Source of the DNA: a virus
Reading direction: 5' to 3' (one strand)
IMG/VR virus record: IMGVR_UViG_3300004463_000262
Coordinates: 1 to 64,000 of that record
DNA: 64,000 bases
Shown here: piece after piece, positions 1 through 64,000 of the stretch
Position numbering within the stretch: the stretch's first letter is position 1
How the letters are laid out: every line of letters starts with the position of its first letter
Position numbers and translations under genes: made by a program
The notes under the pieces: model-generated
What the model was told of the DNA's origin: nothing
Databases searched by the model: none
What the model saw: the letters and a program-made list of their open reading frames with translations, nothing else

Positions 1-2
1 CC

Positions 3-1433
3 ATTGAGATGGAAGATGCCAAAACAGACACATTCAAGTTCAATACCTCTTTGCATAGTGTGACTTCAGGTGGCGACACCTATCTACAATTCCCCCTCTC
101 TTCAGTAGTCAATGCAGATCCCTCTAATATCCAAGCTGTTCGCTTTAGAGCACGAGTGATAGGTGCAGGAGCGTCTACTCTCGTTGTACAAGCTGTGCGT
201 ATTGTGCGAGATGACTATGAGTTTCGCGAGATTGATATCGATACCAAAACTCAAGAGTTAGCCAGAAGCATCCCACAGTCGGGCGGAACAGAACCAGCAA
301 CGACTTTTGGAGAACTCTATTTCCAGAAAGAGAAACCACGAGATCTCGTTTATGTTGTGGGGTTCAACGCTGGCCATCATCCCGTAGGAAACGACAATAA
401 GATCAAACTGTTCTTCCGCACCAAGACCAATGGAGACAGAATTGAAGTCGAGCTAGCTTCTCGCAACACACAATCCAGATTGACGATCAATCAGATCCTC
501 GGTGGATCAGGCTCTACACTAGGAGCCACATCGATTAACACTAACATCCTCACAGAGGAAGCATACTACTATCTGGTTGTGTCTGTGATCGACACATCTG
601 TTACAGCAACGATCTACAATGCCAATGGTATCAGTCTGGGATCACAAGTCTATTCGATTGGGCCACTCACCACAGGAGTTACCGGAGCAGGAAACGTGGG
701 GTACAGCTTCGAGCCATACAACTACGACTTCACAATGCAATTCCTAGGCCCGGAGAAATCATATTACGCTAAGTTTCAAACCAAGACCTTTGGTTCACGC
801 AAGTTGGTCAGTGGGGTAACTCTCTACCCGATCAATAGCCAGCCTGTAAACGTACTCAGTAACCTTACAGCCAGCCCGTGGGGAGATGCTACGGTAACAA
901 TTGATGGCAATGGTGATCTCGTGATGACTCGTCAAGGAACAGAGAATCAAGGGGGAGTACGTTGGTTGCCAGCTACATTTACAGGAGACACCAATCAACT
1001 CTTTATCCATGGTTGGTTATGGCCTACTACAGCAAGTGGAACCTATCGTGCGGCGCTTCTAGATATCTATGATAGTGTAAAATGGATTGGGAATATTCAA
1101 GGAATTCAGCCAAATATATGGAATGAATTCTCTCTTACAGTTACACCGGATCTCCTGCCAACTAATTCTGTGCTTCATATCCAACATTTGGGTCAATACA
1201 ATTCAGTTTTCAAATTGAGAGACGTGAGTCTAGGATATAAGACTGTGACCTGGAATACATCCTTTGATAACGTAACCTGGCAGCCCTTCCTCAATTCGGT
1301 TGGGGCACCATATACGGGAACACTCTTCTCGAAGCCTGTCATAAACTTCAAGATCCAAGCATATGCAACTAGTAGCCTAGGGTGGATTCAAGGCTATGAA
1401 GTGGAACCTAAATACATTTACACTCCCGCTTGA
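3..1433 (+). CDS. Tail-associated protein, 5' end cut by window
   Basis: This open frame is already running at the window edge (codons Ile-Glu precede the first Met at position 9) and no ribosome-binding site is visible, so it is probably the C-terminal part of a longer protein. About 475 residues are seen. They are rich in Thr, Ser, Gly and aromatic residues, with alternating short beta-strand-like stretches and no membrane segment. A jelly-roll or lectin-like surface domain is typical of minor tail or receptor-binding proteins. The functional call rests on composition, length and phage context only; no catalytic motif is recognised. The next gene starts at a TTG overlapping its TGA stop. 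Confidence 0.55.
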   Translation: MEMEDAKTDTFKFNTSLHSVTSGGDTYLQFPLSSVVNADPSNIQAVRFRARVIGAGASTLVVQAVRIVRDDYEFREIDIDTKTQELARSIPQSGGTEPATTFGELYFQKEKPRDLVYVVGFNAGHHPVGNDNKIKLFFRTKTNGDRIEVELASRNTQSRLTINQILGGSGSTLGATSINTNILTEEAYYYLVVSVIDTSVTATIYNANGISLGSQVYSIGPLTTGVTGAGNVGYSFEPYNYDFTMQFLGPEKSYYAKFQTKTFGSRKLVSGVTLYPINSQPVNVLSNLTASPWGDATVTIDGNGDLVMTRQGTENQGGVRWLPATFTGDTNQLFIHGWLWPTTASGTYRAALLDIYDSVKWIGNIQGIQPNIWNEFSLTVTPDLLPTNSVLHIQHLGQYNSVFKLRDVSLGYKTVTWNTSFDNVTWQPFLNSVGAPYTGTLFSKPVINFKIQAYATSSLGWIQGYEVEPKYIYTPA

Positions 1434-3310
1434 CATTAGGGTATATCTGCGATATAATAGATAGACATCCCTTGCAATCTATCCTTAAATGGGAGAATCT
1501 TAGGGCAGAATTTCTAGGTTGGGATAAAGAGAAACAGAGCCGGACTCTGTTTCTGGAAAATCATCCAGAATATCCGGCTTATCTTTTGGTTAACTCTTTT
1601 GACCCACTTTTTGCTCACACTCTCAAAGAGACAATAGGCGAGTATCGAGCTATTCACAAGCTCGATATCAACAAGTTACTGACTGCCGCTGATGAAGCTG
1701 AATTCGAGCCGGTGGTCTTTACAAGTAACCCCGAAGAACTCTTCAATTTCATCGATACGCTCGAAGAGCCATTGCCTGTTGAGTTAGGAGTAGAACTCTA
1801 CCCCTTCCAGCTTCGCGGCTTCAACTACCTCAAGGATCTCCCGTCCTCGATTTGCAATTGGAGCACAGGTACCGGCAAGTCTATCTTTGCTGTGGCATGG
1901 TCTAAGTACCTCTTAGAAACAGATCAAGTAGACAAGATCGTTGTACTTAGTAAGAGTCACAACAAATATAACTGGACTCGTCAGTTTGAAAACATAGGCG
2001 ATTTACAAGCTGCTGTAGATGATAGCGTCACGGGTGGGAAGACAGGAGAGCTAACCCGAACAGAAGCTCTTCGTAGGAAACGGGGCCAACTCTATATTGA
2101 TAGTCAGATCTTCATCATCAATTACGAAAAACTGCGATATCGACCAGAGGATGAGAAAGCTCGTTATCTCTCTGGACGCAAAATGCCTTCTGCTTCAGGG
2201 GATGGCCAAGAGCTTGAGGATGCATTACGGGATGAAAGAGTAGCGTGGATTCTCGATGAGGCACCGACAAAGCTCAAGTCAATGACTACAGGGTGGTACA
2301 AGGGGCTTTCTAAGCTCCAGAACTGTACAAATTCTAACAAAACCACAGCCTTAACTGCTACCAAGCTAGAGAAGAACCCGGAAGATCTCTACGCATGGGT
2401 TAAAGTACTAAATAAAGAAATCTGGCCCACAAAGGCAGCGTTCCGCTCTATGTATGCTCGTCGCATGTTGGACTGGCGTGTACTCTCTTGGGATGCAGAC
2501 AAGTTACCCGAGATCGGTATGCGACTAGCCCACATGACCTCAAGGGCTGACAAGTATCTAGATCCCGAGATCAGAGAACAGTTCCCCGAACATCATCATG
2601 AGGATGTGTTTGTAGATCTCTATCCTGGTGAGTACAAGATCTATGAAGCGGTGCGCGATGAAGTAAAGCAGATGGCCGCATTAACCACATCCGCTCTGGC
2701 GCCACTTCAAATCGTGTGCAACAACATGAGTCTCTTGAGCAAGTCTTCTAGTGGAATAGCACAAAAGGTTGCCGCTAAGTATCTTCCCTCGGACAGGAAC
2801 CTAGCAAAGCTAGAGAAACTTCAGGATATGCTTGATGAAATCCCAGGCAAAGTGGTGATCTTTTCAGCATTCACAGAATTTGGTTCTCTAATGTTGGTGC
2901 CATACATGCAAAAGTGGGGGCATCGATATGTCGTCTACAGCGGTAATGCAAAACAAAAGCAAGAAGCGCAAGATCGATTTACCAATGAACCAGGCATCAA
3001 GGTGTTCTTGTCGTCTGATCAGGGATCAGATTCAATCAACCTAGAACAAGCTTCAAGCGTAATTCATTACGATCTTCCATGGAATGCCTCTACTCTGATC
3101 CAACGACAGAATCGTATCCATAGAATCACGAGTGAACATGCCCATGTGTTTTCATACTCTTTGATCGCAAGTCGAACACTAGAAGAGAAGAAGCTAGCCC
3201 TCATCGCCAAGAAAATAGCGATGGAAAACGCGGTAGACTCTGAATTAATCTCTCAAGCAGAACTTCTAGCAGATTTCTCCGTCGTGGATCTGCGCTCTTT
3301 GATCGATTAG
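1430..3310 (+). CDS. SNF2/superfamily II DNA helicase
   Basis: A 626-residue superfamily II helicase of the SNF2/Swi2 kind that uses ATP to translocate on or remodel DNA. Walker A (STGTGKS) lies at about residues 145-151. The Walker B box reads DEAP rather than DEAH. A TALTAT motif III follows. The second RecA-like lobe shows KVVIFSAF, a SSDQGSDSINLE segment and the motif VI stretch IQRQNRIHRI. The N-terminal 120 residues are not recognised. The start is TTG overlapping the stop of the tail gene, so the two are translationally coupled. It is the last rightward gene before the leftward block. A role in replication or DNA processing is likely. Confidence 0.85.
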   Translation: MTLGYICDIIDRHPLQSILKWENLRAEFLGWDKEKQSRTLFLENHPEYPAYLLVNSFDPLFAHTLKETIGEYRAIHKLDINKLLTAADEAEFEPVVFTSNPEELFNFIDTLEEPLPVELGVELYPFQLRGFNYLKDLPSSICNWSTGTGKSIFAVAWSKYLLETDQVDKIVVLSKSHNKYNWTRQFENIGDLQAAVDDSVTGGKTGELTRTEALRRKRGQLYIDSQIFIINYEKLRYRPEDEKARYLSGRKMPSASGDGQELEDALRDERVAWILDEAPTKLKSMTTGWYKGLSKLQNCTNSNKTTALTATKLEKNPEDLYAWVKVLNKEIWPTKAAFRSMYARRMLDWRVLSWDADKLPEIGMRLAHMTSRADKYLDPEIREQFPEHHHEDVFVDLYPGEYKIYEAVRDEVKQMAALTTSALAPLQIVCNNMSLLSKSSSGIAQKVAAKYLPSDRNLAKLEKLQDMLDEIPGKVVIFSAFTEFGSLMLVPYMQKWGHRYVVYSGNAKQKQEAQDRFTNEPGIKVFLSSDQGSDSINLEQASSVIHYDLPWNASTLIQRQNRIHRITSEHAHVFSYSLIASRTLEEKKLALIAKKIAMENAVDSELISQAELLADFSVVDLRSLID

Positions 3311-3444
3311 TCTCTGAATCCTCGTTGCACGAAGCGAACAGCTTCTTCTATGCCGTCCCAGGCTCGATTCCAAAAGAGGATGGGATGACGTAGATCCCAC
3401 AAGAACTCTCGCCAAGCATTTCTACCTGTCCAAGGATTTTCCAT
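3307..3444 (-). CDS. Small protein of unknown function
   Basis: A 45-residue protein rich in Trp and Arg (starts MENPWTGRN) and the last gene of the leftward block. An in-frame upstream extension to 60 residues exists, but the shorter start fits better because it begins 1 nt after the stop of the tiny membrane peptide before it. Its 3' end touches the end of the converging helicase gene, with stop codons overlapping. No family recognised. Confidence 0.45.
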   Translation of the reverse strand: MENPWTGRNAWREFLWDLRHPILFWNRAWDGIEEAVRFVQRGFRD

Positions 3445-3445
3445 A

Positions 3446-3535
3446 TCATTCTGGGAAGAATCCATGCTTAAGAAAACCAATGAAGACAAGAATAGCTATG
3501 ATGATTAGTGGGGTAAAGGGAATGATCTCTTTCAT
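3446..3535 (-). CDS. Tiny single-pass membrane peptide
   Basis: A 29-codon frame encoding a start MKEIIPFTPL followed by a strongly hydrophobic run (IIIAILVFIGFL) that could cross the membrane once. It begins inside the last codons of the preceding 272-residue gene and ends 1 nt before the next start, so it sits tightly in the leftward operon. Such peptides in phages can be holin-accessory or spanin-like, but nothing here proves that. Confidence 0.45.
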   Translation of the reverse strand: MKEIIPFTPLIIIAILVFIGFLKHGFFPE

Positions 3536-4350
3536 GGTAATTGTTGTAGATCCTCTGGGTGATTAGCTGAAGCGGGGCCGTTGGCATGATAAAAACCGTC
3601 ATAGGTTAACCATCGTCCTGCATTGATGTAGTCCTGCGGACTTAGATAACGACCATAAGTAGGAGAGTCAGATTGGCCTGGATAGATTCCATGAACCATG
3701 CAGACAGGAGTAACCCCACGAAAATCCTGTTGTAGCCAAGGTTGAACGTTCCAGTAATCCTCTTGCAAGAAAAGGATTTTGCCCGTTCTGACTAATTCAA
3801 GCTGTCCAAGATTCAGGGCTGATAAATTGCCAACCACCGAACGCAATCCCATTTGCACGGAGAGATCAAACTCATACGCTGTCTCTGCTTGGCCCATGAT
3901 CATGTTATGAGGGATGCTCATCTGATCCGCAAACCTAAAGAAGTGCTCTGGCCCCAACTGTGCTGGATTCCCCCAGCAGCCGACCATCCTCTTCTCTCTT
4001 AGACCATCAACAATCCTGCGCTCGACCGCATAAGCAGGATCAACAGTCAACCAGGCCGTGTACTTGACCGGTATATTGACAATCATCCATGGAGCCTCGG
4101 CACAGAATGCTGGATAGCGATAGAAATGCGCATCTGAAGCATTAGAGTACCCAGATGGAACAGGGGGCGGCGGTGGAGGCGGGGGCGGCTTATAGCCCTT
4201 ATGGATCAGATATCGTACCCACCATGCCGGTGGGATTCTGCCATATTTCTGAATGTACAAAGTGACTGAACGTGGCCTCTTCGCAGGAATACCACCCTGA
4301 TCACGCCATTTAGCCCAATCCCAGAATACTTGTGGAAAGGTAGCCATCAT
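3532..4350 (-). CDS. Proline-hinged two-domain protein, unknown
   Basis: A 272-residue protein. Residues 1-52 form a small Trp/Arg-rich N-terminal module (WDWAKW, IPPAWWVRYL). A run of nine prolines makes a rigid hinge, and a C-terminal domain of about 200 residues follows with regular hydrophobic beta-alpha spacing (IVNIPVKYTAWL, NLSALNLGQLELV), which could be a TIM-barrel glycosidase-like fold. No catalytic motif is certain. A cell-wall-binding module plus hydrolase, or a tail-associated protein, would fit; both are inference. Two Met codons stand at the start. Confidence 0.55.
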   Translation of the reverse strand: MMATFPQVFWDWAKWRDQGGIPAKRPRSVTLYIQKYGRIPPAWWVRYLIHKGYKPPPPPPPPPVPSGYSNASDAHFYRYPAFCAEAPWMIVNIPVKYTAWLTVDPAYAVERRIVDGLREKRMVGCWGNPAQLGPEHFFRFADQMSIPHNMIMGQAETAYEFDLSVQMGLRSVVGNLSALNLGQLELVRTGKILFLQEDYWNVQPWLQQDFRGVTPVCMVHGIYPGQSDSPTYGRYLSPQDYINAGRWLTYDGFYHANGPASANHPEDLQQLP

Positions 4351-4367
4351 CTATTTAGTCACGGATG

Positions 4368-4559
4368 CTACTTGATTTGAGGCTTTGGAGTACCGATTTC
4401 GTAGTCTCTGTAAGCAGGAATGAGAATATCACGAATCAGGTTGCTTCCACAATCGTCAGCAGGACAACTATCAACTTGTGAAATCACCTGTTTGACGGCA
4501 GCAACCAAGTTCTCCGTCCTTACATCCTTGCCTTGCCCGATTCTACTCATAGGCTCCAT
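4368..4559 (-). CDS. Small protein of unknown function
   Basis: A 63-residue soluble protein with two cysteines (SCPADDCGSN) and no recognised family. Its start overlaps the last codons of the upstream zinc-binding gene by 13 nt, which supports an operon. Met-4 is an alternative start. Confidence 0.5.
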   Translation of the reverse strand: MEPMSRIGQGKDVRTENLVAAVKQVISQVDSCPADDCGSNLIRDILIPAYRDYEIGTPKPQIK

Positions 4560-4804
4560 CCATGATCATGAATCTCTGCTGTGCTGAACTCTCCTTTCAA
4601 CCATTCAGCACAGTCATCACAGATATCAAAGTACCAATCACTTAGGTCAAAACGTGATCCATACCCAAAGCTTAAACTGAAGGAGGTTCCTTCACGAGCC
4701 GTTCCGTGTTCATCTACACCGAGATCATTAGAACAACGGTCGCAACGAACAGCCTTAACCCTTGTGATGTCTACGGTTTTTCTTTGATGTTCCGTTTCTT
4801 TCAC
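4547..4804 (-). CDS. Small zinc-binding protein
   Basis: An 85-residue protein with two Cys pairs, CDRCSND near residue 21 and CDDC near residue 63, spaced as in a treble-clef or zinc-ribbon fold. It starts at GTG and overlaps the upstream leaderless gene by 50 nt in another frame. Function unknown; such proteins often bind nucleic acid. Confidence 0.55.
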   Translation of the reverse strand: MKETEHQRKTVDITRVKAVRCDRCSNDLGVDEHGTAREGTSFSLSFGYGSRFDLSDWYFDICDDCAEWLKGEFSTAEIHDHGWSL

Positions 4805-4928
4805 GCTTTATGTCCTTAGTCCCGCACTTCGACAGATCACGATTAGGACGTTGATCATACGGAAGTGGCTCTTTCTTGGGATTAACGATCTCACCGTAAG
4901 GATTACGGGGATCAGGTATAATTCTCAC
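4755..4928 (-). CDS. Small basic protein from a leaderless transcript
   Basis: A 57-residue frame starting at GTG (MRIIPDPRNPYGEIV) and ending in a Lys/Arg/His-rich tail. A leftward promoter lies directly upstream (-35 TTGACA at 4963-4958, 17-nt spacer, -10 TAACCT at 4940-4935), which places the GTG only 6 nt after the -10 box, so the mRNA would have essentially no leader. It overlaps the next gene by 50 nt in a different frame. Function unknown. Confidence 0.5.
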   Translation of the reverse strand: MRIIPDPRNPYGEIVNPKKEPLPYDQRPNRDLSKCGTKDIKRERNGTSKKNRRHHKG

Positions 4929-4934
4929 CTGTTC

Positions 4935-4963
4935 AGGTTAGCACAAATAGTTAAGGATGTCAA
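4935..4963 (-). promoter_or_regulatory. Leftward promoter, leaderless type
   Basis: On the minus strand TTGACA (4963-4958) and TAACCT (4940-4935) are separated by 17 nt, with the extended -10 triplet TGC. The downstream GTG starts 6 nt after the -10 box. Confidence 0.7.
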
Positions 4964-4965
4964 AC

Positions 4966-5268
4966 TTAGCGCCCGATGCGCTCGTGTTCCCAGAGCATTC
5001 CTGAGATGATACTGCGGAAAATGTATCCCGCAATCAAGTTAGGATCAATTCCACCACGAGCCTTGATACGATCTGTGATTTCAGTCATACGCTCATGTAC
5101 GTAGCGCTTGACATCCTCTTGTTCCCAATCACCAATTTGAAGATCAATTGGCCAGACATAATCATCAGAGATATCTTCGGAGAGAAGATCTTGAGCAATT
5201 GCTTGATCAAGAGATTCAGTATAGATATTCCAGATCTCAGAAAGAGGCTGGTTAAAGTCTTTTCCCAT
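4966..5268 (-). CDS. Acidic alpha-helical protein, unknown
   Basis: A 100-residue acidic protein (SEIWNIYTESLDQAIAQDLL, then a region of predicted helices ending WEHERIGR). No motif or membrane segment is recognised. It lies just upstream of the internal leftward promoter, whose -35 hexamer begins next to its stop. Phage accessory protein of unknown role. Confidence 0.5.
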   Translation of the reverse strand: MGKDFNQPLSEIWNIYTESLDQAIAQDLLSEDISDDYVWPIDLQIGDWEQEDVKRYVHERMTEITDRIKARGGIDPNLIAGYIFRSIISGMLWEHERIGR

Positions 5269-5276
5269 TGCACCTA

Positions 5277-5534
5277 TTAGGTGCTAGGGAACCACTCTTT
5301 AGGTGGTTGAACGTCAGACTCAAGTTCAGCTATCACAGCTAATAATGCACGCCAAGCTATATCTGCTTTCATTACATCAGTACGACGTTTTAGATCATAT
5401 TCCTTCACAGCTTCGACAACTGCTTCAAGAAGTTCTATTCGTTCGTCGCGCGAACACACAGGACATTGACCAATCGGCCACGTTCCCTCTGGGTATACGA
5501 TGTCGCTACCGCACTGGCTGCATTCAGCACTCAT
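5277..5534 (-). CDS. Small zinc-ribbon protein
   Basis: An 85-residue protein. Residues 1-28 form a zinc ribbon (CSQCGSD then CPVCSRD), and the rest is a helical segment. Met 5534 is preferred over an in-frame start 39 nt further upstream because it matches the compact start of the ribbon. It overlaps the neighbouring gene by 11 nt. A nucleic-acid or protein adaptor role is possible but unproven. Confidence 0.5.
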   Translation of the reverse strand: MSAECSQCGSDIVYPEGTWPIGQCPVCSRDERIELLEAVVEAVKEYDLKRRTDVMKADIAWRALLAVIAELESDVQPPKEWFPST

Positions 5535-5808
5535 GACGATCCACTGATGAGAGAAGATCCCGCTGCTCACCACAATAAGGACAATACCGCGCTACTCGAT
5601 TGCCCTGTGGCGGCAATTCTTCTACATCAAGTAGTAACGAGGCAATACACATACCGTTTGCACGAACACTCAATGTCCTTCGACCGTGCCCGTTATGTAT
5701 ATCCAAATCAATATGTGGACGTTCCGGCGTCTTAATTGATACGTGCAAGTGTTCGTCCTCGGCAACGTCAATACGATGCTGAAGAAGGGATGAGATTTCC
5801 GCGCTCAT
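5524..5808 (-). CDS. Small protein with C-terminal Cys motif
   Basis: A 94-residue protein starting MSAEISSLLQHRI, with a central beta-rich part and a terminal CPYCGEQ plus HEC that could bind zinc. Its ATG overlaps the TGA of the upstream coiled-coil gene by 4 nt (ATGA), which argues for translational coupling and for this start over the longer frame. Function unknown. Confidence 0.5.
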   Translation of the reverse strand: MSAEISSLLQHRIDVAEDEHLHVSIKTPERPHIDLDIHNGHGRRTLSVRANGMCIASLLLDVEELPPQGNRVARYCPYCGEQRDLLSSVDRHEC

Positions 5809-6335
5809 TGTTCCTCGGCTCTTTCGGAAGCGGCACGGATCGCGTGGCACTTCACGCATACCTCGCCGCTGATGACAGCCTCGTTGCGAGCGTCCACCCA
5901 TTCGTGCTCACACTCGGCTCTTTCGGAAGCGAGAGCGGCACGGATCGCCCGTCGCATCGCGTGGTAGATGCCAGCGCCACCTTCGCCGCGATCACGCTCG
6001 TCCTCCAACGTGAAGTAGCGGTCGGCCAGTTCGAGCGCGTCCTTGTAGCGGTCGATTTTCGCCTCAACGTCACGCAGATCACGCTGCAAGGTGTCCGCCC
6101 GTCGTCGGTCTGCCTCTGCCGCCCTCTCCGCTTCCTCGGTGCGGTTGGCGAGAGCAACAAGCTCGTCGGCATAGCGCAATACGGCTTCGGCCACATAGAG
6201 GATCTCTCGCTCCCCCTGGCTTAGAGCTTCCTGGCTGAAGTGCCAACCAGCGAGTTTGCTTCGTGCATCGTGCAACGTAAGGTGGGTGCGAGGAAGCACG
6301 AGGGCTTCGGCGTTGTTGGGGGGCGGAACAGTCAC
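5805..6335 (-). CDS. Coiled-coil protein, GC-rich gene
   Basis: A 176-residue protein starting at GTG. Its centre (about residues 55-120) is a long Glu/Arg/Ala-rich coiled coil, followed by a CEHEW...CVKCHAIR motif that could hold zinc. The gene is visibly richer in G and C than its neighbours, which suggests a recent acquisition or different codon pressure. Start and stop overlap both neighbours by 4 nt (GTGA and ATGA). Function unknown. Confidence 0.55.
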   Translation of the reverse strand: MTVPPPNNAEALVLPRTHLTLHDARSKLAGWHFSQEALSQGEREILYVAEAVLRYADELVALANRTEEAERAAEADRRRADTLQRDLRDVEAKIDRYKDALELADRYFTLEDERDRGEGGAGIYHAMRRAIRAALASERAECEHEWVDARNEAVISGEVCVKCHAIRAASERAEEQ

Positions 6336-6490
6336 GACGGCTCCTTATCTTGCTTCAGTTTTTCTACTGCTGCCTCAATGCGCTTAACTGCTTCTGTTGT
6401 CGTCATATGGCCAGGTTTGATCTCTTCTCCATCAATATCAGCCATCATTTCAACAAAACGTACAAGGGCTATCTCCAGTTCATGACTCAT
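6332..6490 (-). CDS. Small acidic protein
   Basis: A 52-residue frame starting MSHELEIALVRF, preceded by a strong GGAGG site 5 nt before the ATG. Its TGA overlaps the GTG of the next gene, a tight operon junction. Hydrophilic, helical, family unknown. Confidence 0.6.
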   Translation of the reverse strand: MSHELEIALVRFVEMMADIDGEEIKPGHMTTTEAVKRIEAAVEKLKQDKEPS

Positions 6491-6511
6491 GAATTCCTCC
6501 AATGTCCAACT

Positions 6512-6751
6512 TCATGTGGACAACGAGTCCATTCGCCCTTCTTCCAAACCAAGCCTTTGCATCTCTTCTTGCGAAAAACTCTCAACCTCTTTATCTTCAT
6601 GTTTATCACCAAAATCGCGATCTGTCTCAAACCTACGTTCTACATACTGAGTCAGGATACGCTCAGCATCCTCTTCTGAGTAACCACGTTTAACCTGCTC
6701 TTCAATCGCTCTTGGCAGGCTTGCTTTGTTTAGTGTCTGTTTTACTTTCAT
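6512..6751 (-). CDS. Charged helical protein, unknown
   Basis: A 79-residue, strongly charged, probably helical protein (RAIEEQVKRGYSEEDAERIL). No recognised family. It overlaps the end of the first gene of the leftward operon by about 50 nt in another frame, which is larger than usual, so the true start could be internal. Confidence 0.45.
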   Translation of the reverse strand: MKVKQTLNKASLPRAIEEQVKRGYSEEDAERILTQYVERRFETDRDFGDKHEDKEVESFSQEEMQRLGLEEGRMDSLST

Positions 6752-7004
6752 CTTTTTCCTTTTCTAGGGTATCAGATTTAATCTTCGTTGTCAAACGAGT
6801 GATGCGAATATCACTACTAACCGTAGCAGCATACTCCTTGGCATCCTCGTAATCCTTAGGTTTATAAAAGGATACAGTTAAAGGGGCTTCCTTCTTATGC
6901 TTGCACTTATCACAAGTACAGGGTATCCAACCCTCTTCTGGATATAGGATCTCCCAACTGCCATCCTTCTTTTCTTTGATCTCAACGAAGCTTGTCAAAT
7001 TCAT
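6702..7004 (-). CDS. Protein with CxCxxC cluster, first leftward gene
   Basis: A 100-residue protein with CTCDKCKHK near residue 30, likely a metal site, and a Lys-rich tail. An AGGAG sits directly against the ATG at 7004, so the TTG two codons later (6998) may be the real start. It follows a roughly 180-nt leader from the leftward promoter at 7217-7189. Function unknown. Confidence 0.5.
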   Translation of the reverse strand: MNLTSFVEIKEKKDGSWEILYPEEGWIPCTCDKCKHKKEAPLTVSFYKPKDYEDAKEYAATVSSDIRITRLTTKIKSDTLEKEKDESKTDTKQSKPAKSD

Positions 7005-7165
7005 CTCCTAACATAGAGGGACGAAGTATAGTATAGCACAAATCAAGATTGTGCGCTTTGGCACTACACTCTCACTCTGTACTACATCTTATCTATTAGG
7101 GAAAAGGGTATAAGAAAACCTTTCTTTACTCTCTTGTAATATGTACAGATTACTTTCTACATCTT

Positions 7166-7182
7166 GTGCCCCTCGGGGGCAC
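7166..7182. terminator. Perfect 7-bp hairpin in leader
   Basis: GTGCCCC-TCG-GGGGCAC forms a perfect 7-bp stem. Without a strong T run it is not a classic terminator. It lies at the very 5' end of the leftward transcript, so an attenuator or mRNA-stability role is possible. Confidence 0.4.
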
Positions 7183-7188
7183 GTTTAG

Positions 7189-7217
7189 AGGGTAGCACAC
7201 TTATCGACGGTTGTCAA
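7189..7217 (-). promoter_or_regulatory. Leftward promoter of the small-gene block
   Basis: Minus strand TTGACA (7217-7212), 17-nt spacer, TACCCT (7194-7189), with the extended TGC before the -10 box. Best candidate to drive genes 7004 down to 3307. Confidence 0.7.
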
Positions 7218-7277
7218 GTAAATTTCTTCGGCTGACCGCTAAGAGAATAAGTGAAGAACCTACTTTTTCGAGGTAAC

Positions 7278-7736
7278 ATGTTACGACTTCTTTCAGAAAT
7301 GGGTCGAAGTTTCTTACGAGCATTCATTGGTGCGCTCATTGTCTTGCTTCCGAGTATTCTAGCAGCCCCCGATCTAAATGGTGCTGTTGCTCTTGGAATT
7401 GCAGCGTTGATCGCGTCTTTGGCTGCTGGTCTAAAGGCCATTCAAGTGTTTGTGCCTGCGTTGTCCTTTAAGACTATTATGACAGGATCATTGGCTCCAT
7501 ACTACACTATTGTAGATTCATTTGTGCGTGCTTTCATTGCAGCGTTGATTACGGCTGTTGTGGGTCTACTTGCTATGCCCACGGAATCATGGAACAAGGC
7601 TTTGGTCATCGCGGCCGTTACTGGTGCGATCACTGCTGGTATTCGTGCAATCCAGGGAATGCTTACGCAGGGCGATTATCCTGCTCCGTCCGCTGGTATC
7701 ACAGTTCCGGCCGAAACTAAGAATCCAGGAGTATAA
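7278..7736 (+). CDS. Duplicated holin-like membrane protein
   Basis: A 152-residue protein made of two similar halves: SFLRAFIGALI...GLKAIQ and SFVRAFIAALI...GIRAIQ. Each half has two hydrophobic segments, giving about four membrane helices, with a short hydrophilic tail. The repeat unit resembles r1t-type phage holins (ER-x-TF-type start, two helices), so I infer a fused tandem holin. ATG 7278 is chosen because GAGGT precedes it by 5 nt; an upstream GTG would add 9 residues. It lies directly before the tail-fibre gene (adjacent codons). Confidence 0.6.
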   Translation: MLRLLSEMGRSFLRAFIGALIVLLPSILAAPDLNGAVALGIAALIASLAAGLKAIQVFVPALSFKTIMTGSLAPYYTIVDSFVRAFIAALITAVVGLLAMPTESWNKALVIAAVTGAITAGIRAIQGMLTQGDYPAPSAGITVPAETKNPGV

Positions 7737-8639
7737 ATGGCATCCGCATATCCATCTGGTCTAGATAGCCAGTCAACTTCACATCAGGATAATGTTGGTG
7801 AATTCATCCATGCTTCTACAATCAACGACCTGGCGGATGCGGTAAACAAGATTGAGGCTGAGCTTGGCACATTGCCGAAGGGTAACTTCTCTACGGTGAG
7901 TGCCAAGCTCAAGGCTCTCTTCTATGGCTCTGTAACGACGACACAGCGAGACGCTATTACCCTTGGTAACCGTCCTGCTGGTATGTTGGTGTTTAACACT
8001 ACCACTAATCGTTACGAGTACAATGCGGGTTCTGATGCTTCACCGTCGTGGCTTCCTGTGGGGCCGACAGGCCCGTGGGGCACTTCTGATATCCAGGATA
8101 ACTCGATCACATCTGCCAAGATTGTTAATGGTACAATTGTAGATGCAGATATTTCTTCATCTGCTGCCATCACTCTATCTAAGCTTAACACATCCGGTAC
8201 TGCTAGTTCGTCTACTTATCTCCGTGGGGATGGGCAATGGACAGCAATCACTCTTCCAGTTCTATCAAACCAGTTGGGTGCCGATGTGGCTATGACAAAT
8301 GCTAACCAGTTCTACGATGGCCCAACTATTTCATGTTCTGCTGGCACTTGGCTATTGTTAGCTAGTGTTAGTGTTATGCGTGGATCAAGTGGACTTCTGT
8401 ATACTGCGAAGCTATGGGATGGTACCACTACAGCGGCTTCGGCCGGTGATAACATTGGTTCAGGTAGCTCTGGTCAGATTACACCGATCCCCTTAATGGG
8501 TATTGTCTCGCCGGGTTCTACAACGGCCTATAAGGTCAGTGTGGCCGCTGATAGTACAGGCGGTACAATTAAGGCGGCGAGCACACCAAACGGTGCCGGA
8601 AACACAGCATCAACGCTTCTCGGTATCAAGATTGGCTAA
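7737..8639 (+). CDS. Tail-fibre-like protein
   Basis: A 300-residue protein. Its middle has the phage fibre pattern of short beta repeats (DIQDNSITSAKIVNGTIV, then AAITLSKLNTSG and STYLRGDGQW) and its C-terminal part is a Gly/Thr/Ser-rich domain likely to be exposed. No membrane segment or enzyme motif. It starts at the nucleotide after the previous stop. A role in host recognition or as a virion appendage is inferred from composition. Confidence 0.65.
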   Translation: MASAYPSGLDSQSTSHQDNVGEFIHASTINDLADAVNKIEAELGTLPKGNFSTVSAKLKALFYGSVTTTQRDAITLGNRPAGMLVFNTTTNRYEYNAGSDASPSWLPVGPTGPWGTSDIQDNSITSAKIVNGTIVDADISSSAAITLSKLNTSGTASSSTYLRGDGQWTAITLPVLSNQLGADVAMTNANQFYDGPTISCSAGTWLLLASVSVMRGSSGLLYTAKLWDGTTTAASAGDNIGSGSSGQITPIPLMGIVSPGSTTAYKVSVAADSTGGTIKAASTPNGAGNTASTLLGIKIG

Positions 8640-8668
8640 TTGACATCCTCCTAGGAGTTTGCTATCAT
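8640..8668 (+). promoter_or_regulatory. Promoter of infA
   Basis: TTGACA (8640-8645), 17-nt spacer, TATCAT (8663-8668) with extended TGC. It starts inside the stop of the fibre gene and serves IF-1 and perhaps the AP2-type gene. Confidence 0.8.
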
Positions 8669-8699
8669 ACTCTGTGTTGAGTAACTATTGGAGGTTTGT

Positions 8700-8915
8700 T
8701 TGGCTACAGATAGGTTAGAGTTCGAAGGTGAGGTTACCGAGTCACTACCGGGTACCGTATTCCGCGTTAAGCTGGATGAGGGAGTGGAAGTGGTGGCGAC
8801 GATCTCTGGTAAGATGAGGAAGAACTATATCCGAATTCTTCCGGGTGATCGCGTAAAGGTGGAATTATCGCAATACGATCTCACTAAGGGCCGTGTGACT
8901 TATCGTTACCGTTAG
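8700..8915 (+). CDS. infA: Translation initiation factor IF-1
   Basis: A 71-residue protein that matches bacterial IF-1 over its whole length (E. coli IF-1 is 72). It keeps the OB-fold core: [17 protein letters not shown], the near-invariant [17 protein letters not shown], and the ending [17 protein letters not shown]. The YRYR end resembles actinobacterial IF-1. IF-1 binds the ribosomal A site during initiation, next to S12 and 16S helix 44, and works with IF-2 and IF-3 in selecting initiator tRNA. TTG 8700 is taken as start, with GGAGG ending 5 nt before it; an upstream TTG would add four unlike residues. It has its own promoter and lies just before the tRNA array. IF-1 in a phage is very unusual. 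Confidence 0.93.
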
Positions 8916-8921
8916 GCACGG

Positions 8922-9194
8922 ATGAAATTTATCGATATAACAGGTGAAAGATTCGGTCGCTTGACAGTGATCGAGCAAAATGGTAAACTTGGTGATCAGA
9001 TCGCTTGGAGATGTAAATGCGATTGCGGGAATTTTACCACAGTAAGATCGTCCTCGCTTCGTACTGGTAAGACAACATCTTGTGGTTGTTTCGCCAAGGA
9101 CATTAGAAGTTTGTATGGTGCGATGAAGTATGGTAAAACGAATGTTCATCCTAATTCGATGGCCGCAAAGAAATTAAGGCTTCGGACACTATAA
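8922..9194 (+). CDS. AP2/HNH-type DNA-binding domain protein
   Basis: A 90-residue protein with the phage pattern DITGERFGRLTVIE, WRCKCDCGN and TTSCGCF, found at the N-terminus of AP2/HNH homing-type endonucleases. The catalytic HNH half is absent, so this is a truncated or stand-alone DNA-binding module. It sits between infA and the first tRNA promoter, as homing genes often do. Confidence 0.6.
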   Translation: MKFIDITGERFGRLTVIEQNGKLGDQIAWRCKCDCGNFTTVRSSSLRTGKTTSCGCFAKDIRSLYGAMKYGKTNVHPNSMAAKKLRLRTL

Positions 9195-9228
9195 AATGTT
9201 CGAGTTGAAGAACTAATCTATACAAGAC

Positions 9229-9257
9229 TTGACAAGTCCTGAGAAGTTTGTTACACT
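9229..9257 (+). promoter_or_regulatory. Promoter at start of tRNA array
   Basis: TTGACA (9229-9234), 17-nt spacer, TACACT (9252-9257). The expected transcription start falls at or next to the first base of tRNA-Arg(TCT) at 9264. Confidence 0.8.
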
Positions 9258-9263
9258 AGATAA

Positions 9264-9335
9264 GTCCCTGTAGTTCAGCGGAAGAACAACGGTCTTCTAA
9301 ACCGTATGTCGGGAGTTCGATTCTCTCCAGGGATG
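9264..9335 (+). tRNA. tRNA-Arg(TCT)
   Basis: First tRNA of the array. Acceptor GTCCCTG pairs with CAGGGAT (first pair G-U); anticodon loop CTTCTAA in an ACGGT/ACCGT stem; T arm GGGAG/CTCTC. Reads AGA. No encoded CCA, as in all tRNAs here. Confidence 0.92.
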
Positions 9336-9344
9336 CTAGAAGGT

Positions 9345-9368
9345 AAAGGCGGTTCGACTCCGTTGTAA
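9345..9368 (+). pseudogene. Orphan tRNA T-arm remnant
   Basis: GGCGG-TTCGACT-CCGTT is a clear T arm, but no acceptor, D or anticodon arm surrounds it. Probably the remains of a decayed tRNA. Confidence 0.4.
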
Positions 9369-9394
9369 GATTTCGGTAAACCCCTTCGAGTCAC

Positions 9395-9423
9395 TTGACA
9401 GAAAGATCGTCAGGTGGTATGAT
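9395..9423 (+). promoter_or_regulatory. Strong promoter inside tRNA array
   Basis: TTGACA (9395-9400), 17-nt spacer, TATGAT (9418-9423). It precedes a structured noncoding stretch and tRNA-Cys. Confidence 0.8.
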
Positions 9424-9429
9424 GTACAA

Positions 9430-9598
9430 GTACGACAAGTAAGGCCAGCGCGGGAACTGGTATCCCGTGTGATCTTAGGGGATGGGACTTGAGGATACCT
9501 CAAAGAAGCCCTCTAAGTGATCGGAGTCAGAACCAAGCCTTTGGGGCAAGGGGGAGACGAGCCTTCACTTTACAATAGGGAAACCTATTGTCGAGAAT
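9430..9598 (+). ncRNA. Structured RNA after strong promoter
   Basis: Between the promoter at 9395 and tRNA-Cys, no frame is convincing but hairpins are clear: CGGGA/TCCCG, TTGAGG-ATA-CCTCAA, and CAATAGG-GAAA-CCTATTG near the end. The class is not recognised (not RNase P or tmRNA). Confidence 0.45.
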
Positions 9599-9623
9599 TG
9601 GTTGTAATAACGCTATGCCATGT

Positions 9624-9697
9624 TTGAATGTAGCTCAGTCAGGGAGAGTGCGCGGCTGCAAACCGCGAGGTCGCAGGTTCAAATCCTGTCGTTCGAT
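9624..9697 (+). tRNA. tRNA-Cys(GCA), copy 1
   Basis: Acceptor TTGAATG/CGTTCGA with two wobble pairs; anticodon stem CGCGG/CCGCG with loop CTGCAAA; discriminator T as expected for Cys. A second Cys tRNA lies at 18504. The 143 nt that follow (9698-9840) hold no recognised feature. Confidence 0.9.
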
Positions 9698-9840
9698 TGG
9701 GAGACTCATAATCTTCTAGTTGCGTTCGAAGCAATGACACCGGGAACGTCTTAATCTCTACACTAAATAGGGATGATTAGCGAGGTCTGGTCGAGTGGTT
9801 GATCGTAGGTATTGCGTGATTAGAGCCAAGGCTCATAAAT

Positions 9841-9914
9841 GGGGATATAGTGCTAATTTGGGAACACGCTAGGTTTGCACCCTGGTATTCCGGGTTCGAG
9901 TCCCGGTGTCTCCA
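9841..9914 (+). tRNA. tRNA-Ala(TGC)
   Basis: Acceptor GGGGATA/TGTCTCC, anticodon stem CTAGG/CCTGG with loop TTTGCAC, T arm CCGGG/CCCGG, discriminator A. The only Ala tRNA seen; it would need expanded wobble to read GCC and GCU. Confidence 0.92.
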
Positions 9915-9916
9915 CT

Positions 9917-10028
9917 AGCAGAAAGTACGGTAACGGCAGCCAGTCGGTTAGTGTGCGTGGCCGGATCTTGTGTAGAAGTGTCGCTCTCAAATTGTGCTTC
10001 TACTAAGCGGACTAACATTCTTTCTGCT
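9917..10028 (+). ncRNA. Spacer RNA S1, 9-bp closing stem and pseudoknot
   Basis: AGCAGAAAG (9917) pairs perfectly with CTTTCTGCT (10020-10028). Inside, GTAGAAG/CTTCTAC makes a hairpin, and GCCA (9939), GTTAGT (9947), TGGC (9958) and ACTAAC (10011) can form a crossing A-B-A'-B' pair. Lies between tRNA-Ala and S2. Confidence 0.55.
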
Positions 10029-10034
10029 TAAATC

Positions 10035-10093
10035 CGCAACTGCTGTGCCGGTCACCCCGGCGAAGAGGGGATAGTCCCTGTCCGGCAGTTGCG
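10035..10093 (+). ncRNA. Spacer RNA S2, 9-bp closing stem
   Basis: CGCAACTGC pairs perfectly with GCAGTTGCG. The enclosed part has GCC...CCCC...GGC...GGGG, which can form a small pseudoknot. From 10094 to 10240 nothing else is recognised. Confidence 0.5.
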
Positions 10094-10240
10094 ATAATGG
10101 TTGCGGTTTGGCCACCGTCGTGTCCGGCGATTAGTACATAGGAGCCGTCCTACGAAAATGGATCGGGGCAATGTACAAATATTGATCCCCTCACAGAGAT
10201 TACCAGCGGTGATGGTTGGGGGCAAGAAAGATCTCATCAT

Positions 10241-10313
10241 AGGCGAGTAGCTCAGAGGGACGAGCGTCCGGTTTACACCCGGAAGGTCGTGGGTTCGACC
10301 CCCACCTTGCCTA
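10241..10313 (+). tRNA. tRNA-Val(TAC)
   Basis: Acceptor AGGCGAG/CTTGCCT, anticodon stem TCCGG/CCGGA with loop TTTACAC, T arm GTGGG/CCCAC, discriminator A. Reads GUA and GUG. Confidence 0.92.
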
Positions 10314-10316
10314 CTA

Positions 10317-10433
10317 CGGTAAGCCCAACCTCCCACGTCAGGGTGAGGGCCGGATTTCGTCCCTAGCGGCGAGTTAGGGGTTGCGTGCCGGTATAGTATC
10401 TAGGAGTGACGCCTTAGAGTTGTTGGGTAACCG
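10317..10433 (+). ncRNA. Spacer RNA S3
   Basis: Closing pairs CGGT/ACCG and CCCAAC/GTTGGG bracket 117 nt, with an inner hairpin CCCTA/TAGGG. The 3' end is followed by ATTTTG, a short T run. Confidence 0.5.
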
Positions 10434-10439
10434 ATTTTG

Positions 10440-10532
10440 CTCCACCCTCCACGGGTAGTGGCTCGACTATAAGCGAGAGACTTATGGCGTAGCGTTGGAT
10501 ACGAGAATCCAATATCGAAGCGGGGGTGGGAG
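10440..10532 (+). ncRNA. Spacer RNA S4 with pseudoknot
   Basis: CTCCACCC closes against GGGTGGGAG (one bulge). Inside, CTCG (10462), ATAAG (10469), CGAG (10474), CTTAT (10481) form an A-B-A'-B' pseudoknot, followed by the hairpin TTGGAT/ATCCAA. Confidence 0.55.
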
Positions 10533-10558
10533 ATGATCTTCATTCGCGCAGTTCGATT

Positions 10559-10579
10559 CGGGAGGGCTTAGCCCTCCCC
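10559..10579 (+). terminator. Perfect 8-bp hairpin before tRNA-Leu
   Basis: GGGAGGGC-TTA-GCCCTCCC is a near-perfect stem without a T run. It may be a processing signal or weak terminator. Confidence 0.4.
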
Positions 10580-10581
10580 AT

Positions 10582-10663
10582 GCCCTCTTGGTGGAATTGG
10601 TTTACACGGCAGCCTTAGAAGCTGTGCCCGCAAGGGTTGCGAGTTCGAGTCTCGCAGAGGGTA
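10582..10663 (+). tRNA. tRNA-Leu(TAG)
   Basis: Class II tRNA with a long variable arm (GCCCGCAAGGGT). Acceptor GCCCTCT/AGAGGGT, anticodon stem GCAGC/GCTGT with loop CTTAGAA, discriminator A. Confidence 0.92.
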
Positions 10664-10665
10664 CT

Positions 10666-10764
10666 TTGAGACAACCGGGGCGAATGAGCCTAAGGTAGGC
10701 GTATGCCGAGGCGCGACTTATACTGCGAGCAGGATTCTAATATCCTGCCCCTAAGTTGTCTCAA
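10666..10764 (+). ncRNA. Spacer RNA S5, 10-bp closing stem
   Basis: TTGAGACAAC pairs perfectly with GTTGTCTCAA. A second layer GGGGC/GCCCC and a 7-bp hairpin GCAGGAT/ATCCTGC lie inside. Confidence 0.55.
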
Positions 10765-10792
10765 TTATCGTACTGTTAATGTGTAGGATGCA

Positions 10793-11077
10793 ATGGCACT
10801 TTCATACGGAGATAACTTCTATGACAGCGGCCCTTACGGAGGGTTTTATCTACCTATGGCAACAGAGTCGGTAGTACAGCAACGCGGAGTAGAGTATACT
10901 GATACGGCTGATATCCCGAGATGGGCTATCCAGTCGTCTGGTGCTTCACCCGCTTATCCTGCACAGACACGAACCTACACCGTTCAAACCAGGAATTGGG
11001 ATCAGATTGCCGATCCTAGTGGCGCTGGCTTTCAAGCTACGCTTGCCTCCTGGACACGAACCGAACTACACAATTAA
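10793..11077 (+). CDS. Small virion-like protein, unknown
   Basis: A 94-residue protein (MALSYGDNFYDSGPYGGFYL...) rich in Tyr, Gly and Thr, with no charge clusters or membrane segment. It is followed 9 nt later by a decoration/tail-type protein gene, so a structural role is likely. No family recognised. GGATG precedes the ATG weakly. Confidence 0.5.
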   Translation: MALSYGDNFYDSGPYGGFYLPMATESVVQQRGVEYTDTADIPRWAIQSSGASPAYPAQTRTYTVQTRNWDQIADPSGAGFQATLASWTRTELHN

Positions 11078-11086
11078 GAGGTTTCA

Positions 11087-11707
11087 ATGGCTGGTAAGAG
11101 AAAGTTTGACGACAAAGCAACGTGGCGCAATGATCAGTGGGGAATTGATCAGGATCAGCCTGCACGTGCAGAGAAGATTTTTGATCCTGCTGACACTGTG
11201 ACTGATGATCCTACTGCCGGTGGTATTGGTGGAGGTACATCCTTCTCTAGAAGTCCGGTTCAGATGACTGGTACGATGTATACCGGCCTGAATGATAATC
11301 CTACCGCAATGGTGGATCAAGCGTATCGTCTTGGTGACACGCTTCTAGGAAACACCTACGCCTCTCTAACAACTGATTTAACCGGTGATGACAATGATCT
11401 TGTTTTCACTGCTAATGCTAGAGGCTCAGGTGGCAATGCGATCACCGTAGAGTATGTTGATCCGGCTGACACAGATCAGTCATTAGACGTGAGTGTTACA
11501 GATCTTGCTATCGTGGTAAGTCTTGCTACGGATAGTGGTGGTATCATTACTACTGTGGCTGATGATATTTCTGCTGCGATTGGTTTGGACACAGAGGCGA
11601 ATGCTCTTGTCTCTGTAGAAGATGCTGCTAGCAATGATGGTTCTGGCCTCGTTACAGCGATGGATGAGACGAATTTGTCTGGTGGATCTGACGCTCATTA
11701 CGCATAA
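11087..11707 (+). CDS. Virion surface/tail-type protein with beta domain
   Basis: A 206-residue acidic protein. Residues about 115-200 carry a pattern common in phage tail and decoration proteins: ARGSGGNAITVEYVDP, then SLDVSVTDLAIVVSLATD, and a terminal TNLSGGSDAHYA. The N-terminal half is low-complexity and charged. GAGG 6 nt upstream supports the ATG. It sits with the preceding small gene as a two-gene structural unit inside the tRNA array. Exact virion position is unknown. Confidence 0.6.
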   Translation: MAGKRKFDDKATWRNDQWGIDQDQPARAEKIFDPADTVTDDPTAGGIGGGTSFSRSPVQMTGTMYTGLNDNPTAMVDQAYRLGDTLLGNTYASLTTDLTGDDNDLVFTANARGSGGNAITVEYVDPADTDQSLDVSVTDLAIVVSLATDSGGIITTVADDISAAIGLDTEANALVSVEDAASNDGSGLVTAMDETNLSGGSDAHYA

Positions 11708-11711
11708 ATAC

Positions 11712-11740
11712 TTGACATAGCCCTCCCTTTTTGATATAAT
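11712..11740 (+). promoter_or_regulatory. Strong promoter
   Basis: TTGACA (11712-11717), 17-nt spacer, perfect TATAAT (11735-11740). Drives the zinc-finger gene at 11777 and probably the following tRNA-Lys. Confidence 0.85.
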
Positions 11741-11776
11741 ACCTGTACAAGGTAATCAAGGAAAGGATTAGGGATC

Positions 11777-12127
11777 ATGGCACTTACAGCAGCGGAGCGC
11801 GAAACGGTCATCAGCATCAGCGACGATGAGAACGAGTGGACGATCCATACGTCTCAGCGCAAGATGGTCACGCAGCTTCTCAAGAATCCGTCCGCGACGA
11901 TCCTGGAGGATACGACTTTCCAGGGTACGCGCATGCTGGTCGCGACGGTTCCTGCCAACGGTATTACCGTCCGCAAGGGCAAGGGTACGCCTCGTAAGGT
12001 AGCTGGTCGTGCCCCTCGTAACATCGATGCCCCGACGTGCGGCGGTGTCAAGTCTGATGGTAGTAAGTGTGGTATGGTCGCCAAGAACGGTAGTGGGTTT
12101 TGCCGTCACCATCAGGATCAGAAGTAA
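11777..12127 (+). CDS. Basic protein with C-terminal zinc finger
   Basis: A 116-residue protein. The N-terminal 80 residues are mixed alpha/beta. The C-terminus has CGGVKSDGSKC...GFCRHH, a Cys3-His arrangement also seen in small phage zinc proteins. A near-consensus promoter and a GGA-type site at -12 suggest high expression. The gene is richer in G and C than its neighbours. Function unknown; nucleic-acid binding is plausible. Confidence 0.6.
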   Translation: MALTAAERETVISISDDENEWTIHTSQRKMVTQLLKNPSATILEDTTFQGTRMLVATVPANGITVRKGKGTPRKVAGRAPRNIDAPTCGGVKSDGSKCGMVAKNGSGFCRHHQDQK

Positions 12128-12142
12128 TCACGTTTCTCTGGA

Positions 12143-12217
12143 GAGGGCACCGTTCGGTCATATCCTCCAACAATTAAGGGGGTGTGGTTAGTAGCAGGAA
12201 GAGGGAGCGGTGCCCTC
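12143..12217 (+). ncRNA. Spacer RNA S6, 10-bp closing stem
   Basis: GAGGGCACCG pairs perfectly with CGGTGCCCTC around 55 nt containing CCTCC and GGGGG. It follows the zinc-finger gene and precedes tRNA-Lys; no T run follows. Confidence 0.5.
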
Positions 12218-12233
12218 GCAGGGGAACATTTTA

Positions 12234-12307
12234 GGCTCCATAGCTTAGTTTGGTAGAGCAGGGGACTCTTAATCCCAAGGTCGAAGGTTCGAATCCTTCT
12301 GGGGTCA
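12234..12307 (+). tRNA. tRNA-Lys(CTT)
   Basis: Acceptor GGCTCCA/TGGGGTC, loop CTCTTAA, T arm GAAGG/CCTTC, discriminator A. Base pair 27-43 is a mismatch (G-A). Reads AAG. Confidence 0.88.
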
Positions 12308-12421
12308 TAGGCGGTGCTATCGTTGTTGGTAATCATTCCATTGCCCTCGAAGCCGGGGACTTCTGTGATAGCAATTCTAGATCCGCAGGCTTCCTTATTT
12401 GTAAACAATCAAGGGGATGTT

Positions 12422-12790
12422 TTGAAGTTAATCATCGCAAGTATCTGTGTCTTAATGACACTCTTACTCCCGGATGTATCGAACGCAAACATCGCAACAA
12501 CAAAGAAAGCAATCATCTGGGCATTTTGTGGTCACTCATACAAGCCGTGTTGGTTAGGACGAGAGGCCATCAAGGTATCGGACTGTGAAACAGGCGGTAC
12601 CTTTTCTATTTGGGCAGGCGTTGGTAAGCATGACTATTGGGGTCTTTTCCAAATGGGATCATCAGAAAGAGAGACATGGGGATACGGCAATGATCCCTGG
12701 GAACAGGCACGTTCAGCCTATCGCATGTATATGGCGACTCGTTACGAGGATCGTTCTGATAGATGGAGTCGTTGGGATTGCAAGCCTTAA
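12422..12790 (+). CDS. Secreted lysozyme/transglycosylase-like protein
   Basis: From TTG 12422 this gives 122 residues: a signal peptide of about 22 residues (KLIIASICVLMTLLL then a SNA cleavage-like site) and a small domain with CETGG, YWGLFQMGSSERETWG, an AYRMY helix and a closing WSRWDC. That is the pattern of the Rpf/lytic-transglycosylase fold that cuts peptidoglycan, with the Glu of CETGG as the likely catalytic acid. The TTG is preferred over a longer frame from ATG 12314, because AAGGGG lies 5 nt upstream and the longer frame has no signal sequence at its start. It lies between two tRNA genes. A lysis or virion-entry role is inferred. Confidence 0.65.
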   Translation: MKLIIASICVLMTLLLPDVSNANIATTKKAIIWAFCGHSYKPCWLGREAIKVSDCETGGTFSIWAGVGKHDYWGLFQMGSSERETWGYGNDPWEQARSAYRMYMATRYEDRSDRWSRWDCKP

Positions 12791-12873
12791 GTCGATATGC
12801 TGGAATCTGGTAGACAGGCACGGTTGAGAGCCGTGTGCAGTAATGCGTCCGAGTTCGACTCTCGGTATCGACA
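12791..12873 (+). tRNA. tRNA-Leu(GAG)
   Basis: Class II tRNA. Perfect acceptor GTCGATA/TATCGAC, anticodon stem CACGG/CCGTG with loop TTGAGAG, long variable arm, discriminator A. Begins right after the lysozyme-like stop. Confidence 0.93.
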
Positions 12874-12928
12874 TGTTTGACCACCTATAAAGGCAACATC
12901 TCATCCTAAATAGGTAGGTGATATACAT

Positions 12929-13045
12929 ATGAGTGCAGCAGTTTTCATTGTACTAGTACTATTACTAGCTCTATTACTTGGAGTTGGAGTCAATTTCTGG
13001 TTCTTCTTGCTTCTTCTGCTCCTACTCCTGCTGTTCTTCCTTTAA
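12929..13045 (+). CDS. 38-residue hydrophobic membrane protein
   Basis: A short frame (MSAAVFIVLVLLLALLLGVG, then NFWFF and a poly-Leu end) that is almost wholly hydrophobic and can cross the membrane once or twice. AGGTAGGTG lies about 9 nt before the ATG. It follows the lysozyme-like gene, so a holin-type or lysis-accessory role is possible. Too short for family assignment. Confidence 0.55.
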   Translation: MSAAVFIVLVLLLALLLGVGVNFWFFLLLLLLLLLFFL

Positions 13046-13055
13046 GAACAGTTCG

Positions 13056-13126
13056 ATCCTCTGTGGAGGCGCGATGACAGTCGGGAAAGACCGGCACCCC
13101 GTATAAGCCCGAGGGTACATATCGGG
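13056..13126 (+). ncRNA. Structured spacer sharing 22 nt with tmRNA
   Basis: Bases 13076-13097 are identical to tmRNA bases 17511-17532 (core AGTCGGGAAAGACCGG). A hairpin GCCCGA/TCGGGC follows. No gene frame. May be a stray tmRNA pseudoknot copy or a separate RNA. Confidence 0.45.
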
Positions 13127-13132
13127 CACCAT

Positions 13133-13204
13133 TCCACTGTAGCTCAGCGGTAGAGCGGTTGGTTGAAGCCCAGCGCGTCGGCGGTTCGATTCCGTCCGGT
13201 GGAA
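13133..13204 (+). tRNA. tRNA-Phe(GAA)
   Basis: Acceptor TCCACTG/CGGTGGA, anticodon stem GTTGG/CCAGC with loop TTGAAGC, T arm GGCGG/CCGTC, discriminator A. Confidence 0.9.
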
Positions 13205-13290
13205 CCTAGAGCGAGAGGTTACAACCCTAGGATGCTTAGGGGACGACAGTCGTTGAGCATCAAACGTTCTGTTAATATGCTTGCTCTTAT

Positions 13291-13540
13291 TTTTGTAGTC
13301 AAAGACCCTTGGAAACTCGTGCTGGAGACTTTTCTCTTATCAGGGATTGCATACGAGGCAGAGCAAAGTTCAAGGCGAGACGAAATGGGCGCCGAAGCGC
13401 CCAGATTTTGTAATCGAAGACCCTAGAAACTCTTTGGTTCTTGTGGAGAGAGAGTTTAGTCTCAGTGAAGCATCCTAAGGAGCAAGTCTAGGCGAGATGA
13501 AATTGCGGTCAAACAGTATACTATCGGCCGCAAGATTTTA
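13291..13540 (+). repeat. Two tandem diverged structured RNA units
   Basis: Unit 1 (13291-13408) and unit 2 (13404-13540) share TTTTGTA(G/A)TC(A/G)AAGACCC, then GGAAACTC/AGAAACTC, later CAAGGCGAGACGAAAT/CTAGGCGAGATGAAAT. Each ends with a hairpin (GGGCGC-CGAA-GCGCCC; TTGCGG...CCGCAA) followed by AGATTTT. They look like duplicated small RNAs with terminator-like 3' ends. The stretch 13205-13290 before them holds nothing recognised. Confidence 0.55.
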
Positions 13541-13541
13541 C

Positions 13542-13616
13542 GTCCCGTTGGTCTAGTTGGTTTAGGACGCGGCCCTCTCACGGCTGAGGTCATCGGTTCG
13601 AATCCGATACGGGATA
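13542..13616 (+). tRNA. tRNA-Glu(CTC)
   Basis: Acceptor GTCCCGT/ACGGGAT, anticodon stem CGGCC/GGCTG with loop CTCTCAC, T arm ATCGG/CCGAT, discriminator A. Reads GAG. Confidence 0.92.
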
Positions 13617-13618
13617 CT

Positions 13619-13942
13619 ATGGCTTACAAAGATCCAGAAAAACAGAAAGTTGCTCAACGTGAATGGTATGAGCGGAATGATATTTGCAGAAAGCGACGTG
13701 AACGTAAGAAAAGCATCCAGCGATTCTTACGTGCAGTTAAAGTAACTGCTGGGTGTCGAGATTGTGGATATGATGCGCATGCAGTGGCATTAGACTTTGA
13801 TCATCGAGATGATGAAGAGAAGAAGTTCTTTTCGATCTTCTGAATTAGGTGCTCATGGTTGGAAAGCTATTGTCGAAGAAGTCATGAAATGCGATGTTCG
13901 ATGCGCAAATTGTCATCGCGTTAGACATTCCGATGTCGTCTA
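13619..13942 (+). pseudogene. HNH endonuclease gene with frameshift
   Basis: Same family as the HNH genes at 15677, 19237 and 23712: start MAYKDPEKQK, zinc pair CRDCG, core LDFDHRD. After KKFFSI the frame runs into TGA at about 13850, but one frame over it resumes as SELGAHGW...VMKCDVRCANCHRVRH and stops at 13940-13942. One T too many near 13832-13843 explains it. It is most likely inactive; programmed slippage is a less likely alternative. The true end lies 14 nt inside tRNA-Asn. Confidence 0.7.
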
Positions 13943-13999
13943 ATGGTAAGGCGCGTGGCTGTTAACCACGCTATCAAGGTTCGAATCCTTGCGTCGGAG
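13929..13999 (+). tRNA. tRNA-Asn(GTT)
   Basis: Acceptor TCCGATG/CGTCGGA, anticodon stem CGTGG/CCACG with loop CTGTTAA, T arm CAAGG/CCTTG, discriminator G. Its first 14 nt encode the end of the HNH pseudogene. Confidence 0.92.
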
Positions 14000-14363
14000 C
14001 TACACAATACGATTGGGCCGACACAATCGTGCCATATGTGGTGTAATGATCGGCAATTGTATGAATACAATCATGAGGATAACACTAATGTAAATGCTAT
14101 TTCAGCATTAGGGGTTAAATGATTGGGGAGTGTGTGTACCGAAGAGGAAGCTGCTAGAGGCCGGAAACGACTAGCAGGGATCAAGTCCGATGACCAGTCA
14201 GCTTGATGAATCCCCTGTGACAAGCGAAAGCCGTAGCCGAGGCCAATCTTTCGACTGTAGTTAACACATGGATTAAATCACACTTTATTGTGAAGTTTGT
14301 TATATTTTAAGCTTTAGGGGATGCGCATCTTACACGCATATATTTGGTTAGTTACCCAAGAAC
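14000..14363 (+). ncRNA. Noncoding stretch with nested hairpins
   Basis: No convincing gene. The part 14151-14214 is clearly structured: CTGCTAG/CTAGCAG, then GGGA-TCAAG paired with CTTGA-TGAA-TCCC. I do not recognise a known ribozyme or riboswitch class. Confidence 0.4.
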
Positions 14364-14460
14364 AGCGTAGAGTTGGGAACGGATTCTTGGTGAAATAGAT
14401 AAATGTGAACTTCTTTGTGCCAATTGCCATCGCAAGGAAGAAATTAAGGAAATATGCTAG
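14364..14460 (+). pseudogene. 3' remnant of an HNH endonuclease gene
   Basis: In-frame remains SWERILGEIDKCELLCANCHRK match the C-terminus of the local HNH family, but the frame is closed by a stop just upstream and no start exists. The end TAG lies 13 nt inside tRNA-Ser(GCT), the same arrangement as the intact copies. Confidence 0.6.
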
Positions 14461-14534
14461 AGTGGCTGAATAGGCTCGCCTGCTAAGCGAGTGTGTCTTA
14501 ACCGGCACCGAAGGTTCGAATCCTTCTATTTCCG
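14448..14534 (+). tRNA. tRNA-Ser(GCT)
   Basis: Class II. Acceptor GGAAATA/TATTTCC, anticodon stem CTCGC/GCGAG with loop CTGCTAA, long variable arm, discriminator G. Reads AGC and AGU. Confidence 0.92.
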
Positions 14535-14537
14535 TAT

Positions 14538-14583
14538 GGTTAGGGTCGAGAGGCCGCGTGAGTTCGAATCTCACACTAACCGT
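14538..14583 (+). pseudogene. Decayed tRNA (acceptor and T arm only)
   Basis: GGTTAG...CTAACC acceptor halves and a T arm GTGAG-TTCGAAT-CTCAC remain, but D and anticodon arms are gone. 14584-14704 shows no other recognised feature. Confidence 0.5.
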
Positions 14584-14704
14584 AGTCGGTTGAAGCCTAG
14601 GTTCGCCGTGGGATAAGACTGATGAACGAAGGAATCGCAGCACGAGGTCGTGCCCCGGCTTTACGGGAGGCTATGGTATCCGATCCCATAGGTGATTCTA
14701 ACTA

Positions 14705-14786
14705 GGAATGTGTCCGGGTGGTGAGGACGCTGCCTTGAAAGCAGTCGCGTCGAGAGGCGTTGCAGGTTCGAATCCTGTGCATTCCG
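14705..14786 (+). tRNA. tRNA-Ser(TGA)
   Basis: Class II. Acceptor GGAATGT/GCATTCC, anticodon stem GCTGC/GCAGT with loop CTTGAAA, discriminator G. Reads UCA and UCG. Confidence 0.9.
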
Positions 14787-14793
14787 TACCCGT

Positions 14794-14940
14794 GCGTATG
14801 AGGTTCAAGTCCTCATCATCAGGATATCCTAGGCTGATGTAGCTTAACTGGCAGAGCGAGCGGGCGTTATTTGTAGGGCAATGGATAGCGGGCCGGACTA
14901 GTTGACTCGCTACTCCATCCCTACTGCGCACACATCAAAT
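14794..14940 (+). pseudogene. tRNA remnants and a long stem
   Basis: An orphan T arm (ATGAGG-TTCAAGT-CCTCAT), then a D-arm-like 5' half (GATGTAGCTTAACTGGCAGAGC), then a long hairpin with TAGCG/CGCTA and ATGGA/TCCAT. Looks like decayed tRNA sequence plus a spacer RNA. Confidence 0.4.
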
Positions 14941-14980
14941 CCCGAATGATCCCCTCCGTAATCATTGGAAGGTGATTACA

Positions 14981-15289
14981 ATGGTAGATAGATCGCAGGG
15001 AGAACCGGGTAAGCCCGGACAACCGGCTGTCGGCCCGACCGGTGGTAGGGGCGGCGAAGGTGGTCGTGGTGGCGAAGGAACAGAGATTGGCGGTGCTGGT
15101 GGTGTCGGCGGCGAAGGTGGCGCTGTCTATGTCAGAGATTCAGTCGAAGACATTAGACAGAGACTAGCTGAAGCTGGTTCTCAGATCCGAAAGCATGCTG
15201 ATGCTGCACAGTCTGAGCTAGACGCACTCAAACTTGTTGTTGAAGAGATTGACGCAAGAGTCAAGGTTCTAGAAGATCTACAGATTTAG
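14981..15289 (+). CDS. Glycine-rich/coiled-coil fibre-like protein
   Basis: A 102-residue protein with a Gly/Pro/Arg-rich collagen-like start (GEPGKPGQP, GGRGGEGGRGGEG), then a coiled coil (EDIRQRLAEAGSQIRKHADA to VKVLEDLQI). Short trimeric phage fibres and base-plate spikes look like this. ATG 14981 follows GGAAGG by 8 nt; a GTG 9 nt upstream is possible. Its stop codon shares its last base with tRNA-Ser(GGA). Confidence 0.6.
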   Translation: MVDRSQGEPGKPGQPAVGPTGGRGGEGGRGGEGTEIGGAGGVGGEGGAVYVRDSVEDIRQRLAEAGSQIRKHADAAQSELDALKLVVEEIDARVKVLEDLQI

Positions 15290-15374
15290 GAAACGTGGCG
15301 AAATTGGTAGCCGCGCTCGCCTGGAAAGCGGGTTGGGTTGATAGCCCTTGGAGGTTCAAGTCCTCTCGTTTCCG
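15289..15374 (+). tRNA. tRNA-Ser(GGA)
   Basis: Class II. Perfect acceptor GGAAACG/CGTTTCC, anticodon stem CTCGC/GCGGG with loop CTGGAAA, discriminator G. Reads UCC and UCU. Confidence 0.92.
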
Positions 15375-15376
15375 TA

Positions 15377-15452
15377 ACGAGTGTAATCCGTAGAGTCGGC
15401 TGTGGAGGTCATGGCCCACGGGCGCAGGAGAGGTTCATTACCTAACACTCGT
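15377..15452 (+). ncRNA. Spacer RNA S7, 8-bp closing stem
   Basis: ACGAGTGT pairs perfectly with ACACTCGT around 60 nt. GTGG, AGGT, CCAC and ACCT occur in an order that allows a pseudoknot. Confidence 0.5.
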
Positions 15453-15458
15453 ATTCTT

Positions 15459-15540
15459 GGAAGATATCCGAATGGTTAGGGAACCGCTTCGAAAGCGGCT
15501 GCGTCGAAAGGCGTTGAGGGTTCGAGTCCCTTGTCTTCCG
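15459..15540 (+). tRNA. tRNA-Ser(CGA)
   Basis: Class II. Acceptor GGAAGAT/GTCTTCC, loop TTCGAAA in a CCGC/GCGG stem, discriminator G. Reads UCG. Confidence 0.9.
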
Positions 15541-15628
15541 TAATGGCAGTAGTCTATGACCTACGTAAGCTGCTGCAAGTCCATGCCTCTTGATCGTAGG
15601 CCACTGAGGGTGGACGAATCTTATCGGC

Positions 15629-15661
15629 TAGGTCATGGCGACCCTAAGAAACCATGACCTA
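15629..15661 (+). other. 10-bp hairpin before HNH gene
   Basis: TAGGTCATGG pairs with CCATGACCTA. A second TATGACCTA at about 15553 could compete for the same arm, so two alternative folds are possible. Confidence 0.4.
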
Positions 15662-15676
15662 CCAACTTAAACTAGT

Positions 15677-16009
15677 ATGGCTCTACAAGGACAAGCTAAA
15701 CTGGATTACATGCGTGATTACCAGAAGCGAAATCGTGAGAGATTACTGGTTGAGAAGAAGAAGCGTCGTGAAGAACAGCGACGTTTTATTCAAGTAGCAA
15801 AATCAAAACCATGTGCAGATTGCGGAATTCAGTATAGTACCTGGGTGATGGATTTCGATCATGTCCGTGGCGAGAAACGATACAATCTCAACAGACTAAC
15901 TAAGATGTCTGCTTCTTGGCAGACAATCATAGATGAAATTGCTAAGTGCGATGTGGTCTGTTCGAATTGTCATCGAGAACGAGAACATAAACGAAGGGGT
16001 ATCGGTTAA
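15677..16009 (+). CDS. HNH endonuclease, tRNA-linked family
   Basis: A 110-residue protein: basic N-terminal helix (KLDYMRDYQKRNRERL), zinc pair CADCG, catalytic core MDFDHVRGEK, and C-terminal CSNCHRERE completing the HNH/beta-beta-alpha-metal fold. Stand-alone HNH nucleases of this type make site-specific DNA breaks and often spread by homing. The stop codon lies 15 nt inside tRNA-Trp. Intact in every motif, so probably active. Confidence 0.8.
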   Translation: MALQGQAKLDYMRDYQKRNRERLLVEKKKRREEQRRFIQVAKSKPCADCGIQYSTWVMDFDHVRGEKRYNLNRLTKMSASWQTIIDEIAKCDVVCSNCHREREHKRRGIG

Positions 16010-16065
16010 CGGTAAACCAACGGATTCCAAACCCGTGACTGCGAGTTCGACTCTTGCTACCCCTG
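15995..16065 (+). tRNA. tRNA-Trp(CCA)
   Basis: Perfect acceptor AGGGGTA/TACCCCT, loop TTCCAAA, T arm GCGAG/CTTGC, discriminator G. One mismatch (A31-C39) in the anticodon stem. Overlaps the HNH gene end by 15 nt. Confidence 0.88.
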
Positions 16066-16163
16066 TAGGTGGGCCAATGAACGCATAGAGGGTTGAAATC
16101 ACCCCGCTCGGCAAGATATTGTTCTGGCGAAATAAATTGGTAAGAAGGATGGAGCGCCCTTCC

Positions 16164-16239
16164 GCACTGGAGGCAGACATAAGGTTAACGCGCCACTCTT
16201 ATAAGGTGGAAAGAGAAGGTTCGATTCCTTCCCGGTGCA
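16164..16239 (+). tRNA. tRNA-Ile(TAT)
   Basis: Acceptor GCACTGG/CCGGTGC, anticodon stem CCACT/GGTGG with loop CTTATAA, T arm GAAGG/CCTTC, discriminator A. Reads AUA directly; many bacteria use a lysidine-modified CAT tRNA for this. The 98 nt before it hold nothing clear. Confidence 0.9.
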
Positions 16240-16248
16240 TATCTGTGC

Positions 16249-16254
16249 TATAAT
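16249..16254 (+). promoter_or_regulatory. Extended -10 promoter, leaderless
   Basis: TG-C-TATAAT with a poor -35 inside tRNA-Ile. The ATG of the sigma-like gene begins 6 nt after the -10 box. Confidence 0.6.
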
Positions 16255-16260
16255 GCATCC

Positions 16261-16779
16261 ATGCGTGAGAAAGCATGGCAGGAGTACTTCAGATCAGGGG
16301 ACACAGAACCGCTGATCAAGGCGTATTGGGATTCTATTCAATACATGGCGTGGGATTTCAATGAGCGTAATCAGGACGATTTATTCCAGGTAGGATTGCT
16401 CGGACTAATCAAGGCGGCGAAGACCGTCGATGTCAAGCGCGTGAGATCTCTAGACGCTTGGGTGTTTTTGAACGTCCGAGGCGCTATGAGGAATCTCCGA
16501 CGATTCAAGCAGGATTACTCCCTTGATATCCTCTACGATATCACTACAGATGAGGATAGTTTGGAGCGTCGTATTGATCTGAAGATCGCATTGGAGACTA
16601 GATCTATCGAAAAGGCTAGAGGGTATCTGCAAGGATACGAGCCGATGCGAGGAAACCCAGATGACAGCATAGAGAGATATCATCGCGGCAAGATCTCACT
16701 AAGAGCCTTGTCCGATGAATTAGGAATTAGTAAGAGGCAGACTTACAAGCTTCTCGGTAAGCTGCCAGATAGTTGGTAA
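16261..16779 (+). CDS. Sigma-70-family-like transcription factor
   Basis: A 172-residue protein. Residues about 38-80 match sigma region 2 (DDLFQVGLLGLIKAAKTVD, then SLDAWVFLNVRGAMRNLRRF), the part that binds core RNA polymerase and the -10 element. A C-terminal helix-turn-helix (SLRALSDELGISKRQTYKLL) may be region 4. The ATG lies 6 nt after a TATAAT, so translation is probably leaderless. Likely redirects host RNA polymerase to phage promoters; could also be a regulator with a sigma-like fold. Confidence 0.7.
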   Translation: MREKAWQEYFRSGDTEPLIKAYWDSIQYMAWDFNERNQDDLFQVGLLGLIKAAKTVDVKRVRSLDAWVFLNVRGAMRNLRRFKQDYSLDILYDITTDEDSLERRIDLKIALETRSIEKARGYLQGYEPMRGNPDDSIERYHRGKISLRALSDELGISKRQTYKLLGKLPDSW

Positions 16780-16785
16780 AGATAC

Positions 16786-16858
16786 ACACCGGTAGCTCAG
16801 GGGTTAGAGCACCGCTCTGATACGGCGGGTGTCGGTAGTTCGATTCTACCTCGGTGTA
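16786..16858 (+). tRNA. tRNA-Ile(GAT)
   Basis: Acceptor ACACCGG/TCGGTGT, anticodon stem CCGCT/GGCGG with loop CTGATAC, T arm GGTAG/CTACC, discriminator A. Reads AUC and AUU. Confidence 0.92.
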
Positions 16859-16888
16859 CTTTCTTGTGAAGACCAAAGGAACGTCTTC

Positions 16889-16972
16889 GGTATGTGGCGA
16901 AATTGGTAGCCGCATCCGGCTGGAAACCGGACAGCACTTTGTGCTTTGCGGGTTCGACTCCCGTCATACTTA
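16889..16972 (+). tRNA. tRNA-Ser(GGA)-like, weak acceptor
   Basis: Class II with clean anticodon arm (TCCGG/CCGGA, loop CTGGAAA), variable arm and T arm, but the acceptor is weak: GTATG/CATAC plus one wobble and one mismatch. A second, poorer copy of the Ser(GGA) tRNA at 15289; may be decaying. Confidence 0.6.
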
Positions 16973-17332
16973 ACAGCGTATAGTCTTTGAGAGCAAGAAA
17001 AGATATCACTGATGATAATGCTTTGTGCGCATCGGTGAAGACTCGTGAACAACCTGCTGATTGGGTTAGAGACTAACGAAGATCAGGGAAACGACTGTAT
17101 GAAAGCGCCCACGACATGTTCGTGTTCGGCCAAGGCGGTATATACTTGCTAAGTTCTCATTAGAGGGCCGTTATTCATCCGAGGCGGCGCCTCATGACTA
17201 GAAAGCTTAAGATCCTTTCGGTGATGAGCGTAGGATGGGCCACTTAGCGAAGGATGTAATCGCGTTGGGATTTGCAGCGAAAGTTCTTGTAGTTGCTCAG
17301 CTAATTCAACCAGTAAGGCACAGCGAGTCCAA
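16973..17332 (+). other. Noncoding stretch before tmRNA
   Basis: About 360 nt without a supported gene. It contains AGTCTT/AAGACT closing pairs, a hairpin ACATG/CATGT near 17113, and ATCCT/AGGAT near 17210-17235. A structured leader or unrecognised RNA is possible. Confidence 0.35.
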
Positions 17333-17637
17333 GGGGATGTATTGGTTTCGACGTGGAACTGATGTATCAACTGCGATCCGTGTTGATCAGGCACGTAAAA
17401 GGATCAATCAAATAGAAGCAAACGCCATTAAGAGCGTATCGGCATGGCTTCGCGGTTCAGTCCGCCAGCCTGCCTTGGTTGCAGCATAACCAGGAAACCT
17501 AATATGCTGAGACAGTCGGGAAAGACCGGCACGTAAGTTGCAATATCCGTTGTAAGTTGCTACACTTTACGTAGCTATGATCGTAGTAAGTTGGTACTTA
17601 GGTTGTACGGACGCCGGTTCGAGTCCGGCCATCTCCA
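17333..17637 (+). ncRNA. ssrA: tmRNA (ssrA)
   Basis: Transfer-messenger RNA that rescues stalled ribosomes by tagging nascent proteins for proteolysis. The tRNA-like ends pair: GGGGATG at the 5' end with CATCTCC at the 3' end, followed by discriminator A. The 3' half carries a T arm GCCGG-TTCGAGT-CCGGC, and the 5' half keeps the tmRNA-typical TTGGTTTCGACG. The tag frame resumes at GCA 17418 (GCA-AAC-GCC), runs 23 codons and stops at 17487-17489 (TAA), ending ALVAA, the degradation signal type. The tag is long and basic for a tmRNA. Pseudoknot regions follow the tag. Downstream lie the genes for a small protein and S12. Phage tmRNAs are known but rare. Confidence 0.93.
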
Positions 17638-17659
17638 TATAACGTGACAGGAAGGAAAC

Positions 17660-17860
17660 ATGGCTAGATTGAGCAAGGTATATGTGGCTTTCTTCCACGA
17701 CAAGGGAAAGCGTTCTTTCGCGACAGAGAAGATTGCTGCCCGTAATTACGAAGCGGCTATGGAAGTGGCCGAGACATGGGCGATCAGCAAGTATCATGGT
17801 CGTGTAAAGGAAATCAAGATCGAGAAGTCCAAAGGAGAGATTCTACTTGGCGACGATTAA
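17660..17860 (+). CDS. Small basic protein upstream of rpsL
   Basis: A 66-residue alpha/beta protein ([20 protein letters not shown]...), basic in its first half. AGGAAGGAAA precedes the ATG. Its last 14 nt overlap the start of the S12 gene, and it follows the tmRNA by 22 nt, so it belongs to the same translation-linked transcript. No family recognised; a ribosome- or RNA-associated role is only suggested by context. Confidence 0.6.
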
Positions 17861-18239
17861 TCAGTTGGTCAGAAAGGGCAGGAGCAAGCCGAAGCCGAAG
17901 AGCAAGGCACCGGCTCTGGACGCCAATCCGCAACTACGTGGAACCGTTGTCCGCACGATGGCTCTTGATCCGAAGAAGCCTAACTCTGCGAAGCGTCATT
18001 GTTGTCGCGTCAGGCTATCGAACGGCAAAGAAGTGAACGCATACGTCCCTGGTCGTGGGATGAACATCCAGGAGCATCACTCGGTGCTCATTCGTGGTGG
18101 TCGAGTCCCGGATCTACCTGGGGTTCGCTACAAGGTCATCCGAGGCACGATGGATTGCCAGGGTGTCTCCGATGAAGAGGGTAACGTTCCTCGCAGGCAG
18201 AGTCGTTCGAAGTACGGAGTGAAGAAGAACGTCAAATGA
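17847..18239 (+). CDS. rpsL: 30S ribosomal protein uS12
   Basis: A 130-residue, full-length uS12, the decoding-centre protein that checks codon-anticodon fit. It aligns with E. coli S12 without gaps to residue 92: [17 protein letters not shown] (Lys43, Lys44 kept), QEH (Gln75-His77), [13 protein letters not shown]. Position 88, lysine in nearly all bacteria and a streptomycin-resistance/accuracy site, is proline. Asp89 (the RimO methylthiolation site in E. coli) and Pro91 are kept. Position 49-53 reads KRHCC instead of LRKVC. An 8-residue insertion (around 109-116) precedes the conserved RSKYGVKK end. The start TTG overlaps the upstream gene; GGAGA lies 9 nt before it. I infer it can replace or compete with host S12. 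Confidence 0.94.
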
Positions 18240-18415
18240 GTGAGCATTTCCATCAAGACGAAGAAGGTATCTGGCACAAGTGTTACCATAAGTCTCGTGG
18301 TTTGCTTACCAATTTGCAGTTCTGGATAGGACTCACTCTAGGTTTTCCTGTTGAGCATTTGCTCTGGGAAAAGGTTTGGCCCTTCTACCATCTCACAAGA
18401 TGGTGGGGTCTATAG
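18236..18415 (+). CDS. Small Trp-rich protein, coupled to rpsL
   Basis: A 59-residue frame whose ATG overlaps the S12 stop (ATGA). It starts [11 protein letters not shown], has a hydrophobic Trp/Leu-rich second half ([16 protein letters not shown]) that could be one membrane segment, and ends TRWWGL. Coupling to S12 suggests co-expression. Function unknown. Confidence 0.5.
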
Positions 18416-18503
18416 CAACGTACCGGGTGTCATAAAGTGGCATCAGTTCTGGAAAATCCAACCAGAGGCGGACATTAGTTTTGCTGGGCGAATGGGTAAA
18501 CTA

Positions 18504-18574
18504 GGTACCTTGGCCGAGTGGTTAGGTATGAGGCTGCAACCCTCATTATGTCGGTTCGATTCCGACAGGTACCT
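18504..18574 (+). tRNA. tRNA-Cys(GCA), copy 2
   Basis: Perfect acceptor GGTACCT/AGGTACC, anticodon stem TGAGG/CCTCA with loop CTGCAAC, discriminator T. Cleaner pairing than copy 1 at 9624. Confidence 0.93.
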
Positions 18575-18609
18575 CTGCACCACTCTATTCCTTGTTTGAA
18601 TAGGGTCTA

Positions 18610-18709
18610 TTGAACGCTCGTCCCGACGCGACTGCCATCGTTAGAGGGAGCAGCAAGCTGAGTTTGGCAGAACTAACAGGTAATATCGGTACGAATCCGA
18701 AGCGTTCAA
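18610..18709 (+). ncRNA. Spacer RNA S8, 9-bp stem and clear pseudoknot
   Basis: TTGAACGCT pairs perfectly with AGCGTTCAA. Inside, CTGCCA (18632), GTTAG (18640), TGGCAG (18665), CTAAC (18673) form a crossing H-type pseudoknot of 6 and 5 bp. ATTTTG follows the closing stem. Confidence 0.6.
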
Positions 18710-18714
18710 ATTTT

Positions 18715-18796
18715 GCCCCCTTGCTGGAATTGGCATACAGGAGCGGCTTAAACCCGCTTGCCGCAAGGCTTCAGGGTTCGAGTCCCTGAGGGGGTA
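18715..18796 (+). tRNA. tRNA-Leu(TAA)
   Basis: Class II. Acceptor GCCCCCT/AGGGGGT, anticodon stem AGCGG/CCGCT with loop CTTAAAC, variable arm GCCGCAAGGC, discriminator A. Confidence 0.93.
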
Positions 18797-18798
18797 TT

Positions 18799-18906
18799 AT
18801 GTACAAGTTATATCTCTGGATAATATCCAGAAGAATTAGATCAAGAAGATTAGAGCGACTATTACAATCCTATTTAGGAAAGAGATGGCGCTTAGGTAAG
18901 TTATAA
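18799..18906 (+). CDS. Possible 35-residue basic peptide
   Basis: ATG 18799 opens a 35-codon, Arg-rich frame (MYKLYLWIISRRIRSRRLER) between two Leu tRNAs. The tRNA 3' acceptor strand (AGGGGG) lies 4-5 nt upstream and can act as the ribosome-binding site. Short and unlike known proteins, so only tentative. Confidence 0.35.
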   Translation: MYKLYLWIISRRIRSRRLERLLQSYLGKRWRLGKL

Positions 18907-18981
18907 GCCCGCTTAGCAGAATTGGTATATGCACTGCTCTCAAAAAGCAGGATTTTCTGAGTTCGAATCTCAGAGCGGGTA
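18907..18981 (+). tRNA. tRNA-Leu(CAA) with short variable arm
   Basis: Perfect acceptor GCCCGCT/AGCGGGT close to the other Leu tRNAs, anticodon stem CTGCT/AGCAG with loop CTCAAAA, discriminator A. Unlike normal Leu tRNAs, it lacks the long variable arm (only GATTTT). Charging identity is therefore uncertain. Confidence 0.8.
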
Positions 18982-18984
18982 CTT

Positions 18985-19100
18985 ACCCACGAGTCTAGTA
19001 ACATCTACCCCTAGGGCCATGAACAGGCGAGTCCGTGGTTTACTAGTGATCGGCGGTAGAACGTCTAGGGGCGTTCGAGATGTTGTTGGTGAGCGTGGGT
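18985..19100 (+). ncRNA. Spacer RNA S9, three nested stems
   Basis: ACCCACG/CGTGGGT, ACATCT/AGATGT and CCCCTAG/CTAGGGG are nested. CTAGTAAC (about 18995) can also pair with GTTTACTAG inside the stem, giving a pseudoknot. Sits between Leu(CAA) and Lys(TTT). Confidence 0.55.
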
Positions 19101-19104
19101 TTAC

Positions 19105-19178
19105 GGCCGTATAGCTCAATCAGGCAGAGCAAGGGACTTTTAATCCTTAGGTTGTGGGTTCGATTCCTACTGCGGTCA
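19105..19178 (+). tRNA. tRNA-Lys(TTT)
   Basis: Acceptor GGCCGTA/TGCGGTC, loop CTTTTAA, T arm GTGGG/CCTAC, discriminator A. Reads AAA and AAG. Confidence 0.9.
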
Positions 19179-19236
19179 ACGAAGGGTTCATATTCTATAC
19201 TCTAATATGAACCTTATCTATTACAGAATAGATAGA

Positions 19237-19659
19237 ATGCCATATAAAGATCCTATTAGACAGAAACAAGCACAACGTGAATCCTATCTTAGGAACAAAG
19301 AGAAAGTTTTGGGAGTAAGGGTCAGGGCGATTCAAAGGAATAAAGAATATGTCTTGAATTATTTGCTGAACAATCCTTGTGTTGATTGCGGAGAAGATGA
19401 TCCAGTCGTGTTAGAGTTTGATCATCTACGAGATAAATCTTGGAATGTTTCTGCTCTAATAAAGAGAACATATTCTACTGATCGTATACAGGAAGAGATT
19501 GAGAAATGCGAAGTAGTCTGTGCAAACTGTCATCGAAGACGAGAAGCAGTTAAAGGTAATCATTTTCGCCTCATTAGCTCAGTGGACAGAGCACGAGCCT
19601 TCGACACTAGAAATTTGTTCGAATCAAACAAGAGACTATATGATGGATACGCTTGGTAG
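19237..19659 (+). CDS. HNH endonuclease, reads through a dead tRNA
   Basis: A 140-residue protein from [11 protein letters not shown] (family-like start; an ATG 30 nt upstream is possible). Motifs: [31 protein letters not shown]. After the usual HNH end the frame continues about 30 codons through a decayed tRNA-Arg and stops 10 nt inside the intact tRNA-Arg(TCG). The extra tail is probably non-functional. Same tRNA-linked family as 15677 and 23712. Confidence 0.75.
19568..19637 (+). pseudogene. Decayed tRNA-Arg(TCG)
   Basis: D arm (AGCTCAGTGGACAGAGC) and T arm (TTTG-TTCGAAT-CAAA) are clear. The acceptor pairs at only 5 of 7 positions and the anticodon stem at 3 of 5. Loop CTTCGAC gives TCG, as in the intact neighbour. 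Confidence 0.6.
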
Positions 19660-19724
19660 CTCAGTGGACAGAGCGGTGCGCTTCGAACGCACGTCAGTCG
19701 CGGGTTCGACTCCTGCCCAGGCGA
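19650..19724 (+). tRNA. tRNA-Arg(TCG)
   Basis: Acceptor CGCTTGG/CCAGGCG, anticodon stem GTGCG/CGCAC with loop CTTCGAA, T arm GCGGG/CCTGC, discriminator A. Reads CGA and CGG. The 260 nt that follow, to the next promoter, hold only a GAAGAC/GTCTT hairpin near 19930 similar to one at 16867. Confidence 0.92.
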
Positions 19725-19987
19725 TGAAGATGAGTCCTTCCAGGGGTATATGTGGTCTGATCAGGTTAGGATGTTGGCCTAGAAGTAGCCATCATTTAAA
19801 GAGTGGGCGATGGCGGCGGCGGTGCGGCGGGCCGCATCATTTGGGTGGTCGTCGGTAAGCGTATTAGCGAAAGCCTTTGAGAATCAGAAGAATGCCACGG
19901 TCGGAGGACATGGATTCTGTGCGATCTGATGAAGACCAAGGAAACGTCTTTAAGCGTGTAGTCCTTTGGTGTAATAGCACACTATCC

Positions 19988-20016
19988 TTGACAGACACTA
20001 TGTTTCGTGATACACT
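19988..20016 (+). promoter_or_regulatory. Promoter, leaderless type
   Basis: TTGACA (19988-19993), 17-nt spacer, TACACT (20011-20016). The GTG start of the next gene is 7 nt downstream. Confidence 0.75.
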
Positions 20017-20023
20017 ACATCCT

Positions 20024-20236
20024 GTGGCACGAAAAAAGAAAGAAGCCAAAAAGGAAGACGTAAAGTTTGCGAAGTACCTTCCGGGTGAAGCACGTTGGAA
20101 GGGTCGAGTGAACAAGACACGTCAAGATCGTTTGGCTATTGATGATAGGGATCGCGTACATAACGCAGATCGCGTAAGAAGTTTTTCGCAGAAGCATAAG
20201 CCAGCACGTTCGGCGGATTGGCTTAAGTTTCGCTAG
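20024..20236 (+). CDS. Small, very basic protein
   Basis: A 70-residue Lys/Arg-rich protein (ARKKKEAKKED... ending ADWLKFR). GTG 20024 is chosen because it lies 7 nt after a good -10 box, as in other leaderless genes here; an in-frame ATG at 20000 would lie inside the promoter. Probably binds nucleic acid or ribosomes; family unknown. Confidence 0.55.
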   Translation: MARKKKEAKKEDVKFAKYLPGEARWKGRVNKTRQDRLAIDDRDRVHNADRVRSFSQKHKPARSADWLKFR

Positions 20237-20261
20237 AACATTGACAATTTAGGAAGAATTA

Positions 20262-20338
20262 CAGGATGAGGGTGTGCCTGGTTCACCACTCGCCTTGGAC
20301 GCGAGACATTCTCGTGGGTTCGAATCCCACCATCCTGA
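20262..20338 (+). tRNA. tRNA-Pro(TGG)
   Basis: Perfect acceptor CAGGATG/CATCCTG, anticodon stem CTCGC/GCGAG with loop CTTGGAC, T arm GTGGG/CCCAC, discriminator A. Reads CCA and CCG. Confidence 0.93.
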
Positions 20339-20341
20339 TCG

Positions 20342-20427
20342 GGGACTGCTACTGACAAACGACCCAAGGGCTAACCCTAGCGGGCACGTTGGAAACGAGC
20401 GGCTGCATGCGCTGACCGCGCAGTTCC
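20342..20427 (+). ncRNA. Spacer RNA S10, 8-bp closing stem
   Basis: GGGACTGC pairs with GCAGTTCC (one G-U). The inner hairpin AGGG-CTA-ACCCT is clear. Lies between two Pro tRNAs. Confidence 0.5.
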
Positions 20428-20433
20428 TAACTA

Positions 20434-20508
20434 CTAGTTGTAGGATAGCTTGGTTATTCCACCTGTCTGGGGGACAGGAGATCGGGGGTTCGAATCCCTC
20501 CAACTAGA
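20434..20508 (+). tRNA. tRNA-Pro(GGG)
   Basis: Perfect acceptor CTAGTTG/CAACTAG, anticodon stem CCTGT/ACAGG with loop CTGGGGG, discriminator A. Reads CCC and CCU. Confidence 0.93.
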
Positions 20509-20511
20509 TAA

Positions 20512-20587
20512 CGGAATATGGGAAAGTCTGGTTTAATCCACTCGCTTCGGGAGCGAGAGATCGAAGGTTCGAATCCTTCTATTCCGA
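20512..20587 (+). tRNA. tRNA-Pro(CGG)
   Basis: Perfect acceptor CGGAATA/TATTCCG, anticodon stem CTCGC/GCGAG with loop TTCGGGA, T arm GAAGG/CCTTC, discriminator A. Reads CCG. Confidence 0.93.
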
Positions 20588-20642
20588 CTGTCGCGGACAC
20601 GCCGCGCAATCGAAGGTGCGTGTTATAATCAGCCCATTAAAT

Positions 20643-20795
20643 CCTGGTTGAATGGCCAGTGGGTGTAGGAACGGTGTAACCTACTAAATCCTCCGCTGAA
20701 ATGCGGGCGCTAGAGAGGTTCTTCGAGCCATTGACCTAGCGTGTGGTGGAAGCCGTACCTGCCGGATCGGCCATTGCCGGTTCGGGTGAGCCAGG
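20643..20795 (+). ncRNA. Large spacer RNA S11
   Basis: CCTGG/CCAGG and AATGGCC/GGCCATT close a 153-nt element. Inside are GTAGG/CCTAC and CGCTAG/CTAGCG stems. The largest structured spacer; class unknown. A TATAAT-like box (about 20623) lies just upstream. Confidence 0.5.
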
Positions 20796-20807
20796 TGGAG
20801 GCACGTC

Positions 20808-20879
20808 TAGTCAACGTGTCGAAAGCGTAGGGCAGCGCGGCGGTTGCTGGTGGTCGAGGGCGCAGCAACGTATTGACTA
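20808..20879 (+). ncRNA. Spacer RNA S12 element, 7-bp closing stem
   Basis: TAGTCAA pairs perfectly with TTGACTA. An inner hairpin GTTGCTG/CAGCAAC is strong. (S12 here is an element label, unrelated to the ribosomal protein.). Confidence 0.5.
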
Positions 20880-20912
20880 AATGGCCTGTCTGTTCGGAGC
20901 AGCGGGTACCAG

Positions 20913-20993
20913 CAGGGGTATGGTGTCAAAACCTGCCCCTGCTCTAGAGCGACGAGACATTGTTCAGTTACTCCTGATAGATTATCGTCGCTC
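20913..20993 (+). ncRNA. Two adjacent stem-loops (S13)
   Basis: GCAGGGG/CCCCTGC is followed by a perfect 9-bp closing stem GAGCGACGA/TCGTCGCTC (20947-20993), ending 6 nt before tRNA-Gln. Confidence 0.45.
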
Positions 20994-20998
20994 ATCTT

Positions 20999-21069
20999 TC
21001 CAAGGTACACTAATGGTAGGTGACGAGACTCTGAATCTCGTGGTGTTGGTTCGACCCCAGCCCTTGGAG
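20999..21069 (+). tRNA. tRNA-Gln(CTG)
   Basis: Acceptor TCCAAGG/CCTTGGA, anticodon stem CGAGA/TCTCG with loop CTCTGAA, T arm GTTGG/CCAGC, discriminator G. Reads CAG. Confidence 0.92.
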
Positions 21070-21181
21070 CTAAGGCACATGGTAGGTACTCTTGGCCTTT
21101 AGGAGTAATAAGCCTGCCAACTATGCTCCCTGCGCACCGCCCAATTTACAGGCGGGAGGTGGGGGAGCGCCACTCCCCGGA

Positions 21182-21245
21182 GGCGATCACTTCAAATCTG
21201 GGGAGCCAAGGCCAGGGTGCGATCACTTGTCAATCTCTGGTCGCC
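21182..21245 (+). ncRNA. Spacer RNA S14, 8-bp closing stem
   Basis: GGCGATCA pairs with TGGTCGCC. The 112 nt before it (21070-21181) carry three further hairpins, among them CCGCC/GGCGG and GGGGAG/CTCCCC. Confidence 0.45.
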
Positions 21246-21247
21246 AA

Positions 21248-21330
21248 GGGAGTATTACCTAAGTGGACAACAGGTTCCGGCTGTAACCCGGATGCTTCTA
21301 GCTTCGGAGGTTCGAATCCTTCTGCTCCCA
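21248..21330 (+). tRNA. tRNA-Tyr(GTA)
   Basis: Class II as expected for bacterial Tyr. Acceptor GGGAGTA/TGCTCCC, anticodon stem TCCGG/CCGGA with loop CTGTAAC, variable arm GCTTCTAGCTTC, discriminator A. Confidence 0.92.
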
Positions 21331-21332
21331 TC

Positions 21333-21391
21333 GTCACACAGCGGCACCAAGGCCATGCTCGCGAGCAAGCCAAGTGATCGTAACGTGTGAC
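21333..21391 (+). ncRNA. Spacer RNA S15, 7-bp closing stem
   Basis: GTCACAC pairs perfectly with GTGTGAC, with an inner GCTCGCGAGC palindrome. Confidence 0.45.
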
Positions 21392-21396
21392 ACCTT

Positions 21397-21468
21397 TCCG
21401 GGATCGTCTAATGGTAGTGACCTTGGACTTTGAATCCAATGATCTAGGTTCGAATCCTAGTCCCGGAG
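21397..21468 (+). tRNA. tRNA-Gln(TTG)
   Basis: Perfect acceptor TCCGGGA/TCCCGGA, anticodon stem TTGGA/TCCAA with loop CTTTGAA, discriminator G. Reads CAA and CAG. Confidence 0.93.
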
Positions 21469-21484
21469 CTATGGACTATCCGGT

Positions 21485-21619
21485 TCATATCACCCTAAAT
21501 CTTGCAAGTGTGATATGAGTAGTCGATCTGTCGTATTTCCATGGTTACGCGGCAGGGAGTGTGGGTTCGATTCCCTAAACCGCCATAGTGCGGGGACTGG
21601 CGAGATAGTTCCAGATTTT
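21485..21619 (+). other. Hairpin and orphan T arm
   Basis: A 9-bp hairpin TCATATCAC/GTGATATGA, then a T-arm-like TGTGGG-TTCGATT-CCC remnant (about 21560-21580), then GGGACT/AGTTCC followed by AGATTTT, a weak terminator-like hairpin just before tRNA-Asp. Confidence 0.4.
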
Positions 21620-21692
21620 GGCCCGTTAGTTCAGCGGTTAGAGCGCCTGCCTGTCGAGCAGGATGTCACCAGTTCGAATCTGGTACGGGTCG
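21620..21692 (+). tRNA. tRNA-Asp(GTC), copy 1
   Basis: Acceptor GGCCCGT/ACGGGTC, anticodon stem CCTGC/GCAGG with loop CTGTCGA, T arm ACCAG/CTGGT, discriminator G. Confidence 0.92.
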
Positions 21693-21699
21693 TATGGTG

Positions 21700-21723
21700 C
21701 GCTAGGGGGAGTACTACCCCTAG
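21700..21723 (+). other. 8-bp hairpin between Asp tRNAs
   Basis: GCTAGGGG pairs perfectly with CCCCTAGC around an 8-nt loop. Possibly a processing signal. Confidence 0.4.
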
Positions 21724-21787
21724 CAGGGAGGTAGCTCGAAAGAGAGAGTTCATTCGCCGTGGTGAAGGGCGGGATGACAACAACATT

Positions 21788-21862
21788 GGAGTGGTAGTTC
21801 AATTCGGTTAGAGCACTGCCCTGTCACGGCAGAAGTTGCGGGTTCGAGTCCCGTCCATTCCG
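21788..21862 (+). tRNA. tRNA-Asp(GTC), copy 2
   Basis: Acceptor GGAGTGG/CCATTCC, anticodon stem CTGCC/GGCAG with loop CTGTCAC, T arm GCGGG/CCCGT, discriminator G. Sequence differs from copy 1, so not a recent duplication. Confidence 0.92.
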
Positions 21863-21863
21863 T

Positions 21864-21984
21864 AGTCATAGCCCTGCACGCCACGAGGGGTAGATAGTGA
21901 GTCTGGTCGGACTCCCGTTTGAGGGTAGATACAGGCTTTAAACAGTTAGGTACCATCGCGAGTAACGGCTTTCGTTCTATGACT
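21864..21984 (+). ncRNA. Spacer RNA S16, 8-bp closing stem
   Basis: AGTCATAG pairs perfectly with CTATGACT around 105 nt, with GAGTC/GACTC inside. A further structured stretch (CACGGT/ACCGTG, GCCTG/CAGGC) continues to the next tRNA. Confidence 0.5.
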
Positions 21985-22080
21985 CAGGAGAGGGATTGCA
22001 GAGGCACGGTATATGCCCCTTCTAGGACTTCACCGTGAGTAATACGCCTGGGTTTGGCGCAAGACAGATTCAGGCTCCAT

Positions 22081-22154
22081 ATCAGAGTCGTCTAATGGTC
22101 AAGGACTTCAGACTTTCAATCTGAACAATGCGGGTTCGACTCCCGTCTCTGATA
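22081..22154 (+). tRNA. tRNA-Glu(TTC)
   Basis: Perfect acceptor ATCAGAG/CTCTGAT, anticodon stem TCAGA/TCTGA with loop CTTTCAA, T arm GCGGG/CCCGT, discriminator A. Reads GAA and GAG. Confidence 0.93.
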
Positions 22155-22157
22155 CTA

Positions 22158-22231
22158 CAGGAGTTAGCATAATTGGTTAATGCCCCAGACTGTGAATCTG
22201 GACGATTTGGGTTCGAATCCCCTGCTCCTGA
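22158..22231 (+). tRNA. tRNA-His(GTG)
   Basis: Acceptor CAGGAGT/GCTCCTG, anticodon stem CCAGA/TCTGG with loop CTGTGAA. The extra G-1 typical of His tRNA is not encoded (base before is A) and the T stem pairs at only three positions, so maturation or charging may be unusual. Confidence 0.82.
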
Positions 22232-22234
22232 TAC

Positions 22235-22309
22235 CCTTTGGTAGCTCAATGGCAGAGCACTGCGCTGTAAGGAACGCAGAGGTTGCGAGTTCGATTCTCG
22301 TCCTTAGGT
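22235..22309 (+). pseudogene. tRNA-like gene with 10-nt anticodon loop
   Basis: D arm and T arm (GCGAG-TTCGATT-CTCGT) are intact and the anticodon stem CTGCG/CGCAG is perfect, but the loop has 10 nt (CTGTAAGGAA) and the acceptor has two mismatches. Likely a decayed tRNA (GTA if read conventionally). Confidence 0.55.
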
Positions 22310-22313
22310 CTTC

Positions 22314-22385
22314 GCCGAAATAGCTCAGCGGTAGAGCACCTGTTTTGTAAGCAGGGTGTCCAGAGTTCGATTCTCTGTTTCGGCT
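22314..22385 (+). tRNA. tRNA-Thr(TGT)
   Basis: Perfect acceptor GCCGAAA/TTTCGGC, anticodon stem CCTGT/GCAGG with loop TTTGTAA, discriminator T. Reads ACA and ACG. The following 104 nt show nothing clear. Confidence 0.93.
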
Positions 22386-22489
22386 TACGCCAGTGGATCA
22401 AGTAGATAGCACGAAGCCTTATCTTCGAGTAGATCCTCCTAAGAATAATCAGTCCAGTAAAATACGTTGGGCTAAAGATTACGAGCTTC

Positions 22490-22562
22490 GCCTGCTTGGT
22501 GCTAACGGATAGCATACTGCTTTGGTATAGCAGGGGAGACAGTTCGATTCTGTCAGTGGGCT
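22490..22562 (+). tRNA. tRNA-Thr(GGT)
   Basis: Acceptor GCCTGCT/AGTGGGC, anticodon stem CTGCT/AGCAG with loop TTGGTAT, T arm GACAG/CTGTC, discriminator T. Reads ACC and ACU. Confidence 0.9.
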
Positions 22563-22602
22563 TATGGAAGGGGTCTTGGGTTCGAATCCCAAAGTTAGCT
22601 TT
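22563..22602 (+). pseudogene. 3' half of a lost tRNA
   Basis: A T arm TTGGG-TTCGAAT-CCCAA followed by GTTAGC, which could pair with GCTAAC inside the D arm of tRNA-Thr(GGT). Likely the remains of a tRNA whose 5' half was replaced. Confidence 0.5.
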
Positions 22603-22628
22603 GCGCTTATCAGACGTAGCAGACGCCG

Positions 22629-22677
22629 CACGGATAGCGTAACCGTGTCCTGATCGTGGGTCAGGTTATCTCCCACG
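22629..22677 (+). ncRNA. Spacer RNA S17, H-type pseudoknot
   Basis: CCTGA (22649), CGTGGG (22655), TCAGG (22661), CCCACG (22672) form a perfect crossing pseudoknot. A hairpin CACGG/CCGTG lies before it. Confidence 0.6.
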
Positions 22678-22681
22678 CCAC

Positions 22682-22753
22682 GCTAATCAGGTGTTTCAGG
22701 TGGCACACGTCTTTCGTAAGGACGGAGACAGAGTTCGATTCTCTGGATTAGCT
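22682..22753 (+). tRNA. tRNA-Thr(CGT)
   Basis: Perfect acceptor GCTAATC/GATTAGC, anticodon stem CGTCT/GGACG with loop TTCGTAA, T arm CAGAG/CTCTG, discriminator T. Reads ACG. Confidence 0.92.
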
Positions 22754-22756
22754 TAC

Positions 22757-22829
22757 AGACTCATAGCTCAGATGGGAGAGCGCTTCCTTGACGTGGAAGA
22801 GGTCACAGGTTCGATCCCTGTTGGGTCTA
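22757..22829 (+). tRNA. tRNA-Val(GAC)
   Basis: Acceptor AGACTCA/TGGGTCT, anticodon stem CTTCC/GGAAG with loop TTGACGT, T arm ACAGG/CCTGT, discriminator A. Reads GUC and GUU. Confidence 0.92.
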
Positions 22830-22877
22830 TTGGGTAAGACTACAGAGCCGTGTGCAGCACGGTAAGGCAGCTAGCAC

Positions 22878-22905
22878 TTGTCTTCCCACCATTTTATGGT
22901 ATACT
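22878..22905 (+). promoter_or_regulatory. Promoter, leaderless type
   Basis: TTGTCT (22878-22883), 16-nt spacer, TATACT (22900-22905). The ATG of the next gene is 7 nt downstream. Confidence 0.6.
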
Positions 22906-22912
22906 GTACTCA

Positions 22913-23170
22913 ATGTGTGAGAAGAGAGAGAAGTTGATCAAGGAGATTGCCGAGGCAATCAAGCAGGCCGACCTTGAGATGGAACGTCGTCAAGATCTGT
23001 TCCATCAAGATTGGGATTGGCAGTTTGAGCAGAGAGCCGAAGCCGCATTACGTGTAATCGAGCGCAAGGCTGACGTAACTCAAGATAGGATTCTTCCTTG
23101 CACTTGTGGTCATAATGGATATGGAGCACATAAAGAAGGGTGCGCGTTATATGAACAAAGCAGACTATGA
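22913..23170 (+). CDS. Helical protein with Cys/His end
   Basis: An 85-residue protein: a long charged helix (KLIKEIAEAIKQADLEMERR) and a C-terminal CTCGHNGYGAHKEGC, likely a metal site. ATG 22913 lies 7 nt after TATACT, arguing for a leaderless message and against the longer frame. Function unknown. Confidence 0.6.
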   Translation: MCEKREKLIKEIAEAIKQADLEMERRQDLFHQDWDWQFEQRAEAALRVIERKADVTQDRILPCTCGHNGYGAHKEGCALYEQSRL

Positions 23171-23528
23171 ATATAAAGCCGGTTATGCTTGTGGTTTTTG
23201 GGCCGACGAATTGATCGAAGCGAAAAGGAGAGGATATTCTTCTTTTCATTATAATCCTGATACTCTTCGGGGAGATCCTAAGTTTGAAATGGGTCGTGCA
23301 GATGGCATCGGGGATCGTGAACTAGTTGATGTAGAAAATGATGACTCCTTTTTCTTCGCTTTTGATCAGAGCGGTTTTCCGTGGGGGAGCCATATAGAAC
23401 AGGAGTTCAAAAGGCGAGGATATGAGTTTGAATACCTAGATATTTACGGCAAAGTCATCAAAGAACGTCCCGCTCCTATAAAATCCTTATTGCAGTCTTA
23501 TCGTCTCGTCAAACCAAAGCAGGTATAG
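23151..23528 (+). CDS. Small AGYxxG/GxxDGxGD-family protein
   Basis: A 125-residue protein starting MNKADYEYKAGYACGFWADE and carrying MGRADGIGD. These two half-motifs recur in at least eight small proteins of this phage (24913, 25772, 29644, 31260, 31468, 31634, 60442, 63831). The start overlaps the upstream gene by 20 nt; ATG 23151 is preferred over upstream codons. Cytosolic, function unknown. Confidence 0.6.
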   Translation: MNKADYEYKAGYACGFWADELIEAKRRGYSSFHYNPDTLRGDPKFEMGRADGIGDRELVDVENDDSFFFAFDQSGFPWGSHIEQEFKRRGYEFEYLDIYGKVIKERPAPIKSLLQSYRLVKPKQV

Positions 23529-23612
23529 TGGCGGCAATCGTATTTCCGCAAACCTCGTATATTACCTCCGGGGCACGTAGGGATCAGGGAAGTGGGTTGA
23601 CCTACAAACTAA

Positions 23613-23685
23613 GCAATAGTAGCTCAGACTGGTAGAGCGTCACCTTGCCAAGGTGAAAGTCGAGGGTTCGAGTCCTTCTTTGTCT
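23613..23685 (+). pseudogene. Decayed tRNA-Gly(GCC)
   Basis: Good D arm, anticodon arm (TCACC/GGTGA, loop TTGCCAA) and T arm, but the acceptor pairs at about 4 of 7 positions. An intact Gly(GCC) tRNA lies beyond the HNH gene. Confidence 0.6.
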
Positions 23686-23711
23686 GGGACTCCTACCTCG
23701 TAATAACTGAG

Positions 23712-24077
23712 ATGGCATACAAAGACAAAGAGAAGCAGAGAGAAGCATCCCTCGCCTCTTATCATCGTAGAAGAAAGAGTGATATAGAGAGAATGAGGCT
23801 CGTTAAGAATGAAGCAAAGAAGCGTAGGCGCAAAGAGAATTCTGAGTACGTCAACGCTCTGAAAGCGCAACCTTGTGTGGATTGTGGGAATTGTTATCTA
23901 CCATGTGTGATGGATTTTGATCATGTTCGTGGTGAGAAAACTAAGAACATCGCTTTCATGTTAATCAACGATACTTCTCTCGAAAAAATTAAAGAGGAAA
24001 TTGAGAAGTGCGAATTGGTATGCTCAAATTGTCATCGAATTCGCACGCATCAGCGCAGATATAGTGCCAATGGTTAG
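23712..24077 (+). CDS. HNH endonuclease, tRNA-linked family
   Basis: A 121-residue protein: family start MAYKDKEKQ, basic helix, zinc pair CVDCGN, core MDFDHVRGEK, and KCELVCSNCHRIR. All HNH motifs are intact. Its last 23 nt overlap the intact tRNA-Gly(GCC), and a decayed Gly(GCC) copy lies 27 nt upstream of its start, so it is bracketed by two copies of the same tRNA. Confidence 0.82.
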   Translation: MAYKDKEKQREASLASYHRRRKSDIERMRLVKNEAKKRRRKENSEYVNALKAQPCVDCGNCYLPCVMDFDHVRGEKTKNIAFMLINDTSLEKIKEEIEKCELVCSNCHRIRTHQRRYSANG

Positions 24078-24127
24078 CATACCAGATTGCCATTCTGGTG
24101 GTACGAGTTCGAATCTCGTTATCTGCT
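24055..24127 (+). tRNA. tRNA-Gly(GCC)
   Basis: Perfect acceptor GCAGATA/TATCTGC, anticodon stem CCAGA/TCTGG with loop TTGCCAT, T arm ACGAG/CTCGT, discriminator T. Reads GGC and GGU. Its 5' end encodes the HNH C-terminus. Confidence 0.93.
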
Positions 24128-24128
24128 T

Positions 24129-24221
24129 GAAGACTATTGATAGAGACTAGAAACTCTAGGGTGCAAGTCCCTGGCTCTCCCATAGCTCTGTGTAGGTTAT
24201 GGGTACACAGTGATAGTCTTC
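24129..24221 (+). ncRNA. Spacer RNA S18, 8-bp stem and perfect pseudoknot
   Basis: GAAGACTA pairs perfectly with TAGTCTTC. Inside, CCCATA (24179), CTGTGTA (24188), TATGGG (24198), TACACAG (24204) form crossing helices of 6 and 7 bp. A T-arm-like AGGG-TGCAAGT-CCCT also lies inside. The clearest member of the spacer set. Confidence 0.65.
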
Positions 24222-24225
24222 TCCA

Positions 24226-24298
24226 GCACCTATGATGTTAATGGTTAGCATCTCAGACTTCCAATCTGATCGTGTCGGTTCGAGTCCGACTAGGTGCT
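24226..24298 (+). tRNA. tRNA-Gly(TCC)
   Basis: Perfect acceptor GCACCTA/TAGGTGC, anticodon stem TCAGA/TCTGA with loop CTTCCAA, T arm GTCGG/CCGAC, discriminator T. Reads GGA and GGG. Confidence 0.93.
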
Positions 24299-24304
24299 CT
24301 GAAC

Positions 24305-24377
24305 GTCCTAGTAGCTCAGTGGATAGAGTGCCACCCTGCGAAGGTGGAAGTCGTTGGTTCGAGTCCAACTTAGGACG
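24305..24377 (+). tRNA. tRNA-Arg(GCG)
   Basis: Acceptor GTCCTAG/TTAGGAC, anticodon stem CCACC/GGTGG with loop CTGCGAA, T arm GTTGG/CCAAC, discriminator G. Most bacteria read CGC/CGU with an inosine-modified ACG tRNA; a G34 version needs no deaminase. Confidence 0.9.
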
Positions 24378-24704
24378 CTAGAACAGGGACATACGCAGCA
24401 CCCGTTGATCCATGCGTCGTGGGTAACTCCCCGGCCGAAAATTGGGCGTCTTCACGGCGCAGAGATGAGCGGGTGTTGAGGAACTTCAGGACTACTGAAC
24501 CGCGTGGTGCCAAGAGAGCGCGGGGAGCGTTTAGACGATGAGGGAGATGGCCGGTTAGCCGGTAATGCCCGTAATGATGTGTAGGGCTGATAGCGTGAGC
24601 GGGAGCCATCGCGTACCTCTAAGCGGACGATATGTAGCGATTCCAAGTTCGTCCTGAGCACACAGGACAAGGTAGGGAGCAGCCACTTTATCGAGACGGG
24701 TGGC
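24378..24704 (+). other. GC-rich structured noncoding stretch
   Basis: No supported gene. Several hairpins are visible: GGCCGG...CCGG near 24550, GTCCTG/CAGGAC near 24650-24667, GCCAC/GTGGC near 24682. Probably one or more further structured RNAs. Confidence 0.4.
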
Positions 24705-24768
24705 CATTGGTCGAAAGCCCTTCAACGGACGTGAGGGTAGAGGGCTGAAAACCCCACGCTGACCAGTG
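24705..24768 (+). ncRNA. Spacer RNA S19, 8-bp stem and pseudoknot
   Basis: CATTGGTC pairs with GACCAGTG. Inside, AGCCCT (24716), CGTGAGGGT (24730), AGGGCT (24741), ACCCCACG (24751) form a crossing pseudoknot with one bulge. Confidence 0.6.
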
Positions 24769-24793
24769 AGATAGATGTATGTCATCTTGTTAC

Positions 24794-24822
24794 TTGACAA
24801 GACACAGAATCCTGGGTATACT
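24794..24822 (+). promoter_or_regulatory. Strong promoter before tRNA-Met
   Basis: TTGACA (24794-24799), 17-nt spacer, TATACT (24817-24822). Would transcribe tRNA-Met, three small genes, tRNA-Arg(CCT) and the initiator tRNA to the terminator at 25723. Confidence 0.85.
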
Positions 24823-24837
24823 GTTCTAGATACACAA

Positions 24838-24910
24838 ACCTCCGTAGCTCAGCGGTCAGAGCGCTGGCCTCATAAGCCAGATGTCGTCGGTTCGAATCCA
24901 ACCGGAGGGA
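24838..24910 (+). tRNA. tRNA-Met(CAT), elongator type
   Basis: Acceptor CCTCCG/CGGAGG with a mismatched first pair, anticodon stem CTGGC/GCCAG with loop CTCATAA, T arm GTCGG/CCAAC, discriminator A. D stem GCTC/GAGC is elongator-like. A lysidine-type Ile tRNA cannot be excluded. Confidence 0.85.
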
Positions 24911-24912
24911 AT

Positions 24913-25131
24913 ATGAATCAAATTGATAAGAACAAAGTCGTAGAGGTTCCGCTTAGTTCTAAGTACCTTACTCATGATGGATTGTATATGGCAGGCTATC
25001 ATTGGGGTCGGCATATTAGAAGTCCAGAAAGCGCCCCTAGTGGTGCGCCGGTAGCCTTTCTTCAAGGTGTTCGGGATGGATATGGAGACGGCTTGGAAGA
25101 AATCCGAGAAAGGATGAGATCAGGAACATGA
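24913..25131 (+). CDS. Small AGYxxG-family protein
   Basis: A 72-residue protein with GLYMAGYHWGRHI and a later GVRDGYGDGLEE, the paired motif seen in the phage's small-protein family. ATG 24913 follows GGAGG by 4 nt, and that GGAGG is the 3' acceptor strand of the tRNA-Met gene. The next gene starts in its TGA (ATGA). Function unknown. Confidence 0.6.
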   Translation: MNQIDKNKVVEVPLSSKYLTHDGLYMAGYHWGRHIRSPESAPSGAPVAFLQGVRDGYGDGLEEIRERMRSGT

Positions 25132-25331
25132 AGAAGATAGATCAGAAAGCCGAAAAGGCTGAGCGTAACAAGATCTACGCGCTCAAGTTCAAGAAGAAGG
25201 AAAAGGAGAAGAAGGGCAAGCGCGAGGTTTCTCGTTTCGCCAATTGGTGCAGAACCGAGGGTCATGATCCTAGTTGTAGTTGCGCCTATCCTTCTCGCGA
25301 AGAAGTCATTGAGGCTTCACGCAGAAAGTAA
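25128..25331 (+). CDS. Small lysine-rich protein
   Basis: A 67-residue protein with a strongly basic first half (KAEKAERNKIYALKFKKKEK) and a C-terminal CRTEGHDPSCSC cluster that may bind metal. ATGA overlap with the upstream gene; the stop is directly followed by tRNA-Arg(CCT). Possibly RNA-binding; unknown. Confidence 0.55.
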   Translation: MKKIDQKAEKAERNKIYALKFKKKEKEKKGKREVSRFANWCRTEGHDPSCSCAYPSREEVIEASRRK

Positions 25332-25404
25332 TTCCCTGTAGCTCAGTGGAAAGAGCATCTGTTTCCTAAACAGAGTGTCGGAGGTTCGATTCCTCTCAGG
25401 GAAG
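25332..25404 (+). tRNA. tRNA-Arg(CCT)
   Basis: Perfect acceptor TTCCCTG/CAGGGAA, anticodon stem TCTGT/ACAGA with loop TTCCTAA, T arm GGAGG/CCTCT, discriminator G. Reads AGG. Confidence 0.93.
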
Positions 25405-25405
25405 T

Positions 25406-25651
25406 ATGAAAAGAAAGCTTAAGTGTGGTACTTGTGGTACCACCAAAAATAAAGCAACAGGCAAAACGCTCTACATGTTTGGTGACTCGCCTGCATCTAT
25501 GATGATCCTCCCTGATTCTATCGAGTGTTGGGATTGTGGTGAGGCTCGTCGTGAGGCAGAAGAAAAGAAAAAGCAGGAGCGCAACAAGAGCCTGGTTGAT
25601 AAGTTCGCTGTCGAAAGCGATAAACTAGCACGCGGAGTAGAGCACTGGTAG
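25406..25651 (+). CDS. Zinc-ribbon protein ending inside tRNA-fMet
   Basis: An 81-residue protein with CGTCGTTK at residue 8 and CWDCGE near residue 45, a zinc-ribbon pair, then a charged helix. The AGGGAAG of the tRNA-Arg(CCT) 3' end serves as ribosome-binding site 3-4 nt before the ATG. The final 21 nt lie in the initiator tRNA gene. Function unknown. Confidence 0.6.
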   Translation: MKRKLKCGTCGTTKNKATGKTLYMFGDSPASMMILPDSIECWDCGEARREAEEKKKQERNKSLVDKFAVESDKLARGVEHW

Positions 25652-25702
25652 CTCGTCAGCCTCATAAGCTGAAGGTAGCTGGTTCAATTCCAGCCTCCGC
25701 TA
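25631..25702 (+). tRNA. Initiator tRNA-fMet(CAT)
   Basis: Closely resembles bacterial initiator tRNA: unpaired 1-72 (C1, T72), acceptor GCGGAG/CTCCGC, D stem GAGC/GCTC with the initiator-type A11-U24 pair, loop CTCATAA, then GAAGGT and T arm GCTGG-TTCAATT-CCAGC. The three consecutive G-C pairs normally found at 29-31/39-41 are replaced by A-U, G-C, C-G. Those pairs help P-site selection with IF-3, so this tRNA may start translation under altered rules. No CCA encoded. Last tRNA of the array. Confidence 0.88.
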
Positions 25703-25722
25703 TAGAGTAAAGTGAAGGTTCA

Positions 25723-25755
25723 AGCCCGTGGCGTTCTTGCGCCACGGGCTTTTTC
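25723..25755 (+). terminator. Rho-independent terminator of tRNA array
   Basis: GCCCGTGGCG-TTCTT-GCGCCACGGGC followed by TTTTT, a textbook stem and T run. It closes the array after the initiator tRNA. Confidence 0.92.
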
Positions 25756-25765
25756 GTGCTATAAT
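25737..25765 (+). promoter_or_regulatory. Promoter overlapping the terminator, leaderless
   Basis: TTGCGC (25737-25742, inside the terminator stem), 17-nt spacer, TGC-TATAAT (25760-25765). The next ATG is 6 nt downstream. Confidence 0.7.
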
Positions 25766-25771
25766 AAACTG

Positions 25772-26053
25772 ATGGAGCTACATCATAGGAAAGCTAGAGA
25801 GATCTGGCGGGAGATGAGACTAGAGAATGGTATAGATCCTGATTCAGTCACTTCTAGTGATCCAGGACACCCCAAGTGGTCTACAATTAAGTACATCGGG
25901 GGATATTATCATGGTTTAGTGGGTCTTTATATTCCCCCTGATCGTCGTAACGATTCTAATAATGCCAAGGGAACTTTTGGCACGACTGAGGATGAGTGGG
26001 ATATGGGTTATTGGGACGCTCAAGGAGATTTAGAAAATGGCAAATATAACTAA
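25772..26053 (+). CDS. Small GGYxxG-family protein before rtcB
   Basis: A 93-residue protein with YIGGYYHGLVGLY and DMGYWDAQGDLENG, the two half-motifs of the local small-protein family. ATG 25772 lies 6 nt after TATAAT (leaderless). Its last 17 nt overlap the rtcB start, so the two are co-expressed. Function unknown. Confidence 0.6.
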   Translation: MELHHRKAREIWREMRLENGIDPDSVTSSDPGHPKWSTIKYIGGYYHGLVGLYIPPDRRNDSNNAKGTFGTTEDEWDMGYWDAQGDLENGKYN

Positions 26054-27416
26054 GGATTTGAAGGTTTTTAGCCCGCAGGGTGTGGGTATTGATCAGGGCG
26101 CGGTTGAGCAGATTGAACGCTGCCTAGAGCATCCTAACGCCGTTGCCGGTGCATTGATGGCTGACCATCATCTAGGCTATTCTATGCCTATTGGTGGTGT
26201 TGTCGCCTACGAGGATGCTATTTCTCCTACAGGAGTAGGATTCGATATCGCCTGTGGGAACATGGCGGTCAAGACTGATCTGAATATCTCTAGTTTCGGT
26301 TCTGAGTCTGCCAAGAGTGGGGACATCGTTCCTAATCCTAAGGTATTCAAGGGACTGATGCGTGAAATCCAGCGCCAGGTATCTTTCGGTATTGGTCGTT
26401 CTAACGCGAATCCTATTGATCATCCTCTCTTCGACAATCCTGTTTGGGTTGAGATTGATAACCAGTTTGGTCGTGAGCTAGAGGCTAAGGCTCGCAACCA
26501 GTTGGGTACCGTGGGTTCTGGTAATCACTATGTGGATATTCTCGTTGACGAGAAGGGTGCTCTCTGGATTGCTAACCACTTTGGCTCTCGTGGTCTAGGT
26601 CATACTATCGCTTCTGGCTTTATGGCTGCTGCCGCTGGTAGGAAGTTCACGGATCGCGTTCCTGAGTCCGAGGATGCAGTAGTTCTTACTAAGAATGACC
26701 CTCTAATCTACGAGTTCTACATCGAGGCTATGCAGCTAGCTGGCGAGTACGCTTATGCTGGTCGTGAGTACGTCATCGATCAGGTTCTTAAGATCCTCGG
26801 TGCTGAAGCTGTTTGGTCAGTCCACAATCATCACAACTACGCTTGGCTGGAAGATGGCAAGTGGGTAGTTCGCAAGGGTGCCACTCCGCTAACGAATTCT
26901 CCTGCATTTATTGGAGGTTCTATGGGTGATATCTCCGTGATTGTTCGTGGTCGAACGGCTGGTGGCGAAATGTTGCGCTGGACTCGCACGGAAGATGTTG
27001 GCGCATTGGGTTCTGCGCCTCATGGTGCTGGTCGTATCATGAGCCGCACAAAGGCCGCTGGTAAGTTACGCAAGATGTGGGTATGTCCTAATCGTAACTG
27101 TGGTAAGTTTGAGGAAAGAGCAGTAGCAAATACGCCTGCTTCTGCTGGTTCTCGCTGCCCGGATTGCAACATCGTTTTGCGCAAGGTTCGCAAGCGCGAT
27201 ACCTCTGATGCTGCTATCGATTGGACTGCAACCCGTCAGGATCTAAAGGATCGTGGGATCATTGTTCTGGGTGCTGGTGCTGATGAGGCACCGGGAGTCT
27301 ATAAGCCTCTCGCTGAGGTTATCGAAGCACATCCTAACATCGAAATCCTACATACTCTTCGTCCGCTTGGTGTGGTAATGGCAGGTGCGGATGAATTTGA
27401 CCCTTATGCTGATTGA
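26037..27416 (+). CDS. rtcB: RNA-splicing/repair ligase RtcB
   Basis: A 459-residue RtcB, which joins RNA 2',3'-cyclic phosphate or 3'-phosphate ends to 5'-OH ends using GTP and Mn2+. Metal and active-site motifs are present: ADHHLGY (42-48), GVGFDIACG (66-74), GSGNHYVDI (160-168), NHFGSRGLGH (180-189), HNHHNYA, and the guanylylated-histidine motif HGAGR (329-333). A zinc-ribbon-like insert (Cys350, Cys355, Cys374, Cys377) lies between HGAGR and DTSDAAIDW, unlike most RtcBs. In this tRNA-rich phage it could repair tRNAs cut by host anticodon nucleases. Inference from context. Confidence 0.92.
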   Translation: MANITKDLKVFSPQGVGIDQGAVEQIERCLEHPNAVAGALMADHHLGYSMPIGGVVAYEDAISPTGVGFDIACGNMAVKTDLNISSFGSESAKSGDIVPNPKVFKGLMREIQRQVSFGIGRSNANPIDHPLFDNPVWVEIDNQFGRELEAKARNQLGTVGSGNHYVDILVDEKGALWIANHFGSRGLGHTIASGFMAAAAGRKFTDRVPESEDAVVLTKNDPLIYEFYIEAMQLAGEYAYAGREYVIDQVLKILGAEAVWSVHNHHNYAWLEDGKWVVRKGATPLTNSPAFIGGSMGDISVIVRGRTAGGEMLRWTRTEDVGALGSAPHGAGRIMSRTKAAGKLRKMWVCPNRNCGKFEERAVANTPASAGSRCPDCNIVLRKVRKRDTSDAAIDWTATRQDLKDRGIIVLGAGADEAPGVYKPLAEVIEAHPNIEILHTLRPLGVVMAGADEFDPYAD

Positions 27417-27553
27417 TCCTTACCAAGGACGATCAGATGCCTGAATGGTTCTTCGGTGGTAGCGAAAACTAGTATAATTGTTGGCACGTGATGCAGGAGA
27501 GAGGCGGACACTAATAGAAGACATCGTTAGAACAGAAATAGGAGACTTTCAGA

Positions 27554-29359
27554 GTGACAGAATTCGAGCCTACAGGGCTAGGAGCTACGATTTTCTCAGA
27601 TAGGTACGCGAGAGAACCAGAAGAGACGTGGCCCGAAGCATGTGACAGGGTGGCCCGCCATGTGGCCCAAGCAGAAGATAATGGCAAAGTAAAGCAGTAC
27701 ACAGAAAGGTTTTATGAGCAGTTAGCAAGTGGTAGGTTTAGTCCTGGAGGTCGAATTTGGTACGGATCGGGACGCCCTAAGGCGCAGCTTCTAAATTGCT
27801 TCGTGGTTCCTACTGGAGATAGTCGAGAGGCGTGGGGTAAAACCGCTTCTGACACGATTATCATCAGTGGGCTTATGGGTGGAATCGGAATAAATCTCTC
27901 GCCTATACGTGGTCGAGGTTACTCGATTAAAGGCACTGGTGGCGTAGCTACTGGTGCTGTTTCTTATGGTCAGTTGATCAATGGCATTGGAGATGTGATC
28001 GTCGGCGGCGGTGGTCGAAGGATGGCTCTTATGTTGGCCCTTGAGCTAACCCATCCAGACGTAGAAGAGTTCCTCTCGGCTAAGCTAGATCGTGACGAGT
28101 TGAACAATGCGAATATTTCGCTGATCATCCCGGACAATCTTTCCACAGATGACTTTGTGAGAATGATTGAGAACGGGGAAGACATTGAATTAGAGTTCAA
28201 TGGTGTTCCTTCTGGTAAGGCCATCAATGCTAAGTGGCTCTGGGATAAGCTAGTAGAGAATGCTTATGAGTCTGGGGAGCCAGGGGTGTTGAATGGTTAT
28301 CTGGCGAATCAGATGAACAACCTCTACTATTACAAGTCGCTTGTTTGTACTAATCCCTGTGGAGAGATCTGGTTGGAACCTTACGGGTGCTGTGATTTGG
28401 GCGCTCTCGTTCTTCCAAGGTTTGTTTTTGACGGTAGAATGGATTGGGATATGCTGGAAGAGACTATCCGCCTAGGGGTACGATTCCTAGATAACGTTTT
28501 AACGGTAAACCATTATCCTATCCAGGAGATCAAGGATAATAATGAGAACGTTCGTCGTCTAGGATTAGGAGTTATGGGTTTGCACACAATGCTTCTCGAA
28601 CTAGGCATGACTTATGATAGCGAAGAGTCTTTTTCTTTTGTGGATAAGCTTTTCAGTGTCATCAAGAACACAGCTTACGACACGAGCATCAATCTGGCCA
28701 TCGAGAAGGGGCCATTCCCTGCTTATGATCCGAAGTTCCTGGAGAGCGGATTTGCTAAAACACTAAAGCGTGGCATCCGTAATAAGATCAAGGAGTATGG
28801 CATCCGTAACTGTGCTCTTCTGACAATAGCCCCAACTGGTACAACCTCTATGGTTCAAGGTGTAAGTTCTGGTGTCGAGCCGATTCCTTCACCTGTTTAT
28901 TGGAGAAATTACTTCAAGCCAACAGATGATGGTACGAGGGTTCTTGAGCGAGAGCTAGTTGTAGAGGATGCATTTCACAAGTATCGAGACATCGTTCAAT
29001 CTGCGATTGATATCCCGGTTGAGAATCACTTCCGCATGCAAGCTATTGTTCAGGAGCACATCGATAATGCTGTTTCCAAGACCATTAACATGGCAAAAGA
29101 TGCTGATAAGCAGGAATTTTCTGCTGCATGGTTGAAGTATCTTCCGAGTTGTAAAGGCACGACGGTCTATCGCTTTGGTTCTAGAGAGAATGAACCGATT
29201 AACCCTGTTCCTCGTGAGCAATGGGATGAAGTTGTTGGACAGGATCATGCTTCAGAGATGAGTGTCGAGGAATTTATGTTTGGTGACTGTCCTGATGGAG
29301 CATGTTCTGTAGAACTTGTCCCGCAGAGTTGGCAAGATCGCGAGATTGTGCTAAAATAG
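27554..29359 (+). CDS. nrdJ: Class II (B12-dependent) ribonucleotide reductase
   Basis: A 601-residue enzyme that reduces ribonucleotides to deoxyribonucleotides. Motifs of the catalytic barrel: LLNCFVVP (Cys82, redox pair), TNPCGE (266-271, radical Cys269 and Glu271), and TIAPTGTTS (phosphate binding). The C-terminal DCPDGAC pair is the thiol-shuttle tail. No separate NrdB/NrdF gene is seen, and the length and motif order fit adenosylcobalamin-dependent NrdJ. GTG/ATG choice: starts at GTG after AGGAGAC. The 137 nt upstream contain a TATAAT near 27474 but no gene. Supplies dNTPs for phage replication. Confidence 0.9.
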   Translation: MTEFEPTGLGATIFSDRYAREPEETWPEACDRVARHVAQAEDNGKVKQYTERFYEQLASGRFSPGGRIWYGSGRPKAQLLNCFVVPTGDSREAWGKTASDTIIISGLMGGIGINLSPIRGRGYSIKGTGGVATGAVSYGQLINGIGDVIVGGGGRRMALMLALELTHPDVEEFLSAKLDRDELNNANISLIIPDNLSTDDFVRMIENGEDIELEFNGVPSGKAINAKWLWDKLVENAYESGEPGVLNGYLANQMNNLYYYKSLVCTNPCGEIWLEPYGCCDLGALVLPRFVFDGRMDWDMLEETIRLGVRFLDNVLTVNHYPIQEIKDNNENVRRLGLGVMGLHTMLLELGMTYDSEESFSFVDKLFSVIKNTAYDTSINLAIEKGPFPAYDPKFLESGFAKTLKRGIRNKIKEYGIRNCALLTIAPTGTTSMVQGVSSGVEPIPSPVYWRNYFKPTDDGTRVLERELVVEDAFHKYRDIVQSAIDIPVENHFRMQAIVQEHIDNAVSKTINMAKDADKQEFSAAWLKYLPSCKGTTVYRFGSRENEPINPVPREQWDEVVGQDHASEMSVEEFMFGDCPDGACSVELVPQSWQDREIVLK

Positions 29360-29363
29360 ACAG

Positions 29364-29651
29364 ATGGCCAAAGTGGTGGTCTGCGAGAGCTTACTCAAGC
29401 CGCAGATAATCCCGGTAGAATCTAGTCAAGGCGATGGCACGTATTACACGGTCATCGCCTCTACTCTTTTCAATGATCCTGTCTGTGATTGCAGAGGATT
29501 TGAGTTTCGAGGGACATGTAGGCATATCCAGATGATCGAGCAGGCTAGATGTGATTTTCATCGTCTACCCATGGAGGAAGAAGAGCTAGGCCATTGTCCG
29601 CAATGTCGTAACCCGCTGGTGCTGTTTGAAATGGAGCCTGAGTTTGACTGA
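29364..29651 (+). CDS. SWIM-like zinc-finger protein
   Basis: A 95-residue protein with CDCRGFEFRGTCRHIQMI (CxC...CxH, the SWIM zinc-finger pattern) and a second pair CPQCRN near the end. SWIM domains bind DNA or proteins. Starts 5 nt after the reductase stop and overlaps the next gene. Role unknown. Confidence 0.65.
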   Translation: MAKVVVCESLLKPQIIPVESSQGDGTYYTVIASTLFNDPVCDCRGFEFRGTCRHIQMIEQARCDFHRLPMEEEELGHCPQCRNPLVLFEMEPEFD

Positions 29652-29868
29652 TCTAGAGCCAGACAACCAAGAACGAATCACTAGTCTTGCTGAGTCGTTA
29701 AATATTTCCAGAAAAAGCTGGGATGACCCTGACAATCTTTCTTACTTTGCAGGATACTATGATGCTTACCTTGAATTCCCTCATACTCCTACTGGCTTTA
29801 CTTCATTTTACGCAATGGGATATGAGGATGGAACGGGGGATCTAGACATAGATTTGGAAAATGAATAG
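29644..29868 (+). CDS. Small AGYxxG-family protein
   Basis: A 74-residue protein with LSYFAGYYDAYLEF and FYAMGYEDGTGDLD. TTG 29644 is preferred (GGAG 7 nt upstream); an upstream TTG at 29626 is possible. It overlaps the genes on both sides by 8 nt. Function unknown. Confidence 0.55.
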   Translation: MTDLEPDNQERITSLAESLNISRKSWDDPDNLSYFAGYYDAYLEFPHTPTGFTSFYAMGYEDGTGDLDIDLENE

Positions 29869-30454
29869 AGAAGAGAGATTACAGCACATAGCCAGGGAAC
29901 TGTACGAGGCCAAGTCTGATGAGAAAATGGTCAAAGAAGATGTGGGCAGGCTACGAGAAGAGTTCTTTAGACTTCATGATGAGGGCTTCAAGGGGCAGAC
30001 TTATAGGTTGCCGGTGAAGACTATAGAGGTTCCCGATGCGTTCTTTGAGATAACCGATATGGGCATTGATGAGTTTGTGGAGTCGCGCTTCCCTAACTGG
30101 AATGTAGAGCACATCGAGAAGAATACGGCTTTGAATAAAACGGTAATTGTGTTGAAGCAGGACTATAGGTATGTTCCTGGTGTTGTGGATGTGCAGGATG
30201 GGGACAAGACGATTCGTGTTTCCAAAGAAGTTTCCGAATATACGCCTGAGATCGATTGGACTACCCTTAAGGAAGAGCGCCCTGATCTCTTTGAGCGTAT
30301 CGCACAACCAATTACGAGCTATGAAATAGATGAAGTGGGTTTTTCAAAGCTGATTGATGAGTCACCTGAAGAACTAGCGACTCTACAGCGACACATGAGA
30401 GTGAAGCCGCCGACCATAAGGGCGACGGCTAGGAGAATCAAGACAGATGAATGA
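29861..30454 (+). CDS. Helical and beta mixed protein, unknown
   Basis: A 197-residue soluble protein: an N-terminal charged helix (residues 1-45), a central beta-rich part (TIEVPDAFFEITDMG, VIVLKQDYRYVPG), and a basic C-terminus (KPPTIRATARRIK). No catalytic motif. It lies in a chain of overlapping genes between the reductase and the helicase loader, so a replication-accessory role is possible. Family unknown. Confidence 0.55.
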   Translation: MNREERLQHIARELYEAKSDEKMVKEDVGRLREEFFRLHDEGFKGQTYRLPVKTIEVPDAFFEITDMGIDEFVESRFPNWNVEHIEKNTALNKTVIVLKQDYRYVPGVVDVQDGDKTIRVSKEVSEYTPEIDWTTLKEERPDLFERIAQPITSYEIDEVGFSKLIDESPEELATLQRHMRVKPPTIRATARRIKTDE

Positions 30455-30758
30455 CCAAGAGTTTTTTGAGCAGCGAGATAAACTGGCAGAAGACCTTTAT
30501 GGTGATCGTTATCATAGGTTGAGTGCATGGGGCAGGAGTTCTGTAGATAGAGCAATAAGACAGAAAGTTTTTGAACCATTGCAGGGCAACTTGCCAACGC
30601 AGCCGGAAGCTGCTACACTACGACAAGAGAATGAGCGTCTCGCTCGTCTATTAGAGAACGCTCAGCAGGAGAGTTTGGAATTATGGGAAGAAGTGACGGA
30701 ATTGAAGACGGAGTTGGCGACACTGAGATCGGAGTTGAACCTTCCCTCTACCTCGTAG
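30447..30758 (+). CDS. Coiled-coil protein
   Basis: A 103-residue protein whose second half (LRQENERLARLLENAQQESL...) is a Leu/Glu heptad coiled coil. The final 76 nt overlap the next frame. Probably oligomeric; no function assigned. Confidence 0.5.
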   Translation: MNDQEFFEQRDKLAEDLYGDRYHRLSAWGRSSVDRAIRQKVFEPLQGNLPTQPEAATLRQENERLARLLENAQQESLELWEEVTELKTELATLRSELNLPSTS

Positions 30759-31267
30759 GAGCGCCGGGTACAAAGAAAGACGAGATTGCTCGTGCTTTGG
30801 AAGAACGTTTTCCAAACAATCTTACTTATAAGACAGAGAATCTCGAAAATACACCCTACGCCCTAGGTTCGGTCGCGGACTATCGAATTGAACTTAAACT
30901 AGCGTTAGAACGAAGCTTAGAGAAGCCCTCTGGGGCCACCCTCTACACTCACTCCGTGCTAGACAACCTCGCATACCTCTCTTTTGCCATTTCTAGGTAT
31001 CAGATGGGCACTGTGGGTGAAGAAACCGTGCAGAGAGCCGTTCTGGCATGGACTCTTACTGGCCTGATTCTAACTGACTCATTTAAGAACGATCATGTGT
31101 TTCTCTTGCAGGGTAAGTTTGATCCCGAGGATGACTATGAGTCGGCTGAACTACAGATCATTCTTCAAATGATCCTGGATCAGTATCAGGTGAACTATTC
31201 GATCATCGATGTGGATGATGATCCCGTCGAGAAGATCGCGGAGACTTTGGGGACGTATCTTGACTAA
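30683..31267 (+). CDS. P-loop-type small NTPase/kinase-like protein
   Basis: Up to 194 residues, starting at ATG 30683 or closer to residue 20. The segment LYLVGAPGTKKDEIARALEE resembles a nucleotide-binding loop (GAPGTKK in place of GxxGxGK), followed by a helical lid region and VFLLQGKFDPEDD. Similar layouts occur in phage deoxynucleotide kinases and AAA-type ATPases. The atypical loop leaves activity open. Confidence 0.5.
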   Translation: MGRSDGIEDGVGDTEIGVEPSLYLVGAPGTKKDEIARALEERFPNNLTYKTENLENTPYALGSVADYRIELKLALERSLEKPSGATLYTHSVLDNLAYLSFAISRYQMGTVGEETVQRAVLAWTLTGLILTDSFKNDHVFLLQGKFDPEDDYESAELQIILQMILDQYQVNYSIIDVDDDPVEKIAETLGTYLD

Positions 31268-31475
31268 GAGAGAGGCATTTCTGTATTGGAAATCTTTATG
31301 GATTGAGCCAGGTTGTAATGATTCCTATGCGGCTGGGTACTATGGCTTTCTTCTTGGTGTGGCAAGAGAAAACGCTCATCGCGGTGATAGGCGTCATCTT
31401 TATTGTATGGGGTGGGATGATGCTAAGGGAGATTGGGGAACTTCATTGCCGCACAAGGAGCAAGCATTTGACTAA
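31260..31475 (+). CDS. Small AGYxxG/GWDDAKGDW protein, tandem copy 1
   Basis: A 71-residue protein: MTKREAFLYWKSLW, SYAAGYYGFLLGV, then CMGWDDAKGDWG. The TTG start overlaps the previous stop in the string TTGACTAA. First of three tandem paralogs. Function unknown. Confidence 0.55.
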   Translation: MTKREAFLYWKSLWIEPGCNDSYAAGYYGFLLGVARENAHRGDRRHLYCMGWDDAKGDWGTSLPHKEQAFD

Positions 31476-31659
31476 GGCAGAGGCGCTCGAATATTGGGAG
31501 GATTATTGGGCATTTCGGCGTCCAGGATTAGATCATAGAAGCATATCGTATATTGGTGGCTATTTAGTTGGACTCAGAGGTCATGCAAGACAGCAGTCTG
31601 GATACACTAATGATTGGTATATGGGATGGGATGATGCAAAAGGAGATTGGGGAGATTGA
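31468..31659 (+). CDS. Small GGYxxG/GWDDAKGDW protein, tandem copy 2
   Basis: A 63-residue paralog: MTKAEALEYWEDYW, SYIGGYLVGLRGH, YMGWDDAKGDWGD. The TTG again overlaps the previous stop (TTGACTAA), which supports this short start over a 118-residue frame. Confidence 0.55.
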   Translation: MTKAEALEYWEDYWAFRRPGLDHRSISYIGGYLVGLRGHARQQSGYTNDWYMGWDDAKGDWGD

Positions 31660-31888
31660 GACAGTTAAAGCCTACTGGAGTGATCTTTGGGAAAAAACAG
31701 AGGCAGCCAAAACGGAATTGGGTTTCAAATCTGATCATATTGAGGATTCTCAAGATTGGTATATTGCTGGTTATTGGTCAAAATTGCGTTTAATATCAAG
31801 AGAAGGTACATATTTGCGAGGCAAGAATAGAGAATTCTGGCAGGCTGGATGGGATGACGCTGAGGGAGATTGGAAAGAGAAACTTTAA
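31634..31888 (+). CDS. Small AGYxxG/GWDDAEGDW protein, tandem copy 3
   Basis: An up-to-84-residue paralog: ETVKAYWSDLW, WYIAGYWSKLRL, QAGWDDAEGDWKEKL. The start is uncertain; the only ATG nearby (31634) lies inside copy 2, and by analogy the real start may be an ATT near 31655. Confidence 0.5.
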   Translation: MQKEIGEIETVKAYWSDLWEKTEAAKTELGFKSDHIEDSQDWYIAGYWSKLRLISREGTYLRGKNREFWQAGWDDAEGDWKEKL

Positions 31889-32664
31889 TCGCTAACTTGC
31901 GGCAACGCAAGATTGACGACACAACATATGATAGGATCACTACTCTTTATCCGGTAGCTGTAAGCTGCCCGACTTGTGGGGGTCGAGGAAAGTATAACCT
32001 TGATCTGCTTCCCAATGAGTGTGATTGTGAAGTACAAAAACTCCTGCAAAAGCACTACTTTGCTGCCAACATTGGTCGTGAGTACCACGATATTTGTTTG
32101 AAGGATTTTAGTGGCTCGGATACCAATTCTGTAGTGCCGGTTACGCAAGAGTACATTTCCAATTTCGAAAACAACTTCCACTATGGTCTGGGGTTGACCT
32201 TTAGTGGCCCCGTGGGCACAGGGAAGACCTTTGCTATGACCTGTGTGCTGAAGGAGTTGATTAAGCAGGGGGTGGATGTCTATTTCATCACCTTTGAAGA
32301 GCTAATCAATGTCTGGGGCAAATCGTGGCATGATGATGATGCCAAACGACTCTTGGAGCAACGTTTAAAAACGGCCTCTGTTTTGGGGCTAGACGAATTA
32401 CGTACAGATCCGAGAAATGCGGGTGGATTCTTGGCCAATGGGCTAGACTCAGTGATTAGACATCGTACTTCTAACCTGCTCCCAACTTTAGTTACTACTA
32501 ACATGAATCGAGAGGCGGAACTAGATCAGTTCGGCAAGGTTTACAGTCTGTTGTCAGCCAAGAACACAAGAGTGGAGACTCATGGTCATGATCGTCGCAT
32601 GCGCGAGGTAAGGAATCGTAACTTCGAGCTAAATCAGCGGGGGGAACGAAGACCAATATGTTAA
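31870..32664 (+). CDS. DnaC-like helicase loader ATPase
   Basis: A 264-residue AAA+ ATPase of the DnaC/IstB kind. An N-terminal zinc site (CPTCGGRG...CDCE) precedes the Walker A FSGPVGTGKT (about residues 112-121), Walker B VLGLDEL, and sensor motif LVTTNM. DnaC-type proteins load the replicative helicase onto DNA; the helicase gene follows after one small gene. TTG start overlaps the previous gene's end. Confidence 0.85.
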   Translation: MERETLIANLRQRKIDDTTYDRITTLYPVAVSCPTCGGRGKYNLDLLPNECDCEVQKLLQKHYFAANIGREYHDICLKDFSGSDTNSVVPVTQEYISNFENNFHYGLGLTFSGPVGTGKTFAMTCVLKELIKQGVDVYFITFEELINVWGKSWHDDDAKRLLEQRLKTASVLGLDELRTDPRNAGGFLANGLDSVIRHRTSNLLPTLVTTNMNREAELDQFGKVYSLLSAKNTRVETHGHDRRMREVRNRNFELNQRGERRPIC

Positions 32665-32858
32665 GATTTGTAGAAATGCTCCTAAGACCATTCGATAACG
32701 AGGATAGAGAGTTGATTCTGCGTTTTCGTTTGTGGAAATCAGATTGGTTTCCTTATCGCACTTACGTGATGGGCGATGAAAAGGAGTTTCTGGATATGTT
32801 GGATGGCAAGATACAACCAAAGTGGCAATGGAATAGGCCATGCAGGTGGATAAGATGA
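32658..32858 (+). CDS. Small protein between loader and helicase
   Basis: A 66-residue protein (RFRLWKSDWFPYRTY, KWQWNRPCRWIR) rich in Trp and Arg, overlapping both neighbours (ATGA into the helicase). Unknown; its place suggests a replication accessory factor. Confidence 0.5.
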   Translation: MLRFVEMLLRPFDNEDRELILRFRLWKSDWFPYRTYVMGDEKEFLDMLDGKIQPKWQWNRPCRWIR

Positions 32859-34108
32859 CTGAATCTGCAATGCTCAATATCGAGAATGAATTTGTCAACC
32901 ATCTTCTAGATCAGACCGATCTAGAGTTCATCCTGCGTGAAGGTGTATCTCCAGAGCTACTCGTGTCGCCTCTTTCGAAGAGTATCTACAATTTCGTTCA
33001 GCATCACTTCACAGAAACGGGCAAAACTCCCTCAAAGAAAGTGTTAGAGGCTGAGTTTTCTGCTTTCGCGTTTGAAGATCCAGAGACAACGGCGCATTAT
33101 GTGGTTGATAAGCTTCGAGAGCGCTTCCAGAAGAACGAGGTTGGCAAGGTTCTAACCGATGTGGCTCAGGTGGCCGACAAAGATCCTTCTTTGGCCATGA
33201 CAAAGCTGCGCGATAAAGTGTTCGAGATCGAGCGAACCAGTATGTCTCAGCGTCATATTTGGAAGCCGGGAGATCATCCTCTTTTCATCGAGAACTTGAA
33301 GCAGAAGATCCTCAAAGGGCATCATAAGGGTGTCTCGACAGGGTTTCAGGACATTGATTACTTCACTGGTGGAGTGAAACCAGGGAATGTGGCTTATATC
33401 TTGGCTCGTATGAAGAGGCAGAAGACCTTCTTGACCTTGAATTCATTTATACAGCAAGTTTTGGATGATCAGGAGCCATATCTCTTTACTCTGGAGAACA
33501 CGGCAGATGAGATCAACCTGCGATTGTCTTGTATGCTTTCTGGTGTATCGTGGGATCGTGCTCAGAAGGGTCACTTGACGGGTCAGGATTATAGAGAGAT
33601 TACTAGGGCTTGGGAAAGTTTTGATCAGCACAAGTATTGGATTGAAATGCCCCCTCTTGATGAGCGCACTGTGAATCACTTCATAATGAAAGCCGATAAG
33701 GTAGATGCAGGCCCGGTTTTGATCTCACAGTTTAAGTACATCAGAGGCACAAAGGAATGGTATCGTCATGAGTTTGAAGAGAATGCAGAGGTAGCAGTGG
33801 ATATCAAGAGGGCAGCTATCCGTCCAGGAAACGAGCGCCCGATCATTGTGGAGGCTCAGTTTAACAGAGGCGGCGATTCAATGGAAGAATTGGAGGATTT
33901 CACTGGCTCTAAGGTAGGTTTGACTGACATGATTCCTCAGTCAGCAGACATTCTCTTTGGTATCTTTCAGAACAAAGACATGCGTTCGAACAACACGCTT
34001 GAATTTGGCATTCTAGAGAGTCGCAACACGGGCAAAGCTGCATGGTTTGTCACCTACGATTACATCAACAATACCCACATCACAATGCAGTCAGGAAGTC
34101 AACACTAA
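32855..34108 (+). CDS. DnaB-like replicative helicase with altered P-loop
   Basis: A 417-residue RecA-fold helicase. The N-terminal 110 residues resemble the DnaB helical domain, a linker follows, then GVSTGFQDIDYFTGGVKPGNVAYILARMKRQKT. DnaB normally has a GxxxxGKT loop; here the stretch is ARMKRQKT, with Gln where the last Gly should be. TLENTADEINLRL (DnaB motif 2) and VLISQFKYI are kept. ATGA overlap selects Met 32855. With the adjacent DnaC-like gene it should form the replisome motor, unless the altered loop makes it a non-ATPase partner. Confidence 0.8.
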   Translation: MTESAMLNIENEFVNHLLDQTDLEFILREGVSPELLVSPLSKSIYNFVQHHFTETGKTPSKKVLEAEFSAFAFEDPETTAHYVVDKLRERFQKNEVGKVLTDVAQVADKDPSLAMTKLRDKVFEIERTSMSQRHIWKPGDHPLFIENLKQKILKGHHKGVSTGFQDIDYFTGGVKPGNVAYILARMKRQKTFLTLNSFIQQVLDDQEPYLFTLENTADEINLRLSCMLSGVSWDRAQKGHLTGQDYREITRAWESFDQHKYWIEMPPLDERTVNHFIMKADKVDAGPVLISQFKYIRGTKEWYRHEFEENAEVAVDIKRAAIRPGNERPIIVEAQFNRGGDSMEELEDFTGSKVGLTDMIPQSADILFGIFQNKDMRSNNTLEFGILESRNTGKAAWFVTYDYINNTHITMQSGSQH

Positions 34109-34293
34109 TGGCTCAGTATCGTCACCCAGAAGATCACTATGAATGTACTTTGTGTGGGTGGACTGGCTATCCAGAGATCCCAGAGGGAGGATGGTGTCAG
34201 ACTGAATCAATCATTTGCCCTGAGTGTGGAGAATATGATGATGAACCTTGGGTACCAATTCCCGAGCCGGATCTAAGGGGTTACTTTTTATGA
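34108..34293 (+). CDS. Small double zinc-ribbon protein
   Basis: A 61-residue protein with CTLCGW and CPECGE pairs, the spacing of a zinc ribbon (rubredoxin-like or transcription-factor-like). TAATG overlap with the helicase stop. Function unknown. Confidence 0.6.
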   Translation: MAQYRHPEDHYECTLCGWTGYPEIPEGGWCQTESIICPECGEYDDEPWVPIPEPDLRGYFL

Positions 34294-34305
34294 CAAGTCA
34301 ACACA

Positions 34306-34509
34306 ATGCGTAGAATACTTAGAACAGCAACGTATCGCATTGGTCGTCAAACATTAGAAGTTGAGGACGGCCCGCTTTGTCCAGATTGTGGATTTAAGCA
34401 TTCGGATACGGCACATGATCGTTACTTTCTGACAATTAGGAATCGTACCTATCGATCTGAAGTAGAGATCTCCAAGGAAAGAGCGGATTGGTATTTAGAG
34501 AACCTTTAA
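34306..34509 (+). CDS. Small protein with CxxC
   Basis: A 67-residue protein with a single CPDCGFKH motif and a beta-rich, basic sequence (RNRTYRSEVEISKERADW). Lies between zinc-ribbon and primase genes. Unknown. Confidence 0.5.
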   Translation: MRRILRTATYRIGRQTLEVEDGPLCPDCGFKHSDTAHDRYFLTIRNRTYRSEVEISKERADWYLENL

Positions 34510-34532
34510 ATGTTTGATATTGGTGATAGAAA

Positions 34533-35696
34533 ATGATGACACGTAAATTTAGACGTGGCATCAAAGTAGACGCTGTTGATTACAGTCATCTACGAGGCAT
34601 TATAGACACTGAAGCTTTGCTTTCGGATCTTGGTGTGGACTTTAGCTTTTGGCATAAGGAGCATCAAGCCATGTGTCACTGTCCAAACCTCTATGGTCTT
34701 CATGAGAATGGAGATCGTAATCCATCCTTTGGCTTCAATGACGAGAAGCTCGCCTACAACTGTTTCACTTGTGGAGGCGGCAATGTAATTGAGCTAGTTC
34801 AGATGATGAAGCCTGAATACGCTCGTAGATTCAAGGGCGACACACAGAAGGATCAAGAGGCAATCACCTATCTAGAGCAGTTCGCAGATTTCAATCAACA
34901 GAGTGGCATTGCAGCTAAGGTCAGTGAGATCCTGCATGCTAAAGAAGAGAAACCAATGCCGTTGCCTGACTATCCTGCCGATAGCCTGTTTCAGTATCAC
35001 AAGATACATCCTTATCTCTATGAAAGAGGCTTGACTAAGGATGTGATTGTTGAGATGCAGGTTGGTTTCGATGATGAACATGGAGCTATTGTGATTCCTC
35101 ATTTCTTTCAAAACAAACTGGTCGGAATTCAAAGACGGCACCTTGCGCAGGACTCGAATGGTGACTTTATCTGCCCGAGATGTGAGCAGAATAAGAAGTC
35201 TGTTCCTAAATACTGGAATACACCCAACTTCCCTAAAGTCAACACACTTTATGGCTACGATCATATGAAGCAGGCGCTTGTGGAAGAGGATGGTCGTTCG
35301 GTGATCGTGGTTGAGTCGCCTTTCTCCGCGCTCAAGTTGAAGTCTCTTGGTTTCAATCGAGTTGTTGCGACTTTCGGGCAGTTCAGTAGAGAGCAAGGCA
35401 TGTTGTTGATCGCTATTCCGACGATACTCTACTGGCCGGACAACGATTATGCTGGTCATCAGAATACGTGGCGCACAATCTCTAGTTTGGGACAATATAC
35501 AACGGTTAAGATTGTCCCCGTGTTGCCTAAATTGAAGGGAGATCCAGGGGACTTAGAGACTTCAGATGAGGTTCTAAAGTACCTGCAAAATGCCTATTCT
35601 GCTTCGCTTTTTCCGTTATATTCAGCCGAAAAACTAGCAACATTGGAGGCTGTAGCGAACACTAATCAGAGTAGGTCTACTACGTCGAGGGATTAA
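34533..35696 (+). CDS. dnaG: DnaG-type DNA primase
   Basis: A 387-residue primase that makes RNA primers for replication. The zinc domain (CHCPNLYG..NPSF...NCFTCGGGN, about residues 47-90) and the TOPRIM core (VIVVESPFSALKLKSLGF, then YWPDNDYAGH) are in the usual order. A second Cys pair (CPRCEQN, about residue 210) lies between them. No C-terminal helicase domain; the helicase is the separate gene upstream. Confidence 0.88.
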   Translation: MMTRKFRRGIKVDAVDYSHLRGIIDTEALLSDLGVDFSFWHKEHQAMCHCPNLYGLHENGDRNPSFGFNDEKLAYNCFTCGGGNVIELVQMMKPEYARRFKGDTQKDQEAITYLEQFADFNQQSGIAAKVSEILHAKEEKPMPLPDYPADSLFQYHKIHPYLYERGLTKDVIVEMQVGFDDEHGAIVIPHFFQNKLVGIQRRHLAQDSNGDFICPRCEQNKKSVPKYWNTPNFPKVNTLYGYDHMKQALVEEDGRSVIVVESPFSALKLKSLGFNRVVATFGQFSREQGMLLIAIPTILYWPDNDYAGHQNTWRTISSLGQYTTVKIVPVLPKLKGDPGDLETSDEVLKYLQNAYSASLFPLYSAEKLATLEAVANTNQSRSTTSRD

Positions 35697-35697
35697 A

Positions 35698-35892
35698 ATG
35701 GGAATGCAAAAATTTGGTGATGTCGAGAAGATCGAGGTACTTCAGGGCAAAGAAGCACAAGTGTTGAACAAGCACATGAGCAAGCTGGGCAAGTACAAGG
35801 TCAGTGACTTTTCGAAGGATGAAAAGGAAGCACTCGCCGCAGAATTAGAATCTGTCCGTCCGAAAGAAGAAGAGACGGAAGATGGCTCCTAA
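35698..35892 (+). CDS. Small charged protein
   Basis: A 64-residue Lys/Glu-rich protein with no recognised family, starting 1 nt after the primase stop and overlapping the next ATG by 11 nt. Confidence 0.5.
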   Translation: MGMQKFGDVEKIEVLQGKEAQVLNKHMSKLGKYKVSDFSKDEKEALAAELESVRPKEEETEDGS

Positions 35893-36058
35893 CCCATTAG
35901 CGGTTTGGGCCGCTGATCATGGATTTGATCCGATGGATAGTGATCAGCAGACAGAGCTAGCTTGGGCGCTGCTTGCAGCAGTCATGGAGCTAGAACACAA
36001 GCTTGAAGATTGTCGATTAGAGATGGATCTGATGGCTCGTATGGATAGCAACGAATAA
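35882..36058 (+). CDS. Small acidic helical protein
   Basis: A 58-residue frame (MAPNPLAVWAADHGF...) with an amphipathic, Leu/Glu-rich second half. Follows the previous gene by overlap. Function unknown. Confidence 0.45.
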   Translation: MAPNPLAVWAADHGFDPMDSDQQTELAWALLAAVMELEHKLEDCRLEMDLMARMDSNE

Positions 36059-36071
36059 GTAGTTGTTATAG

Positions 36072-36099
36072 TTGACAATAATAGAGTCAATGCTATAAT
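36072..36099 (+). promoter_or_regulatory. Promoter of HNH gene
   Basis: TTGACA (36072-36077), 16-nt spacer, TGC-TATAAT (36094-36099). Confidence 0.75.
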
Positions 36100-36129
36100 A
36101 GAGGGATTTTCGATAGAGTAATAGGTGTT

Positions 36130-36555
36130 ATGATACAACATGGAAAAGCTAGCACCTATTCAAATCGGAAATGTCGTTGTGATGAGTGTCGAGAAGCGTG
36201 GAGAATCTATCAAGGTGCGAGGATGAAAGCTAATCCTCAATATAGGATAGCTAAGCGTAAAAGGAGGAAGGCATATTTTGGAAAATCCCCGGAAGAATAT
36301 CAAGAGTACATAGCCGCTTGGCGCAGGCAGAGGATAAAGGAGAATCAAGAATTCTTGCGGGAGTATAAAGAGAGTAAGCCATGTAAGGATTGCGGGAATT
36401 TCTATCCCGCAAGAGCTATGGACTTTCATCATCGAAATATCGAAGAGAAGAAATATGCAGTGAGTGGAATGTTACATCATTCGAGAGCAAAAATAGAAGA
36501 AGAAATAGCAAAATGTGATCTACTTTGTGCGGTGCATCATAGATTAAGGCATTAA
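36130..36555 (+). CDS. HNH endonuclease with extra N-terminal Cys motif
   Basis: A 141-residue protein. The N-terminus has HGKASTYSNRKCRCDECREAW, a DNA-binding motif found on some phage HNH enzymes, then a basic helix, CKDCGN, MDFHHRN and KCDLLCAVHHRLRH. The last Cys of the usual CxxCH motif is replaced (CAVHH). Related to the tRNA-linked HNH genes but alone in the replication block with its own promoter. Confidence 0.75.
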   Translation: MIQHGKASTYSNRKCRCDECREAWRIYQGARMKANPQYRIAKRKRRKAYFGKSPEEYQEYIAAWRRQRIKENQEFLREYKESKPCKDCGNFYPARAMDFHHRNIEEKKYAVSGMLHHSRAKIEEEIAKCDLLCAVHHRLRH

Positions 36556-36561
36556 TGTTAC

Positions 36562-36590
36562 TTGACATCTAGATCATAAGGTGCTATCAT
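36562..36590 (+). promoter_or_regulatory. Strong promoter of ssDNA-binding gene
   Basis: TTGACA (36562-36567), 17-nt spacer, TGC-TATCAT (36585-36590), nearly identical to the infA promoter. Confidence 0.82.
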
Positions 36591-36623
36591 AGACAAGTAA
36601 ACTCAATAGGAGATACATATTAG

Positions 36624-37436
36624 ATGAGCACACGAACGTACCGTCGCGGTACTGAAGTAATCAAGGAATTAGGAGAAAGAAAGAAGGGTGGAAGTAGGTT
36701 TACTCCAAATATCTACTGGAAGCCTGGGGATGTGCGAACGGTTGCCTTCCTTACAGAGGCCAGTGAGATTCCAACTGTATTGATGCATCAGATGGTGAAG
36801 GTACCGGATGATAATTTCGATTCCGGGTTCCGCTATGAGAACATCATCTGCAAGCGCGACCCATCGATGATCGATGAGTTTAGTGGACGCTGTGAGCTTT
36901 GTGAGAACGTGAAGGTTGATCCCACAGAGCGCCAGATTGCTCTTGCTGTTGAGCTTGAGCCGGTTAGAGAAGGAAAGCGGGTTACTAGCTTGAAGGTCAA
37001 GACGAACCGCGTGAAGAATCGTGAAGGTGTCGAGCAGGATTATCCTCAGTGGGGATTGATCATGCAGGCGTCCTCTAACTTCTTCTCGTACTTTGCTAAC
37101 TACAGTGATACCAACGGAGATATCCGCGAGGTAGCCTGGGAGATTCAGCGCGAGGGTGGTTCGACTGATACCAAGTATCATCCGTTCCTCGTAATGAATG
37201 GTTCTAGCGCTGTCCCTCTACCCGATCTCTCTGAGATCGTAGAGAACATTCCAACGCTTGATGATCTACTTGAAAAGATGGCTTCTGAAGAGAAGTATGC
37301 AGAGGTAGCTGACCTCGATCCTAACTCTCAGCCCTCATGGGGTGGGAAGAAGAAGGTTGAGTCGGGTAATGTCCCCTCTGGCGACAGAGCTACCGAGTTT
37401 GAGAAGATCAAGCAGGAAACGATCAACGCATACTAA
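36624..37436 (+). CDS. Putative single-stranded DNA-binding protein
   Basis: A 270-residue protein with an OB-like core: YWKPGDVRTVAFLTE, a zinc pair (CELCEN with an earlier CKRD), basic beta-strands, and an acidic/charged C-terminus (ATEFEKIKQETINAY). T4 gp32-type and other phage ssDNA-binding proteins share this layout. It has its own strong promoter and precedes RNase HI and the polymerase. Assignment is by context and layout. Confidence 0.55.
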   Translation: MSTRTYRRGTEVIKELGERKKGGSRFTPNIYWKPGDVRTVAFLTEASEIPTVLMHQMVKVPDDNFDSGFRYENIICKRDPSMIDEFSGRCELCENVKVDPTERQIALAVELEPVREGKRVTSLKVKTNRVKNREGVEQDYPQWGLIMQASSNFFSYFANYSDTNGDIREVAWEIQREGGSTDTKYHPFLVMNGSSAVPLPDLSEIVENIPTLDDLLEKMASEEKYAEVADLDPNSQPSWGGKKKVESGNVPSGDRATEFEKIKQETINAY

Positions 37437-38027
37437 GTGATCACTGTCATCACTGACGGTTCCGCCTGCAATAAGTCGAAAAAGGGTGGTTGGGCAGCCA
37501 TTGTGCGCAATTCAACCACCCTGATCGAGCTAACAGGTTGGGCCGAAGATACTACTTCGAATAGGATGGAATTGACAGCGGCAGTTGAAGCGCTTAGAGC
37601 CATCCCTGTCCCCTCTGAGATCACTGTAGTTACTGACTCAGCTTACTTGCGAAACACGATGATACGCAAGTGGTATGAGCGATGGTTCACAGAGGAACGA
37701 AGCAAGCCTCGGCCCAATCTTGATCTTTGGGAAGCACTAGCTGGTCTTGCAAGTTTTCATACCATCACGTGGGTGAAGGTGAAGGGTCACTCTGGAGATT
37801 ATTGGAATACCCGAGTGGATCACTTGGCTTCGTGGGCACGAACAGATAAGAAAGAGATGAGCAATGAGATCATCTTGGATGATTTTCAGTGCTCGACCCT
37901 GAATACTGAGTTTTGGCGAGACACACAATTTGTAAAGCGATGTGGGCTTTATGCTAATCATGTCGGGAAATGTGATTTTCGTGGACAGCCAGCAATCAAG
38001 GATATAGATGCCGACTCCATTACATAA
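37437..38027 (+). CDS. rnhA: RNase HI with C-terminal extension
   Basis: A 196-residue protein that cuts RNA in RNA-DNA hybrids, for example primers. Catalytic residues are visible: ITDGSA (Asp7), MELTAAVEAL (Glu), VTDSAY (Asp) and VDHLA (Asp) with the KGHSGDYWNTRVDH handle. About 60 extra C-terminal residues hold a Cys/His set (CSTL...CGLYANHVGKC) of unknown role. It starts at the nucleotide after the previous stop and overlaps dnaE by 20 nt. Confidence 0.9.
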   Translation: MITVITDGSACNKSKKGGWAAIVRNSTTLIELTGWAEDTTSNRMELTAAVEALRAIPVPSEITVVTDSAYLRNTMIRKWYERWFTEERSKPRPNLDLWEALAGLASFHTITWVKVKGHSGDYWNTRVDHLASWARTDKKEMSNEIILDDFQCSTLNTEFWRDTQFVKRCGLYANHVGKCDFRGQPAIKDIDADSIT

Positions 38028-41000
38028 TCATACGCATGCCTCTGCGCTCGATGGTCTGGCTAAGCCAGAAGAAATCGTGCAGCGCTGCACTGAATGTGAT
38101 TTTGGTGCGGTGGGTATCACTGATCACGATGTAGTGGCTGGTCATGTAGAGTTCTATAAAGAGGTATCCAAGTCAGAGATTAAGCCTATCCTGGGTATTG
38201 AGACATATCAGACGATTGAAAGTCGTTACCAGAACTACGGTGGTCTGAGCAAGCGCACTGATGAGGGTGAGAAGGAGAGGATTGATAACTTTCATCTCAT
38301 CTTGATCGCTATGAATAACACGGGGTTGCGCAACCTGTGGACTATGAATTCTGAGGCTCATTGTACAGGGTTCTACTACAATGGCCGAGTTGATTGGGAT
38401 CTCTTAGAGCGATACAATGAGGGTATCCTCTGTACCTCAGCTTGCGGGCTTGGTATGCTCTCTCAGGCGTTACGAAATAACTCAAATTTGCCCGATGTTC
38501 ATGATCTGGTGGCACGATACCAGAACATCTTTGGAGATCGCTTTTACATAGAACTTTCTACGTATTCTGAGGCGTGGCAACGTGATATGAACTACCAGCT
38601 ATCAAAATTGGCGGCTGATTATGGCATTCCAGTGGTTTATGCCAATGATGCACACTATGCTTTCTCTGGTCAATACGATTTGCATGAGACATTGCTCTGC
38701 ATGCAGTATCAGGAGAAGAGATCGCAACTAGCTGAGCCACATCATACTCCTGACCTTTACATCATGAGTGAGAAAGAGATCAACGACTCCTTTTACTATC
38801 TCCCGCAGGCAGTCGTTGACGAGGCAATTGATAACACTGATGAGATTGCCTCGATGTGCTCTGTGACTATGCCAGAGCATCGAATGCATGTCCCGACTTT
38901 TGTTCCCGAAAGCAAGTGGGCTACGAGCCGGGACATGCTCTTTGATCTTGCGGTGGAAGGGTATGAAAAGAAGATTGCCGCACGTGGATTGCCGGACGAT
39001 GTGTATATGGAACGTTTCAAGATGGAGATGGCTGTTATTACGCAGGCTAATTTGACTGATTACCTCTTGATGGTGCGGGATTTCATCATATGGGCCAAAG
39101 AAGAGAAAGAGATTCTCGTTGGCCCCGGTCGTGGTTCTATCGGTGGTTCCTTGATTGCTTATCTGATTGGAATCCATGAACTAGATCCGATCCGTTATGG
39201 TCTGATCTTTGAGCGCTTCTATAACATCGGTCGTGAGTCAAGTCTTCCTGATATTGATGTCGATTTCCCGACGTGGGCAAGAGAATTGATCAAGGAGTAT
39301 CTGATCAAGAAATATGGCGAAGAGCATTGCGCTGATATTGGAACTATTTCGTCCTTCCAGGGGCGCAATGCCATCCAGAAGCTAGGTGTGGCTATGGAGA
39401 TTCCGTACCCAGATGTACGAGCTATTTCTAATATCATCGAGAAAGCTATCGAGTCTGGCCAGCAGCCAAAGTGGAAGGATATCTATCTCAAAGGTGGAGA
39501 AACTCTTCAAGCTTACAAGCGTAGGTATCCTAAGCTGTTTGAGTATGCCGAGACACTTTTCGAACGTACTTCTAACTATGGTGTTCATGCCTCTGGATTT
39601 GTCATCGCTGACGTTCCGTTGAACGAGAACTTTCCGGTTCGCTGGAATACCAAGGAGAAGAAGCCTGTAACGCAGTGGGACATGCGTGTGGCTGAGGATC
39701 TCGGTTACATGAAGATGGATATTCTTGGGTTGCGTAACCTCGATACTCTGATGGAGTACAACAAGATCCTGAAAGATCAGGGCAAGGAGCAAGTTGATTT
39801 CTATGATGTGCTCCGCATGGATGAGGATGGGGAGTTACCTGAAGAGATGTGGGAGATGTTAGATAACGGTAGAACTGTTGGTGTATTTCAGATTGAGGAT
39901 GCGGCTTATGTTAAGAGGATTACAAAGAAGATCAAGCCCAGGAATCTAGAAGAGTTGGCCTTGATCACAGCGCTTAACCGACCTGGGCCGATGAAGTCTG
40001 GTGCAGGCGACCGATACATCAAGGCTCGTCATGGAGAACCAACCAAGCCTCCGCACCCTATCTTTCTTGATGTCGCCCCCGAATCTCATGGAGAGATCGT
40101 ATATCAGGAGCAGTTTATTAGGTTCTTTGAAGCGCTTGGTTACGATCCTAAGGAAGCTGATGGTATCCGTGCCATTGTGGGCAAGAAGAAGCGAGATGCG
40201 ATGGCTAAGATCAAGCCGGATTACATCGAGCGTTTTAAGAAGATGGATTGGGGCTTTCAAGTTGAAGGGAGAGAACACCTTGCCGAAACGAAGACCATGG
40301 ATATGTTTGTCCGTGCGATCATCGAGAAAGTCTGGGAGGATCTTGAAGCTTTTGCTGATTATGCCTTTAACAAGGCCCATTCTGTCGAGTATGGATTGAT
40401 CTCTTTGTGGACTCTCTATGCTAAGTGGCTTAATCCAGTTGAGTACTATCTTGCTTCTATCCGCACACTCGTGGCTGAAGGAAAGAAGGGTGAAGTCCCC
40501 CGTTATGTGCGCGAGGCGCGTACACTGGACATCCCTGTGTTACCGGTAGATATGAACCGCTCTAAGGCAGAGACTTCCATTGAGCATGGCGGCATTCGTT
40601 ATGGTTTTCGTGATATCAAGGGGATTGGGGCTGGTGTTGCACGATGGCTAATTGAACATAGGCCCTACACCGATCTGGATGAGATCATTGAGAAAGCAGA
40701 AGAGCCAGACAACAAGATCATGCTCAAAAATGGAGTCATGACCATGGCTGTAAATCGTGGCCATGTTGAGAAGCTTCGACGCCTTGTAGAAACAGATGGC
40801 GACGAACTTTTAGAAGCCGAGGAAGAACTGTTAGGGTATGCTTTGTCTGATACCTCTGCTAACATCCTGGATGATTATCAGGATGAGATCTCACAAGAGT
40901 GTGAGCCATTCTCTGAGTTGGACAAGATTGGTGTTCATACCATTGCAGGCATCATCACTAACATCAAAGAGACTAAGACCAAGGCGGGGAAACCTATGGC

Positions 41001-41178
41001 CTGGGTTACTATTGAAAGTGATGGTGAGTCTGCTGATTTTACTGTCTGGGATTCAGAGTTGACAAGACTTGCATTCATTTGGCGTAGACGACAAGCCGTG
41101 ATAGCCAGAGTAAAGGTTAATGAAAGGGGGATGAATATTATCGGCGCAAAAGTATTGAATTCAAAACAAACTGTTTAA
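38008..41178 (+). CDS. dnaE: DNA polymerase III alpha subunit (DnaE)
   Basis: A 1056-residue replicative C-family polymerase. The N-terminal PHP domain has LHNHTHAS, GITDHD and FHLILIAMN. The catalytic palm shows GPGRGSIGGS and PDIDVDFP with two of the three Asp residues, and a third downstream; LITALNRPGPM is the fingers motif. An OB-fold follows near the C-terminus (GVHTIAGIITNIKETKTK). Shorter than host DnaE (about 1160-1180). Adjacent RecA and RNase H genes complete a replication and repair cluster. Confidence 0.93.
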   Translation: MPTPLHNHTHASALDGLAKPEEIVQRCTECDFGAVGITDHDVVAGHVEFYKEVSKSEIKPILGIETYQTIESRYQNYGGLSKRTDEGEKERIDNFHLILIAMNNTGLRNLWTMNSEAHCTGFYYNGRVDWDLLERYNEGILCTSACGLGMLSQALRNNSNLPDVHDLVARYQNIFGDRFYIELSTYSEAWQRDMNYQLSKLAADYGIPVVYANDAHYAFSGQYDLHETLLCMQYQEKRSQLAEPHHTPDLYIMSEKEINDSFYYLPQAVVDEAIDNTDEIASMCSVTMPEHRMHVPTFVPESKWATSRDMLFDLAVEGYEKKIAARGLPDDVYMERFKMEMAVITQANLTDYLLMVRDFIIWAKEEKEILVGPGRGSIGGSLIAYLIGIHELDPIRYGLIFERFYNIGRESSLPDIDVDFPTWARELIKEYLIKKYGEEHCADIGTISSFQGRNAIQKLGVAMEIPYPDVRAISNIIEKAIESGQQPKWKDIYLKGGETLQAYKRRYPKLFEYAETLFERTSNYGVHASGFVIADVPLNENFPVRWNTKEKKPVTQWDMRVAEDLGYMKMDILGLRNLDTLMEYNKILKDQGKEQVDFYDVLRMDEDGELPEEMWEMLDNGRTVGVFQIEDAAYVKRITKKIKPRNLEELALITALNRPGPMKSGAGDRYIKARHGEPTKPPHPIFLDVAPESHGEIVYQEQFIRFFEALGYDPKEADGIRAIVGKKKRDAMAKIKPDYIERFKKMDWGFQVEGREHLAETKTMDMFVRAIIEKVWEDLEAFADYAFNKAHSVEYGLISLWTLYAKWLNPVEYYLASIRTLVAEGKKGEVPRYVREARTLDIPVLPVDMNRSKAETSIEHGGIRYGFRDIKGIGAGVARWLIEHRPYTDLDEIIEKAEEPDNKIMLKNGVMTMAVNRGHVEKLRRLVETDGDELLEAEEELLGYALSDTSANILDDYQDEISQECEPFSELDKIGVHTIAGIITNIKETKTKAGKPMAWVTIESDGESADFTVWDSELTRLAFIWRRRQAVIARVKVNERGMNIIGAKVLNSKQTV

Positions 41179-41188
41179 CGAGAAGAAT

Positions 41189-42295
41189 ATGAGTGAACAA
41201 AAGAGAATAATTGACAAATTGTACGCCGAAATGAAGAAGGAATACGGCGACAGATACTTTCGAGCAAGTGAGGCACCGCCAGTGAAGGTTATTTCAACAG
41301 GAATTACCAGTCTAGATGTAGCTACCGGCGTGGGAGGTATCCCACGTGGCACTTTAGTTGAAGTCTTTGGTCGCGAGTCTGTTGGTAAGACAGCGCTAGC
41401 TATCTATGCTATGGCTGAAGTCCATAAACAGAACGGTTTCACGGGGCTGATCAATCTTGAATCAGACATCACTAAAGAAGGTTGGCTAGAATGGGCAGAG
41501 TCTATTGCCCCGGAGGGTTGGGATTCAGATCGTTGTCACATTGTCAACCCACCTACCTCTGAGACAGCAATCAAGTTGTTCAGTAAGTGGGTGTCTAGCG
41601 GCGGGTTTGATATTGTGGTTTATGATTCTATTGGAGCTATGTCAACTGAGAAGGAGTTGGAGATCGGAGAGAAGAAACAAGCTTATGGTCAGTCTGCTCT
41701 CGTAACACAGCTAATCAAACAGGCTGCGCACTATGCGTATGAGAAGAAGTGTGTCCCGATTCTACTAAACCAAGTTAGAGATCAGGCAACTATGTATTCT
41801 CCTATCGAGAAAGCCCCTGGTGGTCATGCTAAGGATCATTTCGCATCATTGCGTATTCATTTGAAGCCGAATTATCAAGAGTTCAAGAACAAGAAGATCA
41901 AAATGGATGACAAGGAGATCGCTCCAGGTTTTCGTGTGCAAGCTGAGATTGTGAAAAATAAGGTCGGTGCGCCACGTCGCTTTGCGGGATGGAACTACTG
42001 GAATTACCCATCACCCGATGGTGTAATCGGTATCGATACCTTTCAGGATACCGTTGACGTTGCCCTACGACAAAATGTCTTCAGGGCATCGGGAACATGG
42101 TACTATCATGATGATTTCCCCGATGGGAAACTTCAGGGTGGACAGAAGGTGATTGACTTCTTGCGTATCAATCCTAGTCTAATGAAAGAGGTACGTCAGC
42201 AGCTAGTTATGCAGGCATACCATACTACGGGGAGTGTGATGGATGACGAACCAGTGGAAGACAACGTTATCATTCATGATGGGGCCACTTCCTAA
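41189..42295 (+). CDS. recA: RecA-like recombinase
   Basis: A 368-residue RecA homolog for strand exchange and replication-coupled repair. Walker A GRESVGKTA (about 66-74), the catalytic Glu in NLESDITKEG, Walker B IVVYDSIGAM, the LNQVRDQ motif and DNA-binding loop region (GGHAKDHFASLRIHL) are in order. The sequence diverges from bacterial RecA in the C-terminal domain. A GAG-type site precedes the ATG. Confidence 0.9.
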   Translation: MSEQKRIIDKLYAEMKKEYGDRYFRASEAPPVKVISTGITSLDVATGVGGIPRGTLVEVFGRESVGKTALAIYAMAEVHKQNGFTGLINLESDITKEGWLEWAESIAPEGWDSDRCHIVNPPTSETAIKLFSKWVSSGGFDIVVYDSIGAMSTEKELEIGEKKQAYGQSALVTQLIKQAAHYAYEKKCVPILLNQVRDQATMYSPIEKAPGGHAKDHFASLRIHLKPNYQEFKNKKIKMDDKEIAPGFRVQAEIVKNKVGAPRRFAGWNYWNYPSPDGVIGIDTFQDTVDVALRQNVFRASGTWYYHDDFPDGKLQGGQKVIDFLRINPSLMKEVRQQLVMQAYHTTGSVMDDEPVEDNVIIHDGATS

Positions 42296-42449
42296 CAAAC
42301 CAATCAACGCTAATGGTCTATATGGATTGCCAATGGACGTGGCTATGTCTGATATTATCAGACAGATAAATACTACGCTTGATTCGCTTTCTGATAGGCT
42401 AAGAGCGCTGGAAGAAAGAATCGAACTCTTTGAGGATGAAAATGTCTAA
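42279..42449 (+). CDS. Small coiled-coil protein
   Basis: A 56-residue protein ending in a coiled coil (DSLSDRLRALEERIELFEDE). The start (ATG 42279) overlaps recA by 17 nt. Similar in its end to the next protein and possibly a partner. Confidence 0.45.
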   Translation: MGPLPNKPINANGLYGLPMDVAMSDIIRQINTTLDSLSDRLRALEERIELFEDENV

Positions 42450-42786
42450 GACAACTAGTACTACAACAGCAATTAATGAGATTAAAACTACTATAAAGGA
42501 CTTGCAGAATTCATTGGGAAGTTCCTCTACGAATTATTGGACAACAACAACAGTGGGTGGTAATATAGCTCCCTCTTATCCAAGGAACAGAACCACTCCT
42601 TACACAAGTCCACCACAGCCACCACAACCATATGTAAATACACCATTTCAGCAACAGATACAATTTGATGATCCACGAGTAGATGGATTGCTTGAGAGGA
42701 TTGCAGCTTTGGAGGATGCGCTGAGTGACAAGTTGACTGCGGTGATGGAACGCCTAGAGATGATCGAGGACGAACTTGAGGGCTAA
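42442..42786 (+). CDS. Thr/Pro-rich protein with C-terminal coiled coil
   Basis: A 114-residue protein: a Thr/Ser-rich start, a Pro/Tyr/Gln-rich middle (TSPPQPPQPYVN) and a C-terminal coiled coil (LLERIAALEDALSDK...). Looks like a flexible linker protein. Unknown role. Confidence 0.5.
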   Translation: MSKTTSTTTAINEIKTTIKDLQNSLGSSSTNYWTTTTVGGNIAPSYPRNRTTPYTSPPQPPQPYVNTPFQQQIQFDDPRVDGLLERIAALEDALSDKLTAVMERLEMIEDELEG

Positions 42787-43135
42787 ATCTACTATGGGGA
42801 TGGGCAAAAAGCACGAGGAAAGTGTCGTCAAGGAGTTTGAGTGGGCTTCAGCGTATCGTAGTAGGAGTTCTGGCGCCTCTTTTCATGCGCCTGTAGATGT
42901 AACGTGTGATGTTGCCGTGATTGAGTGTGAGGCTACCGAGGGACAGAGCTATAGTTTGAAGGAAAGCTTTTGGAATGAGGTAGTTGAGAAGCAGCATAGT
43001 GGGAAGATTCCTATGCTTGCTGTGCGCTTCGATAGAGCGGATCATAACGTTGATCTTGCCGTGGTTAGCCTAGATATGTTGTCAGGATTGCTGGCAGAAG
43101 TGGAAGAATATAGAGATGAGGCTCTTAGATCCTAG
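42776..43135 (+). CDS. PD-(D/E)XK resolvase-like nuclease
   Basis: A 119-residue protein resembling Hjc-type Holliday-junction resolvases: KKHEESVVKEF, a YRSRSSGASFHAPVDVTCD segment and IECEATEGQSYSL, which has the D...ExE/K arrangement with Thr or Glu replacing the usual Lys. A TTG at 42776 or ATG at 42794 may start it. Follows recA and precedes a RecB-like nuclease, which supports a recombination role. Confidence 0.6.
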   Translation: MRAKSTMGMGKKHEESVVKEFEWASAYRSRSSGASFHAPVDVTCDVAVIECEATEGQSYSLKESFWNEVVEKQHSGKIPMLAVRFDRADHNVDLAVVSLDMLSGLLAEVEEYRDEALRS

Positions 43136-43842
43136 TGGACAGTAAAAAGCTACGTAAGACTATGACCGCAGGGCATGGAGCCATCCTTGTCCCTCACATT
43201 GAGGCATATCAACAGAAAGCTAAGTTTCCTACCGAATGGAGTATCACTATTCGCAATGAGAAGAAGGATGATGGTCATTTCCACCCGTCGTCTCACTGTT
43301 TCATGCCCGTTCGCGATCTTTGGCTTGATCGTCAAGGCAGATTAGCAAAGAGGCCGATCTCTCCTGCGTTGCGGAGGACGTTTGATATCGGTCACATGAT
43401 CCATGGCTATCTTCAGTCCATTCTACTTGATATGGGACTAGTTAGAGAAGAGAACATCGAGCGCTACATCAAACAGATGATCTTTGGTGCTCATGGCAAG
43501 TGCATCGGCGCTGGCACTGGAGATCTCATAGATGTTGCGATCCCTGGTCATGGCAACTGGTTAGTTGACATCAAAACCATGGGGAAGACAGAGTTTGAAC
43601 AGGGGGCTAGAGAAGATACCCTGAAGAAGTGGAATGCTCAAGTGAATTGCTATATGGATTGGTTTCAAACTACCAAGGCATTGGTGCTGGCGTTCAGTAA
43701 GGATTCTCCGCATGACATGAGGGAGTATCAGATCACCAGAGATGGTACACTGTTAATGGAAGTCTATAATCGATGGTCTTATGTGCAGCATTGCATAGAC
43801 GAAGGGATTGAGCCGAGTGAGGACACCCTACTACGGGAATAG
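43135..43842 (+). CDS. RecB/Cas4-like PD-(D/E)XK exonuclease
   Basis: A 235-residue nuclease. Motifs: FDIGHMIHGYLQ (His), GTGDLIDV (Asp), LVDIKTMG (Asp-x-Lys) and WNAQVNCYMDWF (Gln-x-x-x-Tyr). This order is typical of the RecB nuclease domain and Cas4-type exonucleases. No iron-sulphur Cys set of Cas4 is visible. Probably 5'-end resection in phage recombination. GTG start overlaps the previous stop. Confidence 0.78.
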   Translation: MDSKKLRKTMTAGHGAILVPHIEAYQQKAKFPTEWSITIRNEKKDDGHFHPSSHCFMPVRDLWLDRQGRLAKRPISPALRRTFDIGHMIHGYLQSILLDMGLVREENIERYIKQMIFGAHGKCIGAGTGDLIDVAIPGHGNWLVDIKTMGKTEFEQGAREDTLKKWNAQVNCYMDWFQTTKALVLAFSKDSPHDMREYQITRDGTLLMEVYNRWSYVQHCIDEGIEPSEDTLLRE

Positions 43843-44233
43843 TCAGGTAAACCAAGGCTTCGGCGTGGGATCGACCATGAAATACTACGATCCTCACAGT
43901 TGGGGCTTGGACAAAGAAGAGTTACCAAGCGTAGATGACTTCGATCCTGAAGTGAAGTACACTCCCTGGGAATTAGATCGCTTTGCGGATGCGTATCTCT
44001 GGGAAGTGCATAAGACTAAGCCCTGTTGGCATGATCCTGTGGTTTTGATGCATGAACATTTGCATGAGCGCCACAAGCGAGAGGTTTATAACACAGAGGG
44101 CCGAGCGGATGCCAGAATCACCAAGGATCTATCTTCAGATCGGGAAACGATGTACTGGAGAAGCCATCCTAAGGGTCGTAAATTGTCTGATCTAAAGCAA
44201 AGGAAAAAGCATAAGGCTTCCTATTATCGTTAA
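43808..44233 (+). CDS. Protein with HPKGRK...ASYYR tail, paralog 1
   Basis: A 141-residue acidic protein. Its end (ITKDLSSDRETMYW..HPKGRKLSDLKQRKK..ASYYR) matches that of the 45457 protein, so the two are paralogs flanking the RuvC-like gene. Start is TTG 43808 or GTG 43817 (the paralog also begins RTPY). Overlaps the nuclease gene by 35 nt. Function unknown. Confidence 0.55.
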   Translation: MSRVRTPYYGNSQVNQGFGVGSTMKYYDPHSWGLDKEELPSVDDFDPEVKYTPWELDRFADAYLWEVHKTKPCWHDPVVLMHEHLHERHKREVYNTEGRADARITKDLSSDRETMYWRSHPKGRKLSDLKQRKKHKASYYR

Positions 44234-44290
44234 CCCCTAGAAAATAGCTCCAACAAGGAGCTTAATAAGTGGAAGACATTTTGACCAGGC

Positions 44291-44320
44291 TTGACAGTCT
44301 GGTTATATTTTTGCTATAAT
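44291..44320 (+). promoter_or_regulatory. Promoter of RuvC-like gene
   Basis: TTGACA (44291-44296), 18-nt spacer, TGC-TATAAT (44315-44320). Confidence 0.75.
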
Positions 44321-44345
44321 AAACCCATACGAGGTAAAATTGTAA

Positions 44346-44933
44346 GTGATAGTTGTGGGTATAGACGGCGGGATGGTGCGTCTAGGTTTAGCTGCCGTAG
44401 AAGGACATCCTAATAATCAGGTAGATCTTCTTTCGTATGATCTAATTGAAAACCCCAGAGGGGAAGAGAAGTACAATGCTTTTCTTGCCGCTGGCATCAC
44501 CCGTATCACCAATACATTTCCTCGATTCTTAGATCAGATTAGACCAGACTTCATTGTCTCTGAGACTATCCCGGTGGGCAAACTTGGCTCCAGTGATAGT
44601 CAGGTGGTCGCAGCGGTAACCACGTGTCGTGTGATAGCCATCCAATTTGGCATACCTTGGCATAATATCGCTGCGAATACGGTTAAAGTGATCAATACTT
44701 CTGATGGCCGAGCATCCAAGACATTGATTAGGAACACTATGCTCTATATGTTTCCTGAGATTGCTGAGGCTCATGCAAAAGCCAAGAAGGATCAGAAGAA
44801 AGCAGGACTAAAGAGACGACCAGGACTTGCGCAGGATTACTTTGATGCAATAGCTGTAGCTGTTGCAGGGTACCGGCAATTCCACATGGAGATAAATGAA
44901 ACAGAAGCGATGCAAGAAATGCAGAAAGCTTAA
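44346..44933 (+). CDS. RuvC-like Holliday-junction resolvase
   Basis: A 195-residue protein of the RuvC/RNase H-fold family: VVGIDGG (Asp7), IVSETIPVG (Glu), and DYFDAIAVAVAG (Asp near residue 167). These are the acidic residues that bind metal and cut four-way junctions. GTG start with GAGGT upstream and a promoter at 44291. Likely resolves branched DNA before packaging. Confidence 0.8.
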   Translation: MIVVGIDGGMVRLGLAAVEGHPNNQVDLLSYDLIENPRGEEKYNAFLAAGITRITNTFPRFLDQIRPDFIVSETIPVGKLGSSDSQVVAAVTTCRVIAIQFGIPWHNIAANTVKVINTSDGRASKTLIRNTMLYMFPEIAEAHAKAKKDQKKAGLKRRPGLAQDYFDAIAVAVAGYRQFHMEINETEAMQEMQKA

Positions 44934-45426
44934 GCGAGAAACCCTTTTCTCTTTAGGAAAGGGAGGGCGGAACAATACTTGTCGATCATGTAACTATGAT
45001 GGACTAACCGCTACGGACAAACACAAGATATTGCGTGAAGCATATCGGAATTACCTTTCTTGGAAAGATCTACTTATCTACGGCGGCGGTAGTGATTCTC
45101 CAGTAAAGGATCGAGAGGCACTAGAAACAATCACTCATACAGTCCCGAAGGAACCGGGCAGTGAAGAGTACATTGAGATTTCGATCTCGTTCTATGATCT
45201 AGAACGGGCATTGAAGAGCTTCCAAGGCGAGATCCAGAGAGAAGGTACGGTTCTATCGAAGAGAAAGGAAGAAGCATTCTATCTCAATGTCATTCGTGAC
45301 ATGTTGCAGAGAGATGTGGCCCAGAAAATGGGCATCACTACGGTATCTGTGGGTCAATACGTGGATCAATCGATGTTGCAGTTGGTCAGTTATTACTTTG
45401 GTGAAGACAATGGTGCAACACTATAA
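44896..45426 (+). CDS. Zinc-finger/HTH regulator-like protein
   Basis: A 176-residue protein. N-terminal CKKCRKLKRETLF...CRSCNYD is a zinc finger. The C-terminus (VIRDMLQRDVAQKMGITTVSVGQYVDQ) is a sigma region-4-like helix-turn-helix. It overlaps the RuvC-like gene by 38 nt. Transcription regulator is the best guess; a hairpin TGTCCG/CGGACA lies directly after its stop. Confidence 0.6.
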   Translation: MKQKRCKKCRKLKRETLFSLGKGGRNNTCRSCNYDGLTATDKHKILREAYRNYLSWKDLLIYGGGSDSPVKDREALETITHTVPKEPGSEEYIEISISFYDLERALKSFQGEIQREGTVLSKRKEEAFYLNVIRDMLQRDVAQKMGITTVSVGQYVDQSMLQLVSYYFGEDNGATL

Positions 45427-45456
45427 TGTCCGCAATACGGACACGTAATAAATGAC

Positions 45457-45795
45457 ATGCCGAGAACACCTTACACCACAAGAAAAGAAGTCCTGGTAGA
45501 TCTACCAGAGTTCGATGCATCGCGCACTGATTACTCCGATATGGAGTTAACCATGTATGCTGATCAGATGTTGCGCGAGGCGGGTGCTACCGAAGAATGT
45601 CAATTCCTGTTCCAGGAGCACATCGATCCTCGATGGCGAAAAGAAGTCGCGCCTACTGAGGGTACACCGGATGCCGCCATTACATTTAGTCTCTCACCAG
45701 ATGGGCAGACGATGTATAATCGCCAGCATCCGCAAGGCCGCAAGGTGAATAGCGACCAGCAAAGAAAATCTAATGGGGCGTCTTATTACAGGTAA
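45457..45795 (+). CDS. Protein with HPQGRK...ASYYR tail, paralog 2
   Basis: A 112-residue acidic protein starting MPRTPY and ending SLSPDGQTMYNRQHPQGRK..QRKSNGASYYR, the same tail as the 43808 protein. The pair may act together or be tail/head assembly factors; no function known. Confidence 0.55.
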   Translation: MPRTPYTTRKEVLVDLPEFDASRTDYSDMELTMYADQMLREAGATEECQFLFQEHIDPRWRKEVAPTEGTPDAAITFSLSPDGQTMYNRQHPQGRKVNSDQQRKSNGASYYR

Positions 45796-45823
45796 GTAGG
45801 GTGGGGAATAAGGAGAATAACCT

Positions 45824-46030
45824 ATGCCTTGTATGAAAGATTACGGGAAGACTTGGGATTATCAGAGAGGTTGTTATCCTCATGTCAGAATGGTGTTAGT
45901 CACAAGGGATGGCTATTCTAAGTTTGAGATGAAGGAAATGCCTCCACCGGAATTTTGTAAAGTGATTGTGGGCACGCATACTTTTGGTATAGACGAAAGA
46001 CGAATTAGATTTGTGAGGGAAGATGGCTAA
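45824..46030 (+). CDS. Small protein before terminase
   Basis: A 68-residue beta-rich protein (MPCMKDYGKTWDYQ...RIRFVREDG) preceded by AAGGAG. Overlaps the small terminase gene by 8 nt. Unknown. Confidence 0.5.
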   Translation: MPCMKDYGKTWDYQRGCYPHVRMVLVTRDGYSKFEMKEMPPPEFCKVIVGTHTFGIDERRIRFVREDG

Positions 46031-46622
46031 GAATTCGCTCGCTGTGATTGGAGAACAGTTGCCGCTCAAGACAGAGCCACGTTGTCTTGTGTGTCAGTCG
46101 GCTCATAGGACTACCATTGACAAGTTGCTGGCTCTTCAGTTCTCGTACAAGAGCGTGGCTGAAGAATTGATGACCCTTGATCCTGATTTCAAGGACAAGG
46201 ATTTAGACACAGTTAGAAAGAATGTCTCTCGCCACAGTCAGAATCATGTAGATATTCGGAGCAAGGCTATCCGTCGTCAGGTCGAGCAGCGTGCTAGAGA
46301 ACAAGGCATGCTCATTGATTCAGTCGAGGGAAAGATTACTTCAGGTCGTGCTCTTCTCGACACCCTGATTTCACAAGCGCAGGAACAACTTGCAAATCCT
46401 GACGCAAGGGTTAGATACGCAGACGCTATCGAGGCAGTCAAGCTCCTGGAAGATGTTCAAAAGGCAGAGTTCCAGACGCAGCTAGAGGTTCTTCAGCGTC
46501 AGGTTTGGGCAATCTCGGAGGCAGTTAGGAACAAGGTTCCCGCCGCGCTCCACCCAGCCATTGTAGAAGAGGCTCGTAGGCTGTTTGATAATGAGCCACT
46601 AGAGATTGAGAAGAAGAAATGA
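46023..46622 (+). CDS. Putative small terminase subunit
   Basis: A 199-residue protein. A Cys pair (CLVCQSAHR) and helix-turn-helix-like N-terminal region (TTIDKLLALQFSYKSVAEEL) are followed by a long helical, coiled-coil region. This is the layout of small terminase subunits that bind the packaging site. It lies about 650 nt upstream of the large subunit. Assignment is by position and layout. Confidence 0.55.
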   Translation: MAKNSLAVIGEQLPLKTEPRCLVCQSAHRTTIDKLLALQFSYKSVAEELMTLDPDFKDKDLDTVRKNVSRHSQNHVDIRSKAIRRQVEQRAREQGMLIDSVEGKITSGRALLDTLISQAQEQLANPDARVRYADAIEAVKLLEDVQKAEFQTQLEVLQRQVWAISEAVRNKVPAALHPAIVEEARRLFDNEPLEIEKKK

Positions 46623-46927
46623 TAGATCTGCATGACTATGAAGCGGAGTTGATCATCTCCGCAGTGCAGATAGTTCAGCAGAAGTACGCACACAAAGAGG
46701 CAACCGGTGACAACCTGTTACGTCTTCATAATGAATTGGTTGATAGGCTAGAGGATCTAGGTTTTGGTGTTACCGTGGATGTCACGCCCTGTATGGCAGG
46801 AGAGTGGGCCACAGTTAGTATCGATTCCCGTCTAGATCCTGAGCCATTCGATGCTGAGAAGAAGAGATGGGAGGTTCAGCATCGAGACAGTCACCATCAG
46901 GCCGATCAGATTGAGGGATTGAGTTAA
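46619..46927 (+). CDS. Small protein of packaging block
   Basis: A 102-residue acidic alpha/beta protein (MIDLHDYEAELIISAVQ...) with no recognised motif. ATG overlaps the previous stop (ATGA). Confidence 0.5.
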   Translation: MIDLHDYEAELIISAVQIVQQKYAHKEATGDNLLRLHNELVDRLEDLGFGVTVDVTPCMAGEWATVSIDSRLDPEPFDAEKKRWEVQHRDSHHQADQIEGLS

Positions 46928-46928
46928 T

Positions 46929-47180
46929 ATGGGCTACCCTATGACATGGAAGAGGGTTATCAATCGAAACGGTTTGGCTGATGGAGACTACATGTCTCCA
47001 CCAAAAAAGTATGCCAAACGAGTTAATATTGGTGACCTAGCTGGTGCTGATGATAGTGATGCGTTCTATAGACAGATGTGGCCTCATATCATTGAGAGAA
47101 TAAAGGAATATGAAAATTCGGCCCGTATGTTAGCGGGAGATATCCGTCGATTAGAGGAAGATACTCTTGATGAACAATGA
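46929..47180 (+). CDS. Small protein of packaging block
   Basis: An 83-residue protein (MGYPMTWKRVINRNGL...) with a helical, charged C-terminal half. Starts 1 nt after the previous stop and overlaps the next tiny frame. Unknown. Confidence 0.5.
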   Translation: MGYPMTWKRVINRNGLADGDYMSPPKKYAKRVNIGDLAGADDSDAFYRQMWPHIIERIKEYENSARMLAGDIRRLEEDTLDEQ

Positions 47181-47268
47181 ACAGGCTATTTGCTCTAGGA
47201 TTGTGCGTCAAACTGAGATAGATCCAGATGTTGTAGCTGCTGTGCTTAAAGCATACATGGAGATCTAA
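47170..47268 (+). CDS. 32-residue peptide before terL
   Basis: A short frame (MNNEQAICSRIVRQTEIDP...) whose stop TAA overlaps the ATG of the large terminase (TAATG). Tight placement supports translation, perhaps coupling to terL. Confidence 0.4.
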   Translation: MNNEQAICSRIVRQTEIDPDVVAAVLKAYMEI

Positions 47269-49226
47269 TGGCTCAAATACCCGATCTGATCGAGCAGTTT
47301 AGTGGCGCGATCATCAAGGAAAAGGTAGACATCATCACGTTTGCTGAGGATGTTAGGTTCCTTGGTCGCAGACTTTATCCACGCCAGCGTACTTTGCTGA
47401 AGATCATCTTCCTTATGGATCTGGACGACTACGATAAGGCTGTGATAGCTGAGTGGGAAGATCCAGATGGCGAGGTTACGCTCTGTCCGAAGGTCTATGA
47501 TCGGATTGATTACCTCAAGGATAAGGGTTATCCACACTTTCGTACCATCCAACTAGTCGGAGGACGACGTTCTTCTAAGGGTTATTTGACGGCTATCATC
47601 GTCGCCTACCAAGCCTACCTAGCCACACTACATGAGGATCTTCACAAGGAATACAACATCCCTTCTGGTAAGGAAATCTATTTCAACATCATCGCGGATT
47701 CTCTTGATCAGGCAAAGGCCCATCAGTTTTCAGACGCAGCCGATGCCGTCATGGATACAAAGCCCTTCCAGAAGCAGCGTTTGTACGGCAAGCTGCTAGC
47801 CGAGTCTCTAAGTATTAACACTCCAGGAGATAAGAGGCGAGTCCAGGAGTTGCGTGCCGCAGGGATGAAGATCGAGCGTGACATGGGATCGCTGATCGTC
47901 AAGGCTAATGGTACTAACTCGAAGACTATTCGAGGGTCGGCTAGTATGATCTTCATCTTCGATGAGATGGCCCATCTAGTAGCGGGCGAATCTCGCATGT
48001 CTGATGAAGAGCTATGGAAAGCTGCCGTCCCGTCAGTAAACCAGTTCCGTGAAGAAGGTATGATCTTCGCTAATTCTTCGCCCTACCAGAAGCTAGGCAA
48101 GTTCTATGAGCTTTACGAGCAGTCTATGAAGTTAGATCCTCCTGAGGATGGCAAGCCAGAATTCCCTGACCAGATTATGATTCAGTTCCCATCGTGGGCA
48201 TTGTATGAGGATTGGGAAAAGTATGACATGCCTATCCCTGCTGCATTGCCACCTGAAGAGGATTCAATCATGCGGTATGAAGAGCAGCGTGATCCTGTAG
48301 CATTCAAGGTGGAGAACCGAGCACAGTTTGCTGAAGTTGAAGACGCTTTCTTGCGTCCTGAGCTTGTAGATCGCATGTTCGATCCAGGTTTCAATGAATC
48401 TACCCTAGGTCATGAGGTTCGACCTACTGCTGGTGCCTCGGTTTGGGTCAAGTACAAGGGCCATGGCGACCCGGCATCCGTGGGAGCCAACTTTGGCCTT
48501 GCTATTGGCCACGTTGAAGAGATCATGAATGAAGACACAGAGATTCTAGAACCACATGTGGTCTTTGATTTCATTGATGCGTTTTATCCCGAAGACTTTA
48601 GAGATCCCGCATTCCCTGATCATCCAGGTACCATCGATTGGCTCGAAGTTATCCCTACTATTACTCAGTTGATCAATAACTTCCGTCCATTCGAGTGGAC
48701 GTTTGACCAGTTCGATTCCACCATGGCTATTCAGCAGCTTACAGAGAACCTGCGCAAAATGAATATCCAGGACACCATTGTCTATGAGAAGCCTGCATAT
48801 GCTAAGCTAAACCTTAGGCGAGCATACAATTTCCGTGCAGCATTAAACCTTGGCCGCGTTCACGCGCCACACCCCGAAACTTATAACCCGATAGCGACAA
48901 AGAACCCTATTGAGTTAGTGCGAAATGAACTTAAGTACCTTGTTGAGAAGAATGGCAAGGTAGATAAGCAGACTATTGGCCCCGTCAAGACGAAGGATAT
49001 TGCCGACTGTCTGATGGAGGTCACCGACGCATTGATTGGTGACTCTCTAGGATCAATCTATGATCTTGGTATGACCCCAGCCCTAGGTATGCAAGTCAAC
49101 CCTGTGGGTATGGTAATAGGCAATACTAACAGCTTCTCAGAACTACGAGAATGGTCTGATAGAAGAAGGATGGGTAAGCCTGTGAGGATGCCGGGACGTA
49201 GCATTGATCGCAGTAGGAAACACTAG
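47268..49226 (+). CDS. Terminase large subunit
   Basis: A 652-residue DNA-packaging motor. The ATPase part has a Walker A-like GGRRSSKGYLT (about residues 97-107) and Walker B FIFDEMAHL. The C-terminal nuclease part has VVFDFIDAFYP (Asp) and FDQFDST. It cuts concatemeric DNA and pumps it into the prohead through the portal encoded at 52235. Confidence 0.85.
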   Translation: MAQIPDLIEQFSGAIIKEKVDIITFAEDVRFLGRRLYPRQRTLLKIIFLMDLDDYDKAVIAEWEDPDGEVTLCPKVYDRIDYLKDKGYPHFRTIQLVGGRRSSKGYLTAIIVAYQAYLATLHEDLHKEYNIPSGKEIYFNIIADSLDQAKAHQFSDAADAVMDTKPFQKQRLYGKLLAESLSINTPGDKRRVQELRAAGMKIERDMGSLIVKANGTNSKTIRGSASMIFIFDEMAHLVAGESRMSDEELWKAAVPSVNQFREEGMIFANSSPYQKLGKFYELYEQSMKLDPPEDGKPEFPDQIMIQFPSWALYEDWEKYDMPIPAALPPEEDSIMRYEEQRDPVAFKVENRAQFAEVEDAFLRPELVDRMFDPGFNESTLGHEVRPTAGASVWVKYKGHGDPASVGANFGLAIGHVEEIMNEDTEILEPHVVFDFIDAFYPEDFRDPAFPDHPGTIDWLEVIPTITQLINNFRPFEWTFDQFDSTMAIQQLTENLRKMNIQDTIVYEKPAYAKLNLRRAYNFRAALNLGRVHAPHPETYNPIATKNPIELVRNELKYLVEKNGKVDKQTIGPVKTKDIADCLMEVTDALIGDSLGSIYDLGMTPALGMQVNPVGMVIGNTNSFSELREWSDRRRMGKPVRMPGRSIDRSRKH

Positions 49227-49276
49227 AGAATCGGCGTTACAATATTTGCTTGCACAGCAGGAGGGTAATTAGGGAG

Positions 49277-50176
49277 ATGATCATCGAAGAAGCGGGTAAA
49301 CTCTACCATATTGATGAAGAAACGGGCTTGGTCACCGAAGCTAGCATTATGGATGAAGAAACTGAATCCATTGTTGGTGAGTATAGGATCGGAGATCGTG
49401 TAGAAGTCCTAGGCCATGCGGGAGAGATCATTAGTATCATTCCGAGTATCTATGGCGCAGCCTATGGTGTCAAATTTGATGGCGGTGACGTAGATGAGTT
49501 CGGTGAGACACAGTTGAAGCGATCTTCTGTAGAAAAGAAGACGTATGAGTCACCGATCATGGAAGTCTTTGGTCGTTATGAAGACTACCAGGAGCTACCT
49601 ACCTATACAGAGGATGAGATTGAATCGAAGGAAGCTGAAGCACGATGGCTTAACCTTCAGGCTCGACAACTTCAAGAGGCTCATGCACAGCATGGTGTAA
49701 CTCGTGATCCTAAGCTTGATGAGATCGTCCTAACTACTTCTTCTGACATCAAGGACATCCAGGAGATCCGTACGAACGCAGGGCTAGAATCGAACCAGCG
49801 CTATCTCTCTTCTTTCAACAAGTATAAGCTGGCCGAAGAGATTGATTCAGGCGCGGTGATGGGTGGATCTGATGACGCATCGTGGCTTTACACTGAGACA
49901 GATGACCTAGAGACAGTTGAAACTACTGACACAGACCTAGCTGTACGAGCTACAGAGGTCGTGGCTTTCTTGTCTCGTGAGCAGCTTGAAGATGATGAGT
50001 TCATGCGTGTCGCTGGCGCTTATCAGTATGAGTATCTCCAGATGGATGAAGAACAGAGGGGCATGTTTGATCGATTGCTTGCTGATGCTCGCTCTGCCAG
50101 ACTGAAGGAACTTCCCACAGAGACTAAGACAGCTTCGACGTTCAATCTGGATGACGCTACGGATATCTATCTGTAA
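49277..50176 (+). CDS. Head-associated protein, unknown
   Basis: A 299-residue acidic protein between terminase and portal. Residues about 35-75 look like a small beta-barrel (GEYRIGDRVEVLGHAGEIISI...YGVKFDGG), reminiscent of SH3-like domains; the rest is helical. ATG 49277 follows AGGGAG; an upstream in-frame start would add 9 residues. A virion or packaging-associated role is likely. Confidence 0.5.
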   Translation: MIIEEAGKLYHIDEETGLVTEASIMDEETESIVGEYRIGDRVEVLGHAGEIISIIPSIYGAAYGVKFDGGDVDEFGETQLKRSSVEKKTYESPIMEVFGRYEDYQELPTYTEDEIESKEAEARWLNLQARQLQEAHAQHGVTRDPKLDEIVLTTSSDIKDIQEIRTNAGLESNQRYLSSFNKYKLAEEIDSGAVMGGSDDASWLYTETDDLETVETTDTDLAVRATEVVAFLSREQLEDDEFMRVAGAYQYEYLQMDEEQRGMFDRLLADARSARLKELPTETKTASTFNLDDATDIYL

Positions 50177-50185
50177 GGGGGCATC

Positions 50186-51961
50186 ATGTATGACCTAACC
50201 GCTAGCGAGAAAGCTAACAAGATCGCTCTCTTGCTTGTACATGAGAGATATTCTAAGCAACTGGCACCCTTTGTAAAGAACAGCAAGACTCGTTACGACT
50301 ACGTGCAGGACACTGTAGCAAAGATCATTAATGAGATCTGTAAAGAGACTGGTGCGGATGTTGATTGGGTAACTGATCGTTTCTCCGCTCTTGATGCTGT
50401 GTTAGTTGACAACAAGAATGTTAAGCATGAAGAACTAGACTCTAAGCCTGATGGCCCCTACACTACTAACTCTGAGGCTACGATTGAAGGAATCAAGAGT
50501 ACTGATGTAGCTGATCGTGGTGATGTCCCTGGTGCTGGACGGGAAGAAGCTCTCAAGGCTGATGCTACTCAGGATCTCAACGAGGAAACTGCATCCGAGA
50601 CTGGTGAGACAGAGGTTGATAACAAGACTGCTGCATTATTGAAAGAGGCGATGACTTCTCGTGACTTTCGATTGATTGCGGGTATTCTTGCACAGACTGG
50701 TGCGGATCAGAACATGATCGAAGCTTTTGCTCAGGCATTGGGACAGACTAACCCGATGTTTGACTATGAACGATTCGTTGCAGCCGCACAAGGATCTCCA
50801 ATGAGTGGACGCGATGCTCCAGGTTACCGTCCTTACTCCTGCTTTCGATGCGGCGATGAGTTAGACGAGACTGTCAAAAACAGCAAGGTTTGTCTAAGCT
50901 GCAACCATGAATTGCTTAAGCTGGCTCTCCCTCAGCCCGATGGTACTGATGGTACGATGGGTATAGGTGCTGGCGCAGAAGGGCCAGGGGTTCAGGAGTT
51001 ACCCCAGCCGGTAAACCCTAATATCCCATACGCCTGCAAGATTTGCGGCGCTGAGGGTGAGCAAGAGGAAATTCTTGCGCACATTAACCGTGATCATGCG
51101 GACGTATTGCAACGTCAGCAGGAGATGTCTACTGACAATATGGGTCAGGACAACCTCGGTGTTACCGCCCCTTTAGCTAGTACTAAAGAGTTACCTGTCC
51201 CTCTTCAGGGCACATTGGGGTGGGAGAAATGGCCCTCGAATAATGAGTTGCTTCAGCGTGTTGCCGAGCTTCTTGAGACACATCCTGAGATAGCAACAGA
51301 GCTTGAAGCATTGATCCAGCAGCTAGGCATCACACCTACAGCTAAGACAGCAGATGTTCCTCAGCCAACAGATCAATCAGCAGAGGTTCAACCTCTTCCT
51401 GAAAACCCTGGAGATAGATTTGATGAATACGTGCAGCGCCTAGCGGAGACGGCAGCAGCACGTAAATTCTCACAGTTGACCGACGAGGATATTCATTCTA
51501 TCTCTAGCCAAATTGCTCAGTCTCCTGATGACATCAAGAATGCAATCAAGATCGTTGCAGTCTTTGGTGATCAAGTAGGAGTGAATGGTCAGCTAGGTGG
51601 AGATCCCTCAGCACCCGAAGGATACGAAGAGGTACCCGCGCAGGGATTAAGTGGTCAGCAGAATACACATGATGCGCTCGTGCCTACAGATTTGATTCTA
51701 CAACAGGTAGCTAGCGATCTAAACATGTCTCCTGATCTAGCCTACAACATGGTTAAGGATAAGTACGGAGCAGATCTCCCCGACAAGTATCATGCAAGTA
51801 TCAGTGGACAAGTCCACTACTATCTACCTTCTGGAATGGCTATGAATCAGCAGCAGCCGCAGAATCCAGAGGTCGGCCCTGCCGCGCCGCCTGCATCACA
51901 GCTTCAGCCAATGCAACAACCCATGCAGCAGCCGCAGAAGCCAATGCAACCCACGATGTAA
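50186..51961 (+). CDS. Large zinc-containing head-region protein
   Basis: A 591-residue protein with two Cys clusters: CFRCGDELDE...CLSCNHE (about residue 212) and a C2H2-like CKICGAEGEQEEILAHINRDH (about 285). The C-terminus is Pro/Gln-rich (QPMQQPQKPMQPTM), like the portal's tail. GGGGG precedes the ATG. It may be a scaffold, protease-linked or internal head protein; no family recognised. Confidence 0.45.
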   Translation: MYDLTASEKANKIALLLVHERYSKQLAPFVKNSKTRYDYVQDTVAKIINEICKETGADVDWVTDRFSALDAVLVDNKNVKHEELDSKPDGPYTTNSEATIEGIKSTDVADRGDVPGAGREEALKADATQDLNEETASETGETEVDNKTAALLKEAMTSRDFRLIAGILAQTGADQNMIEAFAQALGQTNPMFDYERFVAAAQGSPMSGRDAPGYRPYSCFRCGDELDETVKNSKVCLSCNHELLKLALPQPDGTDGTMGIGAGAEGPGVQELPQPVNPNIPYACKICGAEGEQEEILAHINRDHADVLQRQQEMSTDNMGQDNLGVTAPLASTKELPVPLQGTLGWEKWPSNNELLQRVAELLETHPEIATELEALIQQLGITPTAKTADVPQPTDQSAEVQPLPENPGDRFDEYVQRLAETAAARKFSQLTDEDIHSISSQIAQSPDDIKNAIKIVAVFGDQVGVNGQLGGDPSAPEGYEEVPAQGLSGQQNTHDALVPTDLILQQVASDLNMSPDLAYNMVKDKYGADLPDKYHASISGQVHYYLPSGMAMNQQQPQNPEVGPAAPPASQLQPMQQPMQQPQKPMQPTM

Positions 51962-51978
51962 AACGAGGGCAACGAGAG

Positions 51979-52263
51979 TTGTCATTCAGCAATACAAGAA
52001 ACTATAAGAAGAGCTTGATCCCGAATCGTTGTGAGATTCCTGGTTGTGATTTCACAGCATTCGTGACTAGGCATCGCATCAAGCCAGGTAGGAAAGGTGG
52101 CAAATACATAGCCGGAAATGTTATAGGGCTTTGTCCTAACTGTCACATTCTAGCTGAACAAGGTGTGTTTTCACAATATGAATTGTTCCAGATCGTACAA
52201 TATAGATTACAACAAGAACAAGTTGGGGGATTAGATGGATCTATTGAAGCAGGGGGAGCTTGA
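51979..52263 (+). CDS. HNH endonuclease in packaging block
   Basis: A 94-residue HNH protein: CEIPGCDFTAFVTRHRIKPGRKGG...GNVIGLCPNCH, with the catalytic His in RHRI and a Cys4 zinc site. HNH proteins next to terminase genes can be needed for cos-type packaging or be homing enzymes. It overlaps the portal start by 29 nt. Confidence 0.75.
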   Translation: MSFSNTRNYKKSLIPNRCEIPGCDFTAFVTRHRIKPGRKGGKYIAGNVIGLCPNCHILAEQGVFSQYELFQIVQYRLQQEQVGGLDGSIEAGGA

Positions 52264-54307
52264 TAACTTTCAGAAGCTTGCTCTCCATCGAGCAAATACA
52301 CCAAGATCAGTCTTAGTACAGACCAACCATGGTCATCTTGGTAGCTCGCTCTTTCGTGATGCAACGCAAGAAGACTTGATTCAGGACTTCTCGAATCGTC
52401 GTGCGTTGTCGAGACGTACAGCATCGATGGGTGGAGACGATGTGTTTGCGGCTGTTCCTAGATTCTATAGTCCTATGGAATACTTCCAGGCGCAGAAGAT
52501 CCCCTATAGAATCAACAATGATCAGGAACGATTCAAGCTTTATCAGTGGTTAGATCTGTTCTATCGAACACACTTCCTTATCCCTATTCTTGTGGATATC
52601 TTTACTCGATTCCCGCTTGTAGGTATTGAGTTAGACTGTCCTGATCCTGAGCTTAAGACTTTCTATGAAGATCTCTTCTTTGATCGCATGGATTACGAGC
52701 ACTTCCTCGTTGATCTTGGTCGTGAATACTGGACGTTGGGTGAAGCATTCCCGCTTGGCCACTTCAATGAAACGTTAGGGATCTGGGAAGACGAAGAGCT
52801 AATCGACCCCACGATGGTAAAGGTACGTAGCTATCCGATCATTGGTGGCGAGCAGTTCTTCTTTAGTGCTGAAGGAATGGAAACTCTGCGCACTATCGTG
52901 GAGAAGAAGGAGCCGCGAGAGATCTATTACTTGCTGGAACGAGACTACCCAGAGTGGATGCCATTTCTGCGCAACAAGAAAGACATTCCTGTTAGTGATG
53001 TTTTGCTCAAGCAGGTAGCATTCAAGGTCAGTCCTCGCGATCTGCACGGTACTCCTATCTTGCTTAGAGCACTACGTACTCTGCTCCACGAAGAAAAGCT
53101 AGTTGCATCGCAGGATGCTGTAGCTGAGCGACTTTATAACCCTGCGATCCTAGTCCAAGTAGGTATTCAGGACATGGGTCAGAACAGAGGCCCATGGATT
53201 CCTACTCCCGCAGAGGTTCAAGATGTTCGAGATCAGTTTGATCTCATGCTTGCATCTGACTTCCGTCTGATGGTTCACCACTTTGGTATCCAGGTGCAGC
53301 AGATCTTTGGACGTGACCAGATGCCGAAACTTGATCAGGACTTTGATCGTATCGAGCAGCGCTTGATGATGACGTTCGGTGTTAATCCTTCACTCTTACA
53401 GGCTGGCTCTGCAACGCAACCTTACGCATCCTCAGCCCTTCAGGCAGAGTTCCTGAACCAGATCCTTAGAACCTATCAGCGGTTCCTTATAAACCATTAC
53501 AAGCAGCGAGCGATGATCGTGGCTGAAGCACAAGAGCACTATGACTATGAGAAGCGTGGTGATTCTCGTGTACCGATCATGGAAGAGGTTCTAGAATACG
53601 ACGATGATGGCAAAGAGGCAATCGTTGAGAAGAATAAACTTCTCATCCCTGAGATGCGAATGAAGGTGTTAGACTTAAGAGATGAAGCCACACAACGACA
53701 GTTCTTGCAAGCGCTCAAACAGCAGGGGGTTCCAATTCCTGATCAGGACATTGCTATGGGAATGCATTACGATTTCGTTGAAGCTCTTGGCAAGTCCGAA
53801 GAAGAGATGATCCAGAAGACTGTTAGCCAACAGGAGGCTAAGGTCAAGACTTATGATATCCTTACGGCAAAGGGTCTGCCAATCCCGGCAGATTTGAAGC
53901 AGGAAGTAGAGGGTATGTCAGGATTCCAGCCACCCGCACCGGGGACTCCGCTTAGCACGGGAGTAGATGTTCCGCAAGGTGGAGACATTGTGATGCCGCC
54001 GCCTCCTGGTGGAGGAACAGGCCCAATTAGTCCGTATGATGCTACTCGTGGCTCAAGACCCGAGCAATCTGATGAAGGTAATCCAATCCCACCGCCCGGT
54101 CAGGTACCGACACAGCCCTCGATCCCTGGAGTTCCAGGACAACCCGGTCTTCTTGGTATCCCAGGCGCACCTACGCCAGCAGTTTCATCCTCTGTGAAGA
54201 GATTGCCACGTAAGCAAGCACAAACATTCAGTGTTCCTGATTTAACAAAAGACTTGACAGAACCGTCTGATGATGCTACTATAGATCCAGATGGAAAAAC
54301 TGAGTAG
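52235..54307 (+). CDS. Portal protein
   Basis: A 690-residue protein. The core (YFQAQKIPYRINNDQERFKLYQWLDLFYRTH..., VSDVLLKQVAFKVSPRDLHGTPIL, MMTFGVNPSLLQAGS) follows the phage portal pattern of stem and wing regions. The last 130 residues are Pro/Gly-rich and disordered. The portal forms the dodecameric ring through which DNA enters the head. Two further leaderless genes start near its end. Confidence 0.8.
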   Translation: MDLLKQGELDNFQKLALHRANTPRSVLVQTNHGHLGSSLFRDATQEDLIQDFSNRRALSRRTASMGGDDVFAAVPRFYSPMEYFQAQKIPYRINNDQERFKLYQWLDLFYRTHFLIPILVDIFTRFPLVGIELDCPDPELKTFYEDLFFDRMDYEHFLVDLGREYWTLGEAFPLGHFNETLGIWEDEELIDPTMVKVRSYPIIGGEQFFFSAEGMETLRTIVEKKEPREIYYLLERDYPEWMPFLRNKKDIPVSDVLLKQVAFKVSPRDLHGTPILLRALRTLLHEEKLVASQDAVAERLYNPAILVQVGIQDMGQNRGPWIPTPAEVQDVRDQFDLMLASDFRLMVHHFGIQVQQIFGRDQMPKLDQDFDRIEQRLMMTFGVNPSLLQAGSATQPYASSALQAEFLNQILRTYQRFLINHYKQRAMIVAEAQEHYDYEKRGDSRVPIMEEVLEYDDDGKEAIVEKNKLLIPEMRMKVLDLRDEATQRQFLQALKQQGVPIPDQDIAMGMHYDFVEALGKSEEEMIQKTVSQQEAKVKTYDILTAKGLPIPADLKQEVEGMSGFQPPAPGTPLSTGVDVPQGGDIVMPPPPGGGTGPISPYDATRGSRPEQSDEGNPIPPPGQVPTQPSIPGVPGQPGLLGIPGAPTPAVSSSVKRLPRKQAQTFSVPDLTKDLTEPSDDATIDPDGKTE
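54254..54282 (+). promoter_or_regulatory. Promoter within portal gene end, leaderless
   Basis: TTGACA (54254-54259), 17-nt spacer, TGC-TACTAT (54277-54282). ATG 54291 is 8 nt downstream. Confidence 0.7.
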
Positions 54308-54458
54308 TGGTTCTGCTCTGGCCTGTGGTCACGCCCAGGTCATATCTGAGCATAGAACCAAATTATCAAAAGAAGGATTAGAGCAACCGGCTGTGTGGTG
54401 CGTCGAATGTGACGGCTGGAGCCGTGTTGTACCTGAACAAACGGAGGACGCTAAATAG
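54291..54458 (+). CDS. Small zinc-binding protein, leaderless
   Basis: A 55-residue protein with CGHAQ near residue 12 and WCVECDGW near 37, a Cys/His metal site. Overlaps the end of the portal gene in another frame and joins the next gene by TAGTG. Confidence 0.55.
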   Translation: MEKLSSGSALACGHAQVISEHRTKLSKEGLEQPAVWCVECDGWSRVVPEQTEDAK

Positions 54459-55561
54459 TGTATGATGACTCTGACGGTTTAACTCTGACCGAGGCCGCAG
54501 TTGAACTAGGAGTAAGCCGCAATTCACTAAAGAAGAGATGCGACAGAAAGACAATCGAGTACTTCATTGATTCCAAGGGTGCTCGTCGTATTCCTCACCA
54601 AGTAGTTTCGGGGATCGGCGTACCGGATGCTAGAGCATTCAAGGGGTACAGCCTTGATCCCAAGTTCGATATTCCTAAGGCAGAACTGTGGGGCAACGGT
54701 AAGGCTCCAGTTATAGAACCTTCTACCACAAAACAGTGGGAGGTTGTTGTTGGGGTGAATGATATCCATGTACCCTACCATGATGACATTCTATTGAAAG
54801 CTGCATTAGAATTGGCCGCAGATGTCAGTCCTGATCGCTTTATCATCAACGGAGACACCAATGATTTCTTTGGTATCTCTCGTTACAATCGTGCTATGGA
54901 GAGGCTTGATCTACTTCAGACCGAGTTGGATCAGGGCAAGGCTGTGCGTCGTGCAATTCGTGACGCTGTGCCTGATGCTCAGATTGAAGAGACGTTGGGC
55001 AATCATGAGGAAAGGCTGCTAACCTATCCGGGCTTCAATGCACCGGCTCTGCGCAGTCTTAACTCGCTTAAGCCGAACGTGTTGCTTGGTCTAGACGAGT
55101 TAGAGATTCGACACTGGCCCACGAATGGCTTTCGTCTTCGTGATGACTTTCTTGTCGAGCATGGTGCTACCATTCGCAGTCAGTCTGGAGCCACTGCTAA
55201 GGCTCGCCTTGATGCTACGTTGATCTCTGGTGTCATGGGACACACTCATAGGATGGGTGAGTCTAGGCGTAGTGGGTATCGTGAGCTAGCTTGGTTTGAA
55301 ACTGGCTGTCTTTGTAAGCTGAATCCAGATTACTTTCCGACTGAGGCAAACTGGAAGCAGGGTATCTGGATTGGTACGTTTTCGACTCAGACTAACAACT
55401 GGAATGTCCAGTTGATTCCTGCTGTCGGTCGTGGATTCATCTATGACGGTAAGCACTATGGTGATACTGCGACGGAGCTAGACATCTTCGTAGGGCCGTT
55501 GCCCAACTTTGAGGCAGACATTCCCTCGGATTATTCGAAGTACATCCTGGTCACGAGGTAG
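54458..55561 (+). CDS. Calcineurin-like phosphoesterase with N-terminal HTH
   Basis: A 367-residue protein. Residues 1-45 form an excisionase-like helix-turn-helix (LTEAAVELGVSRNSLKKRCDRKTI). From about residue 95 comes a metallophosphoesterase: VNDIHVPYHD, INGDTND, LGNHEE and GHTH supply the two-metal site. Fusion of a DNA-binding helix with a phosphoesterase suggests action on nucleic acid ends or a repair role. Starts at GTG within the previous stop. Confidence 0.8.
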   Translation: MYDDSDGLTLTEAAVELGVSRNSLKKRCDRKTIEYFIDSKGARRIPHQVVSGIGVPDARAFKGYSLDPKFDIPKAELWGNGKAPVIEPSTTKQWEVVVGVNDIHVPYHDDILLKAALELAADVSPDRFIINGDTNDFFGISRYNRAMERLDLLQTELDQGKAVRRAIRDAVPDAQIEETLGNHEERLLTYPGFNAPALRSLNSLKPNVLLGLDELEIRHWPTNGFRLRDDFLVEHGATIRSQSGATAKARLDATLISGVMGHTHRMGESRRSGYRELAWFETGCLCKLNPDYFPTEANWKQGIWIGTFSTQTNNWNVQLIPAVGRGFIYDGKHYGDTATELDIFVGPLPNFEADIPSDYSKYILVTR

Positions 55562-55621
55562 TTTTCGCGGCGCAGGGAAGTCTCTATGGTTGTCAGAATA
55601 GTAAACAGGAGTAGACGATAA
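55562..55621 (+). promoter_or_regulatory. Repeated leader motif, copy A
   Basis: TTTTCGCGGCGCAGGGAAG, then ATGGTTGTCA opening an 11-codon peptide (MVVRIVNRSRR). Related copies lie at 59304 and 60414, each right after a stop codon. Confidence 0.5.
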
Positions 55622-55644
55622 GCGGACAAGAATACAACGAGTGG

Positions 55645-55800
55645 ATGATCAAGCACGAATATCCTGCTCTAGGTGATAAGATGGTTGGAGAGATGGAAGC
55701 AGAAGGTATTGTATTTGAGCTACATGAAGAGAATGGGATAGAATTCCCGCAAATAAATGCAGCCAATTGGAAGAGGGTGTCAAGTGAAGAAGAAGAATAA
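55645..55800 (+). CDS. Small acidic protein
   Basis: A 51-residue frame (MIKHEYPALGDKMVG...) ending in Glu residues. No family. Follows the leader peptide of copy A. Confidence 0.4.
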   Translation: MIKHEYPALGDKMVGEMEAEGIVFELHEENGIEFPQINAANWKRVSSEEEE

Positions 55801-55957
55801 AGCCATGCAGATCGCTGTCTATGATCTCGGTGGTAATCCTCTATCTCAAGCAGCGATTGAAGAGATAGAGTTGGCTGTCGTTAAGACGATCAAGAAGCTA
55901 AAGACCGAGAACAATTCGAAGTATACAACGCTCGCTCATACGGTGGTGGTAGAGTGA
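55784..55957 (+). CDS. Small protein of unknown function
   Basis: A 57-residue protein (MKKKNKAMQIAVYDLGG...) starting at GTG with AGAGGGTG upstream. It overlaps the previous frame by 17 nt and the next by GTGA. Unknown. Confidence 0.5.
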   Translation: MKKKNKAMQIAVYDLGGNPLSQAAIEEIELAVVKTIKKLKTENNSKYTTLAHTVVVE

Positions 55958-56145
55958 TTTTTAAAAGCAAAAGAGATAAGCCGATATACGAACAAGAGGT
56001 AGTTATTCTCTCTAAATTATGTAATGCTGTTGGAATTCTTGCACAGAACGGTGATCATCCAGAAGCAAGAAAGAAAGCCAATCGATTGGCTAACGAAGCG
56101 ATGGATATTTTGGATACATTGAGATCACCTTGGAGGAATTTGTGA
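55954..56145 (+). CDS. Small helical protein
   Basis: A 63-residue Ala/Lys-rich helical protein starting at GTG in the overlap GTGA. Unknown role in the nucleotide-metabolism block. Confidence 0.5.
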   Translation: MIFKSKRDKPIYEQEVVILSKLCNAVGILAQNGDHPEARKKANRLANEAMDILDTLRSPWRNL

Positions 56146-56555
56146 CCAAGTTGGATTTCGGACGTGAGATCCGTCTAACTGATGAGAACACAGGTGGACA
56201 GAAGGGAAGCAAGCTAGCAAGACTTAGCCTCATCCCTATCTATGCACAAGTAGAAGAGGCAAAAGTGTATGGCATGGGTGCTGAAAAGTATGCCCCGCAT
56301 AATTGGCGCAGAGGCTATCCGTGGTCATGGTCTTATGATGCTATGCAAAGGCATCTTGTTCAGTTCTGGGCTGGCGAGGATCGAGATGAAGAAAGTGGAC
56401 TTCCTCATTTGGCTCATGCTCGATGGCACACCGGGGTGCTACTAGAAATGTGGCACTATAGTTTAGGGACTGATGATCGGTTTATTCATGAGGCAATCAA
56501 GGCAAGTACTAAACTGAAGTCGCCTCCGAAGAATCTGTCCAATAGGGGTGGATAA
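56142..56555 (+). CDS. DUF5664-type (d)NTP hydrolase-like protein
   Basis: A 137-residue protein: QKGSKLARLSLIPI, AKVYGMGAEKYAPHNWRRG, RHLVQFWAGEDRDEESGLPHLAHA. This matches the phage DUF5664 family, whose members include dATP/dGTP diphosphohydrolases related to MazG-type all-alpha NTPases. GTG 56142 is chosen because GGAGG lies 7 nt before it. Likely trims the nucleotide pool; substrate uncertain. Confidence 0.72.
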   Translation: MTKLDFGREIRLTDENTGGQKGSKLARLSLIPIYAQVEEAKVYGMGAEKYAPHNWRRGYPWSWSYDAMQRHLVQFWAGEDRDEESGLPHLAHARWHTGVLLEMWHYSLGTDDRFIHEAIKASTKLKSPPKNLSNRGG

Positions 56556-56763
56556 AGTGGGAAATGCCGATCTATTAAGAGAATTAACTAAGGTTCATGA
56601 CACTTTACTAAAGGTGCAGGCACATCTATATCATAAGGATGCTATGAATGCGAATTTGCATATGTCAGACAAGGTGTTGTCCACTCCCCTGTATTCAGCA
56701 GTGGAAAAAGCACTAGAGACAACCAAGTCTCTTATGGGGACTCTGATGTTGGAGGAAGATTAA
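56548..56763 (+). CDS. Small helical protein
   Basis: A 71-residue helical protein starting at GTG, overlapping the DUF5664 gene by 8 nt. No motif. Confidence 0.5.
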   Translation: MDKVGNADLLRELTKVHDTLLKVQAHLYHKDAMNANLHMSDKVLSTPLYSAVEKALETTKSLMGTLMLEED

Positions 56764-56765
56764 GA

Positions 56766-57407
56766 ATGTTAATCCAAGTGGACGTTGACAGCACACTTTA
56801 TGATGCTGATGCCCTCTTTGATGAGCTAGCAAGGGAGAATGACATCGAGTGGCCGAGGCGAGCTAAGAGTTGGCTTCCTGCGTATGAGATAAAGCGCTTC
56901 GATGGTACTCCCTGCACTGTAGAGGATCTGAAGAAGGTCTTTCGCATTGCTCATTCTCGCGAATGGGTCATGCAGAATAAGCCCTACCCTCATTCAGTCA
57001 AGGTTCTTCAGGGCATCGTGAATGACTACCCGGAAGCAGAGATCGCGTATGTTTCCGACCGTAACGAACAACAGACAGGCTCACTACGTGAATGGCTTGA
57101 TGAGAAGGGATTTCTTTTCAGCGATGACACTCACGTGGCAGCCACTAAGGACAAGCGTCATTGGATGCGTGAACGTCGTCCCGAGGTAGTGATTGATGAT
57201 CGTGTTCGTACTATGTTGATGGCCCGTTACGAGCTAGGCTCGTATGTCGTCAGTCTGGAGCACAATCACAACACTAACCTGAGGAACGAGGTTGAACACA
57301 TCTATATCATGAAGGATTGGAAGGGCATTGATGAAGTATTGCGAGAAACAATCCTTCCTAAGTTACAGCAGAAAGCTGTGACTAGAGAAAAAGAACTATC
57401 ATACTAG
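56766..57407 (+). CDS. HAD-family 5'-nucleotidase-like phosphatase
   Basis: A 213-residue HAD hydrolase. Motif I QVDVDSTLYD (Asp nucleophile), a helical cap, motif II YVSDRN (Ser/Asp), Lys in ATKDKRHW and motif IV VIDDR. Similar to NT5C-type deoxyribonucleotidases, which dephosphorylate nucleoside monophosphates. Starts 3 nt after the previous stop. Fits the neighbouring dNTP genes. Confidence 0.78.
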   Translation: MLIQVDVDSTLYDADALFDELARENDIEWPRRAKSWLPAYEIKRFDGTPCTVEDLKKVFRIAHSREWVMQNKPYPHSVKVLQGIVNDYPEAEIAYVSDRNEQQTGSLREWLDEKGFLFSDDTHVAATKDKRHWMRERRPEVVIDDRVRTMLMARYELGSYVVSLEHNHNTNLRNEVEHIYIMKDWKGIDEVLRETILPKLQQKAVTREKELSY

Positions 57408-57413
57408 GAGACA

Positions 57414-57686
57414 ATGGAAGAGAATAACGATCTAAACGTAGAGCAGGATGAGCAGGACGGACAGCGTATTCCACGAGTACAGCTAAGTCCTCATCCGCTT
57501 GGTGGGTTGTCGGTAATCGTGCGTGACCCACAGGGGCAGACTCTAGCTACTAGGATTGACTTGCCCGAGGCAACAATTCTCTACTCTCATCTAGGAGCGC
57601 TGATTACCATGGCGTTCAATGAGATGTATGTGCAGGCTGCTCAAGCATCAAATCAAAGTAAGGTTGTAGTACCAGGGAGGAATTAA
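57414..57686 (+). CDS. Small acidic protein
   Basis: A 90-residue protein (MEENNDLNVEQDE..., then a beta-rich centre GGLSVIVRDPQG). GGAGACA precedes the ATG. Stop shares its A with the next ATG. Unknown. Confidence 0.5.
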   Translation: MEENNDLNVEQDEQDGQRIPRVQLSPHPLGGLSVIVRDPQGQTLATRIDLPEATILYSHLGALITMAFNEMYVQAAQASNQSKVVVPGRN

Positions 57687-57979
57687 TGCCAGAGACACTA
57701 ACACTAGCTGAATTGGATAAACGTGTAAAACGTCTGGAAGAACGTTATCCGGGCATCACTGTTGAACAGATGTATACGTTCTACACTGATCGTGCCATTG
57801 GCACGAAGGAGTTCCGCAATTTCCTTGCCAAGCACGATCCTATATTTGCTGAGGTACGTGATACCAGTGTGGACGATGAGATTGATGAAAATGCTCGTCG
57901 TATTCAGCGAGAACGAGAGGCGCAGGCAAGTGGGCTTAGTATGATCGGCAAGGATGGGCAGGTTGTCAACCCCGAGTAA
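57686..57979 (+). CDS. Small charged protein
   Basis: A 97-residue helical protein starting MPETLTLAELDKRVKRLEERYPG, with a charged C-terminus. Unknown. Confidence 0.5.
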   Translation: MPETLTLAELDKRVKRLEERYPGITVEQMYTFYTDRAIGTKEFRNFLAKHDPIFAEVRDTSVDDEIDENARRIQREREAQASGLSMIGKDGQVVNPE

Positions 57980-57982
57980 GGG

Positions 57983-58011
57983 TTGCGCTAACCTGCTAAG
58001 TCTGCTATCAT
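57983..58011 (+). promoter_or_regulatory. Promoter, leaderless type
   Basis: TTGCGC (57983-57988), 17-nt spacer, TGC-TATCAT (58006-58011). The ATG follows 6 nt later. Same -35 variant as at 25737. Confidence 0.72.
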
Positions 58012-58017
58012 AGACCT

Positions 58018-58260
58018 ATGGCTTATGCTAGCGAAGCAATCCTAGAGAAGATCCTGGAACTATCTGCTGACGTGGAAGCATTAAGTGTGCAGGTAGCTAA
58101 CCAGGATAAGGTCATCACTGGTATGAAGCATTACCTCAAGGTGGCTGCTGACTATCGCAATGATGATCCTGCTCAAGTATTGGGTGCGATTCAGGCTGCG
58201 CTTGGTGAAGCCGCAAAGTATGAAAAGACCAGAAGGGTTAAGCGAAAAAAGAGGAAGTAG
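58018..58260 (+). CDS. Small coiled-coil protein, leaderless
   Basis: An 80-residue protein: MAYASEAILEKILELSADVEALSVQ coiled coil and a very basic end (RRVKRKKRK). ATG 6 nt after the -10 box. Possibly nucleic-acid binding; unknown. Confidence 0.55.
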   Translation: MAYASEAILEKILELSADVEALSVQVANQDKVITGMKHYLKVAADYRNDDPAQVLGAIQAALGEAAKYEKTRRVKRKKRK

Positions 58261-58262
58261 AT

Positions 58263-58994
58263 TTGAGCTTATTTAATCGAGGGCCAGAGAATGAATCTAA
58301 TCTGGTGACCTACTACTTGGGAGAGGATGATCTTCATCCCAAGATTCAAGGGGCATTCGAGTGGTTCAAAGAGGATGTCCTTCCATTTTTCCATAACGAT
58401 TGTCAGGATAAGATCATGCTTGCTGGTGGAGCATTGCGATCCCTGTTTACTGATACATCGATCAGAGATTACGATGTTTATGCTGACATAAACACCATAG
58501 AAAAACTTAGTGACAATCATTATGCCGTGTTGGCAAGCAAACATGGCGGCTGGACTCGTATTTCTAACACAGCACGATCTTATACTTATAAGAGGATGTT
58601 TTTCAATCCTCTGGAACAGAAGATTGATCATTCTCTGGTCAACTTCATCAAGACTCCATACGTGACGCCACAGTCTGTAATTGAGACGTTCGATTTCACT
58701 GTTTGCATGTGTGCTATCACAAAGGATCAGATCACCTATCATCCAGACTACTTCGTAGATCTGGCAACACGTGTCTTGCGTGTCAATAGTTTGGAAGATC
58801 CTTTGAGTACTCTTTGGCGTGTACAGAAGTACAACAAGTTGGGGTACACAATGTCACAAGAAGAGATGTGGAAGACCGTCGAGGCCGTGCATGATCTGGG
58901 CACACTGCCAAGGATTGTAGATGAGGGTGAGAAGACCAAGGCATCTTTGAAAGAGAACGTAATGACTTTGGAGGAAGTCTTTAGATCATCATGA
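58263..58994 (+). CDS. Nucleotidyltransferase of CCA-adding/poly(A) type
   Basis: A 243-residue protein with a Pol-beta-type head: MLAGGALRSLFTDTSIRDYDVYAD (GG...R then DxDxY). After it, ETFDFTVCMCAI and YFVDLATRVLRVN...DPLSTLWRVQKYNKLGY echo the RRDFT-NALA and EDPLRxLRxxRFxxxLGF pattern of tRNA CCA-adding enzymes. Because no tRNA here encodes CCA, a tRNA 3'-end maturation or repair role is attractive. The divergence means the substrate is unproven. TTG start. Confidence 0.62.
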   Translation: MSLFNRGPENESNLVTYYLGEDDLHPKIQGAFEWFKEDVLPFFHNDCQDKIMLAGGALRSLFTDTSIRDYDVYADINTIEKLSDNHYAVLASKHGGWTRISNTARSYTYKRMFFNPLEQKIDHSLVNFIKTPYVTPQSVIETFDFTVCMCAITKDQITYHPDYFVDLATRVLRVNSLEDPLSTLWRVQKYNKLGYTMSQEEMWKTVEAVHDLGTLPRIVDEGEKTKASLKENVMTLEEVFRSS

Positions 58995-59293
58995 CACAAG
59001 GAGAGACAATTGAGAGCATGCGCTATGAGTTAGGGCGCGACTCTGCCCAGAAGGGAGAGCCACTCCATGAGGGAGCATCGGAAGAGTTCTATCATGGTTA
59101 CACCGATGTGAAAAAGAGCGCTTGGTCTGGCTCTTCTAACGTCATGCCGAGAACATTTGCCAGGGGAGGTAGTCAGCCCGAGGAATGGGTGTGTTTATGC
59201 GGTCATCATAATCCACGTTACGTTCAAAAGAACTGTTGGAAATGCGGAGTGGCTAAAGTCGTTGTCGAAGAAGCAAAAAGGACACACGGCTAG
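58991..59293 (+). CDS. Small protein with RanBP2-like zinc finger
   Basis: A 100-residue protein. N-terminal YELGRDSAQKGEPL...EEFYHGYTDVKK resembles the local GxxxG family. The C-terminus WVCLCGHHNPRYVQKNCWKCG follows the RanBP2-type CxCxx..NxxxxxxCxxC zinc finger, a single-stranded RNA or protein binder. ATGA overlap with the nucleotidyltransferase suggests they work together. Confidence 0.6.
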   Translation: MTQGETIESMRYELGRDSAQKGEPLHEGASEEFYHGYTDVKKSAWSGSSNVMPRTFARGGSQPEEWVCLCGHHNPRYVQKNCWKCGVAKVVVEEAKRTHG

Positions 59294-59303
59294 ATGGTAG
59301 GGG

Positions 59304-59363
59304 CTTTCTCGCGGCAGCGAAGGGGTCTAATGGTTGTCAAAAGAGCAAACACAGGGAGATAGT
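59304..59363 (+). promoter_or_regulatory. Repeated leader motif, copy B
   Basis: TTTCTCGCGGCAGCGAAGG, then ATGGTTGTCA opening a 10-codon peptide (MVVKRANTGR) that ends just before the AAA+ gene. Related to copies at 55562 and 60414. Confidence 0.5.
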
Positions 59364-60413
59364 ATGTCAGTTACAGTAGATTTCATTCATGAACTTCATG
59401 GTTCCGGTGATTGGACTTATGCCTCCTTTATAAAGGCGATAGAGACTGCACAGTATCCTGTCATTAGAGCCTTTACATGGGACTGTCGTGAGTTCAAGAA
59501 CATCGAGGATGCTCAGTTCTATTTCAAGGGAAGCATGGCACGTGAAACTGTTCTTCATAATCATCAGGATGGTGTCTTCCACCTTCGTAGAGATCATGGG
59601 GAAGTTTCTGTAGTCGTAGCTGCACACTCTCATAAGCGGTGTCAGGAGCTACACGATAAGGCTAGGGAATTTGCTCCTGAGTATCAGAATTCATCAGAGA
59701 GAGAAGTATCTGTTACCTTTTGGTCTATGTCTGCCAATGGCCCGATGTCTGTGACTCGTTCTTTGGATGTACCAAGTTGGGATGAGATCAAGATCAACTA
59801 TACGGGCGATGTCAAGGAAGAACTAGACGAACTGATCAATTCAGAGTGGCGTCCTACGAGTGGAGGTCAGTTGATTCTTTGGCATGGTGTCCCTGGTACG
59901 GGCAAGACCACTGCGCTTAGAGGATTGGCTCGCGAATGGAACAATTGGTGCGATATCCATTACATTGCAGATCCCGAAGTGTTCTTCGGAGATCGCGCTG
60001 ATTACATGCTCAATGTGATGCTCGATAGGTATGACACCGAAGATAATCGGTGGCGCCTCTTGATCTTGGAAGATTGTGGCGAACTGATTGGAGCCGATGC
60101 AAAATTGAAGTCAGGCCAGGGGCTATCTCGGTTGCTTAACTCTGTTGATGGACTGATTGGCCAGGGATTGAAATTCATGGTCTTGATTACTACCAACGAA
60201 GAACTTGGCAAGCTGCACCCTGCTGTTACACGTCCCGGTCGTTGTCTGGCTCAGGTAGAGTTTCGTCCTCTGGATCATGATGAAGTGATCCAATGGCTCA
60301 AGGCCCACAAGGTAGAGTACGATGCTACCGGTGGTTTGACCATTGCTGAGTTATATGCACGAAGATACAACTTCACTAACAAGGGTAAAACCAAGGTCGT
60401 AGGATTCGGTTAG
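59364..60413 (+). CDS. AAA+ ATPase (BCS1-like)
   Basis: A 349-residue protein. N-terminal 150 residues are a mixed domain of unknown role. The AAA+ core has LWHGVPGTGKTTALRGL (Walker A, about 181-191), LLILEDCGE (Walker B), TTNEELGKLHPAVTRPGR (sensor and arginine finger region), as in BCS1/FtsH-type ATPases. ATG 59364 is chosen because GGGAG lies 6 nt upstream. Likely a remodelling ATPase for phage proteins or DNA. Confidence 0.75.
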   Translation: MSVTVDFIHELHGSGDWTYASFIKAIETAQYPVIRAFTWDCREFKNIEDAQFYFKGSMARETVLHNHQDGVFHLRRDHGEVSVVVAAHSHKRCQELHDKAREFAPEYQNSSEREVSVTFWSMSANGPMSVTRSLDVPSWDEIKINYTGDVKEELDELINSEWRPTSGGQLILWHGVPGTGKTTALRGLAREWNNWCDIHYIADPEVFFGDRADYMLNVMLDRYDTEDNRWRLLILEDCGELIGADAKLKSGQGLSRLLNSVDGLIGQGLKFMVLITTNEELGKLHPAVTRPGRCLAQVEFRPLDHDEVIQWLKAHKVEYDATGGLTIAELYARRYNFTNKGKTKVVGFG

Positions 60414-60468
60414 GCCGTTTTCGGCGGCGCGGAGGGTTCCAATGGTTGTCAGTTTAGCTAACATGTCT
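60414..60468 (+). promoter_or_regulatory. Repeated leader motif, copy C
   Basis: TTTTCGGCGGCGCGGAGGG, then ATGGTTGTCA, but here the peptide frame (MVVSLANMSREG) stays open and continues into the next small gene. Confidence 0.5.
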
Positions 60469-60669
60469 AGAGAGGGTTTAAGCATAGAAAGGATGCTAGA
60501 ACAATTGGAGTATAGATTGGGATCTCTTGAACATGTGTATTGCGCAGGGTATTGGTGCGCATATAATAGTCGGGCGTTTAGGCTTAGCTCTCACTTGCCC
60601 GATCTTCATCAGAAGATATGGAAACAAGGATACGCCGATGGCGAGGGAGATATGCAAAATGTTTGTTAG
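60442..60669 (+). CDS. Small AGYxxG-family protein with leader-type start
   Basis: A 75-residue protein: MVVSLAN from the repeated leader, then LEHVYCAGYWCAYNS and [14 protein letters not shown] of the family motif. Met at 60463 or 60495 are alternative starts. Overlaps the next gene by 11 nt. Confidence 0.55.
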   Translation: MVVSLANMSREGLSIERMLEQLEYRLGSLEHVYCAGYWCAYNSRAFRLSSHLPDLHQKIWKQGYADGEGDMQNVC

Positions 60670-61618
60670 GCCCATAGCGTTAAGTTTCGATGATGTGCTC
60701 TTAGTGCCAAAACGCGGGATTCTCGAAAAACGTGCAGATGCCGATATTGGCTCAGAAGTCGTTTCTGGCCTAAAGGTCGAAATTCCGATAATCAGCGCTC
60801 CGATGCAAAGCGTTACAGAACGCGAAATGGCGCGAGCTATGAATTATGCCGGGGCGTTTGGCATAATTCATCGATTCCTCGATATTGATCAACAGGTTAA
60901 GGAGTATCTGGCCGGTTATCCTGCTGGGGCTGCTATCGGGATCAATGAAGGGTACGAAAGATGGGAAAAACTACTAGATGTCGGCTGCAACGTCATATGT
61001 CTCGATGTTGCGCATGCACATCACGATTCTATTGAAACTTTCATTAGAAATGCGGGCACAGACCTTGTTTCGAGCACTCAACTGATCGTCGGAAACGTGG
61101 CTACGGGAGAGGGTGCTCAGTTTCTCGCAGATTTGGGTGTAGCGGCTGTGAAGGTCGGGATTGGCCCAGGAGCAGCTTGTACCACTCGTGAAGTTACTGG
61201 ATTTGGTTTTCCACAGCTTCAGGCTATCAGTGAGGTATCTAATGCTATTTACGATTGGGGTGTAAAGATCATTGCTGATGGAGGTATTCGTAACTCTGGC
61301 GATATCGTCAAGGCTCTAGCTGCGGGGGCAGATACAGTCATGATCGGTCGTCTCTTTGCGGGAGCCGATGAATCACCCCATCCAGGGATGTATTGGGGGA
61401 TGGCTTCACATCGAGTGAATGGCCATCATGCCCCAGAAGGGATAGAAGCCATAGTAGAGCGCACAGGGCCAATTAAGGATACGCTCAAGTCGTTGGCATG
61501 GGGGATTCGTAGTGGAATCTCTTATGCGGGCGCTAAGGATCTTGAAGGATTGCGTGAGAATGCAGAATTTGTCATGATAAGTGGTTTGGCATTCGAAGAG
61601 AACAAGACTAGAGTATGA
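60659..61618 (+). CDS. guaB: IMP dehydrogenase/GMP reductase-type enzyme
   Basis: A 319-residue TIM-barrel enzyme of the IMPDH/GMPR family: [46 protein letters not shown] (catalytic Cys loop), and [21 protein letters not shown]. It lacks the CBS pair of full IMPDH, so its length is close to GMP reductase or short IMPDH. The reaction (IMP to XMP, or GMP to IMP) cannot be decided by eye. Supplies or balances guanine nucleotides. Confidence 0.85.
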
Positions 61619-61872
61619 CAGATGTAATGGATGAAGTGCGTCTTATGCGGGAAATTGCAGAGAATCTTAGACATGAGCTAATACAGGTCAAGTCTGAGTT
61701 ACAGATTGTCAGGCGAGATATTGCTGGTATTTTCGGGGAGCTAGAGGATCTCCACAAGCAAATGACTGAGCAACGCAATTCTATGGATGACAAGTTTGGT
61801 GCATTTACGGAAAGGATAGATCAAGTGGAATTCAACATCGAGGATATAGAGTATGATCAAACAGCCAGATAA
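61615..61872 (+). CDS. Coiled-coil protein
   Basis: An 85-residue, almost wholly coiled-coil protein (LMREIAENLRHELIQVKSEL...). ATGA overlap with the guaB-type gene. Unknown. Confidence 0.5.
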   Translation: MTDVMDEVRLMREIAENLRHELIQVKSELQIVRRDIAGIFGELEDLHKQMTEQRNSMDDKFGAFTERIDQVEFNIEDIEYDQTAR

Positions 61873-62287
61873 AATGATGCGTAGTTTAGATGACCCAATC
61901 CTTGGAAGAGTTGTAGACGGTGCTATTGATCATATTGAGGCATTAGAGGATCAAGTTCAGGCTCTTCGAGAGCGTAATGAATCCTTGGAGGAAGAGATCC
62001 AGTACGCCAATTTGCGTGTATCTGAGATGGAAGAGAAGGTACAAGGGTTGGTAAACGATAAAGCCAACAATGATGATGAAGAGTATTGGCAACAAATTCA
62101 GAAAGCTTTGAATGATCTAACGGATTTGAATGATCGAGCGGCAACAAGTGAACCCTGGGTAAACGATAAAGCTCCCTGGATTCCCTCTCAACAAGAGATG
62201 GATATGTTTACTGAAGAAAATGATGTAGAGAAAACTGAAGAGAAGCCGGAAGGATTGTGGCGAAATGCGGCGAGGCGGTTGTGGTAG
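61853..62287 (+). CDS. Coiled-coil protein, acidic tail
   Basis: A 144-residue protein: ALEDQVQALRERNESLEEEIQ coiled coil, then an acidic, partly disordered tail ending WRNAARRLW. Overlaps its neighbours. Unknown. Confidence 0.5.
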   Translation: MIKQPDKMMRSLDDPILGRVVDGAIDHIEALEDQVQALRERNESLEEEIQYANLRVSEMEEKVQGLVNDKANNDDEEYWQQIQKALNDLTDLNDRAATSEPWVNDKAPWIPSQQEMDMFTEENDVEKTEEKPEGLWRNAARRLW

Positions 62288-62301
62288 GAGAAGAGATCAA
62301 A

Positions 62302-62961
62302 GTGTTGGATCACGGCTTTGTCCGTCTAGATGAAGCTATGGCTTCTGATCTTAGCGTTGCGAATTCTGCTCGTGTGTCCTTTGGTGCTCGCCATACTGAG
62401 ATGGAAGAAGGAGATGACAAGTTGATCGTCTACCTGATGCGTGAGCGACATGGTACGCCGTTCGAGCACAATGCATTTCGCTTCCACGTCAAGGCTCCAA
62501 TTTTCATCTTCCGTGAATGGCAACGACATCGCATTGGTAGCTTCAATGAACTCAGCGGTCGCTACAAGCAATTCCTCAATCCAGATTTCTACATCCCAGA
62601 AGATTTCCGCTCTCAAACAGGTAAACCAGGAGCGTATACCTTTGAGAAGTGGACTGGAAACACCAAGCTGGCACAGCATACTATGTTGAATCACTTCAAA
62701 GATTGCTATGATCTGTACCTCTGGTACATGGAATCGGGCATGGCTAAAGAACAGGCCAGGATTGTGCTGCCGCTCTCAATGTATTCTGAGATGTTTTGGA
62801 CAGTGAATGCTCGTTCACTGATGAACTTTCTCTCATTGCGTAATTCGGATCAGGCGATGTGGGAGATTCAGCAATATGCTATGATTGTAGAGGAACTATT
62901 TGCTGAAGAGATGCCTATAACGCATGCGGCATTTGTGGAACAAGAAAGGATTGCACCGTGA
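62302..62961 (+). CDS. thyX: Flavin-dependent thymidylate synthase ThyX
   Basis: A 219-residue ThyX that makes dTMP from dUMP with FAD, NADPH and methylenetetrahydrofolate. The signature RHRIGSFNELSGRY fits RHRx7S; HGTPFEHNAF and SMYSEMFWTVNARSLMNFLSLR are also family blocks. GTG 62302 is chosen (GGAGAAGAG 6 nt upstream, MLDHGFV start); an upstream GTG at 62257 would add 15 residues. Works with NrdJ and thymidine kinase in dTTP supply. Confidence 0.92.
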   Translation: MLDHGFVRLDEAMASDLSVANSARVSFGARHTEMEEGDDKLIVYLMRERHGTPFEHNAFRFHVKAPIFIFREWQRHRIGSFNELSGRYKQFLNPDFYIPEDFRSQTGKPGAYTFEKWTGNTKLAQHTMLNHFKDCYDLYLWYMESGMAKEQARIVLPLSMYSEMFWTVNARSLMNFLSLRNSDQAMWEIQQYAMIVEELFAEEMPITHAAFVEQERIAP

Positions 62962-63305
62962 ACATAATGAGGAATGCTCGTTTCTTGAAGATATATATCA
63001 GTGTTTGGTATGCCTTTAGTTTAGGACTTCTTGTTTGGGAGACATGGCGTCATGAGATCACGCTTTCTGTAATTCAGGCTCTTGTATTAATTGTTGCATC
63101 TGTTCTGCTTGGTCATGCATGGTGGCCAAGGAAAGAGGTTGAGATGCATACGCTAAGAGTCCCTATGCCTCCTGAGTATCCTGCTGACAAGGATAGCCAT
63201 AATTATAAGATGGGTTACGAGGATGGCAAGGCTGATGCTCAATCATTGGAGAAGGTGCCAGTGGGTACGCCGTTTGATTGGGATGATATGGGGCCATATC
63301 CATGA
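62958..63305 (+). CDS. Small membrane protein with GYxDGxxD motif
   Basis: A 115-residue protein with two hydrophobic segments (IYISVWYAFSLGLLVW; VIQALVLIVASVLLGHAWW) and a C-terminal soluble part NYKMGYEDGKADAQS similar to the family half-motif. GTG start in the ThyX stop. Function unknown. Confidence 0.55.
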   Translation: MNIMRNARFLKIYISVWYAFSLGLLVWETWRHEITLSVIQALVLIVASVLLGHAWWPRKEVEMHTLRVPMPPEYPADKDSHNYKMGYEDGKADAQSLEKVPVGTPFDWDDMGPYP

Positions 63306-63862
63306 TCGGTAGCCTAACTGTTATCACAGGCCCAATGTATTCGGGGAAAAGCGAGGAACTGATCCGTCTGCTTCGTCGTGCCGCGATTGGTGGCAAGACA
63401 ACTATTCTGCTTCGACCTAACATTGATGATCGTTATAGCAAGAAGGATCTCGTATCTCATGCTGGTATCTCACACAAGGCCCATTCGATCAAGCCCACGG
63501 CTGATGAGATTTGGGTGGCTGGAACACATTTTGATGTGATCGGTATTGATGAGGTTCAGTTCTTTGAGAATCAGGATTGGACAATAGAGTCCACCATAGA
63601 TTTTCTGATAGACAGTGGGAAAGAGATTATCGTCTCTGGACTCGATATGACGTATCGAAAAGAACCATTTGGGCATATGCCAAATCTTCTAGCTATGGCA
63701 GATAGGGTGTTTAAACTGGATGCTGTATGTCATAGATGCAAGGGAGTAGCTACATTGACACAGAGACTAGTCAATGGTAAACCTGCGCCTCATTCTGGCC
63801 CAACAATTCAGATAGGAGGGGAAGAGAGCTATGAAGCCCGATGCCGCGAATGTTTCGAATGA
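63302..63862 (+). CDS. tdk: Thymidine kinase
   Basis: A 186-residue TK1-family kinase that phosphorylates thymidine. Walker A TGPMYSGKS (about 9-17), the GIDEVQFF Walker B, the lasso region ARCRECFE and zinc Cys pairs (CHRCKG...CREC). ATG overlaps the previous stop by 4 nt. Salvages thymidine for phage DNA. Confidence 0.92.
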   Translation: MIGSLTVITGPMYSGKSEELIRLLRRAAIGGKTTILLRPNIDDRYSKKDLVSHAGISHKAHSIKPTADEIWVAGTHFDVIGIDEVQFFENQDWTIESTIDFLIDSGKEIIVSGLDMTYRKEPFGHMPNLLAMADRVFKLDAVCHRCKGVATLTQRLVNGKPAPHSGPTIQIGGEESYEARCRECFE

Positions 63863-64000
63863 CCCTATTGAACGTCGTTTGAATGAGATAGAGGAAGTGC
63901 TAGTCAGTCTGTCCGGTAGAGATCTTGTCTATTTCTGTGGCTATTGGGACGCATTCGCGAAGATTCAGAACTCCAAGTTTCCCAAACCAGATGAAGAAGA
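63831..64000 (+). CDS. Small CGYWDAF-motif protein, 3' end cut by window
   Basis: At least 56 residues (MKPDAANVSNDP..., DLVYFCGYWDAFAKIQ). GGAGGGGAAGAGAG precedes the ATG, which lies 32 nt inside the thymidine kinase gene. CGYWDA resembles the first half-motif of the AGYxxG family. Continues past the window edge. Confidence 0.5.
   Translation, partial: MKPDAANVSNDPIERRLNEIEEVLVSLSGRDLVYFCGYWDAFAKIQNSKFPKPDEE

What the first reader, a model, noticed from the sequence alone, without database searches (positions are those of the whole stretch)
25631..25702. Phage initiator tRNA with altered anticodon stem
The gene has the 1-72 mismatch, A11-U24 pair, CAT anticodon and initiator-like T arm. Two of the three consecutive G-C pairs used in P-site selection are changed. 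With phage IF-1 and S12 this suggests a phage-specific initiation system. Frequent TTG starts and leaderless messages in this phage fit that idea.
Basis: inference. Interest (0 to 1): 0.88.

Follow-up and report, generated by a model that had tools for sequence, protein, structure and literature searches.

The report
Phage initiator tRNA with altered stem
A bacterial virus carries its own start-of-protein tRNA in which two of three "universal" stem base pairs are changed; the same change recurs in many unrelated viruses but is almost absent from bacteria, so viruses appear to run, or protect, translation initiation with their own variant of this RNA.

Summary
The tRNA at 25631-25702 is real. 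It has initiator features (C1xU72 mismatch, G2-C71, C3-G70, A11-U24, CAU anticodon). Its "three G-C" anticodon stem is altered to A29-U41 / G30-C40 / C31-G39, so only the middle pair survives. This is not a local accident. A sister phage has the identical anticodon arm inside a diverged tRNA whose stems are kept by four compensatory changes, and a second sister has A29-U41 / G30-C40 / U31-A39. In a viral sample chosen without regard to the stem, G30-C40 is kept in 102/102 distinct initiator tRNAs, while 31-39 is altered in 16/102. Among 398 Pseudomonadota genomes only one (besides the seed) has an altered 31-39 pair. There they are extra copies where checked, usually beside phage genes. Best reading: a working initiator within a full replacement tRNA set, using host formylase and IF2. 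The 31-39 change may evade tRNases such as VapC, which cuts tRNA-fMet at A38/C39; this part is untested.

The parts
25631..25703 (+). Initiator-type tRNA gene (CAU), positions 1-73; stem 29-31/39-41 = A-U, G-C, C-G
   Evidence: ARAGORN; Rfam; sequence; fold; covariation across 12 phage initiators
25656..25672 (+). Anticodon arm TCAGC CTCATAA GCTGA with altered 29-41 and 31-39 pairs; identical in L089
   Evidence: alignment
25722..25755 (+). Terminator-like hairpin plus T run directly after the tRNA, ending the tRNA cluster
   Evidence: Folds at -26.9 kcal/mol; the consensus scan did not list it
24838..24910 (+). Second CAU tRNA (elongator-like, C11-G24 D stem), so the phage has separate initiator and non-initiator CAU tRNAs
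   Evidence: ARAGORN; sequence
9264..25404 (+). Remainder of the tRNA cluster: about 44 tRNAs covering all 20 amino acids, plus a tmRNA at 17333-17640
8688..8915 (+). Translation initiation factor IF-1 (likely start TTG at 8700, behind GGAGG)
   Evidence: PF01176
17847..18239 (+). Ribosomal protein uS12 (TTG start behind AAGGAG)
   Evidence: PF00164
26037..27416 (+). RtcB RNA ligase, a tRNA-repair type enzyme, next gene but one after the initiator tRNA
   Evidence: PF01139 E 1e-56; no homologue reported in the G001/G004 pieces searched

Best explanation
It is a phage-encoded initiator tRNA and part of a full replacement tRNA set (all 20 amino acids plus tmRNA). It is most likely charged by host MetRS, formylated by host Fmt (1-72 mismatch, G2-C71, C3-G70, A11-U24) and placed in the P site by host IF2. 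It keeps the one anticodon-stem pair that 16S A1339 grips best (G30-C40) and gives up G29-C41 and G31-C39. Shown: initiator anatomy, conservation of the altered stem in sister phages, invariance of G30-C40 in viral initiators, and strong enrichment of 31-39 changes in viruses over bacteria. Inferred: that it is expressed and initiates, and that its purpose is to keep initiation running when the host initiator tRNA is damaged or limiting. The most plausible reason for the 31-39 change is that position 39 (C to G here, another base in other phages) borders the A38/C39 bond cut by tRNA-fMet-specific VapC toxins. I give that last sub-claim about 0.35; plain relaxation of the two outer pairs is its main competitor.
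For: Anatomy. Sister L089/G004 has the identical 17-nt anticodon arm but differs in acceptor and T stems through compensatory double changes (6-67, 7-66, 50-64, 51-63). Sister L083/G001 has C1xU72, A11-U24, A29-U41, G30-C40, U31-A39. Twelve phage initiators: 98.8% of cells paired and 41 both-side changes, against 11.2 in shuffles. Viral sample selected without regard to the stem: 30-40 is G-C in 102/102 distinct sequences, 31-39 altered in 16/102. Bacteria: 330/398 Pseudomonadota genomes match the general pattern, and altered 31-39 occurs in 2/398, one being the seed; Fisher p about 5e-10. C31-G39: at least 120 stretches in IMG/VR, 105 distinct among 119 parsed, against 52 in about 85,000 genomes. 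9/10 tested neighbours of those match phage families, and 3/3 genomes checked also hold an ordinary initiator. VapC cuts tRNA-fMet between A38 and C39 (PMC4105405); phage tRNAs are proposed to resist host tRNases (PMC10264068). 16S A1339/G1338 contact 30-40 and 29-41, and a 30-40 swap costs about 20-fold in vivo (PMC11497404).
Against: No expression, charging, formylation or ribosome data. The host is unknown, so no host VapC or other initiator tRNase could be examined. The anticodon loop itself (CTCATAA) is unchanged, and VapC's recognition requirements beyond the cut site are not known here. Other 31-39 pairs (U-G, U-A, A-U) also occur in viral initiators, as relaxed constraint would also give. 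A complete 3GC mutant (UA/CG/AU) is charged and formylated but inactive in initiation in E. coli (PMC10486304), so reduced activity is possible.
Confidence: 0.62

Rival explanations
1. Relaxed constraint: phage initiators are auxiliary copies, so only the pair the ribosome cannot do without (30-40) is held, and 29-41 and 31-39 drift among Watson-Crick and wobble pairs without adaptive meaning.
For: 29-41 is varied in viral contigs (G-C, A-U, U-A) and A-U is already common in alphaproteobacterial hosts. Several different 31-39 pairs occur.
Against: C31-G39 makes up half of the 31-39 changes (8/16) and A29-U41 is its usual partner (75/105 distinct), seen in Rhizobium, Agrobacterium, Streptomyces, Mycobacterium, Microbacterium and Vibrio phages (those hits are query-biased). 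The whole anticodon arm is frozen between window and L089 while other stems changed.
Confidence: 0.35
2. Phage-specific initiation system: the altered tRNA works with phage IF-1 and S12 on phage mRNAs with TTG or leaderless starts.
For: IF-1, S12 and the tRNA are all present in this window. The anticodon stem is the element that P-site and IF3 inspection read.
Against: Relatives carry the altered stem without IF-1 (G001) or without detectable IF-1 and S12 (G004 fragment). The stem recurs in unrelated phages. TTG is 5/55 and most starts are SD-led. No Fmt or deformylase was found.
Confidence: 0.1
3. Dual-use CAU tRNA: losing the outer G-C pairs lets the phage initiator also serve in elongation.
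For: Many viral C31-G39 initiators have weak 1-72 pairs (U-A, A-U) rather than mismatches. The C31-G39 arm resembles the phage's other CAU tRNA, GC CTCATAA GC.
Against: The window tRNA and both sisters keep a C1xU72 mismatch, and the window carries a separate CAU tRNA at 24838.
Confidence: 0.1
4. Decayed or captured tRNA without function (tRNA-Ile2, pseudogene, or an attachment-site copy).
For: It lies at the end of the tRNA cluster and overlaps the 3' end of an ORF.
Against: Perfect cloverleaf, a full set of formylation determinants, and the same gene order with compensatory changes in L089.
Confidence: 0.04

Closest known systems
Bacterial initiator tRNA (tRNA-fMet, 3GC class)
   Same: 1-72 mismatch, G2-C71, C3-G70, A11-U24, CAU anticodon, CTCATAA loop, G30-C40
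   Different: G29-C41 is A29-U41 and G31-C39 is C31-G39; CCA not encoded; C15/A48 and short D loop
AU/GC/GC initiators of alphaproteobacteria, seen here in the Pseudomonadota scan (mycoplasma variants known to me from memory only)
   Same: A29-U41 with G30-C40 kept
   Different: Those keep G31-C39; the window also changes 31-39
Phage-encoded tRNA-fMet genes (for example Streptomyces phage Wakanda, Mycobacterium phage Phabba, Caulobacter phage CcrSC, Sinorhizobium phiLM21-like prophages)
   Same: Phage-borne initiator-type CAU tRNA; Wakanda and Phabba carry the same A-U/G-C/C-G stem
   Different: Different phage lineages; CcrSC keeps G31-C39
Phage tRNAs proposed to resist anticodon nucleases (PMC10264068)
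   Same: Large phage tRNA set with departures next to a known toxin cut site
   Different: That work looks at anticodon-loop changes and treats tRNA-fMet as generally avoided by phages of VapC hosts; here the change is in the stem at position 39

Membership tests
Initiator tRNA (tRNA-fMet) | No Watson-Crick pair at 1-72 | tested here: met
   C1xU72; same in L089 and L083
Initiator tRNA (tRNA-fMet) | Formylation determinants G2-C71, C3-G70, A11-U24 | tested here: met
   determinants as listed in PMC7949028
Initiator tRNA (tRNA-fMet) | CAU anticodon in a CTCATAA loop | tested here: met
Initiator tRNA (tRNA-fMet) | Three consecutive G-C pairs 29-41, 30-40, 31-39 | tested here: not met
   Only 30-40 is G-C. 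It is therefore filed as a variant that works like an initiator, not as a 3GC-class member
Initiator tRNA (tRNA-fMet) | Formylated and used in the P site in vivo | not testable with these tools
   needs tRNA-seq, acid gels and initiation reporters
Phage-specific initiation system (IF-1 + S12 + tRNA) | The parts occur together across relatives | tested here: not met
   Altered tRNA in G001 without IF-1; in G004 without detectable IF-1 or S12
tRNase-resistant phage tRNA | Change at or next to a known toxin cut site | tested here: met
   Position 39 is G, not C; VapC cuts between A38 and C39 (PMC4105405)
tRNase-resistant phage tRNA | Host carries the cognate tRNase and the phage tRNA resists it | not testable with these tools
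   host unknown; needs a biochemical assay

The most novel reading that the evidence does not exclude
Viruses of bacteria have recurrently evolved a distinct class of initiator tRNA (A29-U41 / G30-C40 / C31-G39 and kin) that breaks the supposedly universal 3GC rule while holding G30-C40, because it escapes host toxins that destroy the ordinary initiator tRNA.
Probability: 0.3. Interest if true: 0.85.

Novelty: new variant of a known kind. Interest (0 to 1): 0.6.

Why it matters
A review states that three consecutive G-C pairs are found in all initiator tRNAs of all kingdoms (PMC4611024). Viral initiators violate this at 31-39 about one time in six and never at 30-40 in the 102-sequence sample here. 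They are a natural mutagenesis experiment on which pairs the ribosome really needs, and they point to a concrete, cheaply testable reason (initiator-tRNA-cleaving toxins) why phages carry their own initiator.

Tried and rejected
(1) Megablast of 20000-32000 against INPHARED found no related phage. (2) IF-1 + S12 + tRNA as a linked system was rejected on co-occurrence. (3) Phage formylase or deformylase: none found. (4) A strict search for CGCGG acceptor plus the A-U/G-C/C-G stem in about 85,000 genomes gave 0; the looser search gave 52, most tested ones beside phage genes. (5) The first phage sample was found with the window tRNA as query and is therefore biased towards the same stem; the unbiased estimate uses patterns with the stem left open. 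(6) S12 hits in the phages collection look like bacterial contigs filed as phages. (7) Key primary papers (Mandal 1996; the mycoplasma initiator paper) are not held. (8) G002's CAU tRNA has an A1-U72 pair and a poor D arm and was left out of the argument.

Full report
What is there. The window is bases 1-64000 of a 72,439-base IMG/VR virus record with no near relative in INPHARED. At 25631-25702 lies a tRNA gene called Met(CAT) by ARAGORN and full-length by Rfam (61.8 bits). Read directly it has C1xU72, G2-C71, C3-G70, A11-U24, anticodon loop CTCATAA and A73. The formylation determinants listed in PMC7949028 are all present. The anticodon stem is A29-U41, G30-C40, C31-G39: the outer two of the three G-C pairs are changed. 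The gene is the last of a tRNA cluster of about 45 genes covering all 20 amino acids plus tmRNA, and a strong hairpin with a T run follows it.

Is it chance or decay? No. Relative G004 (L089, ribonucleotide reductase 77% identical) has an initiator in the same place, after tRNA-Arg(CCT). Its 17-nt anticodon arm is identical, while acceptor pairs 6-67 and 7-66 and T-stem pairs 50-64 and 51-63 differ by compensatory double changes. Relative G001 (L083, 158 kb) has a CAU tRNA with C1xU72, A11-U24 and A29-U41 / G30-C40 / U31-A39 (the D arm is less regular, A10xA25). Over 12 phage initiators 98.8% of helix cells pair, with 41 both-side changes against 11.2 in shuffles; pair 30-40 never varies.

How common is it? 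Sampling viral contigs with the stem left open (102 distinct sequences parsed), 30-40 is G-C in 102/102, 31-39 is altered in 16/102 (8 C-G), and 29-41 is A-U or U-A more often than G-C. A second open-stem sample restricted to CGCGG acceptors (92 distinct) gives 90/92 G-C at 30-40. Some of these contigs carry host tRNAs at prophage edges, so the viral rate of change is probably underestimated. In 398 Pseudomonadota genomes 330 match the general pattern and only 2 have an altered 31-39, one being the seed genome; Fisher p about 5e-10. This baseline covers one phylum and compares genomes with sequences. Of ten neighbours of the bacterial copies tested, nine match PHROG families, including terminase, tail sheath, head closure and integrase, and in 3/3 genomes checked an ordinary initiator is present as well. 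C31-G39 initiators are therefore essentially a phage and prophage feature, seen in annotated phages of Rhizobium, Agrobacterium, Streptomyces, Mycobacterium, Microbacterium and Vibrio (query-biased list).

How it most likely works. The ribosome grips the P-site tRNA through A1339 on pair 30-40 and G1338 on 29-41; swapping 30-40 alone costs about 20-fold in vivo (PMC11497404). Replacing all three pairs leaves charging and formylation intact but abolishes initiation (PMC10486304). The window tRNA keeps exactly the 30-40 pair. I infer that host MetRS, Fmt and IF2 handle it and that it initiates on host ribosomes. No Fmt or deformylase was found in the related records. The full tRNA set, the tmRNA and an RtcB RNA ligase next gene but one fit a phage that replaces or repairs the tRNA pool. 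Enteric VapC cuts tRNA-fMet between A38 and C39 (PMC4105405), and phage tRNAs have been proposed to escape such enzymes (PMC10264068). In the window and in viral 31-39 variants with C-G, U-G, U-A or A-U pairs, position 39 is no longer C. This would explain why phages, but not hosts, change this pair. It is untested; relaxed constraint is the main rival. RtcB is not expected to mend VapC cuts (my own knowledge: PIN nucleases leave 3'-OH ends), and no RtcB homologue appeared in the pieces of the two sisters searched.

The proposed initiation system. IF-1 and S12 are genuine. But G001 lacks IF-1, and in the G004 fragment neither was found, while both carry the altered initiator. Start-codon evidence is weak: 5 TTG of 55, 38 of 55 with SD-like sequence (start assignment is heuristic and favours ATG and SD). 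IF-1 and S12 have SD-led TTG starts. A minority of starts may be leaderless.

Verdict. A functional-looking phage initiator tRNA, a new variant of a known kind, and the entry point to a broader pattern: viral initiators break the 3GC rule at its outer pairs and hold the middle one. I found no paper describing this pattern, but the library is partial.

Noticed in passing
17847-18239; L083 10001-10402: A phage-borne ribosomal protein uS12 gene, SD-led, conserved in a second related phage (66% identical). Annotated-phage hits appear to be bacterial contamination, and the main text of Mizuno 2019 on viral ribosomal proteins does not mention S12.
   Followed up: partly
17333-17640: Phage tmRNA (Rfam 114 bits) within the tRNA cluster; also present in G001 and, by ARAGORN, in G002.
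   Followed up: no
22235-22310: tRNA-like gene with an enlarged anticodon loop (ARAGORN 4-base anticodon 'taag') and mismatches in the acceptor stem.
   Followed up: no
23613-23684 and 19568-19637: Two tRNA-like genes scored by Rfam but not called by ARAGORN; the first has an apparent Gly(GCC) loop.
   Followed up: no
16261, 29364, 58018: TATAAT, TAAAAT and TATCAT boxes exactly 6 nt before the start codon, as in leaderless mRNAs; the first gene is a sigma-70 region 2 protein.
   Followed up: partly
26037-27416: RtcB RNA ligase just downstream of the initiator tRNA; no homologue reported in the pieces of the two closest relatives searched, but about 60% identical in two other large phages.
   Followed up: partly
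L180 (IMGVR_UViG_3300025900_000193), 12234-base locus: A rare viral initiator-like tRNA with C30-G40 while G29-C41 and G31-C39 are kept, the same swap as the laboratory M1 mutant.
   Followed up: no
60527-61618: IMP dehydrogenase / GMP reductase gene in the phage (PF00478 E 6e-87).
   Followed up: no
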